64,000 nt of DNA from NCBI GenBank assembly GCA_028554795.2, contig CM068835.1:34628901-34692900 (forward strand), written 5' to 3'. Numbering within the stretch: the stretch's first letter is position 1; each line of letters starts with the position of its first letter. Shown in pieces: positions 1 to 64,000 of the stretch. Both the position numbers and the translations under genes were made by a program. The notes below the pieces were generated by a model that was not told the DNA's origin, searched no databases, and was given only the letters and a program-made list of their open reading frames with translations. Source of the stretch: Sinohyriopsis cumingii (taxonomy: Eukaryota > Mollusca > Bivalvia > Unionida > Unionidae).

Positions 1-556
1 ATTTGTGCAATTGTCATTATTGGGGTTTCTTAATTTTGGGGGGTTGTTTTTTCCGGTACATCGGGGAAATTTTGTTTTCGGGGGCTTGATTGGGTGTTTT
101 TGTTGTCCAGTTTGCTCTTTATTTATGTGATCCGTTTCCTCTGTGTGTTGTGTTTGGGGGTTTCGAGTTGCTTGTGGTGTTGCATTATTGTTGTCTACCA
201 TTAGAGGTGTCAGTTGGGGTTTACTTTCCATTTCTTTATGTATTTTTATTTCTGTTGTGTTTATTGTCCTTTTTTTAATTGTTGTTTACGTTGTTATTGT
301 CAACTTCTTTGGGAAAGTTTGCTCTTATTTTTTTCTTTTTTTTTAATACTTTTTTTAATGTCAATTTTGACGATTAGTTTACCAGTGCAAAAACCCGGCA
401 TTGCTTTGGAAGTATCCCGACGGACACTTTTTACTTTAATCCCCGCCCTTTTCTGTAAATCCTCCTGGAAACTTTTCGGGAGGGGGATTTCCTCGTTGAA
501 TTTGGACAGATCTCTGCATATTTCCTAACTATAATCTTTGCTATTGGGGGGTCACC
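1..556. other. T/G-rich stretch with no supported gene
   Basis: The plus strand is strongly T and G rich. The open frames here encode low-complexity F/L/V/Y-rich peptides, which is what base bias alone would produce. The minus strand keeps some basic coding character between about 430 and 556, directly downstream of the stop of the 557-883 frame, so part may be the decayed end of the same protein. Confidence 0.4.
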
Positions 557-883
557 CTAACCACTTGTCGTAAAGCATGAGATTCCCTTTTGGGAGTAAA
601 AACTCCTGTTAGGATAGAGGAGGTAGAACCCCCTTCCTATGTCATAGAAGGTGTCTAAGTTTTTTATGTTTATGCCTCTTGCCGCTAGAGCGGCAAGAAT
701 TGTAATGGTGTTTGGGCTGTCTTCGGCCGGGTTTTCTGACGCGTCGATGGCCTGGGCCCAATGGTCTCTATATGCCTTAAATAGCCTCCCTTGCTCTACT
801 TCTTTCGTTTTGAAGTATTGCTTCAAGAAAGCTTCTCCATTTATGTCTTTTACATATTCAGTAGAGATTTTGGCTTGGCGCAG
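557..883 (-). CDS. Hypothetical protein fragment, possible internal exon or transposon remnant
   Basis: I do not recognise this protein. The frame is open for 109 codons from a TAG at 884-886 to a TAG at 557. It has no ATG; the first start-like codon is a TTG at 826. The peptide is soluble and ordinary in composition (for example HWAQAIDASENPAEDSPNT near the middle), unlike the low-complexity shadows around it. A pyrimidine-rich stretch ending in TAG lies just upstream and could be a 3' splice site, so this may be an exon. The same frame after the stop stays basic (R/K/S rich) to about 430, which suggests either a nonsense mutation or a decayed transposon protein. Confidence 0.3.
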   Translation of the reverse strand: MRQAKISTEYVKDINGEAFLKQYFKTKEVEQGRLFKAYRDHWAQAIDASENPAEDSPNTITILAALAARGINIKNLDTFYDIGRGFYLLYPNRSFYSQKGISCFTTSG

Positions 884-886
884 CTA

Positions 887-1865
887 AGCGCAGGGTAGCT
901 CTTAAATGAACAGTTTTAATGAATCAACGAACAGAAAACCTTATCTACTGTAATTTATGTTTTATGATGATTATTTGTAGCTTAGATGTGCTGCATGCGC
1001 GAATGCTGATAGACAAGATATTATCTTTTGTTGTCGTTCATACGATCCAATTTATATCCATTGTCGTCTTCATGTGAACAGAATCAGTAGACCGCTCACT
1101 GACAAGACGTTCGGTAATGTGAAGATTTGATCTTACGGCGAGGCATTTATATATAGACGAAGTCGTAATATATCGTCTGTGCGCTGGAAGCATTCCGTTT
1201 TTCTCATTGAAAGCACTTCGCACGTGTGGCAAAGGATGAACCGAACTCACTATTTCGAAATATTGTACAATATAAATAAATCATCCTCGGGTATCGTTGT
1301 ACAAAACAAAAACGAAACCCGAGTACATGTATCTAATAAATAAAAGGATTTATACAATTCCGTGACAGTAACATCATATTAAAAATGTAATCGGACGTTA
1401 ACGTATTTAGTGTGGAACAGCATAGTCATTGTTCCTTGAACTGATGTAGTATGGAACAGAATATACACTGTTCCATAAACTCCTGTAGTATTGACCAGCG
1501 TATACATTGTTCACTGAACTCCTTTAGAATAGAAACGCAAAGCATATATATTGCTCCTTGAACCTCTGTAGAATAGAAAAGCATATACATTGTTCTTGAA
1601 ATTTTCATAGCAGAAAACAAGGATTTGCCTATCATAAATCAGATGTTGTAATTTATTATTTTAATGAAATACAATTTCTTCAAAATACTAATAAGGCACA
1701 TATAACGCTTCGCATAAAAATATAGAACAACCTTTTCGTACCGTAATACAAGTACAAAACTAGTATCACAAATCCAAATAACAAAGCTGTAATAAATAAT
1801 TAATTTCGAGTGAGCAAGCAAATATCCTGTACAACAGCGAGAAATGACAATAATAATAATAATAA

Positions 1866-1896
<31 letters not shown>

Positions 1897-3148
1897 AATG
1901 ATAATGTTCTGAAGTCATAGTAATAGGGACTGAAATACGTGCATGCACGAATCCATGCTACACATCAGTGATAAATTAGTATAACTTCTTCTTTGGCATA
2001 TTTTGGAAAATGCAGAACGTTTTGAATGAAAAGAAACTATTATTAGAATTATTGTTAGATCCATAACAAGAAAGGAAATTGTAAAGTGATATTTACAATA
2101 TGAATATTTATTGACAATGTTCATGCATTGTCTAAATAGAGGATATTTACTTGTACTGAATGAAGAACGGATATAATTCATCTCGTAGTGGATATCAGTT
2201 TTTACCCACTTGATGAAATACATTCGTTACTGAGAACAGAACAAGCTAATTTTCTTTTAATTTATGCTCAAACATGGTGGCTAACTAACGTATATGATGT
2301 GATGATTAGTAGATTTATTACGGTAATTGAAGTTGTTCTGCTGTTTTGTGTAGATTCCCACAAAAATATTAATAAGATAATTTGATTTCCTAATATTAGG
2401 ATTTTTTAAAAACCCGAACATTTCAAAAACAAATTGAAGTAAGCAATTTTTTCAGCGTAAGAATATTTAAGAGAGCCTTTACTATGGTCTTGAAGGTACA
2501 TTTGGTTATACCCAAGTCAATCAGTTTTGTGGTAAACAATTGAAAGGTACAAAACGAAATAAAACAGGCTAAATTCGAAGTGTGATTAATTGCACAATTT
2601 ACTTTCTCTTCAGGCAAATAGAAAACTATTTCCACTGAGAAAGATCTACATGTACAAAGGTCTATGTCCCGGAATTATGAACATTTATTGTTTAATATTA
2701 TTTTATTGGTGTGGTCCCTCTCAGGCTCCATCATGGAGAGGACCCCCTAGTGCCGAAATTTGAATGATTTTAGGTGTTTTGTTGTCCCCATAGTATATGT
2801 AGTGCGTGTATATTCAAATTAACTTTGATAGCTTAATTAATTTTGATTAGGGTTTTGTACACTGTCCTACTCTAGTGTTTACATAGCTCCTTTAACCCTG
2901 GCTGGTTTCGGAGCTTTAATTACCTTTGTGATTCTTGCCAGGGATCTATGTTGTCCGCTGTATGCTATATTCGTATGCTATATGTACTGTATGCTACCCG
3001 TTTGGTTTTTTATGGACTGGCTCTGTAATCACATTTAGAGTTGTCTTTATTTATGAGGATTCCTATGTAAGAGAAAAATTAATTCCAGCTAGGGATGTCC
3101 GGTATTAGCATGTGGCGTTGGCATGTGACTCAATTCTTTTGTTCATAC
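887..3148. other. Gene-free stretch with short microsatellite
   Basis: No convincing coding signal on either strand. Loosely repeated text (GAACAG or GAATAGAA, then a 10-20 base spacer, then a variant of ACTGTTCC or ATTGTTC) recurs about four times between 1,410 and 1,600, which looks like a decayed short tandem repeat. A TAA-type microsatellite lies at 1,848-1,905. Confidence 0.5.
1848..1905. repeat. (AAT)n microsatellite
   Basis: About 18 units of a TAA/AAT trinucleotide with a single AAAA interruption. The tyrosine-rich open frame over it is an artefact of the repeat. Confidence 0.9.
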
Positions 3149-4431
3149 GCTTCCGTGACAGAGGCCAATACCTTTATTCCCATGCTTTGAGCCCTTATCT
3201 AATGTTAAAGTGATGTGAGTATAATAGAAGTGGAAAGTAAAAGTGAGAATAAAACAATCAAGAGGAGAAAGAAAACAGAAAATAGTTTTATTGCTGAGTT
3301 CGTGCATGTTGTGCATTTTATACCTCGTTGTTTTAGTAGATTGTATATGATAGGATCGACCTCCATACAAAGTAGGATGTTCCTGTTCCTACATGACAAA
3401 TGGGCACCTTATAAGAACTATACCACCCTGCAGACTGTGTAACAGCCATACAGATTCAAGAAATCATATTATTTTAAGATGTATCCAAACTTCTACAGAC
3501 GTTGTATAGAATCACGAATAAGATTAGAGATAAATAAGGGGGAGTGTAATCTAAACAATTGATATATACAAATGACATCATAGATAAGAAAATAAACTCT
3601 GAAGATAACACACTTTATTAACGAAATTATGAAAACATTTAGAAATGATACGTAGATCTTAAATATAATTTAAATTTTTGTTTTAAATATGATATATAAA
3701 CAGAAACAGACAAGACGCGATAGGTATGAACTCTCCTTTCAGAATTTATCCTAAAGGAGCTTCTCTGCATAGTTTTTGTAACTGTAAGTTTGGAACTATA
3801 TTCTTATATCCAGATTATATAAACAACTATAACTATTATATACTTTTACATATACTTATTCCAAAATAAAAGAAAACAATAAATTCATTTTATATGATAT
3901 ACAAAACAAAATACAAGACACGATGCGAGATGTTTATCCTAAATATGCTGCCCTGCATCGTTTATGCAACTGTAATTTTGATATTCTCTATCAACATAAA
4001 TACAGGATACTAGTAAAATAACATACTAATAAAAACACTGGATACCTCGTAGAAGCTAATACAAGCAATAACATTGATATGTACAAAAAGAACAAAAACA
4101 GTGGGACAGGGACTGGACTTACTGATTAAGGAGCATATGATGGACAATGCCTAGCATGGATCGTTTCGGATCTCCCCAAAGGTAAGGTCAAACTATAGAA
4201 CATTACGAAAACACAAAAAACGGGGATACATATACAATCTACTAAAACAACAAGGTATAAAATGCACAACATACACGCACTCAGCAACAAAATATTTTCA
4301 TTTTTCTTTCTCCTCTTGATTATTTTATTCTCACAGGTTTTACTTTCCTCTTCTATTATATACACATCACTTTCACATTTGACAAGGACACAAAGCATGG
4401 GAATGGAGGTATTGGCCTCTCTCAGGGAAGC
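3149..4431. repeat. Large imperfect inverted repeat with about 200-bp arms (foldback or MITE-like)
   Basis: The left arm (3,149-3,350) is the reverse complement, with scattered mismatches, of the right arm (4,229-4,431). Shared blocks include GAGGCCAATACCT, AATCAAGAGGAGAAAG, GTTGTGCATTTTATACCT and TTAGTAGATTGTATATG. The loop of about 880 bp is AT-rich and holds an imperfect direct duplication (around 3,712-3,810 and 3,912-3,990, sharing GTTTATCCTAAA-like and CTGCAT-like text). No transposase frame is visible, so this is most likely a non-autonomous foldback element or two inverted copies of one repeat. Confidence 0.75.
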
Positions 4432-4439
4432 TACTGAAT

Positions 4440-7400
4440 AACAAGAGCTATTAAGCAAACTAAACCAATCTTGTAAAAAAATTAGTAAAAGTTCGTTATT
4501 TTATTTTACAAAAATCAGCTATTATGTTAAAGAAAAACAACAACGAATATGATATAATGTGTTTACAACGTCTTGTTTATGGGAAGAAAATAAAAAAGAA
4601 TTTAGAAACAGACTATACGCCCGGTATTTTCTTTTGAATCCCTCAGTGATGCAAGTTGACAAATTGGATAGCAGACGATAAAGTGTGGTAGAACTTCCTA
4701 CAAAATTAGAAACATGGATTAAGAAACAGCATCGTTCTAAGGTAAACAATTATATCATTTAAATGCATTTACTTGAATGACTCAAAAGATAAATATTAAA
4801 TAGGTTGGTTTGGTTATAAGTTTAAGAAGGTCACAGATTAGGTCTTCATGTTGACACTTTAGAAATCACATTTTTATACTTATTTAGAATATAAATGTGG
4901 GTTATTTTTGTACACTTTATGAATATTACTGTCCTGAATTAAAGGACAATTGTTCTTTCTTGATGCAAATTGGCTTTTTCAAACCAAAACAACACATGAT
5001 CCAATGTTTGCAGAAAAATAACATATCGTTGTGCAGAATTACCAGAGGCGCTTAATAGGCTGACACGGTTGTACATGTCAGTGTTATAAAGAATGTGGAA
5101 ATCAAACTCAATGGCAACCAACAGTTCTTCTAATTTGCAAAGTTCAACATTTTCTGGAAGGGGACTGCAACTTTTGATGGTGGGACTCCTGTTTTTACCA
5201 AAATCGGAGTCCTGGACTCTTAGTTTTAAAATCCTAGTGAGACCTGTCTGGATTTGTTGTGCATGAGTGTGGCATATGATTTATTTCTACCTTAAATCAT
5301 CTATAAATAAACATCATATTTTTGCTACCATTCTTAGTGTCTTCGCTGTGATGTGACCCCAACCCAGTTCATCTCCTTACAGTTTATCTTCCTAACTTTA
5401 CCAATGAAATATTCAAAACAAGGACAAGAAATATTAAATGATCCTGTTGTTTGCAAGGTGAAGGACCTAAAGACGGAAGGTATTAAATGGATCTTTCACA
5501 ATCAGTTATATCTACATGAATACAACAAACAAGATGAAATATACAAAGCTACAGTGACTTTGAAAGTTAAAAAAGTATGTAAGTGCTAGACAAAAAGGAG
5601 AGAATGAATCATGATATAGATGGAAACCAGCAGAAAAGCATTACATGATGTGACAAAAATGATCCTCTTAACAGGAGATGACTGAGGACGCAGACTAAAT
5701 AAACATCAGTATTAAGGAGTATGAAAACTTTTTAAAAGAAACCATTTTCCACAATGTAATGAAGAAATACTGTGTCATAAAAAATTATTGAGTTACAATG
5801 TGATCATCGTGTGAATTTGTTTTGATCACCAAAAGAGAAAGAAAAAAGAAACTATAAGCAAAAGCATCATAGTTAAGCAACAAAACGTTACATTTGAAAA
5901 CCACGATAAAGCAATTACAATCTAGGCAAGGTCACGCCAAATAAAACGTGAAAAGTGAAAACATTATCATATAAAAACAAAACTATAAAAATTTATTCCA
6001 AGTACATCTAAAAAATGCTGAAAAATAAACAAGTTACAGATTTAAAAGTGGTCAAGGCAATTGTGAATAAAATAAAGCATAATGAAGCTCACATAGAAGT
6101 TGGTACAATCATGATTCTTTCAAATTTAATTCAAAGACAGGATTGCATATAGTGATACAAATGAGATCAATTATGCACTTTTCCTGGACAATACTTTTAC
6201 CATGAACAAATTTATCTGGTCCATTGACACTTAAAACTAATTACCATAAAGTTAACCAAGTTCAGTTTTAGTGGAACATTTTTGGCATCTTTTGGATGAA
6301 CTAAAAACCTGCACAGTACACATTTCAAAGTGTGTTTTTATGTAGAGTTTAAAAAATAAGTTTTCAGATAATTTCTACTTGCTAGTAACTGATTTACTGA
6401 AATAGTTCCATACATACCAGAAGCATAGTTACAAACTATTACAAATACAGCTGAGAAAACAATTAAAGAAGAAATAAAAATCAAACTTGCAAAGAGGATG
6501 TACAAGAAATGAGACTAAAATGGTCTTGCTAAAAATGAATAAATTATGTATAAAATGAAAATAAAATTATGTATAAAAAGAAAATAAAATTGCTAGTATT
6601 TGTGCACAGACAGTGAATATTAAACAAAAAAAATATTATTCTATATACATGAAAATTTTTCAAACCTCCATTTTTAATTAGCAAAGATCCAACCATCTGG
6701 TAGAAGAATGGATTCCAGATCATAAATCCAACAACAAAATTTTGTACTTTCCGTACAGCTAAGTTTAATGCTTTAAACCAGTTAAATCACATTAAATGAG
6801 ACAACATATCCATTAATTACAAGAGATAAATTTTACTATAATGTTTGCTATAAGGAAACTAAATGTTCCACATAAAAAAACTGTGAAGCAGTCTTGATAA
6901 CTATGCTTTAAATTTGACAGAGATGACACTATCAAAAGATACAGATCAGTGTGAAGTGACAGTTTAGCATTCATCAAAATATTTCAGCTTGAAGGGGAAC
7001 ACCTGTTTGTATGATTTCTTATGGGCATTTGATAGAGAAAAGTGTACCAGAGTTAGACAAATCAGTATATAAATTTTATCTGTATTTCCAAATATGAAAA
7101 TGATTAAATGTAAGGTACCTCAAATTGATGGATTCAAATCAAATAGAAATAGCAAAGATACAACATGTTCTGATTTTATCAGCAACAGTTTTACACTTCC
7201 ACCAGTAAATGACTGGAGATATATAAATGAAAGAAAGACACTGGAAGAAGAAACAAATGACCATAGTCTAATCACACTTTCATTTCATCCTTAAGCAATG
7301 CTGCATACCACATTCACTTTTGTCTTAAACAAGTTTTAACATACTTTGCCACTGCAGGTTTATGATGAAAATCATAAAGTTCTTGACCTTACTCCAGTAC

Positions 7401-8720
7401 CTTTATCAATTTCTTTAGTGTCCAGCTTGAAATGTCCACAGCTCTTGTCTCTATATGATTATGTGACAAGAAATCTAGCTCTCAGCCTCAAAAGCCATTA
7501 CTGTTACAAGTGAAACCAGCAACACTTCAACTGTCTCTGTACCTTTTTCTCCATTTGTTTTAGTTTTACTACCACCACAATATTGACAAATCACATAATC
7601 ACTCCCAACACCCAAAATGAACTGTCCTGCATGGCTTTATATGACACCTTTGCCTGATAGGTTGCATGAAAGGCACATAACACATTTATTCACCTTCTTC
7701 TTCATAGCTTGGTACTCCCCATCATTATCCAAGTGCACTTATTTTTAGCAAGACCTGGCAAAGCTGGGAGATATACAAATAGTTGCTAAGCTGTATATCT
7801 GATTTAAGGTACTCTATCTTAATGGTAAAGCATATTTTGTAAGGATATGTGCCCTTCTTGGTCACAATGAAATGTATATTGGCAATATCTCTTTCAATAA
7901 ACACAGAAGAAACTATACATCATAATTAATTTTAATTGGTATGAGTACCTACATTATACTATTATAATTACAAACATTTAATGAACAACCATTTACAACA
8001 GCAATTTATTTTTTGTCAGTTTCAAAAACTTCACCAGAAAATGAGTCAAAAGTATTGGACAATAATTTTGACACAACCCCTATAAATACACATGAGAGTA
8101 ATATGCACAGGTCTCTTCACATCATGGTATTGATGTATTCAAATCATTGTGGTCATCTATTCACACCAGAGTGGTCAATGCTGAAGATAGGGATGAGTAA
8201 CCCCAACTTTACAACTACAAGTTATGGTAATAATTTAAAAGAAAATAGATTTTTTTTGGACTTCATCAATTATTTAGTAAAGTTTTGAAAACAAAAAATG
8301 TAATTACTAGCTCCAGTGGCAGTTAATTACCTATTTATACCTATCTGCAATTACAGCATTACCTAGGTACTCCTATTAGAATTACTTACAATGCATCATT
8401 TCTACTGGCCAAAATAACCGGTGAAATGACAAAGATGGACACATAAACCGTAAACAGAACTGTGGGATGGATTGGTGATGGTGCTCAAATATATTTTTTC
8501 CCACCTGCTGTATTCTGTCTTACCATTATCTTGTTCCCTATTCTCTGTGTGAGCCATTAGTGGTAAGCCCTAAGGCCCATGCCACATTTAAAAAAAGCAC
8601 TTGGGAATTTTAGCTGCATCTTTTTAAACTACATTTTCAAACGTGTACACTGATAAAATTGATATTTTATTGCCATGTTTAGATTTGTAAAATACATGCT
8701 TAAGTTTACACTCCGATTCA
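4440..8720. other. Long gene-poor stretch
   Basis: No frame here is convincing. Weak coding texture exists on the minus strand near 7,360-7,740, where two CxxC-like pairs appear in a broken frame. This may be an old transposase tail, but I cannot name it. The 5,353-5,589 plus-strand frame (78 codons) and the 7,094-7,294 frame have neither recognised motifs nor splice context. Confidence 0.45.
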
Positions 8721-8721
8721 A

Positions 8722-9024
8722 ACCGCTCTGGTGGCTTAGTGGTAAAAGTGTCCACCTAGGATGTGGGTGGTCACAGGTTCAAACCCTGGCTGTGTCATAC
8801 CAAAGACTTATTAGCATGGTACTAAAAGCTACCTCGCTAGGCACTCAGCATTAAGAGGTTAGTTTAAGATTTGTCAGACTGGTGTCACGATCATGTGACT
8901 GGGTGGGGCATCATACTAAATGTCTGTGGCATGATGCCCCAGTGCTAAACATCACTATAAACTGCCACACTGCAGTCATCGAAGTGACATGACTGAAATA
9001 TTGTTAAAGCTACAATAAACAAAC
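8722..9024 (+). mobile_element. tRNA-derived SINE, full-length copy 1
   Basis: The 5' head is tRNA-like: an A-box-like GGCTTAGTGGTAAAAG at about 8,732 and a B-box GGTTCAAACCC at about 8,777, spaced as in a tRNA. A body of about 200 bp follows that includes GGCATCATAC and GACATGACTGAAATATTG, then an A-rich tail running into an (AC)n tract. Four other copies of the same family lie in the window on the minus strand (31,993; 54,415; 55,760; 61,850). The head-body-tail order and the independent copies identify a SINE, not a functional tRNA gene. Confidence 0.85.
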
Positions 9025-9068
9025 AAATCACACACACACAGACTCTGAATCAACATTCTATCAAAAAT

Positions 9069-9776
9069 TTAACTTCTGAATATATCTGCCGAATGCTTTA
9101 TAAGATGTTTTTTCAAATCGCCACTATCACTAAATAGTTTATCACAAACTTCACATTTGAACAATTTTTCTCCAGTATGGATCCTTGTGTGGCTTTTCAG
9201 GTTAGACCTATGTCGAAACAGTTTATCACAAACGTCACATTTGAATGGCTTTTCTCCAGTATGTACACTAAGGTGCTTCTTCAAACCGGCACTCCAACTA
9301 AACAGTTTAGCACAAACATCACATCTGAATGGTTTTTCTCCAGTATGTATCTTCATGTGACTCTTCAAATGAGAATTATTCCGAAATTTGTTACCACAAA
9401 TATCACATTTGAATGGTTTTTCTCCTGTATGTATTCTATAATGCGTCTTTAAATTACCACTCTGAGTAAAACTTGTATCACAAACGTCACATCTAAATGG
9501 TTTTTCTCCTGTATGTATCGTCAAGTGACTCTTCAAGTTACAATTATGTCGAAACGTTTGACCACAAATATCACATCTGAATGGTTTTTCTCCTGTATGT
9601 ATTCTAGAATGCTTCTTTAAATTACCACTCTGAGTAAAACTTTTATCACAAACGTCACATTTGAATGGTTTTTCTCCAGCATGTATCCTTACGTGCCTCT
9701 TCAATTTAAAGCCATGTCGAAACACTGCATAACATTCATCACATTTGTATGATTTATATTTCTTGTGTACTTCCAT
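9069..9776 (-). CDS. C2H2 zinc-finger protein, eight tandem fingers (possible retrocopy or last exon)
   Basis: The 235-residue frame begins at an ATG at 9,776 and ends at 9,069. It encodes eight regularly spaced C2H2 fingers of the form CxxC-x12-HxxxH, joined by canonical TGEKPF linkers (the first linker is AGEKPF, the last TGEKLF). Such arrays bind DNA in the nucleus and usually act as transcription factors. Helix contact positions differ between fingers (SGNLKK, NCNLKS, NSHLKS, SAGLKK, RSNLKS, SGDLKK), which suggests real sequence specificity. No N-terminal effector domain is visible. Upstream on the same strand lie degenerate fingers with stops, so the array was once longer and this is either a truncated gene, a terminal exon or a retrocopy. 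A SINE ends 45 bp beyond its stop. Confidence 0.85.
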   Translation of the reverse strand: MEVHKKYKSYKCDECYAVFRHGFKLKRHVRIHAGEKPFKCDVCDKSFTQSGNLKKHSRIHTGEKPFRCDICGQTFRHNCNLKSHLTIHTGEKPFRCDVCDTSFTQSGNLKTHYRIHTGEKPFKCDICGNKFRNNSHLKSHMKIHTGEKPFRCDVCAKLFSWSAGLKKHLSVHTGEKPFKCDVCDKLFRHRSNLKSHTRIHTGEKLFKCEVCDKLFSDSGDLKKHLIKHSADIFRS

Positions 9777-10045
9777 TTGCCTTTATGAATATAACTGTCG
9801 TGGAACAATTGACCACAAATTTCACAACTCAATTTTTCTTCTCCAGTATGAGTATGTAACCTTCAAGGCTGCACTCACTATAAGCATTTGATCGCAGACT
9901 TCACACTTTAATATTTTTGTCCCCTCCCGTATATTTTTGAGTGTGCTTTTTCAAGTGCGCATACACTATGAAGATCTTATCACGTACCTCACACTTGAAT
10001 AGTTATATTCCAGTATGTATCGTCACGTGTACCTTCGACTTCATG
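9777..10045 (-). pseudogene. Degenerate C2H2 fingers upstream of the intact array
   Basis: Reading the minus strand upstream of 9,776, at least two further finger-like units can be followed (a TGI-stop-LFKCEV segment and a HLKKHTQKYTGGDK segment), broken by stop codons and frame changes. Lost zinc ligands and linkers show decay. They line up with the intact array, so they are most simply its former N-terminal fingers. Confidence 0.6.
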
Positions 10046-10113
10046 TGTGCATCGGCTCGTGTAAAATTAAGAGTGGAGTCTTGGTGTAGTTTTGAGTCTG
10101 GGGTCTGGATAAA

Positions 10114-10229
10114 ACCAACAAGTCGATCTCCAGCTTTTGGGGTGTTTTTATTTTGATGGGTAAGGGTGCCTTTTTTGTGTACATTACTACTACCAAGTTT
10201 TAAAAAAAAGCGGAGATCGACTTGTTGGT
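10114..10229. repeat. Short perfect inverted repeat (18-bp arms)
   Basis: ACCAACAAGTCGATCTCC at 10,114-10,131 is exactly the reverse complement of 10,212-10,229. The spacer is about 80 bp. Similarity continues weakly outwards (GGTCTGGAT against ATCCAG-like text), so the real unit may be slightly longer. It is probably a small foldback element. Confidence 0.75.
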
Positions 10230-10384
10230 CTAGGATCTGAATCCAGTGGAAGCACTCGTGTACATGTTAGCTTATTATTATTATTTATTTATTTATTTAT
10301 TTACCAGAAGAAGAACAACGTAAAAACGAATTAGATACATGTAAATAATTTCGTGAAGATGACAATCTGACATTTTAATCCCAA

Positions 10385-11095
10385 AGACAATTCGACCCGG
10401 ACATTTCGACCCCAAGGACTTTTCAACCTCAAGACATTCCACCTCAAGCTTAATTTAAATTGTGTTACATGTGGGTCATATTATAATGCAACACGGTCAC
10501 TGGCTTTTTTGTGCTATAGACAAGATCATCAAATATAACAAAGACTACTGGGTCAGCCGATCAAGGCATACACACAATATAAACACGTGTCACTGTATGC
10601 ATATTGGGAGAATTTAGACTGGAGCTCAGCATCTTTAAAAAGTAAAATCTGGAATTTAAGACCTCAGTATTGGCGACGTCATCTGTAACTGCAGAAATCA
10701 AGGATTAACCACGTGATTCGTGGGAATGACCATTAGCAATGTACTAATTAATGTTTTAAGATTTTCATGCTCTTTTATGCAAATTTACAGTGTTTGGTAT
10801 ATTTGATTCCTTATCATTCAAATTATCGTGCATGTATTAATTCAATAATGAGGACGTTAATTATAATTAGCTGAAGACATCTTTTTTCGTCGACTTAGCG
10901 GTGTGTCGGTATCCTTGATTGCAGACATCAGTGAATAACCGCGTGATTTTAGTGATAATGGCAATGTGCTAATAATTGTTTTATAAATGCATGAATTGGA
11001 GTCGAATTGTATCATGGCTGGGATGAAATGACTGTGGGTCGAAATGTCTTGGGATTTTTCTATGGGTCGAAATGCTTTGGGGTCACCAAACGTCT
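10385..11095. repeat. Composite foldback repeat with inverted ends and internal duplication
   Basis: The left end (about 10,385-10,445) carries ACATTTCGACCCC-type text that recurs in reverse complement at 11,033-11,095 (GGGTCGAAATGTCTTGGG and GGGTCGAAATGCTTTGGGG). Inside, a block of about 65 bp around 10,700-10,765 (ACCACGTGATT...AATGTACTAATTAATG) is repeated directly around 10,930-10,985 (ACCGCGTGATT...AATGTGCTAATAATTG). There is no coding frame. This looks like a MITE. Confidence 0.6.
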
Positions 11096-11344
11096 TACTC
11101 CCACAACGACGAGAAAAGATGCGGCTGGTAGACCTAATGGTGATAATAATGATGAAGGAGGTGATGGTTGCTTGAGATGATGGAGACAATTATTTTTAGC
11201 GTGATTGCATATAGCATGCAGAGCTCAAATCAATTTCTTACCTGTAATGGTATTGCTATAAGTCTTCTCTAAAAATGCAGTACTTTTTAAAACATGCTTT
11301 AGTAGCTGGTCGAAATTGCACTCGAATGTTCTATGACGAGACAC

Positions 11345-12311
11345 CAGGGTTGCCAGATACTTTTTTCACTTTCCGCACGTGTACCTTTAAAAAGCAGCCC
11401 AAAAACCGCCCAATTAATATATTAAAATCTGAAGAGTAAATAAGAACCAAATACCATAAATTAAGTATCACTACAGACATTTATTCATCTGTAACTTCAA
11501 AGTATTCCTCAGGTAGAACGTCCTCGTCGTGATCAGCAGATTCAGTTGTCGCATAAATATTCGAATTGAAATTACTCAGCATTGCTGTAGATGAGACAAA
11601 TCCGTTGCAACAGATCCCGTTGTGCTTCATATAGCTTCGAATGCGTAACAAAGCTTCCATCATGCCTTGCCCCATCCTGTTTCTTACTTTAGTTTTAATC
11701 AGATTCATTTGAAAGAAAGTTCTTTCGACGGCTGCATTACTGCAAGGCAACGCCAACACACATAAGACGAAATGTCCCAGTTGTAGAAAGTCAAAAACTC
11801 CGCAAGCGTCCGGATAATTTGCTACAGTTGTCCAAAACTGCTCAACTTCGTTATCACTATAGTGTGGCCAAGAGATTAAACTTATTCGCATCCACTGCTG
11901 CTCCAGGTCTCCCAAATTTCCCTTATACAGAGGTAAAAAGGACAACCTTGACAACTGCGGCTTCTGTGCTCCAAGGACGACAGAAGGTGAGAGATCAGCC
12001 ACATATTTTTCAAGCTGCTCAACATTTGCCGGCAATCTCTGACGCAGTTCACTTAGTATTTCCAACAGATAATGACGACAGCGCTCTTTTATTTGGTCTG
12101 CCAAAGAACACTCAGTTTTGGAGTCGTGCAGCAGCAAGTTGAATTCAATGCCAAAGTTGATCGCTGCTAAAGGTAAATGGTTAGACCTGTTCTCTAGATC
12201 AAATGCTATTATTGCTCCCCACGACCGAAATGTGGTTGGAAATAGAAGCGCGCTTCGTTCTTCCGGTTCCAGAATTAAAAAAAAAAAACATTTACGTATG
12301 TGGAATAACAT
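11345..12311 (-). mobile_element. 5'-truncated hAT-family DNA transposon
   Basis: A hAT-like terminal sequence CAGGGTTGCCAGATAC starts at 11,345 and points inwards to the transposase frame that ends at 11,481. The opposite terminus is not visible: the coding similarity fades near 12,311, where sequence of a different gene (ending at 12,368) begins. The copy is therefore truncated at its 5' end and could not move by itself. Confidence 0.7.
11481..12311 (-). CDS. hAT transposase C-terminal part with dimerisation domain
   Basis: The uninterrupted frame of 276 codons matches the C-terminal half of animal hAT transposases. These act in the nucleus to cut and paste DNA. The end (about residues 170-235) is a hATC dimerisation region: LALPCSNAAVERTFFQMN, then IKTKVRNRMGQGMMEALL. 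The N-terminal BED finger and the first catalytic carboxylates are absent. The listed ATG is preceded by a run of T on the coding strand and may not be a native start; the credible protein begins near LEPEERSALLFP. The long intact frame suggests a fairly young insertion. Confidence 0.75.
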   Translation of the reverse strand: MLFHIRKCFFFLILEPEERSALLFPTTFRSWGAIIAFDLENRSNHLPLAAINFGIEFNLLLHDSKTECSLADQIKERCRHYLLEILSELRQRLPANVEQLEKYVADLSPSVVLGAQKPQLSRLSFLPLYKGNLGDLEQQWMRISLISWPHYSDNEVEQFWTTVANYPDACGVFDFLQLGHFVLCVLALPCSNAAVERTFFQMNLIKTKVRNRMGQGMMEALLRIRSYMKHNGICCNGFVSSTAMLSNFNSNIYATTESADHDEDVLPEEYFEVTDE

Positions 12312-12367
12312 CTATGGAGATACATCCAGAATAATGGATTCATTAAGATTTTTAGATATTATCGTCA

Positions 12368-12956
12368 CTAGCGCCAATTTGAAACTGAATGCGGAGAATT
12401 TAATAGCAATTTGATGCAGCCCTTTCTTTTTGTGTTCCGACTCAGGAATCCAGTATGGATGACCTATCTCTCTAAATTTCTCCTGGACATTCGTCCAGTT
12501 TTTGTTCAGTCTCTCAAATGCTTCTTTTTTCTTTCTGTTCTCTTGTTCTTTCCTATCTTTTGCCCATGTGTCTTTAATGTTCTTTAGTTCTTCTTCCTAG
12601 ACCCTTTTCATAATTTCTTCTGCTTTATGAAGTTGGTCCCGTCCCCTTTTGACAAAAGCCCACTCTGACAAATTGAAGATATCATCCAAAAAACACCTAA
12701 CTTTGATAAGAATTTCAAGAGACTGCTTCAGTGTTCCGACTCTTACATATTCAGGCTGGATGAAACCTCTCAACTTCTTTACCTCTTCTTCTATCATCCC
12801 TTCTATGTTCCCCCTGGCTATTTTCAGGTTGTTTGCAAAGTCCAAGGTGCCTGGGGACTTCCATTCTCTTTCAAGTCTTTCCACTACGTACTCCGCATCT
12901 ATTATCTAATACCAACTCTCCTTCAACTTGTTAAACGAGTCAGATACAGCTACCAT
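12368..12956 (-). pseudogene. Helical accessory gene B of the virus-like element, two in-frame stops
   Basis: The frame can be followed from 12,956 to a TAG at 12,368 with only two interruptions, TAG at 12,906-12,908 and TAG at 12,597-12,599, both in the same frame. An ATG at 13,001 is only five bases from the TATA box, so the internal ATG at 12,956 is the more plausible start. The peptide is charged and predicted helical (for example EEEVKKLRGF, then a K/E/R-rich C-terminal third), with an early KLKE motif. I do not recognise its function. The upstream promoter motif is shared with the genes at 21,204 and 39,120, which ties it to the virus-like elements. A hAT copy abuts its 3' end. Confidence 0.5.
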
Positions 12957-13005
12957 CTTCTTTTCGTTTATTCCATAGAATGGCGCGAATGACGGACCCA
13001 TTTTA

Positions 13006-13045
13006 CTTTTATATCTAAGGCACAGACGTGAAGGAAAACATCCCC
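13006..13045 (-). promoter_or_regulatory. Conserved TATA promoter motif, copy at gene B
   Basis: Read on the minus strand this is GGGATGTTTTCC, then TTCACGTCTGTGCC, then a TATAAAAG box at 13,013-13,006. The same order and spacing occur at 21,256-21,295 and 39,173-39,216. The predicted start of transcription is about 12,983. Confidence 0.65.
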
Positions 13046-13067
13046 TACTTTTGTCTTCTCATATTAT

Positions 13068-13715
13068 CTACTATTCACACAAAGGTAATGAGACAAAACA
13101 CTAACCACATTATATACTATCCACACACGTGAAGAAGCCAAATCATAACCATAATCTACTATTCACACACGGTAAGAAGCCAAATCAAACCCAAAATATA
13201 CTATCCACACACAGGGAGTAGCAAACTCAAACCTAAATTATACTATCCACACACGGAAAGAAGCAAAACAAACCCAAAATCTACTATCCACACACGCGAA
13301 GAAGCAAAAACATAATAATATTCTACTATCCACACACGGAAATCAGCAAAATCAAACCCATAATCTACCATCCACACACGCGAAGAAGCAAAAATCATAA
13401 TCATATTCTACTATCCACACACAGGAAGCAGCAAAATCAAACCCATAATCTCACATCCACACACGCAAAGCAGCAAAAAAATAATCATATTCTACTATCC
13501 ACACACGCGAAGCAGCAAAAGCATAACCAAAATATACCATCCACACACGCGAAGCAGCAAAAACACACAACCAAAAATATACTATCCACATCCGCGAAGC
13601 AGCAAACACATAACCAAAATATACTATCCACAGACGGGGAGTAGCAAACTCAAACCCAAATTATACTATCCACACACGGGAAGAAGCAAATCAAACCCAT
13701 AATCTATCATCCACA
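13068..13715. repeat. Minisatellite, about 16 units of 41-43 bp
   Basis: Units read roughly as (A/T)CTACTATCCACACACG, a GAAG(A/C)AGCAAAA core and an A/C-rich end such as CATAACCAAAAT. Neighbouring units partly alternate between CGCGAAG and other variants, suggesting some higher-order expansion. The unit core CACACACGTGAAG resembles CACAGACGTGAAG in the adjacent promoter motif. A (CA)n tract follows at about 13,735-13,790. Confidence 0.9.
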
Positions 13716-13883
13716 CAAACGTACGTGAGTGCTTACAAACACAAACACTCACACACACACGCACACGCACACACACACACACACACAATCACACCAGGAA
13801 AGGAGTAAGTGTTTATAATCACGCTACTCAACACTCACACCATTTGGCAAATTGAATAGTGTTTCTTTTGTAGAGATTTGGTT

Positions 13884-13899
13884 AGCCCTGAAAAGGGCT
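13884..13899 (-). terminator. Histone-type mRNA 3' stem-loop downstream of gene A
   Basis: On the minus strand: stem AGCCCT, loop TTTC, stem AGGGCT, a perfect six-pair stem with the canonical four-base loop. The 5' flank is A-rich (AAAAC) and the 3' flank is AACCA, close to the ACCCA seen in histone genes. A purine-rich ACAAAAGAAAC lies 11-12 bases further on, where the U7-binding downstream element sits. It is about 230 bases after the stop of the 14,129-14,470 gene, longer than usual for histone messages. Confidence 0.7.
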
Positions 13900-14128
13900 G
13901 TTTTTCTGGAACTACATATGCACCTGGCTAATGGTTGCACCTTCTGGGTCTGGCACCACAGACACAACATCGACTCCAATCCCTTTCCCAATTGATTCGT
14001 GTCCTTAGGAGTGTTGAGGTAGGTTGAATCAATTCACTTTCCCAGTCTTCACTTTCTATTATAGTGAAGACTTCCCTCCTTCTTCTATGCCACACCCGAG
14101 AATGCTGCCCTTGCCGTGGCTCCCGCTG

Positions 14129-14470
14129 TCATTCTAATTCCTCCTCCCAGTTTTCCATTTGGGGGACAGCAGCTCTCGGTACTGGTGGAAGAGGTTGTGT
14201 CTGTGGCTGTGGTGCAGCTACTGGTTGTGGTACTGGAAGTGGTTGTGGAGGTGCCATCACCATAGGTTTCACCTCACACTTAGGTCTCATCATTACGTGA
14301 GACCTGATCCCCCTCTTATTTTTCTCCTCTTCCTTCTGTCTTCTCTCCTCCTCCTCCTGCTCTATCCTGGCTTCTTCCACAATAGTCTCCGCTGCCAGCT
14401 CATTCAGGATGTGCCTGGCGTATTCCAGGTGCATCTGGAGTTCCATTAGTTTTTCCAGTCTGCTACTCAT
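14129..14470 (-). CDS. Helical accessory gene A of the virus-like element (KLxE family)
   Basis: The intact 113-residue frame starts at ATG 14,470. Residues 1-60 form a strongly predicted coiled coil (EKLMELQMHLEYARHILNEL, then an E/R/K-rich stretch). Residues 70-105 are proline and glutamine rich (PQPLPVPQPVAAPQPQTQ), and the end is acidic (NWEEELE). The first ten residues, MSSRLEKLME, closely match the start of the truncated gene at 21,204 (MCSRLAKLNE), which lies beside the element 1 protease. A histone-type stem-loop lies downstream. I cannot assign a function; a small structural or regulatory protein of the virus-like element is an inference. The frame is intact, unlike the polymerase. 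Confidence 0.6.
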   Translation of the reverse strand: MSSRLEKLMELQMHLEYARHILNELAAETIVEEARIEQEEEERRQKEEEKNKRGIRSHVMMRPKCEVKPMVMAPPQPLPVPQPVAAPQPQTQPLPPVPRAAVPQMENWEEELE

Positions 14471-14479
14471 TCTTCAATC

Positions 14480-15125
14480 TTGTCTCGTTGACAATGGGTA
14501 GCCAAACTTTATTGTTGTCTAGAATTCAAGTGGTGTGCGTCCAACAATGGGACATTTACCACTGGTTAATGCCACCACATGTGGCTTTTTAATTTCTGCT
14601 AAGGGGACGAATAGTGCCGCTTCCCCCAGGCTTTAATGTGTACACAGAACATTTATTAATTGGGCCGTCAGATCGAGGTACTATTGAATGTCTGTCGATC
14701 TGAGTGTAGAGCCAAGATGAGTGGGATTGGACCCAACACACACTCAGTTTTCAATTGTTATGATTGGACCCAACCTACGGTGGCTTTTGCTGCTTGTTTG
14801 GGCGTGCACTGCACGTATGGTATAGGTGTCTGTTCGTGGTAAAGGAGGCAAGGCTGAGGCCCGGGAGGCGGTCCCATGGCACAGGTCGGTAGTGCTATAG
14901 ACATCAGGGTATCCATGGCCTAATTTCCGTCTTTAGGACTTTTGAATAAATAACGTTGTGCTATTGTTATTAGAGAGCTGGTTAAAGTAAGGGTTTTTAG
15001 AGTCCTGGTTGACAGCTATGTGTGAAAGTTGCCACTTGATGTGGCGAGCCCTGCTGGTATTGGAGTTTTGGTCCACTTTTGCTGATAAAAGTGTAGTGGT
15101 TATTGTTAATTGATTATTTGGGGTC
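14480..15125. other. Non-coding, probably 3' side of the LINE
   Basis: No coding frame is supported. A short inverted repeat, CAGATCGA at about 14,668 and TCGATCTG at about 14,694, would form a hairpin. The boundary between LINE-derived and virus-element sequence lies somewhere here and cannot be placed by eye; no clear poly(A) tract marks it. Confidence 0.4.
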
Positions 15126-15129
15126 CTAA

Positions 15130-15365
15130 TTCCTAATTCGAGTTAGTTTGCAGCCTTGTGCTGCCGGACCTGATAGTCTTTGGGTTTTTAGACTACCTTA
15201 TATGTACTTAATTTCGGGTCCTTCTGCCTAGATCGAGTTTATTTGCAGCTTGTGCTGCGGGCCTGATAGTCTTTGGGCTTTTAGGCTACCTTATATAATC
15301 TAGTTTTGGGTCCTATCTTGTGTTGTGGGCGGCCCTGATGGTCTCGGTTCTAGACCACCTTATAC
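15130..15365. repeat. Three tandem units (about 110 bp) each with a covarying hairpin
   Basis: Each unit holds TTGTGCTG or TTGTGTTG, then a G/C-rich bridge and CCTGAT, then a hairpin and ACCTTATA. The hairpin stems are TAGTCT/AGACTA, TAGTCT/AGGCTA and TGGTCT/AGACCA. The third carries a paired change and the second a G-U-compatible change on the plus strand. Confidence 0.7.
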
Positions 15366-15619
15366 GTGCTAATTTGGGGTATTGCGGGTAAGTCGATTAT
15401 TTTATGAGGCTGTCACCTAGGTAATGGTGTTAGTTATTCAGTAGAGCTACGTTTGTTGTTAGCTGGATGTTGTTAGAGAGAGTTATGATAGGAGGAGAGG
15501 GAGAGGGGTTGTTTGATATATTTTTTATGCTGGTTCCCTATATTTTGCTGTTGTACCCTACATTTGTTTTATTGCAGTTTTATTAATTTTGTTTTCCAGG
15601 CCGTAATTGTTTTCTGTTT

Positions 15620-16055
15620 TCCCCAGATAGCTGTCCTTGTCGATTACTCGAATCTTTAAGAGACGTCCAAGTGCATCTAATCTGGGCGTCCCTATTTATT
15701 TGGCCTGGTTCCCAATGCTTTGTTTAAAGATAGTACTTAGTTATTTTAATTGTGTTTTTATTTATAAATTTGTCATCCTCTATGTTGTGTTTAATAGTTA
15801 GGTAATGTTTGGAGCCAGTTAGTTATCCCTGCCGATTACTCGAATCTTTAAGAGACGTTCAGGGACTCCTAATCTTGGTAGCCCCTATCTAAATAGCCTG
15901 ATTTCTTATCAGGTTGTTTTTTAGTATGATATTTGTTTTTAGGATTTAATATATGATTTCATTGAACCCTATTTGGAGTTAATTGGTCAGGTTTATTTTA
16001 GTCCCAAATAGTTATCCTTGCCAATTACTCGAATCTTCTTAGAGACGTTCAAGGA
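15620..16055. repeat. Three tandem units (about 190-195 bp) with conserved hairpin core
   Basis: Cores at about 15,630, 15,825 and 16,015 share (C/A)GATTACTCGAATCTT or CAATTACTCGAATCTT followed by AGAGACGT. The flanking stem is CTTG/CAAG in unit 1, CCCTG/CAGGG in unit 2 and ATCCTTG/CAAGGAT in unit 3, so pairing is maintained while the bases change. The units sit just beyond the stop of the LINE RNase H frame on the minus strand, so they may be part of its 3' untranslated region. Confidence 0.75.
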
Positions 16056-16167
16056 TATCTAATCTGGTTGGTCCATAGTGAGGTTTATCCTTATTTTACT
16101 ATTTATTGGTATGTTATTATTTTTGGTGTTTATTATTATTTTATTTTTTTATTTATTTTTTTTGTGG

Positions 16168-17283
16168 TTAGTTATTATATTTTCTTTTATCTAATCCTGT
16201 TTTACGTAAGTAGGATATTATATTTTTGTAGGTGTTGTTTAGGTCAGGGTTGGATTTGTTTAGGATTTCAGGGTATGTGACAGGGGATCCTATTTTATTT
16301 TGTTCTGTATTGAATATCTCCCTTTCTTTTTTAAATTTAAGGCATACATTGAATATGTGTGGTAGGTCCTCCGGGACCCGGCAGTAATAGCAATTAGGAT
16401 TGTGTGGGAATGGTCCTATGTGCTTACCATAACTGTTAGCCAGTTTGGTTTGACCTGTATAAATTCTATTTATTATCTTTTGATCTTTGCCTTGGAGTAC
16501 GGGTGGTTTCCTGTTTATGCTGCCTTCGTTAATGATGTTGTAGTGTTTCCTACCTTGGGTATTTTCATTCCATTTTTCCTGCCATTTTTTAGTGATTAAT
16601 AATATTGTTAAGCTGTATATTTCGCTAATACTGTAGTCTAATTGTACGTGGTTAGGATCGTTAAGATTTTGTTTAGCTGTTGAATCTGCTAGATCATTGT
16701 CTGGTATAAATATATGGGATGGAATCCATAGGAATTCTTTGTGCTGTTTGTTGTTGTTTAAGTTTTTTAGCGTTAAGTTGTTTTGTTTCAGAAGATTTTC
16801 TCTGTATTTGGTATTGTTGTTGAGTATTGAGGAGATGGCACTAAGTGAGTCTCTTATAATTACTGTCATGGGAGTGTAGTTAATCTCGACCCATCTGAGT
16901 GCTTCTTTAATGGCCCAGAATTCTGCTGTATAGATTGAGCAGTGGTCGGGTAGTCTATGTCCTACTTTGATGTTTAACTCTGGGATGACAAATACGGCTG
17001 CCGTTTTAGCAGACATTGTTGTTTTTGATCCATCAGTGTATATTTTAAGGAAATTTGGGTATTTGGTGTTAATTTCTTCTATTGCGATGGTGTGTAACTG
17101 ATGTTCCTGATCCTTTTTATTGCCATATTTGGTGAGGGAGATATTAATTTTAGGCTTTTCGTAGGTCCAAGGTTCAGTGTCGATGAGTTTGTTTGTTTCA
17201 TGTTTGAGATTTCCAATGTGGAGTTGTTCTATTAGTTCGTGCACTAATTTCCCTGTAAGGGTTAGGTGTTGTAGTTTAGTCTA
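16168..17283 (-). pseudogene. LINE ORF2, RNase H domain and C-terminal zinc knuckle
   Basis: The frame opens after a TAG at about 17,283 and runs to 16,168. It contains an RNase H fold: KIYTDGSK (first aspartate), AEFWAIKEALRW (glutamate), IIRDSLSAI (second aspartate) and WIPSHIFIPDNDLADSTAK (last histidine/aspartate block, with the usual glycine and glutamate altered). It ends with a CYYC-x8-H-x4-C cluster typical of non-LTR elements. The RT half lies at 18,950-20,160, separated by an insertion of about 1.6 kb. Together they describe an APE-type LINE with RNase H (I/Nimb-like group). The domain itself is uninterrupted here. Confidence 0.85.
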
Positions 17284-18895
17284 AATGGTTTGTCGGTGTC
17301 ACGTTTACCCGGACCGAGTAGCCCCAGTTTGAAACATGTATAATCAAGGTAATTCTGACAAGCCATCGTTTGATGTTAAACATTGCCGAAGTCTAGCACT
17401 AATCCATTACGTAAGATTGCCGTGGCTAGAAGTGGAGAGCCAGACCTAGGAGCTGCGAGGACGCCAGATAGCCAATTATCACCTAGATGTGGAACCGTTT
17501 GTCCAGATCAAAAGAAGTTGCACGAAGAAGTGGGAGTGTCTTAACTTCTTTTCCCTGCAGACAGACAGCCAGGTTGAACTGGCCGCTAAGACGATTGGAC
17601 AGGGTCACAGCGCCACCCAATCAGAATCGAGATAGGGGAGATACCTTGATTTGGGAAGAATGATATCCCCGCGTCTTCCGGCAAGAATTAGTTCACTAAG
17701 AGAAATTACCCAGAGGAGGTCAGCGTAACTCCGTATAGACATTCGTTATTGGCGGGAAAATCTTAGAACAGGAAATTCTAAGTACAGACAGCTTCAAATA
17801 AGGCCGGTGAACCAGTTGTTCGGTCTTTGCGACTGCATTTTTAATTGTAGGTCGTATGTATACTTTATTATTACTAGAATCGTAGTACGAAGAATTACTT
17901 TGTGGTGTTAATATGTTTGCATATTTTGAAGGAATGAGTTGATATTTGTAAAGAATTATGTAGCTTGCTAGCCGTCGTAAGAGTTAATATTGATATTAGC
18001 TATGTGGGTATTTTATAGTAGACTAACACATGTGTTCGTGTGATTATAGATTTTGCCATTGTTGACTATTTGTGTAATGCACAGACATGCGTCTGATTGT
18101 TGTCAGATTGTAGTACAATGAGATTAAATATATATGTGTATATACTGACGTGACGCAATGTATTGATGTCTGTATGACAATTCGCTGATACCTTGTTAAT
18201 ACGCCATTGTTTACCCTGCAAGGAGTGTGTGGGAATTTCGATGTGTACGCATGCGTGACAGAAACCGTGAAAGCCTTATCTGATGATTAATTGTTGTTCT
18301 AGTGTGAGGTGAAATTCGATAAAACACATGTTAACGACTTGTGGTTTTTCACAGGAAGCTTTGAAGGACAGACCAGTTACAGTTTGGTCCCGTAGTCTCA
18401 GATAGAGAGACGGAGGAAAGGAGGAAAAATGAGAGAAGTCAGGAGAAGTTGAAGTCTAGGAGGAAAAGGGGAGAGAAGGGACGAAGAGGAATTGAGAGCG
18501 GAATTGGAGGAGATATTCGAGAGGGAAACGGAGTCGAAGGAGGTATTGGAGGAACGGAAGGAAGGAAGGAATTAGCGGGAAAGAAAGAGATGAGTAGACG
18601 CAAGGACAGGGGGAAAATCGAACTCACACTGTAAATCACGGGATGAATTAGGCTGTCACTTGGTCGAGGGAAAGACGGGTGATTGAGAGTTTATCGTTTT
18701 AAATTATCGAATTTATTAAATTATTATTAATTGAATTCATCTTCGTGTTCTCTATAATTTAACCGTCGGCATTGCTGACTGGGGGATCAGAGCTGTAAAT
18801 CTACCTCGTCACTAACTTAACTTTCTAACCTCACGAGCCAGGGTGGAACTTCCATCATAATTTAATTAATATATATTGGAAGAACCCCACCCAGT
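17284..18895. mobile_element. Unidentified 1.6 kb insertion splitting the LINE
   Basis: LINE coding similarity stops at about 18,900 (after the RT thumb) and resumes at about 17,283 (before RNase H), so this block is foreign to the LINE. It is richer in G+C than its surroundings and has a purine-rich plus strand at 18,395-18,560. It begins near TGTCGGTGTCACG, which would suit an LTR (TG...CA), but I see no pol frame, convincing primer site or second LTR. Its right end has an inverted pair, GGTGGAACTTCCA and TGGAAGAACCCCACC (about 18,841-18,893), around an AT-rich loop. It could be a solo LTR or a non-autonomous element. Confidence 0.5.
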
Positions 18896-18899
18896 GCGT

Positions 18900-21100
18900 G
18901 CAAACGTCACAGTCACATTTGTCTATCTCTATTCTAGTGGAGTGGGAACTAGAGTGGGATGTTAATCTGACTGCGTATCTTAGAATCAGTTCTTGTTGTC
19001 GGAGATAGAGCGAAAGTTCTCCAGTTAGTACTTGGAGTTCTGTTAGCGATGTTGATGGTAGCGCGCCAGTGATTGTAATGAGACCTTTTCTTTGTATATT
19101 CTCTAATTTATTTAGATGCTGCTTAGATGCTGAGTTGTATATTTGGCATCCGTAGTCTAGTTTGGATCTAATCAGTGCCTTGTATAGTGTTAGTAGTGTT
19201 TATTGATTGGATCCCCAGTCAGTTCCTTTAATGTTTTTGAGGAGGTTGAGGTCCCTATTACATCTTTTATTTAATTCATTGATATGGTGTCCCCAGTTTA
19301 AGTGCTCATCGTAATAGATTCCTAGGAGTCGTGCGAATTTTTCGTACTTAATTTCATGATTTTGTATTGTCAGTTTAGGGAGATGCTGGTTTATTTTACG
19401 TTTTGGGGTAAATATTACGGCTATAGTCTTTTCGTGTGCTAATTTGAAACCTCATTTGTCAGCCCACTTCCATATGTTATTTAAGCTATCTTGTATGTCT
19501 TTAATTATTTTGTTGGTTGGAGGGGTTTCCTGCTCTCCATATTCCACTATCGTCCGCAAATTGCGATATTTCAGGTAGGTTGGATGCCAAGTTCTTATCT
19601 AGGTCATTGATCATAAGGTTGTACAGAATGGGACTGAGTACACTCCCTTGTGGAGTTCCGTTTTCTAAGGTATGTAACTCAGAGTGAGTGTCACCGACTC
19701 TGGTTATTATCTTGCGCCCAGTTAGGAAGTTTTCGATGAAGTTGTACATTTGGCCTGTTATGGCGTAGTGATTTAATTTGGCCAGTAAGCCTTTAGTCCA
19801 CACTAGGTCGAATGCCTTTTCAAAGTCTATGAATACCGCTATGAGGTTCCTGTCTGATTTCCTTTTGAAATTAAATGCCAATTTGATCGCAGTTTCGAGT
19901 CGTACTAGTTGATCCGTAGTGGGTCTTTTGATTCTGAATCCGCATTGGTTTTCGGATATTAGATTGTTTCGTTCAAGGTGAATTTTTAGTCGACTAGTGA
20001 TGATAGTTTCCATAATTTTGCATATGTTGTTTGTTAATGAGATCGGCCTATATGAGCTGGCATTATTGGGGTCTTTGTTTGGTTTGAGGATCACCACATC
20101 ATTTTTCCATTTATTGGGTAGTTTTCCTGTTTTCCATATTTGATTTAGTAGTTTAACTGCAGTTTGTTAGATGTTAGTTGGTATAATTTTGTACATGATG
20201 TATCCTTTTTGATCTTCTCCAGGTGATGTTTCCTTTTTTGATCTTACTACTTGGTCCCATTTGTATGTTGTTATATCTTTATTTAGGTTGGATTCTTTTG
20301 GTCCAAGGTCGCTAAATAGGTTTTTATGTGTTTGTTCTACTTTGGATCTGTGTTGCTGAAATGAAGTAGTGTGGTTTTGGTTACTACTCATTTCTGAGAA
20401 GTATTTTGCTAATTGATACGCTTTTTCCTTATTGGTGTTGGCCCCTGGGATTTTAAGGGTACAGTTAGTTGTTTTTCCCTTAATTGCTTTGATTTTGTCT
20501 CATACTTGCTTAATGCTAGTTTTGATATTGATGTTAGTACAATCCTATTGCCAGCTGTTCACTTTGGCTTGTTTGATTATGTTTTTTAAGTTCCTTTTCT
20601 CTGTTTTGTAGTTGTTAAAGTCTAAAGAGTTACCTGTATGTCTAAATTTATTGAGAGCTTTTTTCTTTTCTTTATGGGCTAGTTTGCATTGTTCACTCCA
20701 CCATGGGACGGTTTGTTTATTTGGTTTGCCACTAGTTCTTGGAATACTTGTGGTTGAGGATTGATTGGTAATATTAATTAGGTTGTCATAATAGATATTT
20801 ACATCTTCATTCTCAATTTCCCTGGGGCTGACTTTGTTTAGTTGTTCTTTAAATAATTACCAATTAGCGTTTTTACAATTCCACCTAGGTTGAGTTTGAA
20901 GGGAGTTAAACTGGACTGTCATCTGTAGGGTGGTTATCAATGGGAAGTGGTCGCTCCCAACTGAGTCGGTTTGATCCACCCTCCATTCAGCCACCTGTGC
21001 TATTGATGGTGAGCATATGGTAAGATCGAGTGCAGTTAGAGTTCGATCCTCAGGGTTAAGGCGTGTTCTGGAGCCATTGTTTAGGTCTTCAGTGACTTTT
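18900..21100 (-). pseudogene. LINE ORF2, endonuclease C-terminus and reverse transcriptase
   Basis: Read on the minus strand. The C-terminal part of an APE endonuclease is at 20,860-21,090 (LTALDLTICSPS, then GSDHFPLIT). A linker follows, then RT motifs: SYRPISLTN (about 20,050), FIDFEKAFD (motif A), GTPQGSVLSPILYNL (motif B) and QFADD (motif C), with a thumb region down to about 18,950 (SKLDYGCQIY). In-frame stops interrupt it at several places (near 20,550, 20,500, 20,167, 19,453 and 19,204). The copy is 5'-truncated within the endonuclease: upstream of about 21,100 the frame reads into a gene of the virus-like element. It therefore inserted after that element did. Confidence 0.85.
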
Positions 21101-21204
21101 AACATTCTGACATTGTCTGTCTCTTCAGGCTTCAGTATCAGACTTTGTCTGATACTATGCAAATTCACGTAGGCTTCGTTCAGCTTGGCTAGTCTTGAGC
21201 ACAT
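21101..21204 (-). pseudogene. 5' end of a KLxE-family gene (A'), cut off by the LINE
   Basis: From the ATG at 21,204 the peptide begins MCSRLAKLNEAYVNLHSIRQ, which matches the start of the 14,470 gene (MSSRLEKLME) and, more weakly, the 39,120 gene. A second ATG at 21,228 is only about five bases from the predicted transcription start, so 21,204 is preferred. After about 30-40 residues the frame passes into LINE endonuclease sequence. The exact junction is uncertain by a few tens of bases. Confidence 0.55.
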
Positions 21205-21255
21205 CTTCGTAGGAGGATGAGTCAACATTAGATGGTCAGACTGGAGACTACCCCG

Positions 21256-21295
21256 CTTTTATGGCAAAAGCGCAGACGCGAAGGAAAACATCCCT
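21256..21295 (-). promoter_or_regulatory. Conserved TATA promoter motif, element 1 copy
   Basis: On the minus strand: AGGGATGTTTTCC, TTCGCGTCTGCGC, then TTTTGCCATAAAAGC with the TATA box at 21,263-21,256. It shares more than 30 positions with the copies at 13,006 and 39,173. The predicted start is about 21,233 and the gene starts at 21,204. Confidence 0.7.
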
Positions 21296-21425
21296 ATACG
21301 TTTTCGAGTCGGAACACTAAAATAGTGTGATATCAGGGATAGAGAGAAGTCAAAGAGCATGGTTCATGATACCCATAGCAAAAAAACAAACGACAAACGC
21401 ATTTTCTTTTCAAAACACAACATTT

Positions 21426-21431
21426 TTTATT
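21426..21431 (-). terminator. AATAAA polyadenylation signal after the capsid/protease cluster
   Basis: TTTATT on the plus strand gives AATAAA on the minus strand, about 180 bases beyond the protease stop at 21,608, within an AT-rich trailer. It would be an ordinary 3' end for the late gene cluster, in contrast to the stem-loops after the accessory genes. Confidence 0.5.
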
Positions 21432-21607
21432 CAAATAACTTGCCACTAACATTTCACAAATTTTTTTTACATTAACCATTCAATTCAAATAACAAACATT
21501 TTTTCAATAATGAAATATTTTGGACATGGCTGACAACTTTGTGAATGAAATTGTGATTTCCACTGTTGGAAGTCATTGGGACATTGATTTACACTACGTT
21601 TCCTAGC

Positions 21608-22080
21608 TTAAGACAAAAGATAAGCATAATGGTCACAGAACCATCGATCAACTTTGTCATCGTTTCTAGAAGAATGACGATCAAAATAAGTCACTAAATG
21701 TTCTAAAGAATATCCCAGACTGCGATGATGCAGAAAATACACACAATATTGTCCACACACCAATGAATCTGTGCCTTGTAATCTCACATTATTGAATCGT
21801 GTGGTCTGAGCATTTCTTCTCATAAAGTCGATGATATCGTCTTCCAAATGGGACAATCCATACCAATCGAAATATTCCACACATCCTTCTTGAGGAAAGT
21901 AGACGGCTACCCAGTAGGTTCCTGGGAGATGACTGTCGTCCGTGTTGATCACATAAGCTTGATGGTCTTGAGGTTTGCGATGAGGGAGTTCATCTTTAGC
22001 ACATAGGACAGGATTCCAAGAAGCAGTGTACGAACTGTGTGGTTCAAAAGGTAATAAAGTTCCCAGGTATCCATGTTTGT
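21608..22080 (-). CDS. Adenain-like cysteine protease (probably inactive)
   Basis: The family matures capsid precursor proteins inside the particle. The domain reads INTDDSHLPGTYWVAVYF, EYFDWYGL, then GTDSLVCGQYCVYFLHH. The nucleophilic cysteine is present in the VCGQYC segment and an acidic residue in EYFD. The position where this family has its catalytic histidine (before the tryptophan of PGTYW) is tyrosine, which should abolish activity. The frame stays open upstream to beyond 22,080 but has no in-frame ATG. An ATG at 22,074 sits in another frame after a run of A, so the start is probably shifted. The upstream gene ends at 22,094, a tight late-gene arrangement. Confidence 0.8.
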
Positions 22081-22093
22081 GTTTTTTTTTTCT

Positions 22094-22597
22094 TCACAGG
22101 TAATAATAAGTGATCATTTCGATCCTGACTTTTTGCTTGAAAATGTCTGACAAGTAACCGTTTCTTCGCCTCTTCTCCCAACTCTGATTCAAGAGAGCTT
22201 CAATGCGATGGATCTCTCGAGTTGTTAATGGAGGACGAGAATATTTACGCAAGCAATTATACCACTGTTGCAACACGTCTTCTTCCGAGATGAGACTCCA
22301 AGCTTCGTCCAGATATTCGTCCAATATTTCTTCTTTACTCAACATCAGACATTTATCATGTTGAATTTGACTGGGATGATCATTGTGACATCCATAGCAG
22401 TCTTTCTTGATCAATTCCTTAATTTTTTCTGACAGGAATGTAGTAAAACAGGAGACTAAATGGGCTTCTTGTTCTGGCCATCTTGACTTCATCATTATGA
22501 CTTCTTCGTCTTTGTCTTGGGGTTCTACTTTCATGGTCTCCTCACTTTCCATGTCCAAAGTTTCTCCACTAGGTAAAGAGGAATAACAGTCTTCCAT
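22094..22597 (-). CDS. Conserved virus-element protein with DCYGC...DHPSQ motif
   Basis: The intact frame of 167 residues starts at ATG 22,597. The N-terminus is acidic (residues 10-35, E/D rich). Residues about 60-90 hold KDCYGCHNDHPSQIQHDKC, a Cys/His cluster that could bind metal. The rest is helical with a basic patch near the end (SWEKRRRNGYL). I have seen similar small Cys/His proteins next to capsid genes in Polinton-like elements, but the function is not known to me. It lies between the capsid-like gene (28 bases upstream) and the protease (about 14 bases downstream), so a virion-associated role is inferred. Confidence 0.65.
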   Translation of the reverse strand: MEDCYSSLPSGETLDMESEETMKVEPQDKDEEVIMMKSRWPEQEAHLVSCFTTFLSEKIKELIKKDCYGCHNDHPSQIQHDKCLMLSKEEILDEYLDEAWSLISEEDVLQQWYNCLRKYSRPPLTTREIHRIEALLNQSWEKRRRNGYLSDIFKQKVRIEMITYYYL

Positions 22598-22625
22598 GGC
22601 TTCTGATAGTCTAAAATGACTTCTC

Positions 22626-23033
22626 TCAAACTATTAATTTTAGGGTATTATCGAATTCGGCATACAGGAGGACGTTCACTGTCTGGGGTAGAGGTTCTGC
22701 AAACTGAAGTTCCACACGCAGTTGACCAGATTTTATAGGGCGGAAATGTCCCTCGTCACTGCCTTGGTCTGGAGTGAAATAAAAAGCCCATAAAGCATAG
22801 CCTCCTGCATAATCGTCGTACGAAATGCCGTGACTGGTGTTGGTCCCTAATTGTTCGGTGGCTTCGTACAGAGAAAAGTACGATCTCAAGTAATTCCTGT
22901 CACCAAACTTAGGCTCGAAAGGTCGGGTACACAATGCCTTGCCATCGCGACTGACTTCAATTTTGGAGACTCTGTAGTGCTTAAACTGGAATGGAGTTTG
23001 ATCGTAGACTCCGTTGAGTGCTGCATTGCTCAT
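22626..23033 (-). pseudogene. F54H12.2-family capsid-like protein, C-terminal third only
   Basis: The 135-residue frame matches the C-terminal end of the F54H12.2 family, the capsid-like protein of animal Polinton-type elements: SNAALNGVYDQTPFQF at the start and LLYAEFDNTLKLIV at the end. The family is usually over 400 residues, so about two thirds is missing from the N-terminus. The missing part has a counterpart in element 2 (41,525 down to 40,950). The first ATG overlaps the stop of the upstream frame by four bases (ATGA at 23,033-23,030), so the remnant could still be translated, but it cannot be a full capsid protein. Confidence 0.75.
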
Positions 23034-23569
23034 GATGCCAACGGTTTCGCTTCTTTCTTTTTCACTTCTGTCGAAGGAGGAGTGGGCATCATCTTTTTAA
23101 CCCAGGCTTTCATTTCTTCTCGTTGGGATGTGGGGGAAGGGGACAACATGTACGATGCAATCTTACGAGAAGTGGGAGCTGCTGACGGTGTTTGAAAGAC
23201 TTCTCGTATCTCTTCTTCCTCAGGCTTTCGTGGGTTGGCGTCTCTCATGACCACTGGGAATGGTATTGGTGGTGGTGTGGGGGATGGACTTTTCATCAAG
23301 GTCTTGAAATCTTTCAGAGTGGGTAGAGCTGTTTCGTCTAAAGCTTTCTGGTGAAAGAGTTGCAGTCGTTGCAAGAGTTTACCGTACTTTTGCGATTTTT
23401 CTGTTTCGGATAAATCTTGGCGATTCATCAATGACTGCAATTTGTGTCGTAACTGGGACATCTCGGTCAAATGGGGATTGGGAGGCAAATGCGAGGTTCG
23501 TTGTTCTTGCCAACGATGGTATTCCATCCATCGTTTGTAAGGCACTAAAGCTAGTTTTCGTCCTTCCAT
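23030..23569 (-). CDS. Conserved virus-element protein starting MEGRKLALVP
   Basis: The intact frame of 179 residues starts at ATG 23,569. The N-terminus MEGRKLALVPYKRWMEY resembles a short conserved opening found in proteins next to the capsid gene in Polinton-type elements. The middle is helical and Q/L rich (residues 40-85), then proline rich (SPSPTPPPIPFPVV), and the end is basic. I cannot assign a function; a minor virion or scaffold protein is plausible. A decayed homologue starts at 43,324 in element 2. It sits between the pX-like gene (48 bases upstream) and the truncated capsid-like gene (4-base overlap). Confidence 0.65.
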   Translation of the reverse strand: MEGRKLALVPYKRWMEYHRWQEQRTSHLPPNPHLTEMSQLRHKLQSLMNRQDLSETEKSQKYGKLLQRLQLFHQKALDETALPTLKDFKTLMKSPSPTPPPIPFPVVMRDANPRKPEEEEIREVFQTPSAAPTSRKIASYMLSPSPTSQREEMKAWVKKMMPTPPSTEVKKKEAKPLAS

Positions 23570-23616
23570 GCGATGTCAAGGGTACGTCTGAGATCTTGGG
23601 ACTCCAGAGGTCCTTT

Positions 23617-24014
23617 TTATCTTGCACCCATTAGAACTCCCAGCATGGTTCCCAAGGCGCCTTTCAGCAAAGGTCCTAACAATAGAGGCAAAATTCCTCC
23701 GAACTGGACCAACATCTTCTTCTTTTGACGAATGAGGATTTTCTTTTGAACCATTTGGCGAAGAACGTGACGATATTTGCCTAAGCATTGTCTCTGGTAT
23801 TTCGACAAAGGTATCGTACCTTTCAAGACGTTCAAGCAACATTCGCACACGGTATCGATATCTTTGGAGGCCGTTTGAATGATTATTTTTTGCATGGGTG
23901 GAGAACCTTTGGACAGGACAGACAACATGTCCCCATGTTTGACTAAACGAGGAGTCAGTCCTTTCCTTTTCTTTCCTTTCGGTTTACAAGAGGGATGTTT
24001 TTTGGGGGTGACAT
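23617..24014 (-). CDS. pX/mu-like basic protein with hydrophobic C-terminus
   Basis: The open frame includes a cysteine pair (CECCLNVLKG), a basic segment (RQKKKMLVQFGG) and a glycine/leucine-rich hydrophobic end (LLLGPLLKGALGTMLGVL). This layout is typical of the pX-like core protein of adintovirus and Polinton elements, which may bind DNA and membranes in the particle. The first in-frame ATG is at 23,928, but basic coding sequence continues upstream (KGKKRKGLTP) to an ATG at 24,014 that is out of frame across a CCCCC-AAAAAA run. A one-base slip there has probably displaced the start. A TATA box at about 24,075 suits a start near 24,040. Confidence 0.65.
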
Positions 24015-24070
24015 CTTTGAGTCTTCAGGAGCACAAAAAACACTGATACCCATGCTTTGTCTCAGACTCA

Positions 24071-24078
24071 TTTTATAC
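24071..24078 (-). promoter_or_regulatory. TATA box for the pX-like gene
   Basis: TATAAAAT on the minus strand, about 60 bases before the ATG at 24,014. It overlaps the end of the upstream core gene. Confidence 0.5.
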
Positions 24079-24884
24079 TGAAATGAGTCGCCACTGATTG
24101 TCTTTACGTCGTATCAACTTGAGGACAGGCATCACGCGTCGTGGAGGGGTTCGCAACGGACTAAATAGAGTCATTTCTTGCTTGGACAAATCCAGTAAAC
24201 TCTGTAGCATGCCCGATCTCTCTTGGACTTTGATTTTGGGAGCAGGTACTTTGCGAGCAGCTGCCACTGCCACTAAAGAGGAGGGTGTCGCCACTGGAGG
24301 AGAAGTCCTTGGAGACACGGGCTTCCATGGGGTCAACAACGGAGAAGTGGATGAACCTGAGGCTACTGGAGAAGCGGTCACCGTCGTTGCAGGTCGTGTT
24401 TGGCGAATGTCTGGCCGAAGTGCCTCTTGCGGGTAGAAGCTGTTTTCTGTGGGCTTTTCTTTTTCTGGGGTTGTGACCTGGTCTTGACACCGTTGCTCTT
24501 TTTCTTCTTGGGACTTCGGTTGGCTTTTTTGGGACTGGCTTTTTTCTTGGGGAGAACTTTGGGGGCATTAGGATCCCATCTTAAGAGAGAGCGAATGATG
24601 ACACCTCCTAGTTTCAAAATGATTTGCTTTTTGGTTTGAGTGTCGATGCGGGGATCGGCCAGTTGGGTCAAGGCTACTTTGTTTCTATCAAAAGAGCGTT
24701 TGGTTTGATGAGGAATCCAAATGATGCCTTGCAGTAATTGACATGCTGTCACTGTAAACCATCGTAAAACTTCTATGAGACTGGCTTCTAAGACACGAGC
24801 ATGTATTTGTGGATTTTGTTCGCGAGTGATACCATACAAGGCACGAATCAATTTAACGGGAAGATGAGACTGAAGGGACGTCAT
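24073..24884 (-). pseudogene. Lysine-rich core-like protein, one frameshift
   Basis: Starts at ATG 24,884. The first 110 residues are helical and hydrophobic/basic (LPVKLIRALYG, then LILKLGG-type text). Next comes a lysine/proline-rich tail (PKKKASPKKANRSPKKKKSN) that resembles a histone-like or viral DNA-packing tail. The frame stops at 24,378. From there a neighbouring frame continues without loss as an S/T/P/A-rich stretch and a conserved SLLDLSKQE segment to 24,073. Element 2 keeps the equivalent order (basic tail, then SLLDVSKQE), which supports one original gene broken by a single-base shift near 24,380. A condensing role on the packaged genome is inferred from composition. Confidence 0.6.
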
Positions 24885-24919
24885 GTTGACACTGTATGAG
24901 ACAGACGAAAAGTGTCTGA

Positions 24920-24928
24920 GGTTTTTAT
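24920..24928 (-). promoter_or_regulatory. TATA box for the core-like gene
   Basis: CTATAAAAAC on the minus strand, about 40 bases before the ATG at 24,884, so the leader would be about ten bases. Confidence 0.6.
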
Positions 24929-24940
24929 AGTTTTTTTGGG

Positions 24941-25667
24941 TTAAATCGAGGACGGAGACATGTACTGGACAGGACCTTCGTCTTGACACCAGTTGTGAAA
25001 CAAATGGGTACGAAATCGCAGATAATCGGGGGTCGTAGGTTTCAAATCGACGAGTAAATAGGCGTGTGGAGTTTGAGTGGCATCGTCGTACGCCTGAGTT
25101 AGCCAAGGCGTTCCTAACTGTTTGGCTAAGACTTGCACTTGCGAGTTATCTCGAGGGCTTTTAAACAAGACCACGTAATGAACGTTGAGACTGATGGTAT
25201 GATGGGCTTTACCTTGTTGAAACAAATTTTGAGTGATGTTAATGACACTGGCATTACGATGATGCTCTTTGCGCGTAAACCAGTTTAATTTCTTCTTCGT
25301 CTTCTCCTAACATGTCGTCGAAAATGACCAGATGGTTTTGACCGGGGTCAGACACGATTCCGTCGTCTTCGTTTGGAATGCCTTCCACAAACACGATGGA
25401 ATCGCCTTGACTTTCTCGCAAGAGGCTGTACGCCGATTGCTACTCTTTGTAACATCACACGATTCATTGAGGTGGACGATCGATCAAATGATGTTTATGT
25501 TCGATCAAACGTTTGACACATTCGGTTTTGCCTGAATCGCTAGGTCCAGCAATGAGCATGTTAAAGGGATGACGAAGGTACAAAGCCTCCCAACTGGCAC
25601 GATCTAAGTGTTCGTCGATGACTTTGAAAGTGGAGGAAGAGGGAGCAGAGACATCAGAGGTAGCCAT
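24941..25667 (-). pseudogene. FtsK/HerA-type packaging ATPase, broken
   Basis: Starts at ATG 25,667. The P-loop is visible as LIAGPSDSGKTECVKRL (about residues 38-54), preceded by ALYLRHPFN. The family drives the genome into the particle using ATP. The first frame stops at 25,464. An acidic Walker B-like segment (LVIFDDM) can be read in another frame around 25,310. The C-terminal half (TISLNVHYVVLFKSPRD, then YLLVDLKPTTPDYLRFR) is read in a third stretch down to 24,941. At least one stop and two frame changes therefore inactivate it. There is no counterpart in element 2, which is deleted across this gene. Confidence 0.8.
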
Positions 25668-25713
25668 AGTATCAGGAATGTCACTTGTGACACGAAGACA
25701 AACAAGACAAGAG

Positions 25714-25722
25714 CTTATATAC
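25714..25722 (-). promoter_or_regulatory. TATA box for the ATPase gene
   Basis: GTATATAAG on the minus strand, about 50 bases before the ATG at 25,667. Confidence 0.55.
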
Positions 25723-25739
25723 TTTTTCAGGACACGTTA

Positions 25740-26046
25740 ATTGATGTTTCAAAAATAAACACTAAAGACAAAAATACAAAAAAGCCAAATAGGTATGTAC
25801 AACGATAAAATGCACACTAAAACGATCAAAGTGGAATAGAAACAAGTCTTTGTACAACATGTGTTTGGTCACTAAGATATCCTAAGGACAGGGTGTAATG
25901 TTCTGACAGGTTCTACATGGGGTAATGTCACACAAGTGTCCTCCCAAAATGGTCTTTCAGGAATATCCATGACAGTCCTCTGAACTTCTTTTGTGCTTCT
26001 CTGAAAGAATTCATCTTGTTTGCTTGGTCTTGGTACTCACAATGCA
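25740..26046. other. Intergenic trailer of the polymerase, no gene seen
   Basis: AT-rich sequence between the ATPase promoter and the polymerase stop. No frame with coding character was found. Confidence 0.4.
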
Positions 26047-29000
26047 CTATTGGCCTTGGACGTTGTCCCTTTTTATATGCTGATTAATATCTACGTGACC
26101 GACCGGCAAAATGAAGTGATTGGTAAGCCTCACTCGCTTCTGGTACACGAATTGATAGACTTTTTCCAGGGTCGACTGACGATTTGGTGAGTGGGTAAAC
26201 GTACAATCTTGTTCGGTTGGTGAGTGGTCACTTTAGAGTTTTCATCCTCTCCAGACTATAAGGCTTCTTTCAATACCCCAAAGTTGATCACTCGACTGGT
26301 ACGATAATTGAGAGTCAATCCTTTCACTTCACACTCGGTGTGCCCTAATCATTGTGGGTCCCGGTATTCGTAGCCGTAATTTTTAACACCGCCACTATCG
26401 AAACTTAGAATCTTGTCGTCGGGGTGCTCGTCTGTCCAGGCTCCTAATCGGTCTCCTTCGATGTCAGGGTGACTTTGACCCGGGCGATGGATGTAGATGC
26501 AACTGTCCGTGCCAAAGTACAGGACACGATCCCCTAACAGTTCTAAAGCTTCGTACAATTTTAAGCGAGCATGGGCTGTCACGTAAGCCGCAATGATGAC
26601 ATTTCCGAATTCGTCGGCTTGTACAAAGTCCAGATCTTCTTCGTAATTGACTAAGATCAAACCCTCACGAACGACGTCCACGTGTTTCATGTGTTTTTTT
26701 TTTTGTCGTGAATCATCTGGAAGTTGCGGGAAGGTTCTGTCAAATACTCTGTCTTGGGTAAACACGATCGTTGTGCCATTTTGCCCCACAAGCAATTTAA
26801 CATCACTTTGGCAAACAATCCCCTGCCTTCGTTTTTCTCGATGTAGTCCAAAGGGATGCCTTCCTGTTCCCGGTATTTTTCTTTGAATGCCTTTTCGTCT
26901 TCGCAAGTGTGACACCAAGAAGGATAGCCGCTGGCTTCTTGTTTCAGTTTCAAAAACGCATCCACATAGTCTGCGAAAATGCCTTTCTGAGTGGGGTCAC
27001 CCTTGTGGTATTGTTGTGTCTTGGGAAAGTGGTAAATTTCGTACACTTCTAACAGTTGGTATCCCAAGTCCAGAGCCTTGAACAATTCCACGCTGACCCA
27101 CGTTCCAATCAAGGCGCGTTCTTCCTGGGTGTGCTGACAAGGCTGGTTTTGGTTGCACATTTCGGCACAAGTACGGCACAAAGGAAACATAAGTTTGCCT
27201 TGGCAATGGTGAGGTAACAAGGGATGGTACAAGTCTGTGGGAGGCAAGACTTTGCACTTGATCAACCCTTCGTATTGTCGAATGTGGTCCAGGTCGATGT
27301 GTTCCGTCAGCAATTACGGGTGCCCTGCAGGAAAGCGACAATATTTGCACACGTAAGGATACAGTGAGCACACGTCCAAGTATTTGATTGCTTCTCCTTT
27401 CTCTTCGTCAGCGTGGTACAGCAAACAGGTGGCATTTGTCCTACCTCTGTACAAACTCTCCCTCGGGTTCAGGGGGTCCATCAACTTGTAACTTTCCACG
27501 ATGCGTTTAAATTCGGGATCGATTTTCAAACGGTGATCGTACTCGTGTTCCAACATTTCCACCACTTGGTATCCTTGATGTTCTAACTTCACACGTCTCT
27601 GACAAGTGGCCTGGTACAAGTCTTCCATGGTTCGTTGTAAAATCTGACTTTTAGTGCCACGTTCAGGGTAGCAGAGGGGACATCCGTGAAATAAGCAACC
27701 GTTAAACTCGTACACGATCTTGGGGTTTTCTAAGTCCCAGCCATCCACCGAATACGTTTCAATGGTCTTCTCGCCCCCTCCAATGTGGGCATGCTAAATC
27801 CATTTGTCTTCCTTGTCGCACAAGTAATGTAACCAGCGTAGGGCTTTCACCAAGTATTGACGTTTGACAAAGTTGGTCTTTTGAGGACTGTTTTCAGGCA
27901 TGAATCGTTGGCGATACACTAAGGAACACGATTTGGCAATGGTGCAGGCTTTTTACAAGGGATCGACCCCTCCGTGTTCCTTGAACAGTTCTCGAAATCT
28001 TCGAAATTCTCGAAATTTTCCACAACAACGCCGTAAAATGTCCTCGTCGGAACGACAATAATTTAACATTTCTTCCTGAATGTCGAAAGGGTCTGAGGCG
28101 TGAGCCTGGTACCAAGCGTAGAAAGTTTCTAGTTGTTGGGTACGCATGTTGTCGGGGTCGTAGCCGGCAGCCTCGGGCAAATGGGTTAGAACGGCATGTT
28201 GATTGGCTTCCGTATTGAAAAAGTGTGGAAAATAGCCTTTGGCCATTTCTGTCATCCCAAACGTTTTAGGCATTCGACTCAAAGGCATGGCCAAGTAACT
28301 CACCGAATCTTTAAACTGTACTTGTCCCACTTGCATCTTCAGTATAGTACCTCAAAAGAAACTGTCCATCGTATCCTGAGAAATTGTGGCCATCACCGTG
28401 GCATGGCGATGACAATCTGCGTAACGTTCGATGTCCTCTTGGCTCCACGTTTTGTCGATGGGGTCTAAGACCCATCGGGCAAAACCGGCCAGAGTGTTCG
28501 GTCCCCGAAAGATTTTTTCACGTCCTCCAGAAATCTTACTGCAGTCAGGGCAATGACTAAAGATAGGCTCTTGAATGCACTTTTCACACGCTCGATGAGC
28601 CACACAGAAATTAGGAATGTGAATGCCGGTCTCTTGCATGCATTCGAAATCGAAAAAGATGAAATTGCCTTTCGTCTTGTGGTCCTCATCTTCCTCTTGT
28701 TGGGGCTGTTATTTTTGAATGGAGTATTGATGTTCCAAGTCCACGATTTGGTGACAAATGTGACATTTTTTCTTTCCTTGACATACGTGTGCCTTGGCAT
28801 TATTGGTACGTATGCCTTGTCCAACCGTGGGGCACAATCTCAGGAGTTGACAAGCACATTTCTGCTGTGAACCTTGTGTCTTTAGATGTTGTTGGTAACA
28901 GGCAGGGCTGACAAAATTGCGCTGACAAGCTGAACAATGCACTCATTCTTGTCCTTCGTCCAGACAGGGTTGAGAGGCCAAACATCCTGAGCATTTCGAT

Positions 29001-29937
29001 CCACAATGTTTGTGTTGCTCTCGATTGTTATAGCCATAGTCACTTTCAAGGTGTAGCGTGGAGCTAGGACATCTTGCAATTTGTGCATTTCAGGAATGCC
29101 ACAGGGTGTGTCTTTGGACAGGCCGGCTTGTTGTAACAGGAGTTCTGCTTCATTTCGTTGTTTGGCTTTGTCCGATTGTCGAATAGTTTTCCAGGCTCAT
29201 TTCCATTCTGCCGTGTCGTTCTTGTTGGCATAGGTTCGTCCCACCACGATGGCTCGGGCTAAACACACCTGGTCATGAGGGTTATTAATTCCGGCGAGGC
29301 TTGTTTTGGTGTTACGAAGGTCGTCCACCAATAAGACCTTTTTGCGTCCAGTCCCTTGAGGAGGAGAGACGTGGGTCATGGACAGTGTCGCTTTACCATC
29401 GGTGATGTGAAACTGGTCATTGGATTGTTGTACCTGTTGAATCTTGTCCATGACTTTGGAAGGTGTCAGTTCTGCGGGGCTGATAAACTCGATCCAAACA
29501 GGAGATTTCAAGCTGTCGTGATGTATGGAACGTCTCAAGCAATTGTCTTCTTTGGCTTGGCATTGACGTTTCAGTGTGGTAAACAAGGAATCCCACATCA
29601 CGGTGATAAACCCTTCCGCTGTCTCCAACAGTTCGTCGGACTTGAAATCTTTAAAATTCGCCCTGTAAGTGTAGGCCGTGGTTCTAAATTTTCTAGAGGA
29701 GCGCTTTTCCGTCTCTCGAATGTGATAGTAATTATCTGGGTTTACTGATTAACTTTGGCTAGGTGCAGACTCTGTGGGTCTGGATTCTGGTTCACTCAGG
29801 TCATCTTCAAAATCACTGGCATGAATTTGTGCCAAGACTTCAGCTATTGTACGAGGCGATAGATCACGTTTCTGCCTCTTTCTTTTTCTTTCTTCACGAA
29901 TGGATGCAATCGTTTCATCTTGACTGCAAAAGGTCAA
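26047..29937 (-). pseudogene. Protein-primed family B DNA polymerase, heavily broken
   Basis: A polymerase of about 1,300 codons can be followed from 29,937 (no in-frame ATG) to a TAG at 26,047. Exonuclease motifs: FFDFE (Exo I, about 28,660); an HN...GYD block out of frame near 28,375 (Exo II, bracketed by two compensating one-base shifts and a TGA); YCRSDEDIL (Exo III, about 28,055). Polymerase motifs: YLDVCSLYP (A, about 27,380); KVMLNCLWGK (B, about 26,790); LYFGTDS (C, about 26,510), where the usual first aspartate is glycine. A Cys/His cluster (CSACQRNF) lies at about 28,930. Stops occur at about 29,749, 29,197, 28,706, 27,950, 27,796, 27,313 and 26,346, with shifts near 28,930, at the T-run at 26,693 and near 26,170. 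It is non-functional. Confidence 0.9.
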
Positions 29938-29966
29938 ATGACCACATGTTAAACACCATGGGTCAC

Positions 29967-30000
29967 TTTATATTTATGGCAGACCAGCGTATATATAAAG
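29967..30000. promoter_or_regulatory. Paired TATA boxes upstream of the polymerase
   Basis: ATAAATATAAAG (minus) at 29,977-29,967 and a palindromic TATATATAAAG at about 29,989-30,000 that reads as a TATA box on both strands. On the plus side a donor-like AAAAC|GTAAGT follows at about 30,069. In element 2 the same position precedes a plus-strand zinc-knuckle gene, so this may be a remnant divergent promoter. Confidence 0.45.
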
Positions 30001-30206
30001 GGTGTCTGTCTTGCCCTTCCACTATTCATTTCACTCTCATTGTATCAGAATAGACCTGGCATAAAACGTAAGTGTCTCTTAGTTCTAGAATAAGAACCTA
30101 CAATCATATACTCATACATTCACACATACCATAGGGGTAAAAAGGGTTTCTGAGTCTTAATTGATGTTGGCAACTGAAATACTATCTCTTTTCGAGAGAA
30201 ATGGGT

Positions 30207-30222
30207 GGCCCTGAAAAGGGCC
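30207..30222 (-). terminator. Canonical histone-type mRNA 3' stem-loop of gene X
   Basis: On the minus strand: flank CAAA, stem GGCCCT, loop TTTC, stem AGGGCC, flank ACCCA. Every part matches the metazoan histone consensus. About 15 bases on is a purine-rich GAAAAGAGATAG, in the place of the U7-binding histone downstream element. It lies 68 bases after the stop of the gene at 30,291, a normal distance for histone messages. Confidence 0.9.
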
Positions 30223-30290
30223 TTTGGGTATTTGTTGGTTTAAATCAACTTTAACTGTCTTAAGCCTTTGCCACGGGCAAGGCCTACTTT

Positions 30291-30824
30291 TTATTTGCGC
30301 CCTGTCGATGATGTTTGGGTAGAAATCACTAAGGGTGGTGTGACCGGCGTAGTCACAGGGTTGGATTGTTTAGCTCGGGAAGGTCTTTTTCTCTTCGGTC
30401 GTAATAAAGAAGTCTGATACATTTTTTTCAGACTTCTTAACTCTGCTAAAATGTCTAAAATTACCGTGACTGATTGACTTTCACACCCTTGTTTCTTCGC
30501 TGCTTCTTCTTCCTCCTGTCGTTGTTTTCTTCTTATTTCTTCTTCTTGCTGTTGTTGAAGAAGAAAAGCTTGTTCTGCTTCCTTTTGCTGCTGTATAAAT
30601 GTTTCCAATTCTTCTTTGTTTGAAATGATCAGCGAGTGGTAAGGAAGGAGAAGGTACTGGTACCGGAACAAATTCTTGCGAGATAAGAAATTCCACAAAA
30701 TCCGAATTAAAATTAGTCTCTTCTGAAGTAGCACCGTGTTCACTTGGGTAGTCGTTACTATTCCATCGCTTCTCGTCTCCACGACCGGTGCATCCCCTTT
30801 CATCGTCTTCTGAGTTTCCGTCAT
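30291..30824 (-). CDS. Accessory gene X of element 1, coiled coil plus basic end
   Basis: I do not recognise this gene; it is not a core histone. The 177-codon frame starts at ATG 30,824, about 24 bases after the predicted transcription start. Residues about 74-130 are a Q/E/K-rich coiled coil (EEIRRKQRQEEEEAAKKQG). Then comes LDILAELRSLKKMYQTSL, a basic patch (RPKRKRPSRAKQ) and a T/S/P-rich end. Between about 30,735 and 30,640 an overlapping frame is more protein-like (NFNSDFVEFLISQEFVPVPV), so two compensating shifts or a short intron are possible. It ends in a perfect histone-type stem-loop and starts from a CCAAT/TATA promoter shared with gene Y, implying S-phase-linked expression. Confidence 0.55.
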   Translation of the reverse strand: MTETQKTMKGDAPVVETRSDGIVTTTQVNTVLLQKRLILIRILWNFLSRKNLFRYQYLLLPYHSLIISNKEELETFIQQQKEAEQAFLLQQQQEEEIRRKQRQEEEEAAKKQGCESQSVTVILDILAELRSLKKMYQTSLLRPKRKRPSRAKQSNPVTTPVTPPLVISTQTSSTGRK

Positions 30825-30872
30825 GATTGAAAACGGTGTCGCATGGACTGACTGCACACAAACGCTAGCGTC

Positions 30873-31000
30873 TCTATATAGGGAATGTGACGTCACAGAC
30901 TGCTCTCTTCGGATTGGACATGAGGTGACTTAGTTTTGTAACGCGTGTTTGGATTGGTCAACCAAATGAATCCGTTTCGATCCTCCCTTCCCCTATAAAC
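30873..31000. promoter_or_regulatory. Divergent histone-like promoter between genes X and Y
   Basis: Minus side: TATA box CCCTATATAGAGA (30,883-30,873), a CRE TGACGTCA (30,888-30,895) and two CCAAT boxes (ATTGG on plus at 30,913 and 30,953). Plus side: TATA box CCCTATAAAC (30,991-31,000), with the same boxes upstream. Two TATA boxes facing apart with paired CCAAT boxes about 40 bp apart between them is the arrangement of divergent H2A/H2B gene pairs. Confidence 0.7.
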
Positions 31001-31106
31001 AACCGCAGTTCGCTGCATTTGTTCACCTGTTCTCGTCACCAACATGTGGACTGACGTATAATCCTTTATTCTCGTATCGTCACTGCTGTTCTGTACGGAC
31101 TTACCC

Positions 31107-31277
31107 ATGTATGTCAGATCATCGTGGGTCATTGTTAGAAGGTCGGATACAAGCGTTTGGAAAAGAAGAATTTATGTGGAGAGAGAAGGCTGTTTAAAGA
31201 GAGTTATAATCTACGGACCAGAAGTCAGACAAAGTTTGAGGAAAAGAAGAAGACCAATGCTATGCCCTCTTTCTTAA
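31107..31277 (+). CDS. Accessory gene Y, 56-residue arginine-rich protein
   Basis: Frame from ATG 31,107 to TAA 31,275-31,277. The product is small and very basic (about 12 R and 3-4 K in 56), ending RQSLRKRRRPMLCPLS. The predicted start of transcription is about 31,023; one short upstream ATG (31,051) opens a five-codon frame. A histone-type stem-loop begins 27 bases after the stop, as in histone genes. A parallel frame ending at about 31,290 also has K/E/R-rich text (SYNLRTRSQTKFEEKKK), so frame choice is not certain. A DNA-binding peptide is plausible from its charge; no family is recognised. Confidence 0.4.
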   Translation: MYVRSSWVIVRRSDTSVWKRRIYVEREGCLKRVIIYGPEVRQSLRKRRRPMLCPLS

Positions 31278-31303
31278 CGGAAGGATGTTAACATAAAGCC
31301 AAA

Positions 31304-31320
31304 GGCCCTTTTCAGGGACC
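31304..31320 (+). terminator. Histone-type mRNA 3' stem-loop of gene Y, slightly decayed
   Basis: Flank CCAAA, stem GGCCCT, loop TTTC, stem AGGGACC. One base spoils a pair near the stem base. A purine-rich TCGAAAAGAAATGAC follows 11-12 bases later, in the position of the U7-binding element. It is on the plus strand, opposite to the stem-loop at 30,207. Confidence 0.75.
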
Positions 31321-31379
31321 CTCATAGGTCTCGAAAAGAAATGACTTTCTTGCCTCAAAATATTTTTTAAAAATGTGGT

Positions 31380-31954
31380 ATCAGTGTTTGTCTCTTGTCT
31401 GTTGTCTGTGTTATCTCCATCTCCCATGCTCATTTTCCCTTGACACTATACAGTCCCACGATATATTCGCATGTTAAATTCACCCTTGAGGCTAGAGTTG
31501 CCCAGGGTGTACCTCAAAGTCTTCAGGTTATACATCCTCAGAGCGGTCTGTAATGCTAATTCCCATTGAGGTTATAATTGTTAGAGGGGGTCTGTAATGC
31601 TAATTCCCACTGAGGCTATACATTTTGAGGCTATAATTGCTAAAGGGTTTTGTAATGCTAATTCCCATTGAAGCTACGATGGCCCACTACACTACTTATA
31701 ACACCACCCAGTCAATAAAACACATCAGGCAATTCAACTGAGCCATCAAAATGCTTACTCTTTCCCTTCACGGTTAAATAGAAAATTAATCAGCTCATTT
31801 AATCATAACTTGATTTACTAACCTTTTCTTAAATAAACACGTTAATTTTCGTTAGAAAGAAGGGGCTGATCTTGGGCCTAAATTTAAACAATGCACACGA
31901 GCATTGGATTATCTTGAAAATAGCATCTGCTTGAAGATGTTCGCTTGTTCTTGC

Positions 31955-31960
<6 letters not shown>
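31380..31960. repeat. Flank of element 1 with three tandem units (31,545-31,685)
   Basis: The block TCTGTAATGCTAATTCCCA, followed by CTGAGGCTATAATTGTTAG-like text, repeats three times with a period of 40-57 bp between about 31,545 and 31,685. A weaker fourth, TTGAGGCTAGAGTTG, lies at about 31,484. The rest is non-coding. Confidence 0.7.
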
Positions 31961-31994
<34 letters not shown>

Positions 31995-32299
31995 TTATGA
32001 ATTTTAATGTAGCTTTAAAAAACATTCAGTCATATCACTACGATATCTGCAGTGTGGCAGTTTATAGTGATGTCGAGCACTTGGGCATCATGCAGCAAAC
32101 ATACAGCATGATGTCCCACCCAGTCACATTATCCTGACACCAGGCCGACCAGCCCTAAAACTAAACTCTTAATGCTGAACGCCTAACGTGGCAGCTGATA
32201 GTATCATTTTTGTAAGTCTTTTGGTATGACTAGGCCGGGAATCGAACCCACGACCTCCCGCTTCCGAAGTGGTCGCTCTAACCACTAGGCCACCGGAGC

Positions 32300-32360
<61 letters not shown>

Positions 32361-32371
32361 CAGAGAGAGAG
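31961..32371 (-). mobile_element. tRNA-derived SINE copy 2, flanked by (TG)n tracts
   Basis: Minus-strand copy: the head (GCTCCGGTGGCCTAGTGG from 32,302) includes GGGTTCGATTCCC-type B-box text at about 32,237, and the tail ends at 31,993 in AATCACAC repeats. (TG)n lies on both sides (31,961-31,992 and 32,302-32,342), followed by (GA)n to 32,371. The peptides read from these repeats are artefacts. Confidence 0.85.
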
Positions 32372-32599
32372 ATTGCAATGGTTATTCCAAAGTCTTTCAG
32401 AGCAATTTCAAGGAGCCTCCGAATTCGTTATATTTATCAAAACCTTTAACACCCCTATCAGAGAAAACGTGCTTAGATAATACCAACTCAACACGAAACC
32501 AGATTAGTTTTGACACGTTTTGTCAACTGACAGTAACCTTTCTTGATAGTGCTGAGTTTTGAATGAGTTCATGAAAGCTAACTGTCAATATAATATGAT

Positions 32600-33413
32600 T
32601 ATAACTTTCTTCGGTTTAAACAATGAACACAGTGTCATACGTGCATTTTTAAGGCTAATTATTGGTTTATTTCTCAAATGATTTGCATCATTTGCTTCTA
32701 TTTATTTCAAGAAAAATTTGCCTCACTCTAGGTTATGGAAAGAAATAGATTAGTAATTCAGTCCAGTTAATCAAGTGAAACGGCAGTAACGTTAAATCCA
32801 ATCAGATAGGTGAAACGGCAGTAACTGAATTCTACTTGATGGTATTATGCGATGTCGTATTATGTGAATTCGCATTAATATAACAAGGAAAATAACAAAT
32901 AAAATGTTCAACTTTAAGTTCCCCGGCCGCATTCCTATTGCTATGTATTCCAAATGCTTTGTTATAACATTCCATTGTTGCAAGGTTTAACTGGTTATTT
33001 AGTTCGGGTTGTTTGGTTCGCCTAAGAAAATTAGCTGAACTAAAACGTTTGTTTCACCTGATTCGCTGAAGCCATATAAACAATTGCATCGGGTACGTAA
33101 TTTTAATGATTCTTGGTCATGTATATGTTTATGTTTGTTCACAATTTCATGCAATGGTAGAACTCTGTGGTTTGTAATTGTTATTTCCCCATGATAAGAT
33201 GTAAATGTATGTTGTTTAGAACATTTATCTACATGCGAGGTTGACTAAAATCACACCAGTATAAATTGTTAATTAACTTATTGTTCAACGTCATTAACAT
33301 GTACAACTACATATATATTTTAAAACTAAACAATAATTTTGGCTACCACGTTTCCCCTGTTAAAACATTATAATAATTCAAGTCCCCTTTGAAACAACGT
33401 TATAAATAGTGTT

Positions 33414-33415
<2 letters not shown>
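32600..33415. other. Gene-free AT-rich stretch
   Basis: A direct repeat TGAAACGGCAGTAAC occurs at about 32,776 and 32,811. Otherwise nothing supportable was seen. Confidence 0.4.

Positions 33416-33417
<2 letters not shown>

Positions 33418-33502
<85 letters not shown>
33418..33502. repeat. (TA)n microsatellite
   Basis: About 42 uninterrupted TA units. Confidence 0.95.
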
Positions 33503-33505
<3 letters not shown>

Positions 33506-33654
33506 ACACCTTGAACGAGCAGGAAAACAGAATAAACTAACGTCGCCACCAGCGGAGCAACAACAATGAATGTATGAAAGCCTGATTAATTTCATTTTCT
33601 TGCAAATAACTTCATTCGAATGTGTACCCATTTCAGAGCGAATATATTATATTA

Positions 33655-34215
33655 TCGTGTGCAGTGCATGCTCAGCCATTTAACAGCATTATCATCACCA
33701 AGGTGCAGAGCCTGCAGTCTGCTGGGGAACTTTGTCAGTGGTCAGTTGTTCACAGTGTGTGACGTGGTCTGTAGAGCTCCACAGCAACAGGATGAGTCAA
33801 TGGTCTGGCCCCATCGGACAAGGCTGACAGCACAACGTTCCTGTCCTGTCCGAAAGCGGTTCAGCGTGGTCTTTAGATGACGTGGAAGGTTGAAGCCAGG
33901 AGGGGAGACAGATGTCTCAGTTACGAAGGAGTTTTTTACAACAACTGTTGAAGACCACTCGACACTCGATGCCGAGATAGATATCATATCCTCCGGCAAC
34001 GAACCTAACCAGATTGGACGCCTCGAAGTCAAGCGGACAGCAAGATCTGAGTTGATATCCGTGTACAGGGGATGTTTCTCAATGGCATAGACCATAGCCA
34101 ACACTTTTGTGGCTGCTTCCTGGTGACGCAGATGTGGGGGAGGAATGTTGCTGAGTACCGACAACCATGGTAAAGGAGTAGGAGGTAGTGTTCCAGAGAT
34201 TATGAGCATTGTTTT
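33655..34215 (-). pseudogene. Non-LTR retrotransposon RT, C-terminal segment in sense (minus) orientation
   Basis: Minus-strand similarity to the C-terminal tail of LINE reverse transcriptases: SGTLPPTPLPWLSVLSNIPP, then HPLYTDINSDLAVRLTS, then NRFRTGQERCAVSLVRWG and a Cys-rich CCCGALQTTSHTV segment. After a TGA at 33,742 the same frame continues (KFPSRLQALHLGDDNA) to about 33,655. The preceding RT part lies next to it in the opposite orientation. Residues upstream of about 34,215 in the long minus-strand frame are antisense to that part and are not real. Confidence 0.8.
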
Positions 34216-34606
34216 TGTATCATTTACTGAACCAGAGGAAGTACTGAACAAGGACTTGGAGGATATGACAGACTTCTTCAAGAAATTACGTCTACAGCCA
34301 AGCACAACAAAGAGAGTCTCCAGCGTCATCCACCTTAACAATGCAGATGCGAACCGTGAGCTTTGCATCCTCCTCCTCAATGGGCAGCAAATAAAACACG
34401 ACCCTACAACAACATACGTTCGTGTAACTCTGGGCAGACCACTGACATTCTACAACCACCCGAAGAAAACTGCAGCAAAACTTAGCACTCGAAACAACCT
34501 ACTCCTCAAACTGGCTGGCTCAACCTGGAGTGCTAGTGCTGAGGCACTCACAGCTGATGAACTATACCCTATGAAGTGCATATATGTGCCTACACCGTGT
34601 GTTTAA
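34216..34606 (+). pseudogene. Same LINE RT, more 5' segment, inverted
   Basis: Plus-strand RT sequence: LEDMTDFFKKLRLQPSTTK, VIHLNNADANREL, then LNGQQIKH and TYVRVTLGRPLTFY, and ending YPMKCIYVPT near 34,600. This should precede the minus-strand C-terminal segment in an intact element. Its head-to-head placement is the signature of a 5' inversion (twin priming) during insertion. The RT catalytic motifs lie further upstream and are absent. It ends about 70 bp before the C1q start codon. Confidence 0.8.
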
Positions 34607-34679
34607 AATGATAAGAAGGTACTGACTGACTATTTATATGTCATAGTTAGCGCTATCGGTTCAGTTGTCAACCATCAGA

Positions 34680-35013
34680 ATGGCACTGCCGCTGTTTATC
34701 CACTGTATATTTGTACTGATTGTGTGTAATTTTACGATCGCCAGTGATACCAAGGAAGATGATATTGCTATTCTTGTTCGAAGGCTGAATGAGCTACAGG
34801 AAAAATACGAGTTGAAACTAAATAGCATGGAACAAAGTCTTAACCTGGCAAATATACGTATACAGGAATCCGAGGAACGGATTCAAGGGTTAGAGAAAAA
34901 ATTGGAATCAAGGAAAGAGAACGGTGATCAAAATGATTCGGGACTACAAGCGACACACTCTCTTTCTTCCAGAAGTAAAAGTGGTAACCAACATTTAAAA
35001 AGCACACCTGAAG
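34680..35013 (+). CDS. C1q-domain protein, exon 1 (signal peptide and coiled coil)
   Basis: Begins at ATG 34,680 (an earlier in-frame TTG is ignored). Residues 1-21 are a signal peptide (LPLFIHCIFVLIVCNFTIAS). Residues about 25-80 are a heptad-like coiled coil (ILVRRLNELQEKYELKLNSM), followed by a polar linker. A donor AAG|GTAATT follows 35,013 in phase 1. A second phase-1 donor, CAG|GTTAGC, follows 35,073 just before the stop, so alternative splicing is possible. Phase matches exon 2 at 36,056. The product is a secreted lectin-like trimer-forming protein of the C1qDC family, which is expanded in molluscs and linked to immune recognition. The promoter region is hemmed in by an inverted LINE. 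Confidence 0.8.
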
Positions 35014-36055
35014 GTAATTTTTCATGGAATGGCTTCAGGAATGAAGAGAAAAAAGCGCAGTTATTTTCATCAGGTTAGCAGAAGACAAACAGAATATAAT
35101 GGTTCAACCTAGAGACAAGCAATCATTTAAGCAGGCGTGGGTATGGTATATTCTGTCAAAACAAACACTATAAATTTAGACCAGTATTATATCAAGGAAA
35201 ATTTACAGTATTTTCTTTATTTGGATAAATTAACTAGTTACAGTTTTATTTGAGAAAACAAAATGAAGATGAAAAGACAAGAGCAGGAAATAAAATTTAA
35301 ATTAATAAGTTTTCCCGTTACATATTAGCACGTATCGTTAGTCCATTGTACCATTAATTAATTTATTAAGATGAGTTCTGGTACCAAACCGAAAAGAATA
35401 CGACTTTGGCACCAACATTATCAACCATGATCCCGTCATAATATTTGCGATCATCGAAATTATGCTCACAGCTCTAATCGGAGGTCAGTAACAACTGTTC
35501 TTTTTATATAAAATTGTTGGCTACCTTATTTTCAGTCCAAATATTATTTCAACTACTTTAGCTACCTCAATATTTATGGTCGTGTTTCCTCATGATCCTA
35601 AGAGATTTAAGACGGCGTTTGTGTCCACTTCTTTTGCAAAAGGTGATATTGTGCTGGCTATGTAGAAGGATTATTACTTATCAAAATAAAAACTTAATAA
35701 GAAATAATTTATCATTGTAACGCCATTTTCTGAAATATGCATGAATATCGTCTTAGAGTCAAAACAAGTTTTAAAGAGCAAGCACGTGCATATATTAGTT
35801 TACTAACCCACGACATTTGTGTTTGTTTTTGAATCTCTCTGATACATCAATAACGAAGGTGGATCTAATGAGGTCCAATCAAACGGACACACTTCTAACT
35901 TAATTTTAGAAAATGAAAAAATAAATGATTTAGTAAAGACTTAGCAATCTAGCGACAATTTATAAAAAAAACAATATCATTGCATGTTTAAATTGTTAAA
36001 TGAATTTACAGCAGAACACGTTTTCGAGTGTCGGTAACCTCGTCATTATTTTTAG
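35014..36055 (+). other. Intron of the C1q-domain gene
   Basis: A GT...AG interval of about 1.04 kb, AT-rich, ending CATTATTTTTAG. No nested gene was seen. Confidence 0.65.
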
Positions 36056-36492
36056 ATTTCAGGGTACGTAAATCTTCCAATGGTCAAGCAGTGGCATTTT
36101 CGGCATACGGAGATTGTGGTTACAACTTTGGACTGTCTAACCATGAAACTTTCCCTTTTGACAAAGTTCTAGTCAATGTAGGAGGTGGATTTAGTGTGAA
36201 TATTCATATGTTTGTGTGTCCCCTGTCAGGTATCTACTTTTTCACTAATACAATGACTGGGCTCCAACATAAAGTCGAGACAGAGATAGTCCTGGAAGGA
36301 GTTACACAGGCTATTACCACAACTGGAGAAGGACAATTTAACCAGGGTGTAAATTCCGCAGTCATCCATTGCCTACATGGTCAAAGGGTCTGGGTTCGGG
36401 CATGGCAGGCTGTCAGTGGTGGCATATATTGTCAGCATTGGTCCACATTTTCTGGCTTTTTATTGTCCCTGGATGACGTGTCGACCTCGTGA
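36056..36492 (+). CDS. C1q-domain protein, exon 2 (globular C1q domain)
   Basis: Joined in phase 1 to exon 1, this exon encodes a complete C1q/TNF-like beta-sandwich: QAVAFSAYGD at the start, then FNQGVNSAVIHCLHGQRVWV and a closing STFSGFLLSLD. YNFGLSNHETFPFDKVLVNV and PLSGIYFFT correspond to the usual early strands. Stop at 36,490-36,492. Length and end match the family. The frame begins before 36,056 only because the intron end happens to be open. Confidence 0.9.
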
Positions 36493-36499
36493 TAAGTAT

Positions 36500-38325
36500 A
36501 AAGGGGACGTAAGACAAATTATACCAGTGATGTGTAATAATTGCAATATCATGTGAGGTATAAAAATTGTATCTTTTTCGGGAAGAGTTCTTATATCCAC
36601 TATCTAAATACAACAGCAACTGTTTAACATCATCATACACAAATAGCTAATTATCTAATTTTCATATGAAAATCCACAACTGTTACCAAAACAAATATCC
36701 ATGAAATTCGTCATTTCTTAAATTTAGAAGTTCACCAGACACGTTTTAGGAAAATCATCGAATGATCTGGATTATTTGAAACCATGTACGCCTACTCATT
36801 TAAAGTATTCTAATTGTCCTGAAGGAAGCTAATGGCAGCTTTATCACAGACAAGGAAAGCTGACAGAGTATTTATTCCGGTAAAATGTTATCAAACGAGA
36901 TGCTAAATTTACAAACTTGAAAGATAGTTAACTCACAGTAGAAAACTTGTCTCACAAACCTTAGGCCTTTTACAAACTTATAACGACGCTGGTCAGTTTA
37001 TACCAGTAAAGAGGAACATGAATCAGTTTCACACAGAGATATCTGAGTGATATAGAAGGCATACATATTGAACTGTGTGTAGTCAAGTCGGGTACATTCA
37101 CCATATTTAGTTACCATAATATTTACATTTATATAATATTATAACGATAGTTTAGAATGTTTACTTATGATAAAAGCATTATATGTGTTATGTACCGGTT
37201 TAAAAATAAATCAAGAGACATAAGTAATTTAGGCCATCTTACAGTGTATACCATAACATAAACAACAACTAGTGACTTGAATATTCATTTCTAAATAACA
37301 TATGGAACAGTGTTAGAATCTTGTTTGGAGAGTAAAAAAACTGGGTTTAGGACTAAATGAAGCACCCGCAACATTAACCTTTGTAGTCATTGATTACTTT
37401 ATAAAGCATCGATGGCGGATATTTTTTTTCATTTAATCTACTGACCTACTTTGGAAAATAATGTCTTCAAATAAAGAGACAAGCTGTCACACCCCACATT
37501 TATCATACAATTACAAGATAAAAACATTTGTCGAACGTTTTTGTTAATCCCAGTTATAAAGTAAACTTAGTTGAGAAAAATCAGACACTCACAGGCTTAT
37601 TTCATGCACCTATGTGTAAATATAAAGTCTTTCTTTTCTCTACCAAACTAAAACTACGAAGTACGCAGAAAAGACTATGATGAGCATATTCCTACTATTA
37701 CGATGATGGAGCCGTTGTATAATACATCTGATAATACGGTTGTACGGTTGGCACACGATCAGAGCACCATCCACCAATCGGACGTTCAGGTGACACGTGG
37801 AAATTTTAAAAATAAAAACAGTGAGTAGTATTCATTAGGATATGAAGCCATTATTTGTATTGGTACTAACGATAGCAAGACCTGCTATATTTCTCAATTT
37901 GATATTTCAGAAACTTTTAGCTCACTTCCGATGTTAATATTTCGACAAAATACCTATCCTACTGCTACGTTTACACCTGTATTCACAAATTCAAATACCA
38001 GACACACAAACACGCAGGAGCCAAAATCAGTAAAATATCGCGTTCATCAAATGAGCTAAACAGACGGTCAATCCATTATAAATCCGTTTGGCATCACAAT
38101 TGTAATTGACTCATCAGCACCATACAGTTGTGACACAGAATATACACGACAAACCTGTAGCAGCATTTGAACCTATTTCTATTTTTTTCTTCATACAATT
38201 GTGATGAACAAGAACTAATAGTCATGTGAATTAGATACGATACCGCATTTCTGCTGTTTGAGTGCTTAGATTCGATATTGCCTTCATTAATCAATGTTAG
38301 CAATACTTCTCTCTCATCCGGGGAA
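36500..38325. other. Gene-free stretch after the C1q gene
   Basis: AT-rich and non-coding, with no recognised repeat. It contains the C1q 3' untranslated region; no strong AATAAA was assigned. Confidence 0.45.
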
Positions 38326-38329
38326 TTCC

Positions 38330-38960
38330 CATCATTTTTGAAATCTGCCTTGCAAAGCCTCTTTGAAGAAACCGATGCTTAACCAGAACGATTTAAAGAA
38401 AATCTCCCTGCTTCTAACCTACCATTCATGTCAAAATCTTAGAAAAAGTTGTTCTATCTATCCGAACTTGTATCTCTTCGGAATTCAAGTAGTCTTTTAG
38501 CAATGTACAGTCTGCATATCACCCTCGCCAAAGTACTTGTGACTCTCCACCTGAGAGTAGTAACGACATTCTCTCCGGAAAGATTACAGTCGTCTCCGGC
38601 ATTTGACACAATAGACCATAATGTAGTACTTCACCGTCTCCAGTATGTATTTGGTATTCACGAAACAGCCTTCCTATCGTTCAAATCCTACTTAGCGAGG
38701 ACATAAGCTGTGTCAGTAAATGGAAAACATTCCAGCCCAGTTAATCTATATTTTGGTGTTACACAAGGCTCTGTTCTCGGCCTCGTTCGCTACATTCTAT
38801 ACACTCAGCCGCTCTCACCTTTCATAGATCGACATCCGGTGCCTCACTAACTGTATGCTGATGACACTCAAATATACATATCAAAAAGCCCATTTGAAGC
38901 TGAGGCTACCATACAAGGCATTGATCTTTAAAACTTCTTCATCCACCGTCTCTCTTTCTA
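38330..38960 (+). pseudogene. CR1-like LINE reverse transcriptase fragment
   Basis: Plus-strand RT text survives across several frames: SNLPFMSK (about 38,415), AFDTIDHNVVLHRLQY (about 38,600, motif A), SVNGKHSSPVNLYFGVTQGS (about 38,715, motif B) and LYADDTQIYIS (about 38,850, motif C). Frameshifts and stops separate the blocks. Both the element type and the degree of decay differ from the LINE at 16-21 kb. Confidence 0.8.
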
Positions 38961-39027
38961 ACCTCTTTGCTGTTGTTAGTGAAGCCAGTTTCCCAAGAAC
39001 ATGACTTTGATTTGAGTAACAACCCAT

Positions 39028-39120
39028 CTATCGTATTTGCTCTAGGAAATACTGTATTATGTCCATCAGTCTGTTGGCTTCCCTCAACTTCTCTACTTTA
39101 CTCTGTTGGATTGGTGTCAT
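39028..39120 (-). CDS. KLxE-family gene of element 2, short frame
   Basis: ATG 39,120 to TAG 39,028-39,030, 30 residues: it starts MTPIQQSKVEKLREAN and ends LEQIR. The same frame continues after the stop as LGKLASLTTAKRLERE, so a longer gene may have been cut by one nonsense change. The position of KL-x-E near the start, the helical composition and the promoter 55 bases upstream match the genes at 21,204 and 12,956. Confidence 0.45.
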   Translation of the reverse strand: MTPIQQSKVEKLREANRLMDIIQYFLEQIR

Positions 39121-39172
39121 TCTACTTTCTTCTTTAGGATCGGAGACGAATGACACGACCTGTGAACGCGCT

Positions 39173-39216
39173 GCTTTATATGGTATGAGCACGGACATGA
39201 AGAAAAATATCCCTCA
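39173..39216 (-). promoter_or_regulatory. Conserved TATA promoter motif, element 2 copy
   Basis: On the minus strand: AGGGATATTTTTC, TTCATGTCCGTGCTC, then ATACCATATAAAGC with the TATA box at 39,181-39,174. The predicted start is about 39,150, about 30 bases before the ATG at 39,120. Confidence 0.65.
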
Positions 39217-39220
39217 CACT

Positions 39221-40477
39221 ATATACAACTTATAAGTACAAAATATCCAAGGAATTAGAAACTCTTCTTGCTACTGTTTACAACAGGAATCCCAGATTGT
39301 CATTGAAAATTAGGACAAGGTTAGGAAGTCTTTATACACACACTCTATGCTGTTACGTATATCTGATTTATTATATATTTATTTTAATTTAATTGTTTGT
39401 TTGTCAGTTCAAAAAAATATATTTTTCTTACATGCTACTGTAATGTAAATTTATTCACTGGAGATGATATTTTTTCAGAAAATTGGTTGACCTGAATATT
39501 TCTTTTCATAAACATCAGGTGTTGGCCTGGAAGCTGACCTTGATTCAAAATTAGTAAACAAAGTTCTATTTTATTTTAAAATGATTGGCTGTTGACAAGG
39601 TCCTGATGGGACTACGTGGGTTAAGAGGTAAACATGATTTTTATTTTTGTTCTGGGAATAAAATCATTGGTCTAATCAAGGCCATATTCTGTGTACGTGA
39701 TATAAACACAATCACGTACTACCCCCCCCCCCCGATTTTGCAATTTGGGGGAATATCGAAACTGCGTCTTAGGATACAATATAACCTTTGTTTTAGAGAG
39801 ATCTCTCTCAGTTTTTGGGCTTTTACACTTGGTATCAGATAGTTTTTTTTTTGTTGCCAGATTTTGAGTTAATTATCTTCAGATCATTTGGATTTCAAAA
39901 GGATTAATTCTTTATTCTCTGGAAACATTTTGATGAGTGCTCACACAGAAATTTTGGAAAGACATTGCTTACAAGTTTAATTGGATTTCCAACACCGGAA
40001 TGCCATTATATGTATTTCTACAAGGATAAGCACAGTACTGACTACAGCATCCGTCATCGTCATTGATCTTGGATTTTCCATCAGGATTAGAACTTGAAAT
40101 TATTAGAACATTTATTACTAGAGCTTTTACAATTTAATTCGTGGATTATTCTTCGATTATTTTTGGATTTGATTCTTGAAGTTCTTTTCCTTATTTTCAT
40201 TTTTACAGAATTTTCCAGGAAAATAAATTATTTGTTAAATTTTAAAAACCTTGTTGTTTTCACTCTTTCTGTGTTACTGTTTATTCGAGCCTAAATACAT
40301 AACAATACCCTTACAATCACTTAGTGCCCAGCAAACAATCATTTTGTAAAGGAATGAGAGTTAAGGATTGTTATATGAGAGTTGGTGGGGGCGACAAAGA
40401 CATATACAAGCACAAACATACAAACGCTAAACACAGAATACAAATATCTGGCATTCATTGGGTAGCATCTCTCCTTT
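39221..40477. other. Gene-free stretch inside element 2
   Basis: T-rich and non-coding, with a run of 13 C at about 39,721-39,733. The protease would be expected here by comparison with element 1, but no adenain motif was found, so it has been lost or replaced by unrelated AT-rich sequence. Confidence 0.5.
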
Positions 40478-41525
40478 CTATATTAAAAACAACCAAGTCT
40501 CCTCAGGTTCCTTGTGTTCCATCATTTTGTAATGGTCTAGAATCACTTCCCTCAGACTGTTGATTTCCAGGGTATTGTCAAATTTTCTGTACATGATGGT
40601 GTTTATTGAGATGGCTAGAGCTACTGAAAACTGAAGTTCCCACGAAGTCGACCCGATATTATGCAGTGGAAATCCTCTTCGTCGCACCCTTCGTCTGGAG
40701 TGAAATCCCAGCCCCACAAGGCATATTGTCATGCAATGTTAGAGTACGAAACACAGTGGCTCGTGTTGGTACCTAACTGTGCTGTGACCTGAAGCAGTTC
40801 GTCTGGGCAAAGTCAGGCTTTGTCTTGTACACAACGCCTAGGCATCTCAAGCAACTTCTATCTTGGTCAAGTTAACGTGTTGAAACTCGAAAGGATCTTG
40901 ATCAATGGCACCGTTGAAGGCTGCATTATTGACGATGCCGATGAGCAAATGAATGGTTAAATGGCATTGTCTCGTTAACTGTCTTTAGAAAATACGATCT
41001 TCGAACTTGGATTGGGCTGCAGAGGTAGCTGTGAATGTTTTCTCTTCCACTTGTCGTGCCGGATACTTTTCAGTCGTTATGATCAAAGTTTGAATGATGC
41101 CCTTTCCTACTTTAGTAAAACGACCACATTGCACACTTACGTATGGCATCGTTGACGATGCTATTGCACTCTTAGCATTGACCATCCAATAGAACTTTGA
41201 TTCATTCTCAAGCCTGCAATTAGTTTGTTATTCAATTATAAATCCACGTCGCTAAGCAACGCATACATGACATTTTGACAGGAACTACTCTGGCATCGGT
41301 ACTTCGATTAGTGTTGTCCACTTTCAGAACTTTCACTTTCAGGTACAAGTGATTGCTATTCTTATCGATGTAATATTTGGTTCGTCCTTTGATTTTGCAA
41401 TTGATAAAGGATGAGGTGGTCAAAGATGACACAGGATGCAATGTCCTTGCCTTGCACTTGCTACGTCGTTGAAGAAGCAATACGTCTTGGCCAGAAGTGT
41501 GAAGCAAATTTAGGCTATGTTTCAA
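40478..41525 (-). pseudogene. F54H12.2-family capsid-like gene of element 2, broken but longer than in element 1
   Basis: Blocks in order on the minus strand: FINCKIKGRTKYYIDKNSNH and LYLKVKVLKVDNTN (about 41,420-41,330, N-terminal domain); EKYPARQVEEKTFTAT (about 41,070, middle); NGAIDQDPFEFQHVNLTKIE (about 40,920) and FDNTLEINSLREVI (about 40,590, C-terminal end). Stops and frame changes fall between the blocks. The N-terminal and middle blocks are exactly the parts missing from the copy at 22,626-23,033. It ends with extra acidic codons (EHKEPEETW) that the element 1 copy lacks. Confidence 0.75.
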
Positions 41526-41529
41526 CGAC

Positions 41530-43000
41530 CTTAAGATTTTTTGTGGTTTGGAGCAACCTATTTTAACTCCTATCTTAAAGATTTCCTTTAGATTTTGTAT
41601 TCAATGGCGACATTTTGAATAAATAATTTCCTTTTTGTCAACGCGATATCGATTAAAGCATGCAATCTTTGAGCCACCTATGGTTTAAAATGGGTTATAC
41701 CTTACGAAAATTCATTTTAACGTATTTTCTAAACCATTTCTTCGTTGTCGAGCGACTCCTCTGGTACACAGGATGCATTGGTTACAATTCACTGAGAATC
41801 GTTTTAGATGTGACAGTTCCTTTCCAGTATCGAATACTTTGTCCAAGATCTCCTTTTATATTAATGCTGATGTTGTCTGCTGATGTTGTCAAAATAACAT
41901 TTACTGACAGGAAAATATATCCTAAAATGTATAAATACAGTGTGAGCGTGATATGTATTTCTACCTTTCCACTTTGAAGTGTATGGCTCAGAGTAACGGA
42001 ATGGCTGTATTTACTCGACCACATCAGAATGCTAAAATAATAAATCGAATCCTTCGTTCAAGTCCAGCTATTCCAAATAACTCAAAAATCTGTTGTCAAA
42101 TGTGGGTTTGATTTTTCTAATATGAATCCAATCTCCAGTCCTTAACATATCTTTATCTGGGGCAGTAGGTGACATTCCAAACAATCGATCAAAAACCATC
42201 ACTCCATTTTGGAGGTTGCTTCTTTGGGTTCAAATTTGACATGGTACTATTGATGGTAAGCGTTGACGAGATTTGCTAAAAATGTCAATGTACTTGAGAT
42301 TGTGCTAATGTATTTTTCAATTATTTTTGCAAAGCTGAGTTCATCATTGAGAATGACGACCACTTTGTTTCAAAACCAGTTTTATAGTTCATGCTGAGAC
42401 TCTGAATTTCGAAGTCAATGAAACGACTCAAGTGATTTTCACATATAAAAAGACAGATATTTGTAACCAAGAATTAGGCTGCCAAATAAGACACATCAGC
42501 AAAATCTACTTGCCATTGACGGTTGATGCCAGCCAGTATGATTTGACTTCTGAAAACATTTACGTTCAACGGGTTTGCGTAAGTTGTACGTCGATTGTTC
42601 TTCTAATTATTATCACACATCTGGTAAACATACACTTTTAAGTTTGATATGAGCACCACGATACAATTTTTTAACTCCTCTGGAACCGGCAGCATGTGCA
42701 GCATTGTAATAAATGCTTGCTAAAAGTGGTGATGGGATCGGCTGTGGTTGTTGCTGATTTTCAATAAGTTAACCAACTGCTAATGCTCTTTGGTACGTGT
42801 GGTTTTTTAATTGCAATCGTTACGTGTCCAACGAGCAATAACTGTAAAGGGGTAATCGGTTCCAGTTTGACTTTTGTCTTTACCCTTGTCCTATTTTCTT
42901 GTGCTGGCAAGTGTGTACACATTGTCTTTTGATTCAACATCTCTTGGTGTAATTGTTCACTTCAATATTTTGTTTAGCTGGTGGAGTTTTAAACTCTTCT
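41530..43000 (-). other. Element 2 segment with no counterpart in element 1
   Basis: Between the capsid-like and MEGRKL remnants element 2 has about 1.4 kb where element 1 has a direct join. Broken minus-strand text includes MVFDRLFGMSPTAPDKDMLR (about 42,200) and YYNAAHAAGSRGVKKLYRGA (about 42,710). The position suggests a second virion protein gene, but I cannot assign it. Confidence 0.4.
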
Positions 43001-43019
43001 AATTATTATTTTCCTTTCT

Positions 43020-43324
43020 CCATCATCCCCACAGCTGTGTGAGTCTTCGTGGCTTTTGGCTCACTTTTCATAATAGTCTTGACATCTCTCAGAGTGGGTA
43101 AAGCTGTTACGTCTAAAGCTTACTGATAAATCGTTGAAGACGTTGCAATACTTGAATATACAGTTGAGAGTCTTCTGTTTCTGACAAATCAGTTCGATGC
43201 ATCAACAATTGTAATTCTTGCTGTAACTGTGAGATATCGTTGAGGTGATTCGGAAGCAAATGAGATATCCGTTGTTCGATATATATCGTTAGTATGAAAC
43301 AAAAATGAGTTTTCGTCCTTCCAT
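43020..43324 (-). pseudogene. Element 2 homologue of the MEGRKL protein
   Basis: Starts MEGRKLIFVS at ATG 43,324, matching MEGRKLALVP at 23,569. Several stops follow within 100 codons, and the helical middle can be recognised only at the nucleotide level (CGTTGCAA, GTAAAGCTGTT). Confidence 0.65.
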
Positions 43325-43359
43325 AAGATTCAAACGTACAAGTATAATGTCTTTCCAGG

Positions 43360-43560
43360 GAAGGGTCTCATTTCTTCTTAATCGTTGTTTCCGTACATTG
43401 CAATAAGTTATCGTTCCTTTTAAAATATTCAAACACCATCCACACACTGTGTCGATGATTTCTTTGGGTGCTGTTCTTTATGATTTGTCTTCGCATCGGA
43501 GGAGTGGGTTTAGTCCTTACCCAACAAATATCCCAGAAAAAACAAAAAAGGAGTCCATTT
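43360..43560 (-). pseudogene. Element 2 remnant of the pX-like gene
   Basis: A short CWMVFEYFKRN-type and LNILKGTI-type reading (43,400-43,450) corresponds to CCLNVLKGTI in element 1. The hydrophobic tail is not recognisable. Confidence 0.5.
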
Positions 43561-43680
43561 ATTTTCCCGTTTGGGTGGTACGTTGTATGTTGTGACGGCT
43601 CAGAGGATGGTATGCACATTTACTTGGTCATATCTTTTGTTTGAGGTGCAAATGCACTAAAGTGAATCGTATTACATACT

Positions 43681-44110
43681 TCATTTCTTTCCTATAATTC
43701 GTATCCACTGATTCTTGGCATGTCGTATCAACAGCACTCGACGATGATGTATTTTCAGCAGATAAAATGGTAACAGTTCTTGTTTGGATACATCAAGTAA
43801 ACTTTGTGATAAAACTGTTCTGTCTTGTACTTTTGTCTTCGACAAAGCCACAGTTTTAGTTGAAGCTTCAGTGGCTAAAGAAGAGGAAGCCGCTGTTGCC
43901 GGAGAAGTTCGTTTAGAAATTGGTTTGTATTTTTTCATGAAATAATGAAATACATGTGTTAAATCGTGCTTGACAGGCATCATGGCAAACGGCGAAGAAG
44001 TGATAGCAGCAAGTGGCGTGGTTTTTGGGAGTAAGTACGCGTCCTACCAAAAGTAACTCTCTTTTTGGCAGGAGAGTTTTTCTTGGAACTTTGTATCCGT
44101 AGACCATCTG
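43681..44110 (-). pseudogene. Element 2 remnant of the core-like protein
   Basis: The frame 43,681-43,983 has SKRTSPATAASSSLATEAST and QSLLDVSKQELLPFY, matching SLLDLSKQEMTLFS in element 1, and an end HRRVLLIRHAKNQWIRI against RRVMPVLKLIRRKDNQWRL. Basic tail text (KKNSPAKKRVTFGR) lies at 44,030-44,080 in another frame. The upstream helical domain is missing. Confidence 0.7.
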
Positions 44111-45995
44111 GAGATTTTCTAAATCTCAGCCATCCACAGAGAGAATTCCAATTTTTTGCCCACCGTTTATAGCGCATTGTGTTCATTTGTCTTCATTTTT
44201 ACACAAATAATGCACCAATGCAAAGCTTTGGCGGAATATCGACAGCTGACTGAGAGGTAAGATTGAAGAGATATGATGGCAAGTTTGTGCTCATGTATGA
44301 ACATTTTTCAGTACATTAATCCACACGCTTTTGCGATAGTAGAAGCTTCATTTAAAGAATCCATACCGCCGTAAACCATGAATAATTGTCGAAATTGTCC
44401 ACAGCAACAGATTACAATGTCCACATCAGATCAGCAATATTTCAACATTGCTTTCTATAAATCAAACGTGTCTCAATAGGTGACTTTTGTACTACGTGCA
44501 TAATGCTTCTGGACGGGAAGGGCGTTGTTGCGAACGTCTGACAAATGAGGAAGCACTTTTTTATTAGCCTCGGTATTCAAAAAGTATGGGAAATAGCCAT
44601 GTCCATTTCTGTCATTCTAATCGCTTTAGTCATTCTACTCCCAGGCACTGCTAAATAACATGTGTAAACTTTGAACTGTACTTGTCCCACTTTCAGGTAG
44701 AGGAGTATACTCCTTGGGACATCCGGCGAGTTGTTCTGAATAATATTGTTAAAAAATCGCCCATTGTATATTGACAAATTGTGTCGTGACTGTAGCATAT
44801 GTATGGCAGTCTCCGTAATGCTGAATGTCGTCTTCCCTCCAAGAGTTGACGGAAGGGTACAAGATCTATTCGGCAAATCCAAGAAGAGTGCGCGGTCCCC
44901 GAAAGATTTGTTCACGTCTTTCAGGAATCTTACTACAATTGGGACACATGTTCTTGTATACACTTCTCACAAGCCCAATGAGCTACGCAAAACCTAGGGA
45001 TATAAATTCCAGTCTCTTGTGTACATTCAAAGTTAAAAAGAAGATGAAATCCCTCTTGTTTCTCTTTCTTCTTATGTTGGTCTTCATTGGAGTCTGACTC
45101 TAGTTCCTTCTCCTATTTTTGGATGTTGCATTGATGTACGAAGTCTATGATTTGGTCACAAATTATATATCTTTTCGATCCTATAAACGCACCTGCCTTG
45201 GAGTTATTAGGTCGAATAAGATGTCTGGTCAACGAAGCACGAGAATACGATTTGAGCGTATCATTTCAACGTACAGCCTGGAAAACACGTCTTGAAGTTT
45301 TCGCATTTCAGGGACGCTACTTACCATTTCTTTAGATATGCCTGTCTGCTATAACAGGCGTACTACTTCTATTTGTTATTTGGCCCTGTTCGATTGTCGA
45401 ATGCTCTCCCATACTCTTTCCAATCCGCGGTCCCATTCTCTTCAGCATACGTTCAGCCTGCGACTTCCTCGTCATTGGATTGTTGGACGTGTTGAATTGT
45501 ATCGATATCTTTGGACGGTACTAATTGAGTCGACGTGCTGTATTCTATCTAGAAAGAAGACTTCAAGCTATCATTATGAATGGATAGTCTCAAACGATCG
45601 TCCGCCCTGATGTTGGCACTGTCTTTTCAGTCTCTCCGACAAGGAATCAACAAATATGTTATGACATCTCCTGCTTTCTCTGGTGTAACTTCAGACGTAA
45701 ACTCTTTAAATTGCACTGTGCATGTGTAAGCCGTGATTATACATTTTCTTGAAGTCAACCTTTCCGTCTCTCCAATGTAATAGAAATTTTGGGAGCTAAT
45801 GAGCGACTTTCTTTTTGGTGGCCATGGATTCTCCTTGTCTTGTGGAAGAAATTGAGTGTCGGTTAAGGCTCAGTCATTTCATCTTCAAAATCACGGGTTT
45901 GCACTTCGGTTAGGGTATGAAGCGACATTCAAAGTTGTCGTCTCATTCCTTCTTCTTTAGCAAAGTGATTATTTCATCTTCATTCCAGAATTTGA
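44111..45995 (-). pseudogene. Element 2 polymerase, N-terminal and exonuclease part only
   Basis: Nucleotide similarity to 27,720-29,930 is continuous: CAGCCATCCAC at 44,127 against 27,737, AAGTATGGGAAATAGCC at 44,580 against 28,215, and CCCCGAAAGAT at 44,897 against 28,502. All frames are broken. Motifs A, B and C are lost in the deletion ending at about 44,110, so no active site remains. Confidence 0.75.
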
Positions 45996-46089
45996 TTTGA
46001 CTAAGTTTTATACAGACTTATTAGCTATATATTGAGAGAACTTCTCACCCTAATGTTATATAATTCATTCATCTTTCAGACTGTGAAGA

Positions 46090-46435
46090 AAAGAAGAAGG
46101 AAGAGTCAAAACAGATCGCCGCGCTGATTATAAATTTGTAGAGTCATTAGAAGGTATACTTCAGATGAGTATACAGGCTATTTTTCTCGAGACAAAAGTC
46201 AAGATACCTGCTTTATTTGTCAAGAGATATGACACTGGGCTCCAGAATGTCCACAACGTAAAAGCAAAGATATAACTAATAGATTAAAGAGAGATAAAGG
46301 CACAAAAAAAAGAGAAGAACAAGCAATAGAAACGGGAGGAGGGGAGTTCTTCAGAAACAGAAGACGCAACGGCCATCAAGAAATGCAAAACGTCAAGACG
46401 GCTAGAGGAAGAACCCTTGCCAGTAAAGGAATTTA
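46090..46435 (+). pseudogene. Plus-strand zinc-knuckle gene at the polymerase end of element 2
   Basis: After a good 3' splice-like signal (TTCATTCATCTTTCAG at about 46,065-46,080) the plus strand reads basic text, then CFICQEI, a stop, and HWAPECPQRK. This is a CCHC knuckle (C-x2-C-x4-H-x4-C) with one codon changed to a stop. A lysine-rich stretch follows to about 46,430. The gene would diverge from the polymerase. No equivalent remains in element 1. Confidence 0.5.
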
Positions 46436-46728
46436 AACATAGAAACAAAATGTGAGATAAGGAATGAAAAACATATGACTTTGTAATGTGTTATGAAGTT
46501 TTCATTGTGATTCAAACGAGACTATACCGAACTAACAAAACATTCTGTTACGGCTATGGTAGTGGTACTAGTAGCAGTAATTCCTACTGCTTCAACTGGC
46601 ATCTAAGTAGCTATGACCGTGGATATAGTAATGGGTTGTTTAAAAATATCTGCACGTGAAGGTCTTTTTTCTTGGGTTTAGCTGGAAAACGGCGCTATAG
46701 CACTAATTTTAGTCTTCCCTGAAATGAG

Positions 46729-46965
46729 TTAGAATAATCCTGTTTTTAAAGTTTTGACCATTCTTAATGTGCGACAAGAATGAAGCAGAGTTTCCTTTGT
46801 ATGTCTTTCATTTTCCATCAAGTTTTCTAATGGATGAATTTCACAATTATGACATTTCAAAGGAGAGTTGAAGATAGTTTCACTTGTGTCAATACTGTGG
46901 ATCAAGTATCTAACATGTTCGTAAATCGTATTCAATTTAAAAAAGAAAAATCCATTTATTTGCAT
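46729..46965 (-). CDS. Unrecognised 78-residue frame at the edge of element 2
   Basis: ATG 46,965 to a stop at 46,729. The middle (TIFNSPLKCHNCEIHPLENL) has a CxxC and is charged, while the start is low complexity. It could be the end of an element gene, but no homologue is visible in element 1. Confidence 0.25.
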   Translation of the reverse strand: MQINGFFFFKLNTIYEHVRYLIHSIDTSETIFNSPLKCHNCEIHPLENLMENERHTKETLLHSCRTLRMVKTLKTGLF

Positions 46966-47095
46966 TCACAACTTACAGGCACTTGATGTTGGGACTCTCT
47001 AATATCTACATTAATCAGTACGATATTTAAAAAAGATCCATTTATTTACATTCATAACTCACATACATATGTTGCTGGGACTCTCTGGTTTATTT
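46938..47095. repeat. Two direct repeats of about 90 bp
   Basis: ATCCATTTATTTGCATTC...GGGACTCTCT (46,949-47,000) recurs as ATCCATTTATTTACATTC...GGGACTCTCT (47,036-47,086). Each copy holds a minus-strand AATAAA. Confidence 0.75.
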
Positions 47096-47109
47096 CGCCC
47101 CTTGAAGAA

Positions 47110-50100
47110 ACTGGATTGATCTTTAACGCTTAAAATTGTACCTCAAGTGTCCATACTGACCACACCGCCAACAAATCAATTCTGGTATATCATTCTGCTT
47201 TTATATTTAACTATCTTCTGTACGATGGCTGTCGTCTACCACTTGATAGTAACTGCATACCAGCCTAGCAATAGCAAAATAATAGCGACTTCGAAAATGT
47301 ACGGCCTCTTTCTGTTAATGTTTGTATTCATGTTTCATTGCCATTTCGAGGGAGCGATATTGAGGTTAGCTGGCGCGATTAACCGAAACCGTACTATCAA
47401 CTTGGTGTGGCTTCTCTTTGTTAAGTATATCCAAACATTGATCAATACTACCGTGCTAAGGTAATTAATGAAAATGATCAAAAGACATCCATCCTTAAGA
47501 AGTATTGAGCTTTATGACAGTTGTCAAAGTTCATAATAAAATTCGATAGAGTATTAAAGACTGAAGAAAGACTGAGATAAACACAGAAATTTGCTATAAT
47601 AATTTACAGACCGGATCAGGACTTTCATCATGCAAATGTTCGTCCAAAGAAATGTAGAGAAAGAAACATCATGCTAGAACTGCTGTCATAGAGGAGTCCA
47701 TGTGGTGAACTCCAGTACAATGGTAAGGAAGGAGAAATGACTGGTTTTCGGATTGAAAATAATACGGACTAACGGCAAGCGCCGAAGTGAAATAAAGACC
47801 ATGCATCTACGAAAGGTAATTTTTCACTCACTAAACCAACAAATGAAACTTTTACAAACTTACTCCAATTGAAAATACCATGGCAAAAATGTGATCAACA
47901 TTCGAGACATTTAATATTGCAACTGAAATAACCATTTTACACAGAATCGTTGCTTTTTTTCCAAACTCTGAAGTGGTTTACACGCAAGAATCAATTTCAT
48001 ATTCTTACAGGATATGATGATACATATTAATAGTGAATTATAATAAGATCGTGTTGGTTCTCACTTGTGGAAACTGAAAAGCGAGAAAATTTAAGTCAGT
48101 TTGCACTCTTTGATACCCGCATCTCTATAACCATCACGTTTTAACTACATCTAAACTGACGTTTCTACCATAATGGACACATACAATGATTTTCATACAA
48201 AACAAAGCTATTATTTTGGAATAACCAGCATAATAGCATAATTGATGACATTGTTCGTTTTGTCGAGAATTTTCCCGTCATGTTTGCATGGAGATGCATG
48301 CAAACATTACAATATTATCACGAAAGTTTATGTTATTTGAAAATTGACTGCAAAAACAAATTATTGCATAGAATAATCGTAAGCACTTTAACATTTTTAT
48401 TTGGCTTTTGAAAATAGTTTAATTCCATTCTTAATAGAAATATTCGTGATCCGCTTTTGGTAAATTGAATATGGTTTCTATTACATTAGGGTTTATATTG
48501 GTTCACGTAATGATATTATTGGCTTTTCTCTTCAGTTCTCGGACTGCTGGAAAATTCGCCTGAACAAGCTTTCTGGAGGAAAATAACAATTTATTTATGT
48601 TCAAATATATTTAGATACTAAATTATATACAGCATCAATTTATTTAAGACAAACTCACTGCACGTATAATAAATCCCAAATCACAGTCGTCTGCAAGCAT
48701 TCAAGTTATGTTGCATTTGTATGTTCGGAATCTATTTGAATGTTTAGAATAAACAGTTTGTCTTTTGTCATGACAAATACAACAGTCTATGGATTGAAGT
48801 ACTTATACATCAAGAAATAGATGAAAATAACAAATGAATGATACAATGTAACTGTACATTCACTGATGGTATGAAGAGAAAAAAAATTACTTAATATGTG
48901 AATGTAGTGAGTACACCGTACGAAATCGATGGTCGTGCGGCTAATATCGCTTAGTTTGAAAGAAACTTTTGTCGCACAGAATCGTTAATCAAGTCTCACC
49001 AGTAAGTTTCTCTATTAATTATATATATGCTTGTTTGTGAATTTATGGATTTTCTCGAGAAATAATTTTGATACTTCACTGGAGTGAATTTTTTGTTTTA
49101 TTTCTTCACTTACAACCAATCTAAAACATAAACAGTTAGAATTCGACCATGAAAGTAATTGTTTTGGCAAATTGTATTTTATACTCCAAAGTACGTGTTT
49201 TCTTAACTGGAATTACAAAATGAAAATATGTTTTCTACTCATATTTTCTGTGAGAATATACAAGTTTTATTTTTACCAACTTGATTAATTAAATCGATGA
49301 AATATATATATGGGTGACAAACTCAAGTATGTTCACCAAATAGACTAAACATATGTTTCCAATCAACTAATTCATGTGCATGAAATACAAAAGATGCATA
49401 CCTTTGAAACACACAATGCAAACTCAGGACCTTGACTAATCGCCTGCATATCATGCTTAAGACTCTGATATCCATGCACTGTTGAACATGTAATATTTCT
49501 TAGTCTGAGATCATTTATGTACATTGGTCTGTTTTGTTTAACAATTTTGAAACTTAAAATGCCATGGCCTTCATCCATCGGGTGGAGAGTTGATAGATTT
49601 GCCAAATCCAAAAGTGCAGAGTATATTTTTTTTAAAATTATTAAAGACAAATTTGAGATCTCTTGCATGGAGTTTTTTTATTCGTGAGACATATTCGTGA
49701 GACAGCTGGAAAGTAATTTAGGGGACAGTGGTTGAAAATTTCCATGATGAAAGATTAGTACACAGCCAGTCATCCCTCTGTTGTGGGGTAATTTCCAATT
49801 CATTTGACCACACTTGCTAAGATGCTTCATTTCAGTTATTTGCTGATTAAAGTTTAGCATAAAATTCAAAGTGACAACCAGTAGTTTTACCGACTCAATG
49901 AATGTTGTGTTTATGTGAGAATATATATCTACATCGACATTTTAATTAACCACAATTGACTGATCGCTAATGGTAGATTGGTGGAATTCTCAGATTTTTC
50001 CTTAGTATTGTTTTGTACAAAAGTCCAAATTGTTAGTCTAGTGGTTAACATGTTCCCAATTGTTATATTGGAAGACATCTGTTTCTAACTATGAGTGACA

Positions 50101-53100
50101 GGAAACACGATAGAAAGAAACATGATTTTATACTCCATGAGCAAAGTAAGAAAGAGTGGATTAAAACAAGATGGATAGTATTCTTTGCACTGGTATGCAC
50201 ACAAATACGTTTCTCACAGGGCTCTGTAAGCATAAGCTTTTGCTCAGTTCTCTGCCATGTGTCTGCGGCAAAAATATATTAAATATAACATTTTGCAAAA
50301 TATTAACCTCATTTAAGGTCCAAGTTCATGAATGATATCTTAACAATCTTTAATATCTTAATAACACATTGCATAATTTCATAGCAGATGCTCATATTGT
50401 ACAAACTGTTCATTGCATGATGGGTGAAGTTAAAGTGCTAGATAGTTAGATACAGATGGATAGCTAAATGCATTGCCTGTCTGACTGAAATAGCAAGAAA
50501 CAGCAAATAAAAATAAATAAAAATAAAAACAAATGCTAAAATTAAAAGAGTCACAAGTCAAGAAAGGAGAAATGAAATTTCTTTAATAATTTCAACACAA
50601 TTTTATCAATTTTATTTGCAACACAATATCTGTTCAAACTATAAAAGCTAGCTATTAAATTTCCAGCATGACATGGTTTTTCTCCTTGCAATGTTGTTAT
50701 AAATCTTAATTATTAAGTTTATATAAGTACACAGTGATTATCTGTAGATCTCCTATGGCAATGAAATGTAGTTATTTAATGGTTATGCAGGAAGAAACCA
50801 AACTATGTGCCCTGAGCTGCAATGAACAAGCAGGTGTTTTGTGCCTTATGTAGTAAGGCAATAGAACTGATGCTTGTCTACAGCAACGAGGGCAAAATTG
50901 TCTGTTCTCAAAACAGTCCTAAAATAAATGTTTTACTCCTCATATTAGCAAACACACTCAGAAAAATAACATTGATTTTCAGTTTGTAAACAGACTAGTT
51001 TCTCTTGAATGCTCATTCAGTTCGTTAAGAGTTTCAAATGTCACTCAGGTATCATTACTCTACAAGACAACCATCTGCATCTAATTTTTCCTCATGTGTG
51101 AATATAGCTTATAATTTACCCTAAAAGCAAATGGGTTGAAAAATCCTGGGGATAGGTAATGAAAGGTTGACTACAACTAAATCAGCAATAAGAAATAAAA
51201 AATTTATCTGATATAAAGATAGATAATATACATAGGATACTGTTTATTTTTAATCAGCATTTTGATTTTGTCAAGCATGACCTACCAAATTCTTATAGCG
51301 ATCTTATTCCTACATTTTCAACAAACTTTAGCTAATTTATGTTTACAGAAATTTACATAGTTCTCAGATATACCAAACAAATACAACAGAAAACACATAT
51401 TGCCGTGTCAGTATTTTGCAAAAACAAAGAAAGAAAGAAATTCTATCAAGACATAAAGCAAGTTGGAAAAATCTTTGTTTAAATCACTGGAAATATAGTT
51501 TGACTGTTAAGTAATAATTGTGATAATAATAACAAAAAGAAAAAATATTACCTAGAGAGTAATTAAATGTTGACCACAAAAACTGTATTGAAAAACATTA
51601 AAGCAGATGCTGTCTATAGTTGATGTTTGTGCAAAAATAGGACATCAGAGCAAAGACTTAAGTCTTTACAACTCGACTGTGTGGAACATTTGTTGATTTA
51701 CCACCTCATATTAATCAAAAAGCTTACAACAATGCAAAGTACAATTGAAAAACTACAAATTTAAATGTGAAGCTTGCCTAGGATATCATCAATATCCAGT
51801 GTCAAATAAAAGAGCACCCCTCACATTTCCTTTTGATAGACCATTCCTGATATCAAAGATGTGAAACGATATCATATGTGCAGTGCAGAACTTCATTACC
51901 ATAAAAAGTTTGTAAACATGCACAGCAACTACCTCATGCAGGAAAAGCAAACAAAAGCCATAACAAATATGAAAATAATGCAAATTTCCATATATATGAT
52001 TTCTCTAGATTTATACACAGTTTTTTAATCCTTCAGTCACCTTGCTTAAAAGGAGCCTATTAATATAGGACAAAACACACAAAAAATATTTTTTTACCAG
52101 ATTATGTATTTAACTGCTTTGTTAATGAAATCATTTATTTGGAACAACTGATTGACCTTTATACAGGTTTTGGTTACTGAAACACTCAATTCCACAAAAA
52201 TACTAATACAGTGAAACCTGAATTAAGAGGACATGATTAATAAAGGAATATGTTCATTTATAAAGGTAAACAATTTTGTAAACCGTAATGATTAATTACA
52301 CATGCACAGTTTAACCTCATCACAAAGGACAACTTTAACAAAGGATAAAATTATTATGTTTCATTGAGGGTCATCTATATACAAATTTAATGCAATTAAT
52401 GGAATATTTATTTTGAGGTACCATCATTTAGCTTAAGTATGTTTAATAATATGTGATCTAGTCTCTTTTTAAGATTTTATCTTGAAATTTTCCCATTTTC
52501 CAATCATCACCTGTCATCTATAATGTGTGCAAGACTTTATGTTAGGTAAATTTGTGATTTCCATTAGATGAATACATATTTTAGTAAAAATCGCTATTGA
52601 TTATGGGTGGCCATGTCACTGCGGGATTTTGACTCCTCTGTGATTATTGTGCCCAAAAGGGCCCAATAACTGAACAAAAAGACTGTTATGTTCTATAAAA
52701 GGTGATCAGTAACATCTTGTTGAGGAAAACTTAATCCTCTTTCGATTTCATAAATTTTAAATCTCTCCTTTTGGTAATCTTTCTGAAGCATAAGAACCAA
52801 ATAAAATAAAACACTAAAGCATACTAATCATTGCAATATGTTTCTATCAAAATAATAACAAAATGAGAAAACTCACATAATAATATACAAAGGAATTTAT
52901 CTTCACCTTCAAACATAGATGCAACTAAACAATATAAACATACCAATAGTCACATATTGAAGTACATAGTTTCATCTTGTAAAGAGTATACAATTTAGCA
53001 TTAAAAATAAAATACAAATATAATACACAGCAGTTCCTCACCATATCAAATTATTTAAAACACATACAAATTGTCCATAAATGGAAAGCATTTGAATAAA

Positions 53101-53430
53101 TAATGTATGAAATGAATATTACAAAGAGATAAATAAGTCTAGAAGTGGTTGATACAATACTTTGCTTGAATGATAATTTAACTCAGGTTTACAGACAGAC
53201 TTTTCACGTCTGACTTGTGAGATATTACAGGACAGTTCTTATTAATAAATATTACCTTTTATGTAATATCAGTTACCAAATAAGTAGTGATTGCTTGCAA
53301 TTTGTAGGTAATATTTAACAATTCATCATCCATTAATCAATGTTTGACAGGTGACTAATGATATTAAATATTTCAAAAGTGAGTGACTTTGGAATGTTTG
53401 CTTATATTAATCACTCTGTGTGATTTTAAA
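47110..53430. other. Long gene-poor stretch
   Basis: AT-rich. The only frames of note are two in the same minus-strand frame, 49,372-49,668 and 49,678-49,869, separated by one stop. They may be one decayed protein, but no motif is recognised. The 47,147-47,464 plus frame is hydrophobic (two or three possible membrane stretches) without homology that I can name. Confidence 0.4.
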
Positions 53431-53441
53431 TGAATCTCTGC

Positions 53442-53615
53442 TCAAGTTAAGAAGAGTCCCTCAAAATGGAATGACACTCTAGTGGGCAAAAAGAGTTTCC
53501 AGGAATTCAAGATAAGACCATTTCTTTCTTTTAGCTGCCGAGTGTTGAAACCATCTTTGATATTCTTCAGTGAGAACCCAAGTTTCAAAGCAGCACCATT
53601 TTCATTCAGGACCAT
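53442..53615 (-). CDS. Possible short terminal exon, unrecognised
   Basis: The minus-strand frame of 57 codons follows a splice-like CGTCATCTAG: it begins MVLNENGAALKLGFSLKNIK and ends FHFEGLFLT. Composition is ordinary and unlike the surrounding AT-rich DNA. No family is recognised. Confidence 0.25.
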   Translation of the reverse strand: MVLNENGAALKLGFSLKNIKDGFNTRQLKERNGLILNSWKLFLPTRVSFHFEGLFLT

Positions 53616-54414
53616 CTAGATGACGGCATGAATGTAAAGTTTCATGGCAAGCCTGGAAGTAGTTTAGGAGTATCAGTAACACATTTGTACCAACAGATGG
53701 ATGGATGATGGATCTATGACTATTAAAGCTAAAATTGATAACCTTATTTGGAATATATTGTTAGTTCAAACTGTAATCATTACATTTTTTTCACGTGAAT
53801 ATTTACATTTCTCTCAACAATGGTTACAAATATGTAAAATCAAATACATCAACAAAACATATGGGTTATTAGTTTGGTATGTTAACTCGAAATACTGTGC
53901 AAGTATCTCTTGCTAAGACATGGTCCCATTCATGAATTTTTAAGGTTCACAGGGTGGATGACCCTGTATATAATGGACACGTGTGTAGAAATGCCTCTCT
54001 CAGCTTGTCCCCAAGGTGACTGCTATACACAGATTGACAGTATAAAAGGAAAGCAATTTTTTGCCCAAATTATTATTTCTGATCATGTATACTATCCGGG
54101 GACAACCTGAATAAGATATTGGTGGCAAAAGTATAATGAAATATAAATTGCAAACTCTTGACATTGCATTATATGCATAAATCATGATACTTTTATACAA
54201 TGAATCCCCTGATAATATATCATTTTACAAAATATTACTACTACTACTTCTACTACTTACAATAATAATAATGTTATAATTGATATAGTTACATTAAATT
54301 TGTCCCTTATCATGGAGTTTGAAAGCTATCACATCTATTATACTCAGTTTAGAAATGATCTTTCCTTTGCTTTCTTCTCAGACTTCAGTGATTTGAATGA
54401 TGTGATGTGATGTG

Positions 54415-54721
54415 ATTTGGATTTTTAATGTAGCTTTAACAATTTTTCAGTCATGTTGCTATGATGTCTACAATGTGGCAGTCTATAGTGATGTCTAGCA
54501 CCAGGGCATCATGCCGCAGACATGTAGCATGATGTTCCACCCAGTCACATTATCCTGACACCAGGCCGACCAGTCCTAATACTAACCTCTTAATGCTGAG
54601 CACCAAGCGAGGCAGCTGTTAGTACCATTTTTGTAAGTCTTTGGTATGACTCGGCCAGGGATCAAACCCAAAACCTCCAACATCTGAGGCAGACGCTCTA
54701 ACCACTAGGCCACCGGAGCGG
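54415..54721 (-). mobile_element. tRNA-derived SINE copy 3
   Basis: Head at 54,721 (CACCGCTCCGGTGGCCTAG), body with GGCATCATGC-type and GTCACATTATCC-type text, tail ending in ATCACATCACATC repeats. Same family and order as the copy at 8,722. Confidence 0.85.
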
Positions 54722-54965
54722 TGATTTGAATGATACACTGATCTTTCCTTTTTAAAATCAAGAAGTAATTTAAATTTGCAACACAAACAAAAAAAACTGT
54801 AATCAAGAGAACTCTCTGTAATGGCAGAACATAAATTAATGCCTAGCACTAGAATTCAAGTAGGTTTTGTTATATCTTTATATCATATTTCATTTCATTG
54901 TCATTCACAAAGGCCATATTAAACATTAATCAGTAAATGTTACAAAGTATCTCTTATTGTATCAC

Positions 54966-55038
<73 letters not shown>
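54966..55038. repeat. (TA)n microsatellite
   Basis: Nearly pure TA dinucleotides with TATG interruptions at the end. Confidence 0.95.
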
Positions 55039-55079
55039 GTATGTACCAAAATTGAATAAATTATATAAAAAGATGTCAC

Positions 55080-55200
55080 TTAACTAACACGTATATCAAG
55101 AATGGGTAAATGATGTCATACTTTAACTCTTGTAACATTTCTTAGCTAACAAACATATATATCAAAAATGGGTCAATGATGTCAAAAGTATTACTTAAGT
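55080..55200. repeat. Two direct units of about 70 bp
   Basis: ATATCAAGAATGGGTAAATG and ATATCAAAAATGGGTCAATG, each followed by ATGTCA and an AACT-rich end. Confidence 0.6.
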
Positions 55201-55759
55201 AACAGCAATATATACAGTCCTAACTGTTTGTTTTGATATCCTTGTGCCCAAGGTAATATGCTGGATGTCGAGATAAGGCGTCGGGGGTCTGAAATAAAAC
55301 AAATCTCTCTTTCGTCCACATAAAAGTGGAATTTGTCTGTAAGGGGTGACCTATGGTCAGTGAGTAGAATTTATACTTTAAGAAAAGAAACAATCAATGG
55401 AAAGTTTGATTCATTGAAGACTAAACCAGTGTGATATACATTTGTATATTGACATTTTACATTTTGGTAACTTTGTGCAATTAAATAAATAATGAATGAA
55501 GTACATGTAGATAAAAATTACATGATTCTGAATATAGGTTACATGTTAGAAAATTCATGTATTGTCACATCTGTTAGAAGACATACATATAAAGAACTGA
55601 AAGTCCTTGTTTGATCTATATCCCATTGTCAACCAACACGTGTTATTAGACGATGCACCATGATATTCAATATCGCCATTAGCACATGACTAGATAGTTA
55701 TTCATATGCTAATAAAATTGGCCTAGCTTTTGGTCAGAATGATGCATGTGTTTGCGTGT

Positions 55760-56067
55760 GATTTGGATTCTTTAATGTAGCTTTTTTAAAAAATTAGTCA
55801 AATTGCTATGATGTCTGCAGTGTGGATGTTTATAGTGATGTCTAGCACTGAGGCATCATGCCACAGACATGCTGCATAATGTCCCACTCAGTCACATTAT
55901 CCTGACACCAGGCCAACCAGTCCTAATACTAAACTCTTAATGCTGAGTGCTAGCGAGGAAGCTGTTAGTGCCATTTTTATAAGTATTTGGCATGACTTGG
56001 CCAGGGTTTGAACCCACAATCTCCCATATCTGAGGTGTATGCTCTAACCAAGAGGCCCCCAGAGTCG
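55760..56067 (-). mobile_element. tRNA-derived SINE copy 4
   Basis: Same body and tail as copies 2 and 3, with a more diverged head (GGGCCTCTTGGTTAGAGC), suggesting an older insertion. Confidence 0.8.
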
Positions 56068-56282
56068 TTGTCTGAGGCAAGAAATGTAATCATATTATGG
56101 AGACTACCAAGGGGGTAAGGGTATTCATAGTGGAATGAAAACCTTAAAAAAGTTATGAGTTCTAGTGCAGTAAAAATGTTGATTACAAATTATCAGAAAA
56201 ATATTTAATGACATTTTTTTTTAAAAGTCTTAATTGAGCACAAGTAAAAGACTGACAAATTTCAGAATATACATAGAGTAAT

Positions 56283-56286
56283 GATA

Positions 56287-56358
<72 letters not shown>
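56283..56358. repeat. (TA)n microsatellite
   Basis: TA dinucleotides with one TACA interruption. Confidence 0.95.
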
Positions 56359-56359
<1 letters not shown>

Positions 56360-56509
56360 CCTGATCCATTGATATCCACTGAACAAACTTAAAGACCTAA
56401 TAATGTTCCCTACCTTAAATATTTTCAGCATGTTTTTATGTTTTTTAATTTCATGGTGTTTGTTTTTTGTAATAATATCATTGTATACGTTTTTCTTATA
56501 TTACAGGTG

Positions 56510-56609
56510 TTGTCTAATGTTGTAAAGCACTTAGAGCTTCTAAAGATTAGGCGCTATATAAAGTCCTCATTATTATTATTATTATTATCATTATTATTAT
56601 TATTATTTG
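56510..56609 (+). mobile_element. Retroelement 3' tail with (TTA)n end
   Basis: TGTAAAGCACTTAGAGC...TTAGGCGCTATATAAAG followed by (TTA)n. This 3' tail (AAAGC...GCGCTATATAAA plus a trinucleotide run) is common to LINE-mobilised retroelements. The body is truncated. Confidence 0.6.
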
Positions 56610-56679
56610 GTGATGATTTCTTTGCTGAGGGGTATAAAAGTTGTAGCTGGCTTGCTTGTTGGAGGGTAAAATAACATCG

Positions 56680-58380
56680 CCATCAAAGGTCAACTTTGGA
56701 GGACCAAACAAATGTCCGTTTATTAATGTGATGGCAACATTAACTCCTCATGGCAACATCAAATAACTGTAAAACAAAGTGTGGGTCATAACTATGAGGT
56801 TGTCGACATAAATGATTTGAAATCAAAGAATTTATTCAAGTTAGGACAAAGGGCTTCTGTCAATCTATACATTTATATTTATCTTGATGTTGACATAACC
56901 ATGATAAATTAGGTAGTAACAATAGACCACAGACTAGGGACTTTTCTTTCTTTGTTGAAATGAGCAGTTTGTTGACATAAGCTATATCAATAGAAGTGGA
57001 TCGGACCAAAAATGGGTAAATGTTGGCAAAATGTATCTCTTGTAACATCTCATATAAAAAAGACACTGAAAGAGAGAGAAAATAAAATAATGTGTTCTTT
57101 TCAAAAATATATTTTTGTTCTTGTTATAAATTTATCTCTCTTAAACATCTTTCAGAACTTCAAGATATCATTTACATATGGGCTTGTGTGCAAATTAATG
57201 AACACAAGCTGGGATGTGGTATAATTATCTACCATAAATCATCCCTAATGCAAAATTAAAAGTGAACATGAAAACAAACTTCATACAAAAATATTAATGT
57301 TGAACACAACAATATGATCAAAATGAAAAACTTTTTGATGCTAACAATTTCAAGTAATACAGCTAGCTACAAAATTTCAAAAACAAAATATATACATTTT
57401 AAAAAAGTTACATGTGAAATTATTTATAATAACCCATTTAATATCGATATATACAACATGTTTAATTCTCCGTAACTGTTATGAGGACACTAGTATACAA
57501 GCAAAGAATCAAAATCACAGCCACCTGGGTACAAAATATCCAAACTGAAGCAAACATACAGTTAATTTCTTTAAATTGAATAGAATAAAGGCAGTTGTGA
57601 TCTATACAATATGGATTCATTCCTCATTTCACTGTAAATATATACAAACAAAATATTATAATTTTTGCTAGGGTAAGTATTAAAAATGTGTACTAATTAT
57701 TTTTAATCTATCAAACTATGAATTCTCATTCATGCATGGTGTTTAATTTTTTTTGGCTTATTTCAGTGATGTAGTTTAAGGCCCAATTAACAAGCATAAA
57801 TAATGTTAAGATATCCGAATCTTCATACACAATATCAGAGCTGTTGAATCATTGAAAATACCATTTTTATTTTTGAATAACTACAAAGTTAAAAGTGATA
57901 CCTAATAAAGTAAATTAATTCACAGAAGTAGTTTGATTTCATACAAGTTCATGGTATTAGTTTGATTAAAAGCTCAAAGTCAATGAAAATTTATAACCAG
58001 ACAACTTTACTCTGTACCTTTACAAAAATATTGAACTTGCAGAGTGAAAAGAAACAGAAGAAAGATCAAAAAGAAATGTTAAAAAATTATGCACATCAAT
58101 ATAAAATGATCACTACTATTTTATGCAGACACATTAGTATATGTAACATTATACAAATAATAGCAAAGAGCCCTACAAAGGAGTGTACATGCATATGTAA
58201 CTGTCTTTTTATACTTCATTTAGTGTGAGCTAAAGTACTGCATAATGCATAAACTTATTTCATCTAAGAAAAAGACTGACTCGGTGAAGCTGGAAACGCA
58301 TATAAATTTTGATAACTATGTACATGTATCTACTTGCATGTCAGTTTAATATGATATACAGGTGCTTATATCTTCTTGCC

Positions 58381-58382
<2 letters not shown>
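56680..58382. other. Gene-free stretch
   Basis: AT-rich; no coding frame or recognised repeat was seen. Confidence 0.4.

Positions 58383-58454
<72 letters not shown>
58383..58454. repeat. (TA)n microsatellite
   Basis: About 35 TA units. The IYIYIY peptides over it are artefacts. Confidence 0.95.
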
Positions 58455-58455
<1 letters not shown>

Positions 58456-59499
58456 CATTTATTCAACCTACAGTTCAAAAATTCCCACTGAAAAAAGTAT
58501 ATGTAAAAGGAAGTTGAAAATAACATTGCAAATAAAAGTGTATATACAAATAAAACTGCAGATAAAAGAGTACCTTAATATTTGCAACTCTGGCTTATTA
58601 TATAGCTTTACAATGCAAGACTGTCACTTTGTCCTTATATGTCCATGATAAAATAAATCTTGCTTATGTGACCAATATGAACATTTTTTTATGTAATTGT
58701 ATATTGTAGATTTTGTATTCTAGCATTTTATGTTTTTTAACGGTTTGTTTAAGACATGTCTGTACCTTACTATATTTACACAGAATATAACAAGATGAGA
58801 ACAGTATGCAAAGTTATTTTTCTAATTATTTGGGTCAGAATTTTGAAATTCTGAACAGTTACAACTTGAGCACCATAATAATTATTTGTTTCATTTACAC
58901 TGTTGTATATCATCTGATTTAGTTATATATAATAAATATGATACATACAAACATTTTTTACACATCTTATTTACATTCCACAACACCAGATTTACTGGAC
59001 AAATTTATCTATACAAGAGAAAAATGGTTTATTGACAAGTCTCTCCAGAAAAATCATGATGCAAAATATTACAATATGTATCTGTTTCAATTCTGTTTTA
59101 AAACCTACAGTATGTTGTAGTCAACTATAATTATCTTCACAATGTGCAAGAATACTCCAACACAATGTATGCAGTTGGTTTTCCAATGCAACATATGCAC
59201 ATTTGCCTTTCAAATGATATTGATATGGTACAAAAAGCATGCAGATATTCACATCAGTACCCTTTTCATGAACAACTTTAAGCAAATAATAAATCTAAAG
59301 AAATATATTGTACAAAATAGCATTGGTATTGCTTTATTTACAAACTGAGAATGCGGCCACTTAGTCAATCCACACCAGTACTCATTTCATGAAATAATTT
59401 AAGCAAATAAATATACCTAACATTATACATATTGTAAAAAACATCACTGGTAATGCTTTTTTAAGAAAATGAGAATGTAGCCACTTTTCCAAAAGCAAA

Positions 59500-60885
59500 G
59501 CCTTCACAAAACACTAATCATAAAGTGTCCAGGAATGGCTTGAACTGAATATGTTCTGAAAATGTATATGTGTGAAAAACATTGTGTTGACAATAAAAGT
59601 ATTCAAGAATGAATGGAACAGAATGTGTCACAAAATTGTACATGTCAGAAAACATTGTAATGATTATAAAAGTGTCCTGGAATGAGTGGAACTGAATGTG
59701 TTACAAAAAGGTATATGTGTCAAGTGTCAAAACATTGTGATGATGATAAAAATGACCAGGAATGGATGGAACTGAATGTGTTACAAAAATGTATGTGTCA
59801 AAATACTGAAATGATGATAAAAGTGTCAAGGAATGGATGGAACTGAATATGTTACAAAATTATACATGTGATAAAACATTATAATGATGATAAAAGTGTC
59901 CCGGAGTAGGACTGAATGTGTTGCAAAAATGCATGTGTGGAAAAAAATTCCAATGATAATAAAAACATCTAGAAATGGATAGATCTGAATATGTTATGAA
60001 AATGTACATGTGACAAAACAGTGTATGATGATAAAAGTGTCCAGGAATGGATGGAACTGATTATGTTACGAAAATCAATCTGATTAAAATCAGATGTCCA
60101 CTGTCCAATGCGAAGATCTGGCAGTGACTGCTTTGGGGTCATATTCTGGTGACCTATCTTATTAGTATCAGTGAAAATTTTATCAGCCAATCAGATGAAG
60201 TCTTATATCTTTGCATTCTGGTGACTGAGCAGTATGGTTGAAGAGCATCAATGTGTGCCAAATGATCTGATTTACTTACAGATTTCTGAAAGCTGCATTT
60301 CCATTGGCTATTTCAAAGGCAACCAGAAGATGACCCCTAAGCAGTCGCTATCAGATCTTCACATAGGACATGAGATATATGATTTTAATCAGATCATTAA
60401 TACAATGTACATGTGAGAAAACAATGTAATGATGATAAAAGTGTCCAGGAATGGATGGGACTGACTGTGTTATAAAAATGTACATGTAACAAAACATTAT
60501 AATGATGATAAAAGTCTTCAGAAATGGATGGAACTGAATATGTTATGAAAATATACATGTAACAAAACATTATACTGATGATAAAAGTCTCCAGAAATGG
60601 ATGGAACTGAATATGTTATGAAAATGTACATGTAACAAAACATTATACTGATGATAAAAGTCTCCAGAAATGGATGGAACTGAATATGTTATGAAAATGT
60701 AGATATCACAAAACATTATAATGATGATAAAAGTCTCCAGAAATGGATGGAATTGAATATGTTATGAAAATGTAGATATGACAAAACATTATAATGATGA
60801 TAAAAGTCTCCAGAAGTGGATGGAACTGAATATGTTATGAAAATGAAGATATGACAAAACATTGTAATGAGGACGAAAGTGAATG
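59500..60885. repeat. Satellite-like tandem array, unit about 62 bp
   Basis: Roughly 15-18 units of AATGATGATAAAAGT, GTCCAGGAATGGATGGAACT or CTCCAGAAATGGATGGAACT, then GAATATGTTATGAAAATGTA. Units from 60,480 to 60,840 are most alike (CTCCAG type), while those before 60,060 are more diverged (GTCCAG type). The array is interrupted by a MITE at 60,078-60,395. Confidence 0.9.
60078..60395. mobile_element. MITE with about 120-bp inverted arms inside the satellite
   Basis: The left arm starts ATCTGATTAAAATCAGATGT and the right arm ends TATGATTTTAATCAGAT. Arms share GAAGATCTG...GACTGCTTNGGGGTCAT-type text in opposite orientation. Each arm can be read outward as the same peptide beginning MTPKQSL, a consequence of the symmetry. 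No transposase is present. Confidence 0.8.
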
Positions 60886-62349
60886 AGCATAATAATGTAT
60901 TGCAAAATGTGAATACATTTAAAAATTATCCGAAATAAGAAAGACCAAAATTAAAATTTTCACATTCTCAAAGTTAGGTTCAGCAATATGAATATAGTTG
61001 TCAAATTAAAAAAAAAATCATACATCATTTCTTACATAAAACATGCATATCAAAAAATGATTTTCAATATAACATTTGAAGAACAAACTATACAAATTTT
61101 CATTATTCACATCATGCATGAATTTTTAAAAAGAATTATTGAAATAAATTACATAATTACTATATTTACAACATATATATTTATGCCTTTAGAACTTTAA
61201 CATGCAAGGTTTCACCTTCATTATTACAGGATATCTACCATTCTGTCTTTGAGAATCTTCAAATTTATTCTTAAAGTTTCCTGTCAACTCTATAATGATG
61301 AGAAGAGATCTTGCTGCCACTCATGATTATCAGGGAGAATGTAACTGTCCCTCACTAAAGATCTGTGCAAACAAAAATTATAGAAAAACATTCAAATGTT
61401 TGATATTACTGATGTTATTGTTGTTATTGATGTTATTGTTGTTACTGATGACATTGTCAAAGATGTAATTACTGTCTTTACTGTCCAGGATGTGATCCAT
61501 GTTCAAAACAACATACAGGAAACTGCACAGAATTTGAATTCTCAATATTTTTTAATTGTTGAGCACTTCTAATTTGAAGATTTGAAACCATTATGATATG
61601 ATCTTAACTGTAAAATATATTTTATTAAGCTAAATTTAAGACACTTTTCAGACATACGACAGATCTGACGTCAAGAATGATAACCACATGGTTATTAAGA
61701 ATACAGTAGCTGACAAATGAGAATCTCATTTCTGGCTTTCATATTGGTCAGTATACTTCAAATACCACCAACCTTTATCGAGAAATAAATAATGTCTTTG
61801 ATTAAGTTTCAGTTAGCACAGATCTATATAAGATGTGTGTGTGTGTGTGTGATTTGTATTTTTAACATAGCTTTAACAATTTTTCAGTCATATTGCTATG
61901 ATATCTGCAGTATAGCAGTTTATAGTGATGTCTAGCACTGGGGCATCATGCCACAGACGTGTAGCATGATGTCCCACTCAGTAAAAATATCCTGACACCA
62001 GGCCGACCAGTCCTAACACTAACCTCTTATGTGCTGAGTGCCAAGGAAGGAATGAACATATTCTTTTTGTATCTAAAAAGTTTTCCTCGAGATAAATATA
62101 CCAGATCTTGGCAATAAGGAAATACTACCAATGAACAGAACATAATACATCCTAAGATTTAGACTTATGATATATAAACAAAATATGATCATTCAAGTAA
62201 AAACACTTATGTGTGAAATGAAGTCACGGCACAAATCAGTTTAGTTTTATTCTACAACCAGCCACAGTGTTTTGGGTAGCATCTGGCTGAATTGATCCTT
62301 ATTTAAATTTTCAAGCAAAAATGTCATACCTTGCTTACTCCACTCACTG
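60886..62349 (-). mobile_element. Mostly gene-free stretch with truncated SINE copy 5 at 61,850-62,045
   Basis: The SINE copy has the tail (AAATCACACACACAC) and body of the family but lacks the tRNA-like head, stopping near 62,045 in TGCCAAGGAAGG. The rest is AT-rich without a supported gene. Confidence 0.7.
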
Positions 62350-62640
62350 CTAGTTGATATAAGTTTCATCCACCAACTGAACAACATGCTCTGCGATACT
62401 GAAGGCAGTTTTAGCTTGTAACTCTGTATACAATTCGGATGGAATCTGTGTTCTGGCAATAGGGTCAGGGTACCTCATTCTGGTGTGTTCTCCTAGACAT
62501 GACTGGAGATTCATGGCTAAATGGACAAGATCTTGACCCAAACCACCTTTTGTAGCAATGTTGGCAAGCTGGTGACTTTTTAGATCCACTTTGTTTGCAT
62601 CTTTTGAATACACGGCTGCTTTCAGAGCTTTCTCAGTTGC
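62350..62640 (-). CDS. HEPN-domain terminal exon (sacsin-like)
   Basis: A 3' splice site (CTCCTACCTACAACAG) precedes 62,640. The exon then encodes 96 residues to a stop at 62,350: ATEKALKAAVYSKDA, SHQLANIATKGG, LVHLAMNLQSCLGEHTRMRY, PDPIARTQIPSELYTE, then AKTAFSIAEHVVQLVDETY. The helical layout, the RYPD motif followed by a proline-rich turn and a final helix match the HEPN domain as found at the end of sacsin-like proteins, which bind nucleotides and assist chaperones. The rest of the gene lies outside the window, at higher coordinates. The family call is from pattern memory. Confidence 0.6.
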   Translation of the reverse strand, partial: ATEKALKAAVYSKDANKVDLKSHQLANIATKGGLGQDLVHLAMNLQSCLGEHTRMRYPDPIARTQIPSELYTELQAKTAFSIAEHVVQLVDETYIN

Positions 62641-64000
62641 CTGTTGTAGGTAGGAGATAATTTAGAAGTTAAGTTTAGCTTCCAAAAAATTGTAGAAATG
62701 TGCAGATGTGGTTTATATATGGTCATAATACAAAGTATGATTCATATGAACTTTTGTCATAACACAAGTGCAGTTTTATCACAAATGCAAAGCCCTATAA
62801 TTCAAAATTCTTTCTTTCATGCTCAGGCGAGATATATGCCTACAGTAAACACAGTAGTCAATATTATATGATTTCATCATCAATTTTTCAATAGGCATAT
62901 TATGTAATAAAAAATAAGGCCAGGGTCTTCAATTTGACCAGACAAATGACCTGTTATGATAAAATGTGTGATCTTGTCCATAAAGTCATAAGTCTAAACA
63001 AGCACATCTCAGAATGAATTATCATAGTTTCATGAAGATTCATTCCAAGCATGAATAAATCCATGAAGAGGTTTAGAAAATATATAAAAATGAAATAACT
63101 TTAACCAAAACCTTAATGCAAATTGTCTGTGACTGTAATCTTAACCCCAAGGTGAATTGGGTGGGTATGTTTGTCTTGCAGAATTGATTGTTTTAGGCAC
63201 ATGCCATTCACTCCAAGAATGAAGAGAATCCATTAATGGGTTTAAGAATATATTCAAATGTAAACTTTCACCAAATCTTTTACCTTCTTTCTCCCTATGA
63301 CTGTGAACTTGACTTCAAAGGGGTAAGGGAGCAATTTGTAGCATCCATTGTTTTTGCATCGTAATGATTCATGACAAGCATGGTAAGATTCTGTTAAGTG
63401 GTTGTTTGTATACTGCGGACATCATTATATGTGTAAGATTAATTTGAATGGAATTGATCATGTAAGATTACACAGGTATTGATGTTGATATAGCAATGCT
63501 CATTTCAAGTACACATTATTTATTTGAAAAGTCAATAAAAACATTTATCTTGGCAATAAGGATATTGCATTCCTATAGTCAAATATTTGTGAAACTATCA
63601 CATTTAATATAAAAAATTATAACAAATCACTTCTCTCAAAATTGTAGGCTGAATCAAACAACAAATTTCAGTCACAAAATTCTTTTAAATACTGAAACCT
63701 GCTTTGAGAAATGTCTCTATTTAGTATGATAATCAGAAGGTATTATAATGTTTAGGTACTGCACAACATTACCACTATCATAAACACAAACGATTTCATC
63801 TTTGAGATAAATAATTATGTGTAATATTTCTCTGCTTTAAATGTGCAAGTGTCAAAATATTTAGTATTCAATATTTTTTCTGTAACTTAGTATTAGCGTA
63901 TGTTTGTATAGCTACTGTATACTCATTCATTTCAACCCTTCCATGTCCACTCAGCCATATCATTCTTTTATAGGATTTAGGATGAGTATATTTTACAGAT
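62641..64000. other. Probable intron of the HEPN gene, no other feature
   Basis: AT-rich non-coding sequence upstream of the exon. A weak direct similarity between 63,010-63,060 and 63,215-63,260 (CATGAAGA or GAATGAAGA, ATCCAT.AA) suggests an old duplication. Confidence 0.4.

Follow-up and report, generated by a model that had tools for sequence, protein, structure and literature searches.

The 64,000-nucleotide stretch of Sinohyriopsis cumingii DNA analysed in this study (hereafter the window) contains a Polinton/adintovirus-like element. On its minus strand lies a family B DNA polymerase of the viral/organellar type, now in pieces (26350..29907), two of which match PolB_2 (PF03175, 1e-7 and 5e-7), the polymerase by which a Polinton/Maverick or an adintovirus is recognised. 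It is accompanied on the same strand by pieces of a packaging ATPase (25257..25736; Walker motifs GPSDSGKTE and HLVIFDDM, FtsK_SpoIIIE 0.0027, under the cut-off), a basic core-like protein (24381..24884; 10 homologs, P0004-P0013), a protein that we take to be capsid-like (22629..23033; 3 homologs) and a piece of an adenain-like cysteine protease (21611..22093; Pfam C5 0.074, under the cut-off). In comparison with PDB, the protease piece matched S273R (0.014) and adenovirus-type proteases (0.37-0.84), the latter alongside two antibody chains (0.35-0.36), and its AlphaFold model (pLDDT 38) was too poor to serve as a structure-search query.

The PolB_2 polymerase is a feature shared with Polinton/Maverick elements, adintoviruses and other adenain/PolB viruses. 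The putative pieces of packaging ATPase and adenain-like protease, the distance of approximately 17-22 kb between end motifs and the probable terminal repeats (see below) would be further points of likeness to these viruses. On the other hand, no retroviral-type integrase was found among the 20 window peptides scanned with Pfam, and the present element possesses a class of genes with histone-type 3' ends that distinguishes it from them. Nine proteins had no match in PHROGs, and no relatives were detected in viral_contigs via the capsid-like piece, the polymerase piece, the stem-loop pattern, the core-protein alignment or the X alignment. A histone fold was also considered for the core protein but found no support, as only weak PDB matches were obtained (the best being ribosomal protein S9 at 0.0013).

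Six small gene families (designated X, R, A, B, C and D) are shown, at the level of sequence, to end in a histone-type stem-loop, D being the least sure of them. Gene X (30291..30864, minus strand) is broken in the window, with coding stretches in two frames; it is about 200 aa long in relatives, has 19 metagenome homologs (P0014-P0032, alignment A3; E down to 3e-44) and adjoins the virus polymerase in many loci. Gene R (31044..31277, plus strand), which was found by tblastn in 32 loci including the window, has a stop after five codons followed by an open 56-aa frame from 31107, and its open frames in copies encode a basic protein of 76-80 aa. Gene A (13931..14470, minus strand; recognised by tblastn and open frames) has an in-frame stop at 14129-14131, and its open frames in copies span 94-150 aa. 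Gene B is a remnant with stops inside (12315..13001, minus strand; tblastn, 204 aa in a relative), cut beside an ORF at 11481-12311 that is presumably a hAT-like transposase, and no stem-loop was found 3' of this remnant. Only the 5' part is left of gene D (21085..21204, minus strand; inner boundary approximate), which is interrupted by a LINE; by eye, its residues are the same as those of the frames preceding D-type stem-loops in three other loci (L048, L055 and L057). D is located upstream of A in six loci and has the least certain reading frame, and the proteins of A, B and C are charged and coiled-coil-like. The window copy of the element is broken, with the polymerase, X, R, A, B and D all damaged.

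Several other features were noticed in the course of this comparison. The LINE that splits gene D lies at approximately 14500-21090 on the minus strand and carries ORFs that we take to encode RT and RNase H; the stretch from D to the start of A is apparently missing. In one locus (L066:2138-3086), the protease frame continues without a stop into gene B, which ends in a stem-loop. A reading of gene B itself as a LINE ORF1 was dropped because B was found behind A and with a stem-loop in other copies. Pieces of a presumably C1q-like gene are present at 34680-36492 and pointed to a bivalve-like host. The same virus class is represented a second time at 40532-45788 by a copy in a more advanced state of decay, whose pieces have 65-77% nucleotide identity; a search that allowed up to three mismatches found no stem-loop in it, and genes X, R and A-D were likewise not recognised there.

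Histone-type stem-loops in the window and across the genome

The first-pass annotation of this DNA had claimed that two genes end in histone stem-loops, each followed by a purine-rich element, and both kinds of signal are indeed present. The stem-loop of gene X (30207..30222, minus strand) is perfect, with a 6-bp stem and a TTTC loop (RF00032, 39.2 bits; E 5.2e-8 over the whole window), and that of gene R (31304..31319, plus strand) has one mismatched pair and scores 20.5 bits, under the gathering score of 34 bits. A third stem-loop, which belongs to gene A (13884..13899, minus strand; 25.3 bits, E 3.2e-4, also under gathering) and has an A-U closing pair, was absent from that annotation and was reached via comparison of the window with itself. 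Searching the window for the 16-mer with up to three mismatches gave five matches compared with 0.59 expected, a number attained in none of 100 shuffles; the stem-loops of X, R and A differ from the 16-mer by 0-2 mismatches, and the near matches at 38767 and 62614 (three mismatches each) look like chance occurrences. Approximately 14 nt 3' of all three stems there is a GAAAAGA- or CAAAAGA-type purine run which, by its letters, is HDE-like (X, 30185..30193, minus strand, GAAAAGAGA; R, 31333..31341, plus strand, GAAAAGAAA; A, 13862..13870, minus strand, CAAAAGAAA).

The genome to which the window belongs (2.90 Gb, 1,138 contigs) was then searched for the stem-loop. The matches scored with RF00032 were the best 75 of 589,472 first-look candidates and were therefore picked for good stem-loops. 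All 75 were viral: the gene before the stem was R in 29, X in 23, B in 12 and C in 11 by tally, and a histone gene in none. Each of these loci was examined (47 as 3- or 4-kb stretches and 28 as 330-base stretches), and H2A, H2B, H3 and H4 queries had no match in them at E 0.01. The exact 26-mer around the stem occurs 4,502 times in the genome (2,230 forward and 2,272 reverse), compared with 0 for the backwards-read control. With regard to RF00032 scores, 32 viral ends fall between 35.5 and 44 bits and six ends in a host histone stretch between 35 and 39.4. The gathering score is reached by the ends of X, R, B and C and is missed by those of the A/D type (none of 12 such ends in seven loci is above the Rfam cut-off) and by window R. 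The A-U closing pair is present in full form in 12 of 16 A tails, including that of window A, as well as in six pattern-found D-type ends, and the others have G-C.

Each locus had been chosen by one stem-loop, and the tails of the other genes in the same loci (partner tails) played no part in that choice. A stem-loop with up to two mismatches was found in 45 of 48 partner tails (X 20/21, R 10/10 and A 15/17), among which 13 of X, 9 of R and 10 of A were perfect; the best hit in shuffled stretches had 6-8 mismatches in 1,879 of 2,000 cases and never fewer than three. The misses could be explained, as the A cases in L008 and L078 are antisense matches and not A tails, and the X gene in L060 is truncated. 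Thus, the stem-loops are kept in related elements, both by the best scored matches in the genome and by the partner tails. Within 120 nt behind open frames, the strict stem-loop pattern was present in 16/18 for X, 23/23 for R, 9/13 for A, 2/3 for B and 3/4 for C, and the distance from stop to stem was 15-36 nt in 49 of 53 cases (7, 66, 68 and 86 nt in the remaining four). The stems of host H3, H4, H2A and H2B lie 30-38 nt past the end of the matched coding region.

Comparison of open frames over pairs with dS of 0.15-1.5, which are not independent of each other, gave dN/dS values of 0.13 for R (149 pairs, median dS 0.99), 0.23 for A (53 pairs), 0.17 for C (5 pairs) and 0.44 for X (19 pairs), B being left out with too few frames. 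These ratios indicate constraint on all four of these genes, and the copies compared show that, where tested (X, R and A), the predicted stem-loop has been kept while the genes diverged. None of the X, R, A and B pieces had a histone match in Pfam, and, on this evidence and that of the H2A, H2B, H3 and H4 queries in the 75 loci, the stem-loop genes do not have a core or linker histone as their product.

Some additional observations were made in the same searches. In L049, L046 and L073, further stem-loop genes were found near X/R pairs, such as a C gene beside R, which suggest tandem or rearranged elements. A conserved stretch, AGTACTTTTCAGGGTT, was observed at L043:960, L044:3004, L051:84, L064:3064, L073:953, L076:2971 and L078:647. 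It has no HDE after it, and in six of these seven cases a polymerase N-terminal region adjoins it on the other strand. In prokaryote genomes, the stem-loop pattern gave three matches near bacterial genes, none above the Rfam cut-off, and these were rejected; a histone-like hairpin with an ACC flank was seen near bacterial genes in Gastranaerophilales MAG contigs (L001:372, L002:2637 and L003:5376).

Downstream elements, promoters and the host histone genes

Host histone genes are organised in tandem units of approximately 8.3 kb, mostly on small contigs, and in the host stretch H4, H2B, H2A, an H1-like ORF and H3 are all on one strand. The purine-rich element by which an HDE is recognised is found at the viral ends, 91 of 97 copies having a run 13-16 nt 3' of the stem, AAA[AG] in the 46-nt tail having been an entry condition for these 97 rows. 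A CTAGAAAAGA-type tail element is common to viral and host histone ends at similar spacing, and the tails align. In the host, the pattern script fits H3 only (15), and by eye the runs begin 14-15 nt after the stem. The likeness of viral to host tails beyond the HDE, which equals the shuffle maximum for H2A and is below it for the others, is only suggestive. A search for the host U7 RNA gave no match, the controls being silent as well.

Stem-loops were not found in the window behind the polymerase, ATPase, core, capsid and protease pieces, nor in L066 behind the p167 gene and the capsid-like gene. The 3' ends of this virus would therefore fall into two classes, since stem-loops are missing from the genes for polymerase, capsid and protease as far as these were inspected, a contrast that covers the window and this one other locus; these genes would use ordinary poly(A) ends. 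AATAAA is present at 21426, approximately 180 nt behind the window protease piece, and at 30290 in the window copy of X. Across the 97 viral copies, it was seen up to 200 nt 3' of the stem in 11 (19 when ATTAAA is included) and up to 200 nt 5' of the stem also in 11.

The divergent promoter shared by X and R (30825..31043) contains the TATA/CCAAT/CCAAT/TATA arrangement that had been noted at first, and in addition a TGACGTCA site. The X-R interval was compared in 31 copies, one of them that of the window; two CCAAT were found in 30, the R-side TATA in 31, the X-side TATA in 29, TGACGTCA in 28 and all four in 25. This promoter is conserved, without detectable relation to host histone promoters. 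Its proposed likeness to the divergent promoter of H2A/H2B pairs had to be abandoned: H2A and H2B are tandem in the host, and alignment of the region to the host unit remained at shuffle level.

The more general claim of a histone-like promoter holds for the element and fails for X and R. Upstream of A, B, C and D there are boxes of about 20 bases which are common to host H2B, H4 or H1 promoters, with exact identity over 24/24 bases when a C copy is compared with host H2B and over 21/21 when an A copy is compared with host H4. Six A/B/C upstream stretches score 41-48, where 30 shuffles of each reach at most 30-36; two controls score 21-26. In the window, the box of B (13025..13042, minus strand) is like the host H2B box in 17/18 bases, its score of 31 being equal to the shuffle maximum of 31, and the box of D (21270..21292, minus strand) is like the host H1/H2B boxes (score 34 versus a shuffle maximum of 28). 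By pattern count, an H2B-type box is located upstream of A in 7/11, B in 4/6 and C in 9/10, and of X and R in 0/31 and 0/32, respectively; an H4-type box is found upstream of A in 9/11 and in no other gene family. In the host, the related box is found 62-84 nt upstream of the start codon in H4, H1 and H2B; it is partial in H2A and missing in H3. A putative histone-type promoter, namely a shared box at a similar distance from the ATG, is present in A, B, C and D, for D on the evidence of one sequence. The shared box resembles what we take to be the HINFP motif (CGTCCGC).

The ends of the element and the role of the signals

Subterminal repeats and the probable right end of the element are located at 31550..31698 (plus strand; TGCTAATTCCCA and CACTACTTA) and are similar to those of other copies. 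In pooled copies, the tails of R and of B/C are alike for approximately 65 bases outward from just before the stem and are then followed by similar repeats, because of which the 3' end signal is probably placed at the inner edge of the terminal repeat at both ends of the element. The stem-loops of X, A and D are internal and have their own tails, and those of R, B and C adjoin the probable terminal repeat. The first 100 places listed for the motif are all on a single contig; outward-facing pairs among them are spaced at 16.9-22.2 kb in 19 cases and at 0.8-1.1 kb in five, and seven pairs under 23 kb have other orientations. The longer spacing matches element ends and the shorter one X/R pairs. 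In many loci, subterminal repeats of approximately 40 bp were also seen on the outer side of R and B/C stem-loops.

The stem-loop genes resemble metazoan replication-dependent histone genes in the stem-loop, its flanks, the HDE and its spacing, the distance from the stop and the shortness of the genes, as well as in the promoter boxes that A-D share with host H2B/H4/H1; in contrast to them, the viral proteins are non-histone and the genes are dispersed with the virus. It is our view that a Polinton/adintovirus-like virus family, integrated at very many places, probably runs one class of its genes in the manner of replication-dependent histone genes. The signals are almost certainly real, selected and the property of the virus, and there is a strong case that they would direct histone-type 3' ends; that they tie the genes to S phase appears likely, with somewhat less assurance. 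According to this model, host SLBP and U7 snRNP would cut the transcripts a few bases past the stem, histone-gene factors would switch on the stem-loop genes, and the mRNAs of X, R and A-D would be poly(A)-free, stable and translated mainly in S phase. We lean slightly towards a more complete version, in which an early-type gene class would have been rebuilt from promoter to 3' end on the host histone pattern; its mRNAs would be produced in the histone locus body, carry no poly(A) and be present during host DNA copying, and its 3' signal would sit inside the terminal repeats.

On the other hand, the hairpin might be a DNA element of the virus ends, used in replication, packaging or integration, and not an mRNA 3' end at all, and both the similarity of the R and B/C tails with the repeats that follow them and the 19 outward-facing pairs, spaced as for element ends, would be expected under such an explanation. 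However, we consider it unlikely, as the internal stem-loops of X, A and D retain, on the sense strand, their stem, their loop and the distance to the HDE, the stems of X and A lie mostly 21-36 nt behind a stop, and neither the U7-type element nor the histone promoter boxes would be explained. A DNA role may be allowed for the hairpins of R, B and C because they adjoin the probable terminal repeat, and a double role as DNA element and mRNA 3' end is possible.

It could also be argued that the signals are relics of an old capture which no longer work, the mRNAs being polyadenylated, in agreement with the presence of AATAAA near some copies; this seems improbable to us, considering that stem, loop and HDE are kept between copies at an R dS near 1. 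Slightly less credible still is the idea that what the signals provide is constant expression without poly(A), or a place in the nucleus at the histone locus body, instead of S-phase timing: the part shown here consists of sequence signals, which are compatible with other timing, but the histone 3' ends and promoters of the animals studied are coupled to S phase. Finally, one might suppose from the resemblance of promoter boxes and 3' ends to host histone genes that the region is what is left of a host histone pair or array next to the element. This can be practically dismissed, given that H2A, H2B, H3 and H4 had no match in any of the 75 loci (47 longer, 28 short; E 0.01), that X has metagenome homologs and is placed next to the virus polymerase in many loci, and that the host histone genes are in tandem units found mostly on small contigs.

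Because no such histone match was found and the genes are under constraint (X, R, A and C), the X-R region is not a decayed histone pair, and the initial proposal of a virus-like element with non-histone genes on histone-type 3' ends, kept in its relatives, is borne out. To our knowledge, histone-type 3' ends have been thought nearly private to replication-dependent histones. Among the matches listed in the mollusc, Polinton and virus literature, the term histone stem-loop had zero occurrences, and no title or abstract opening listed reported viral or Polinton-like genes, other than histone genes, with 3' ends of the histone type, most subscription literature lying outside this scope. Adomaviruses encode histone-like proteins (Histoid), one of them from a clam dataset, and the term stem-loop is absent from the main text of that study (PMC11071296). 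Such viruses, like others with viral histones, are similar to the present family in making use of something histone-related; there it is a histone-like protein, whereas here it is the expression signals, placed on non-histone genes.

If our reading of the 3' ends is correct, the viral genes would be natural non-histone substrates for SLBP/U7 processing. First-look histone candidates in the same genome number 662, compared with 4,502 exact 26-mers, which raises the question of whether the element competes for, or tunes, the host histone machinery. If the coupling to host DNA replication also holds, this family would show a means, new among DNA viruses, of linking gene expression to S phase.
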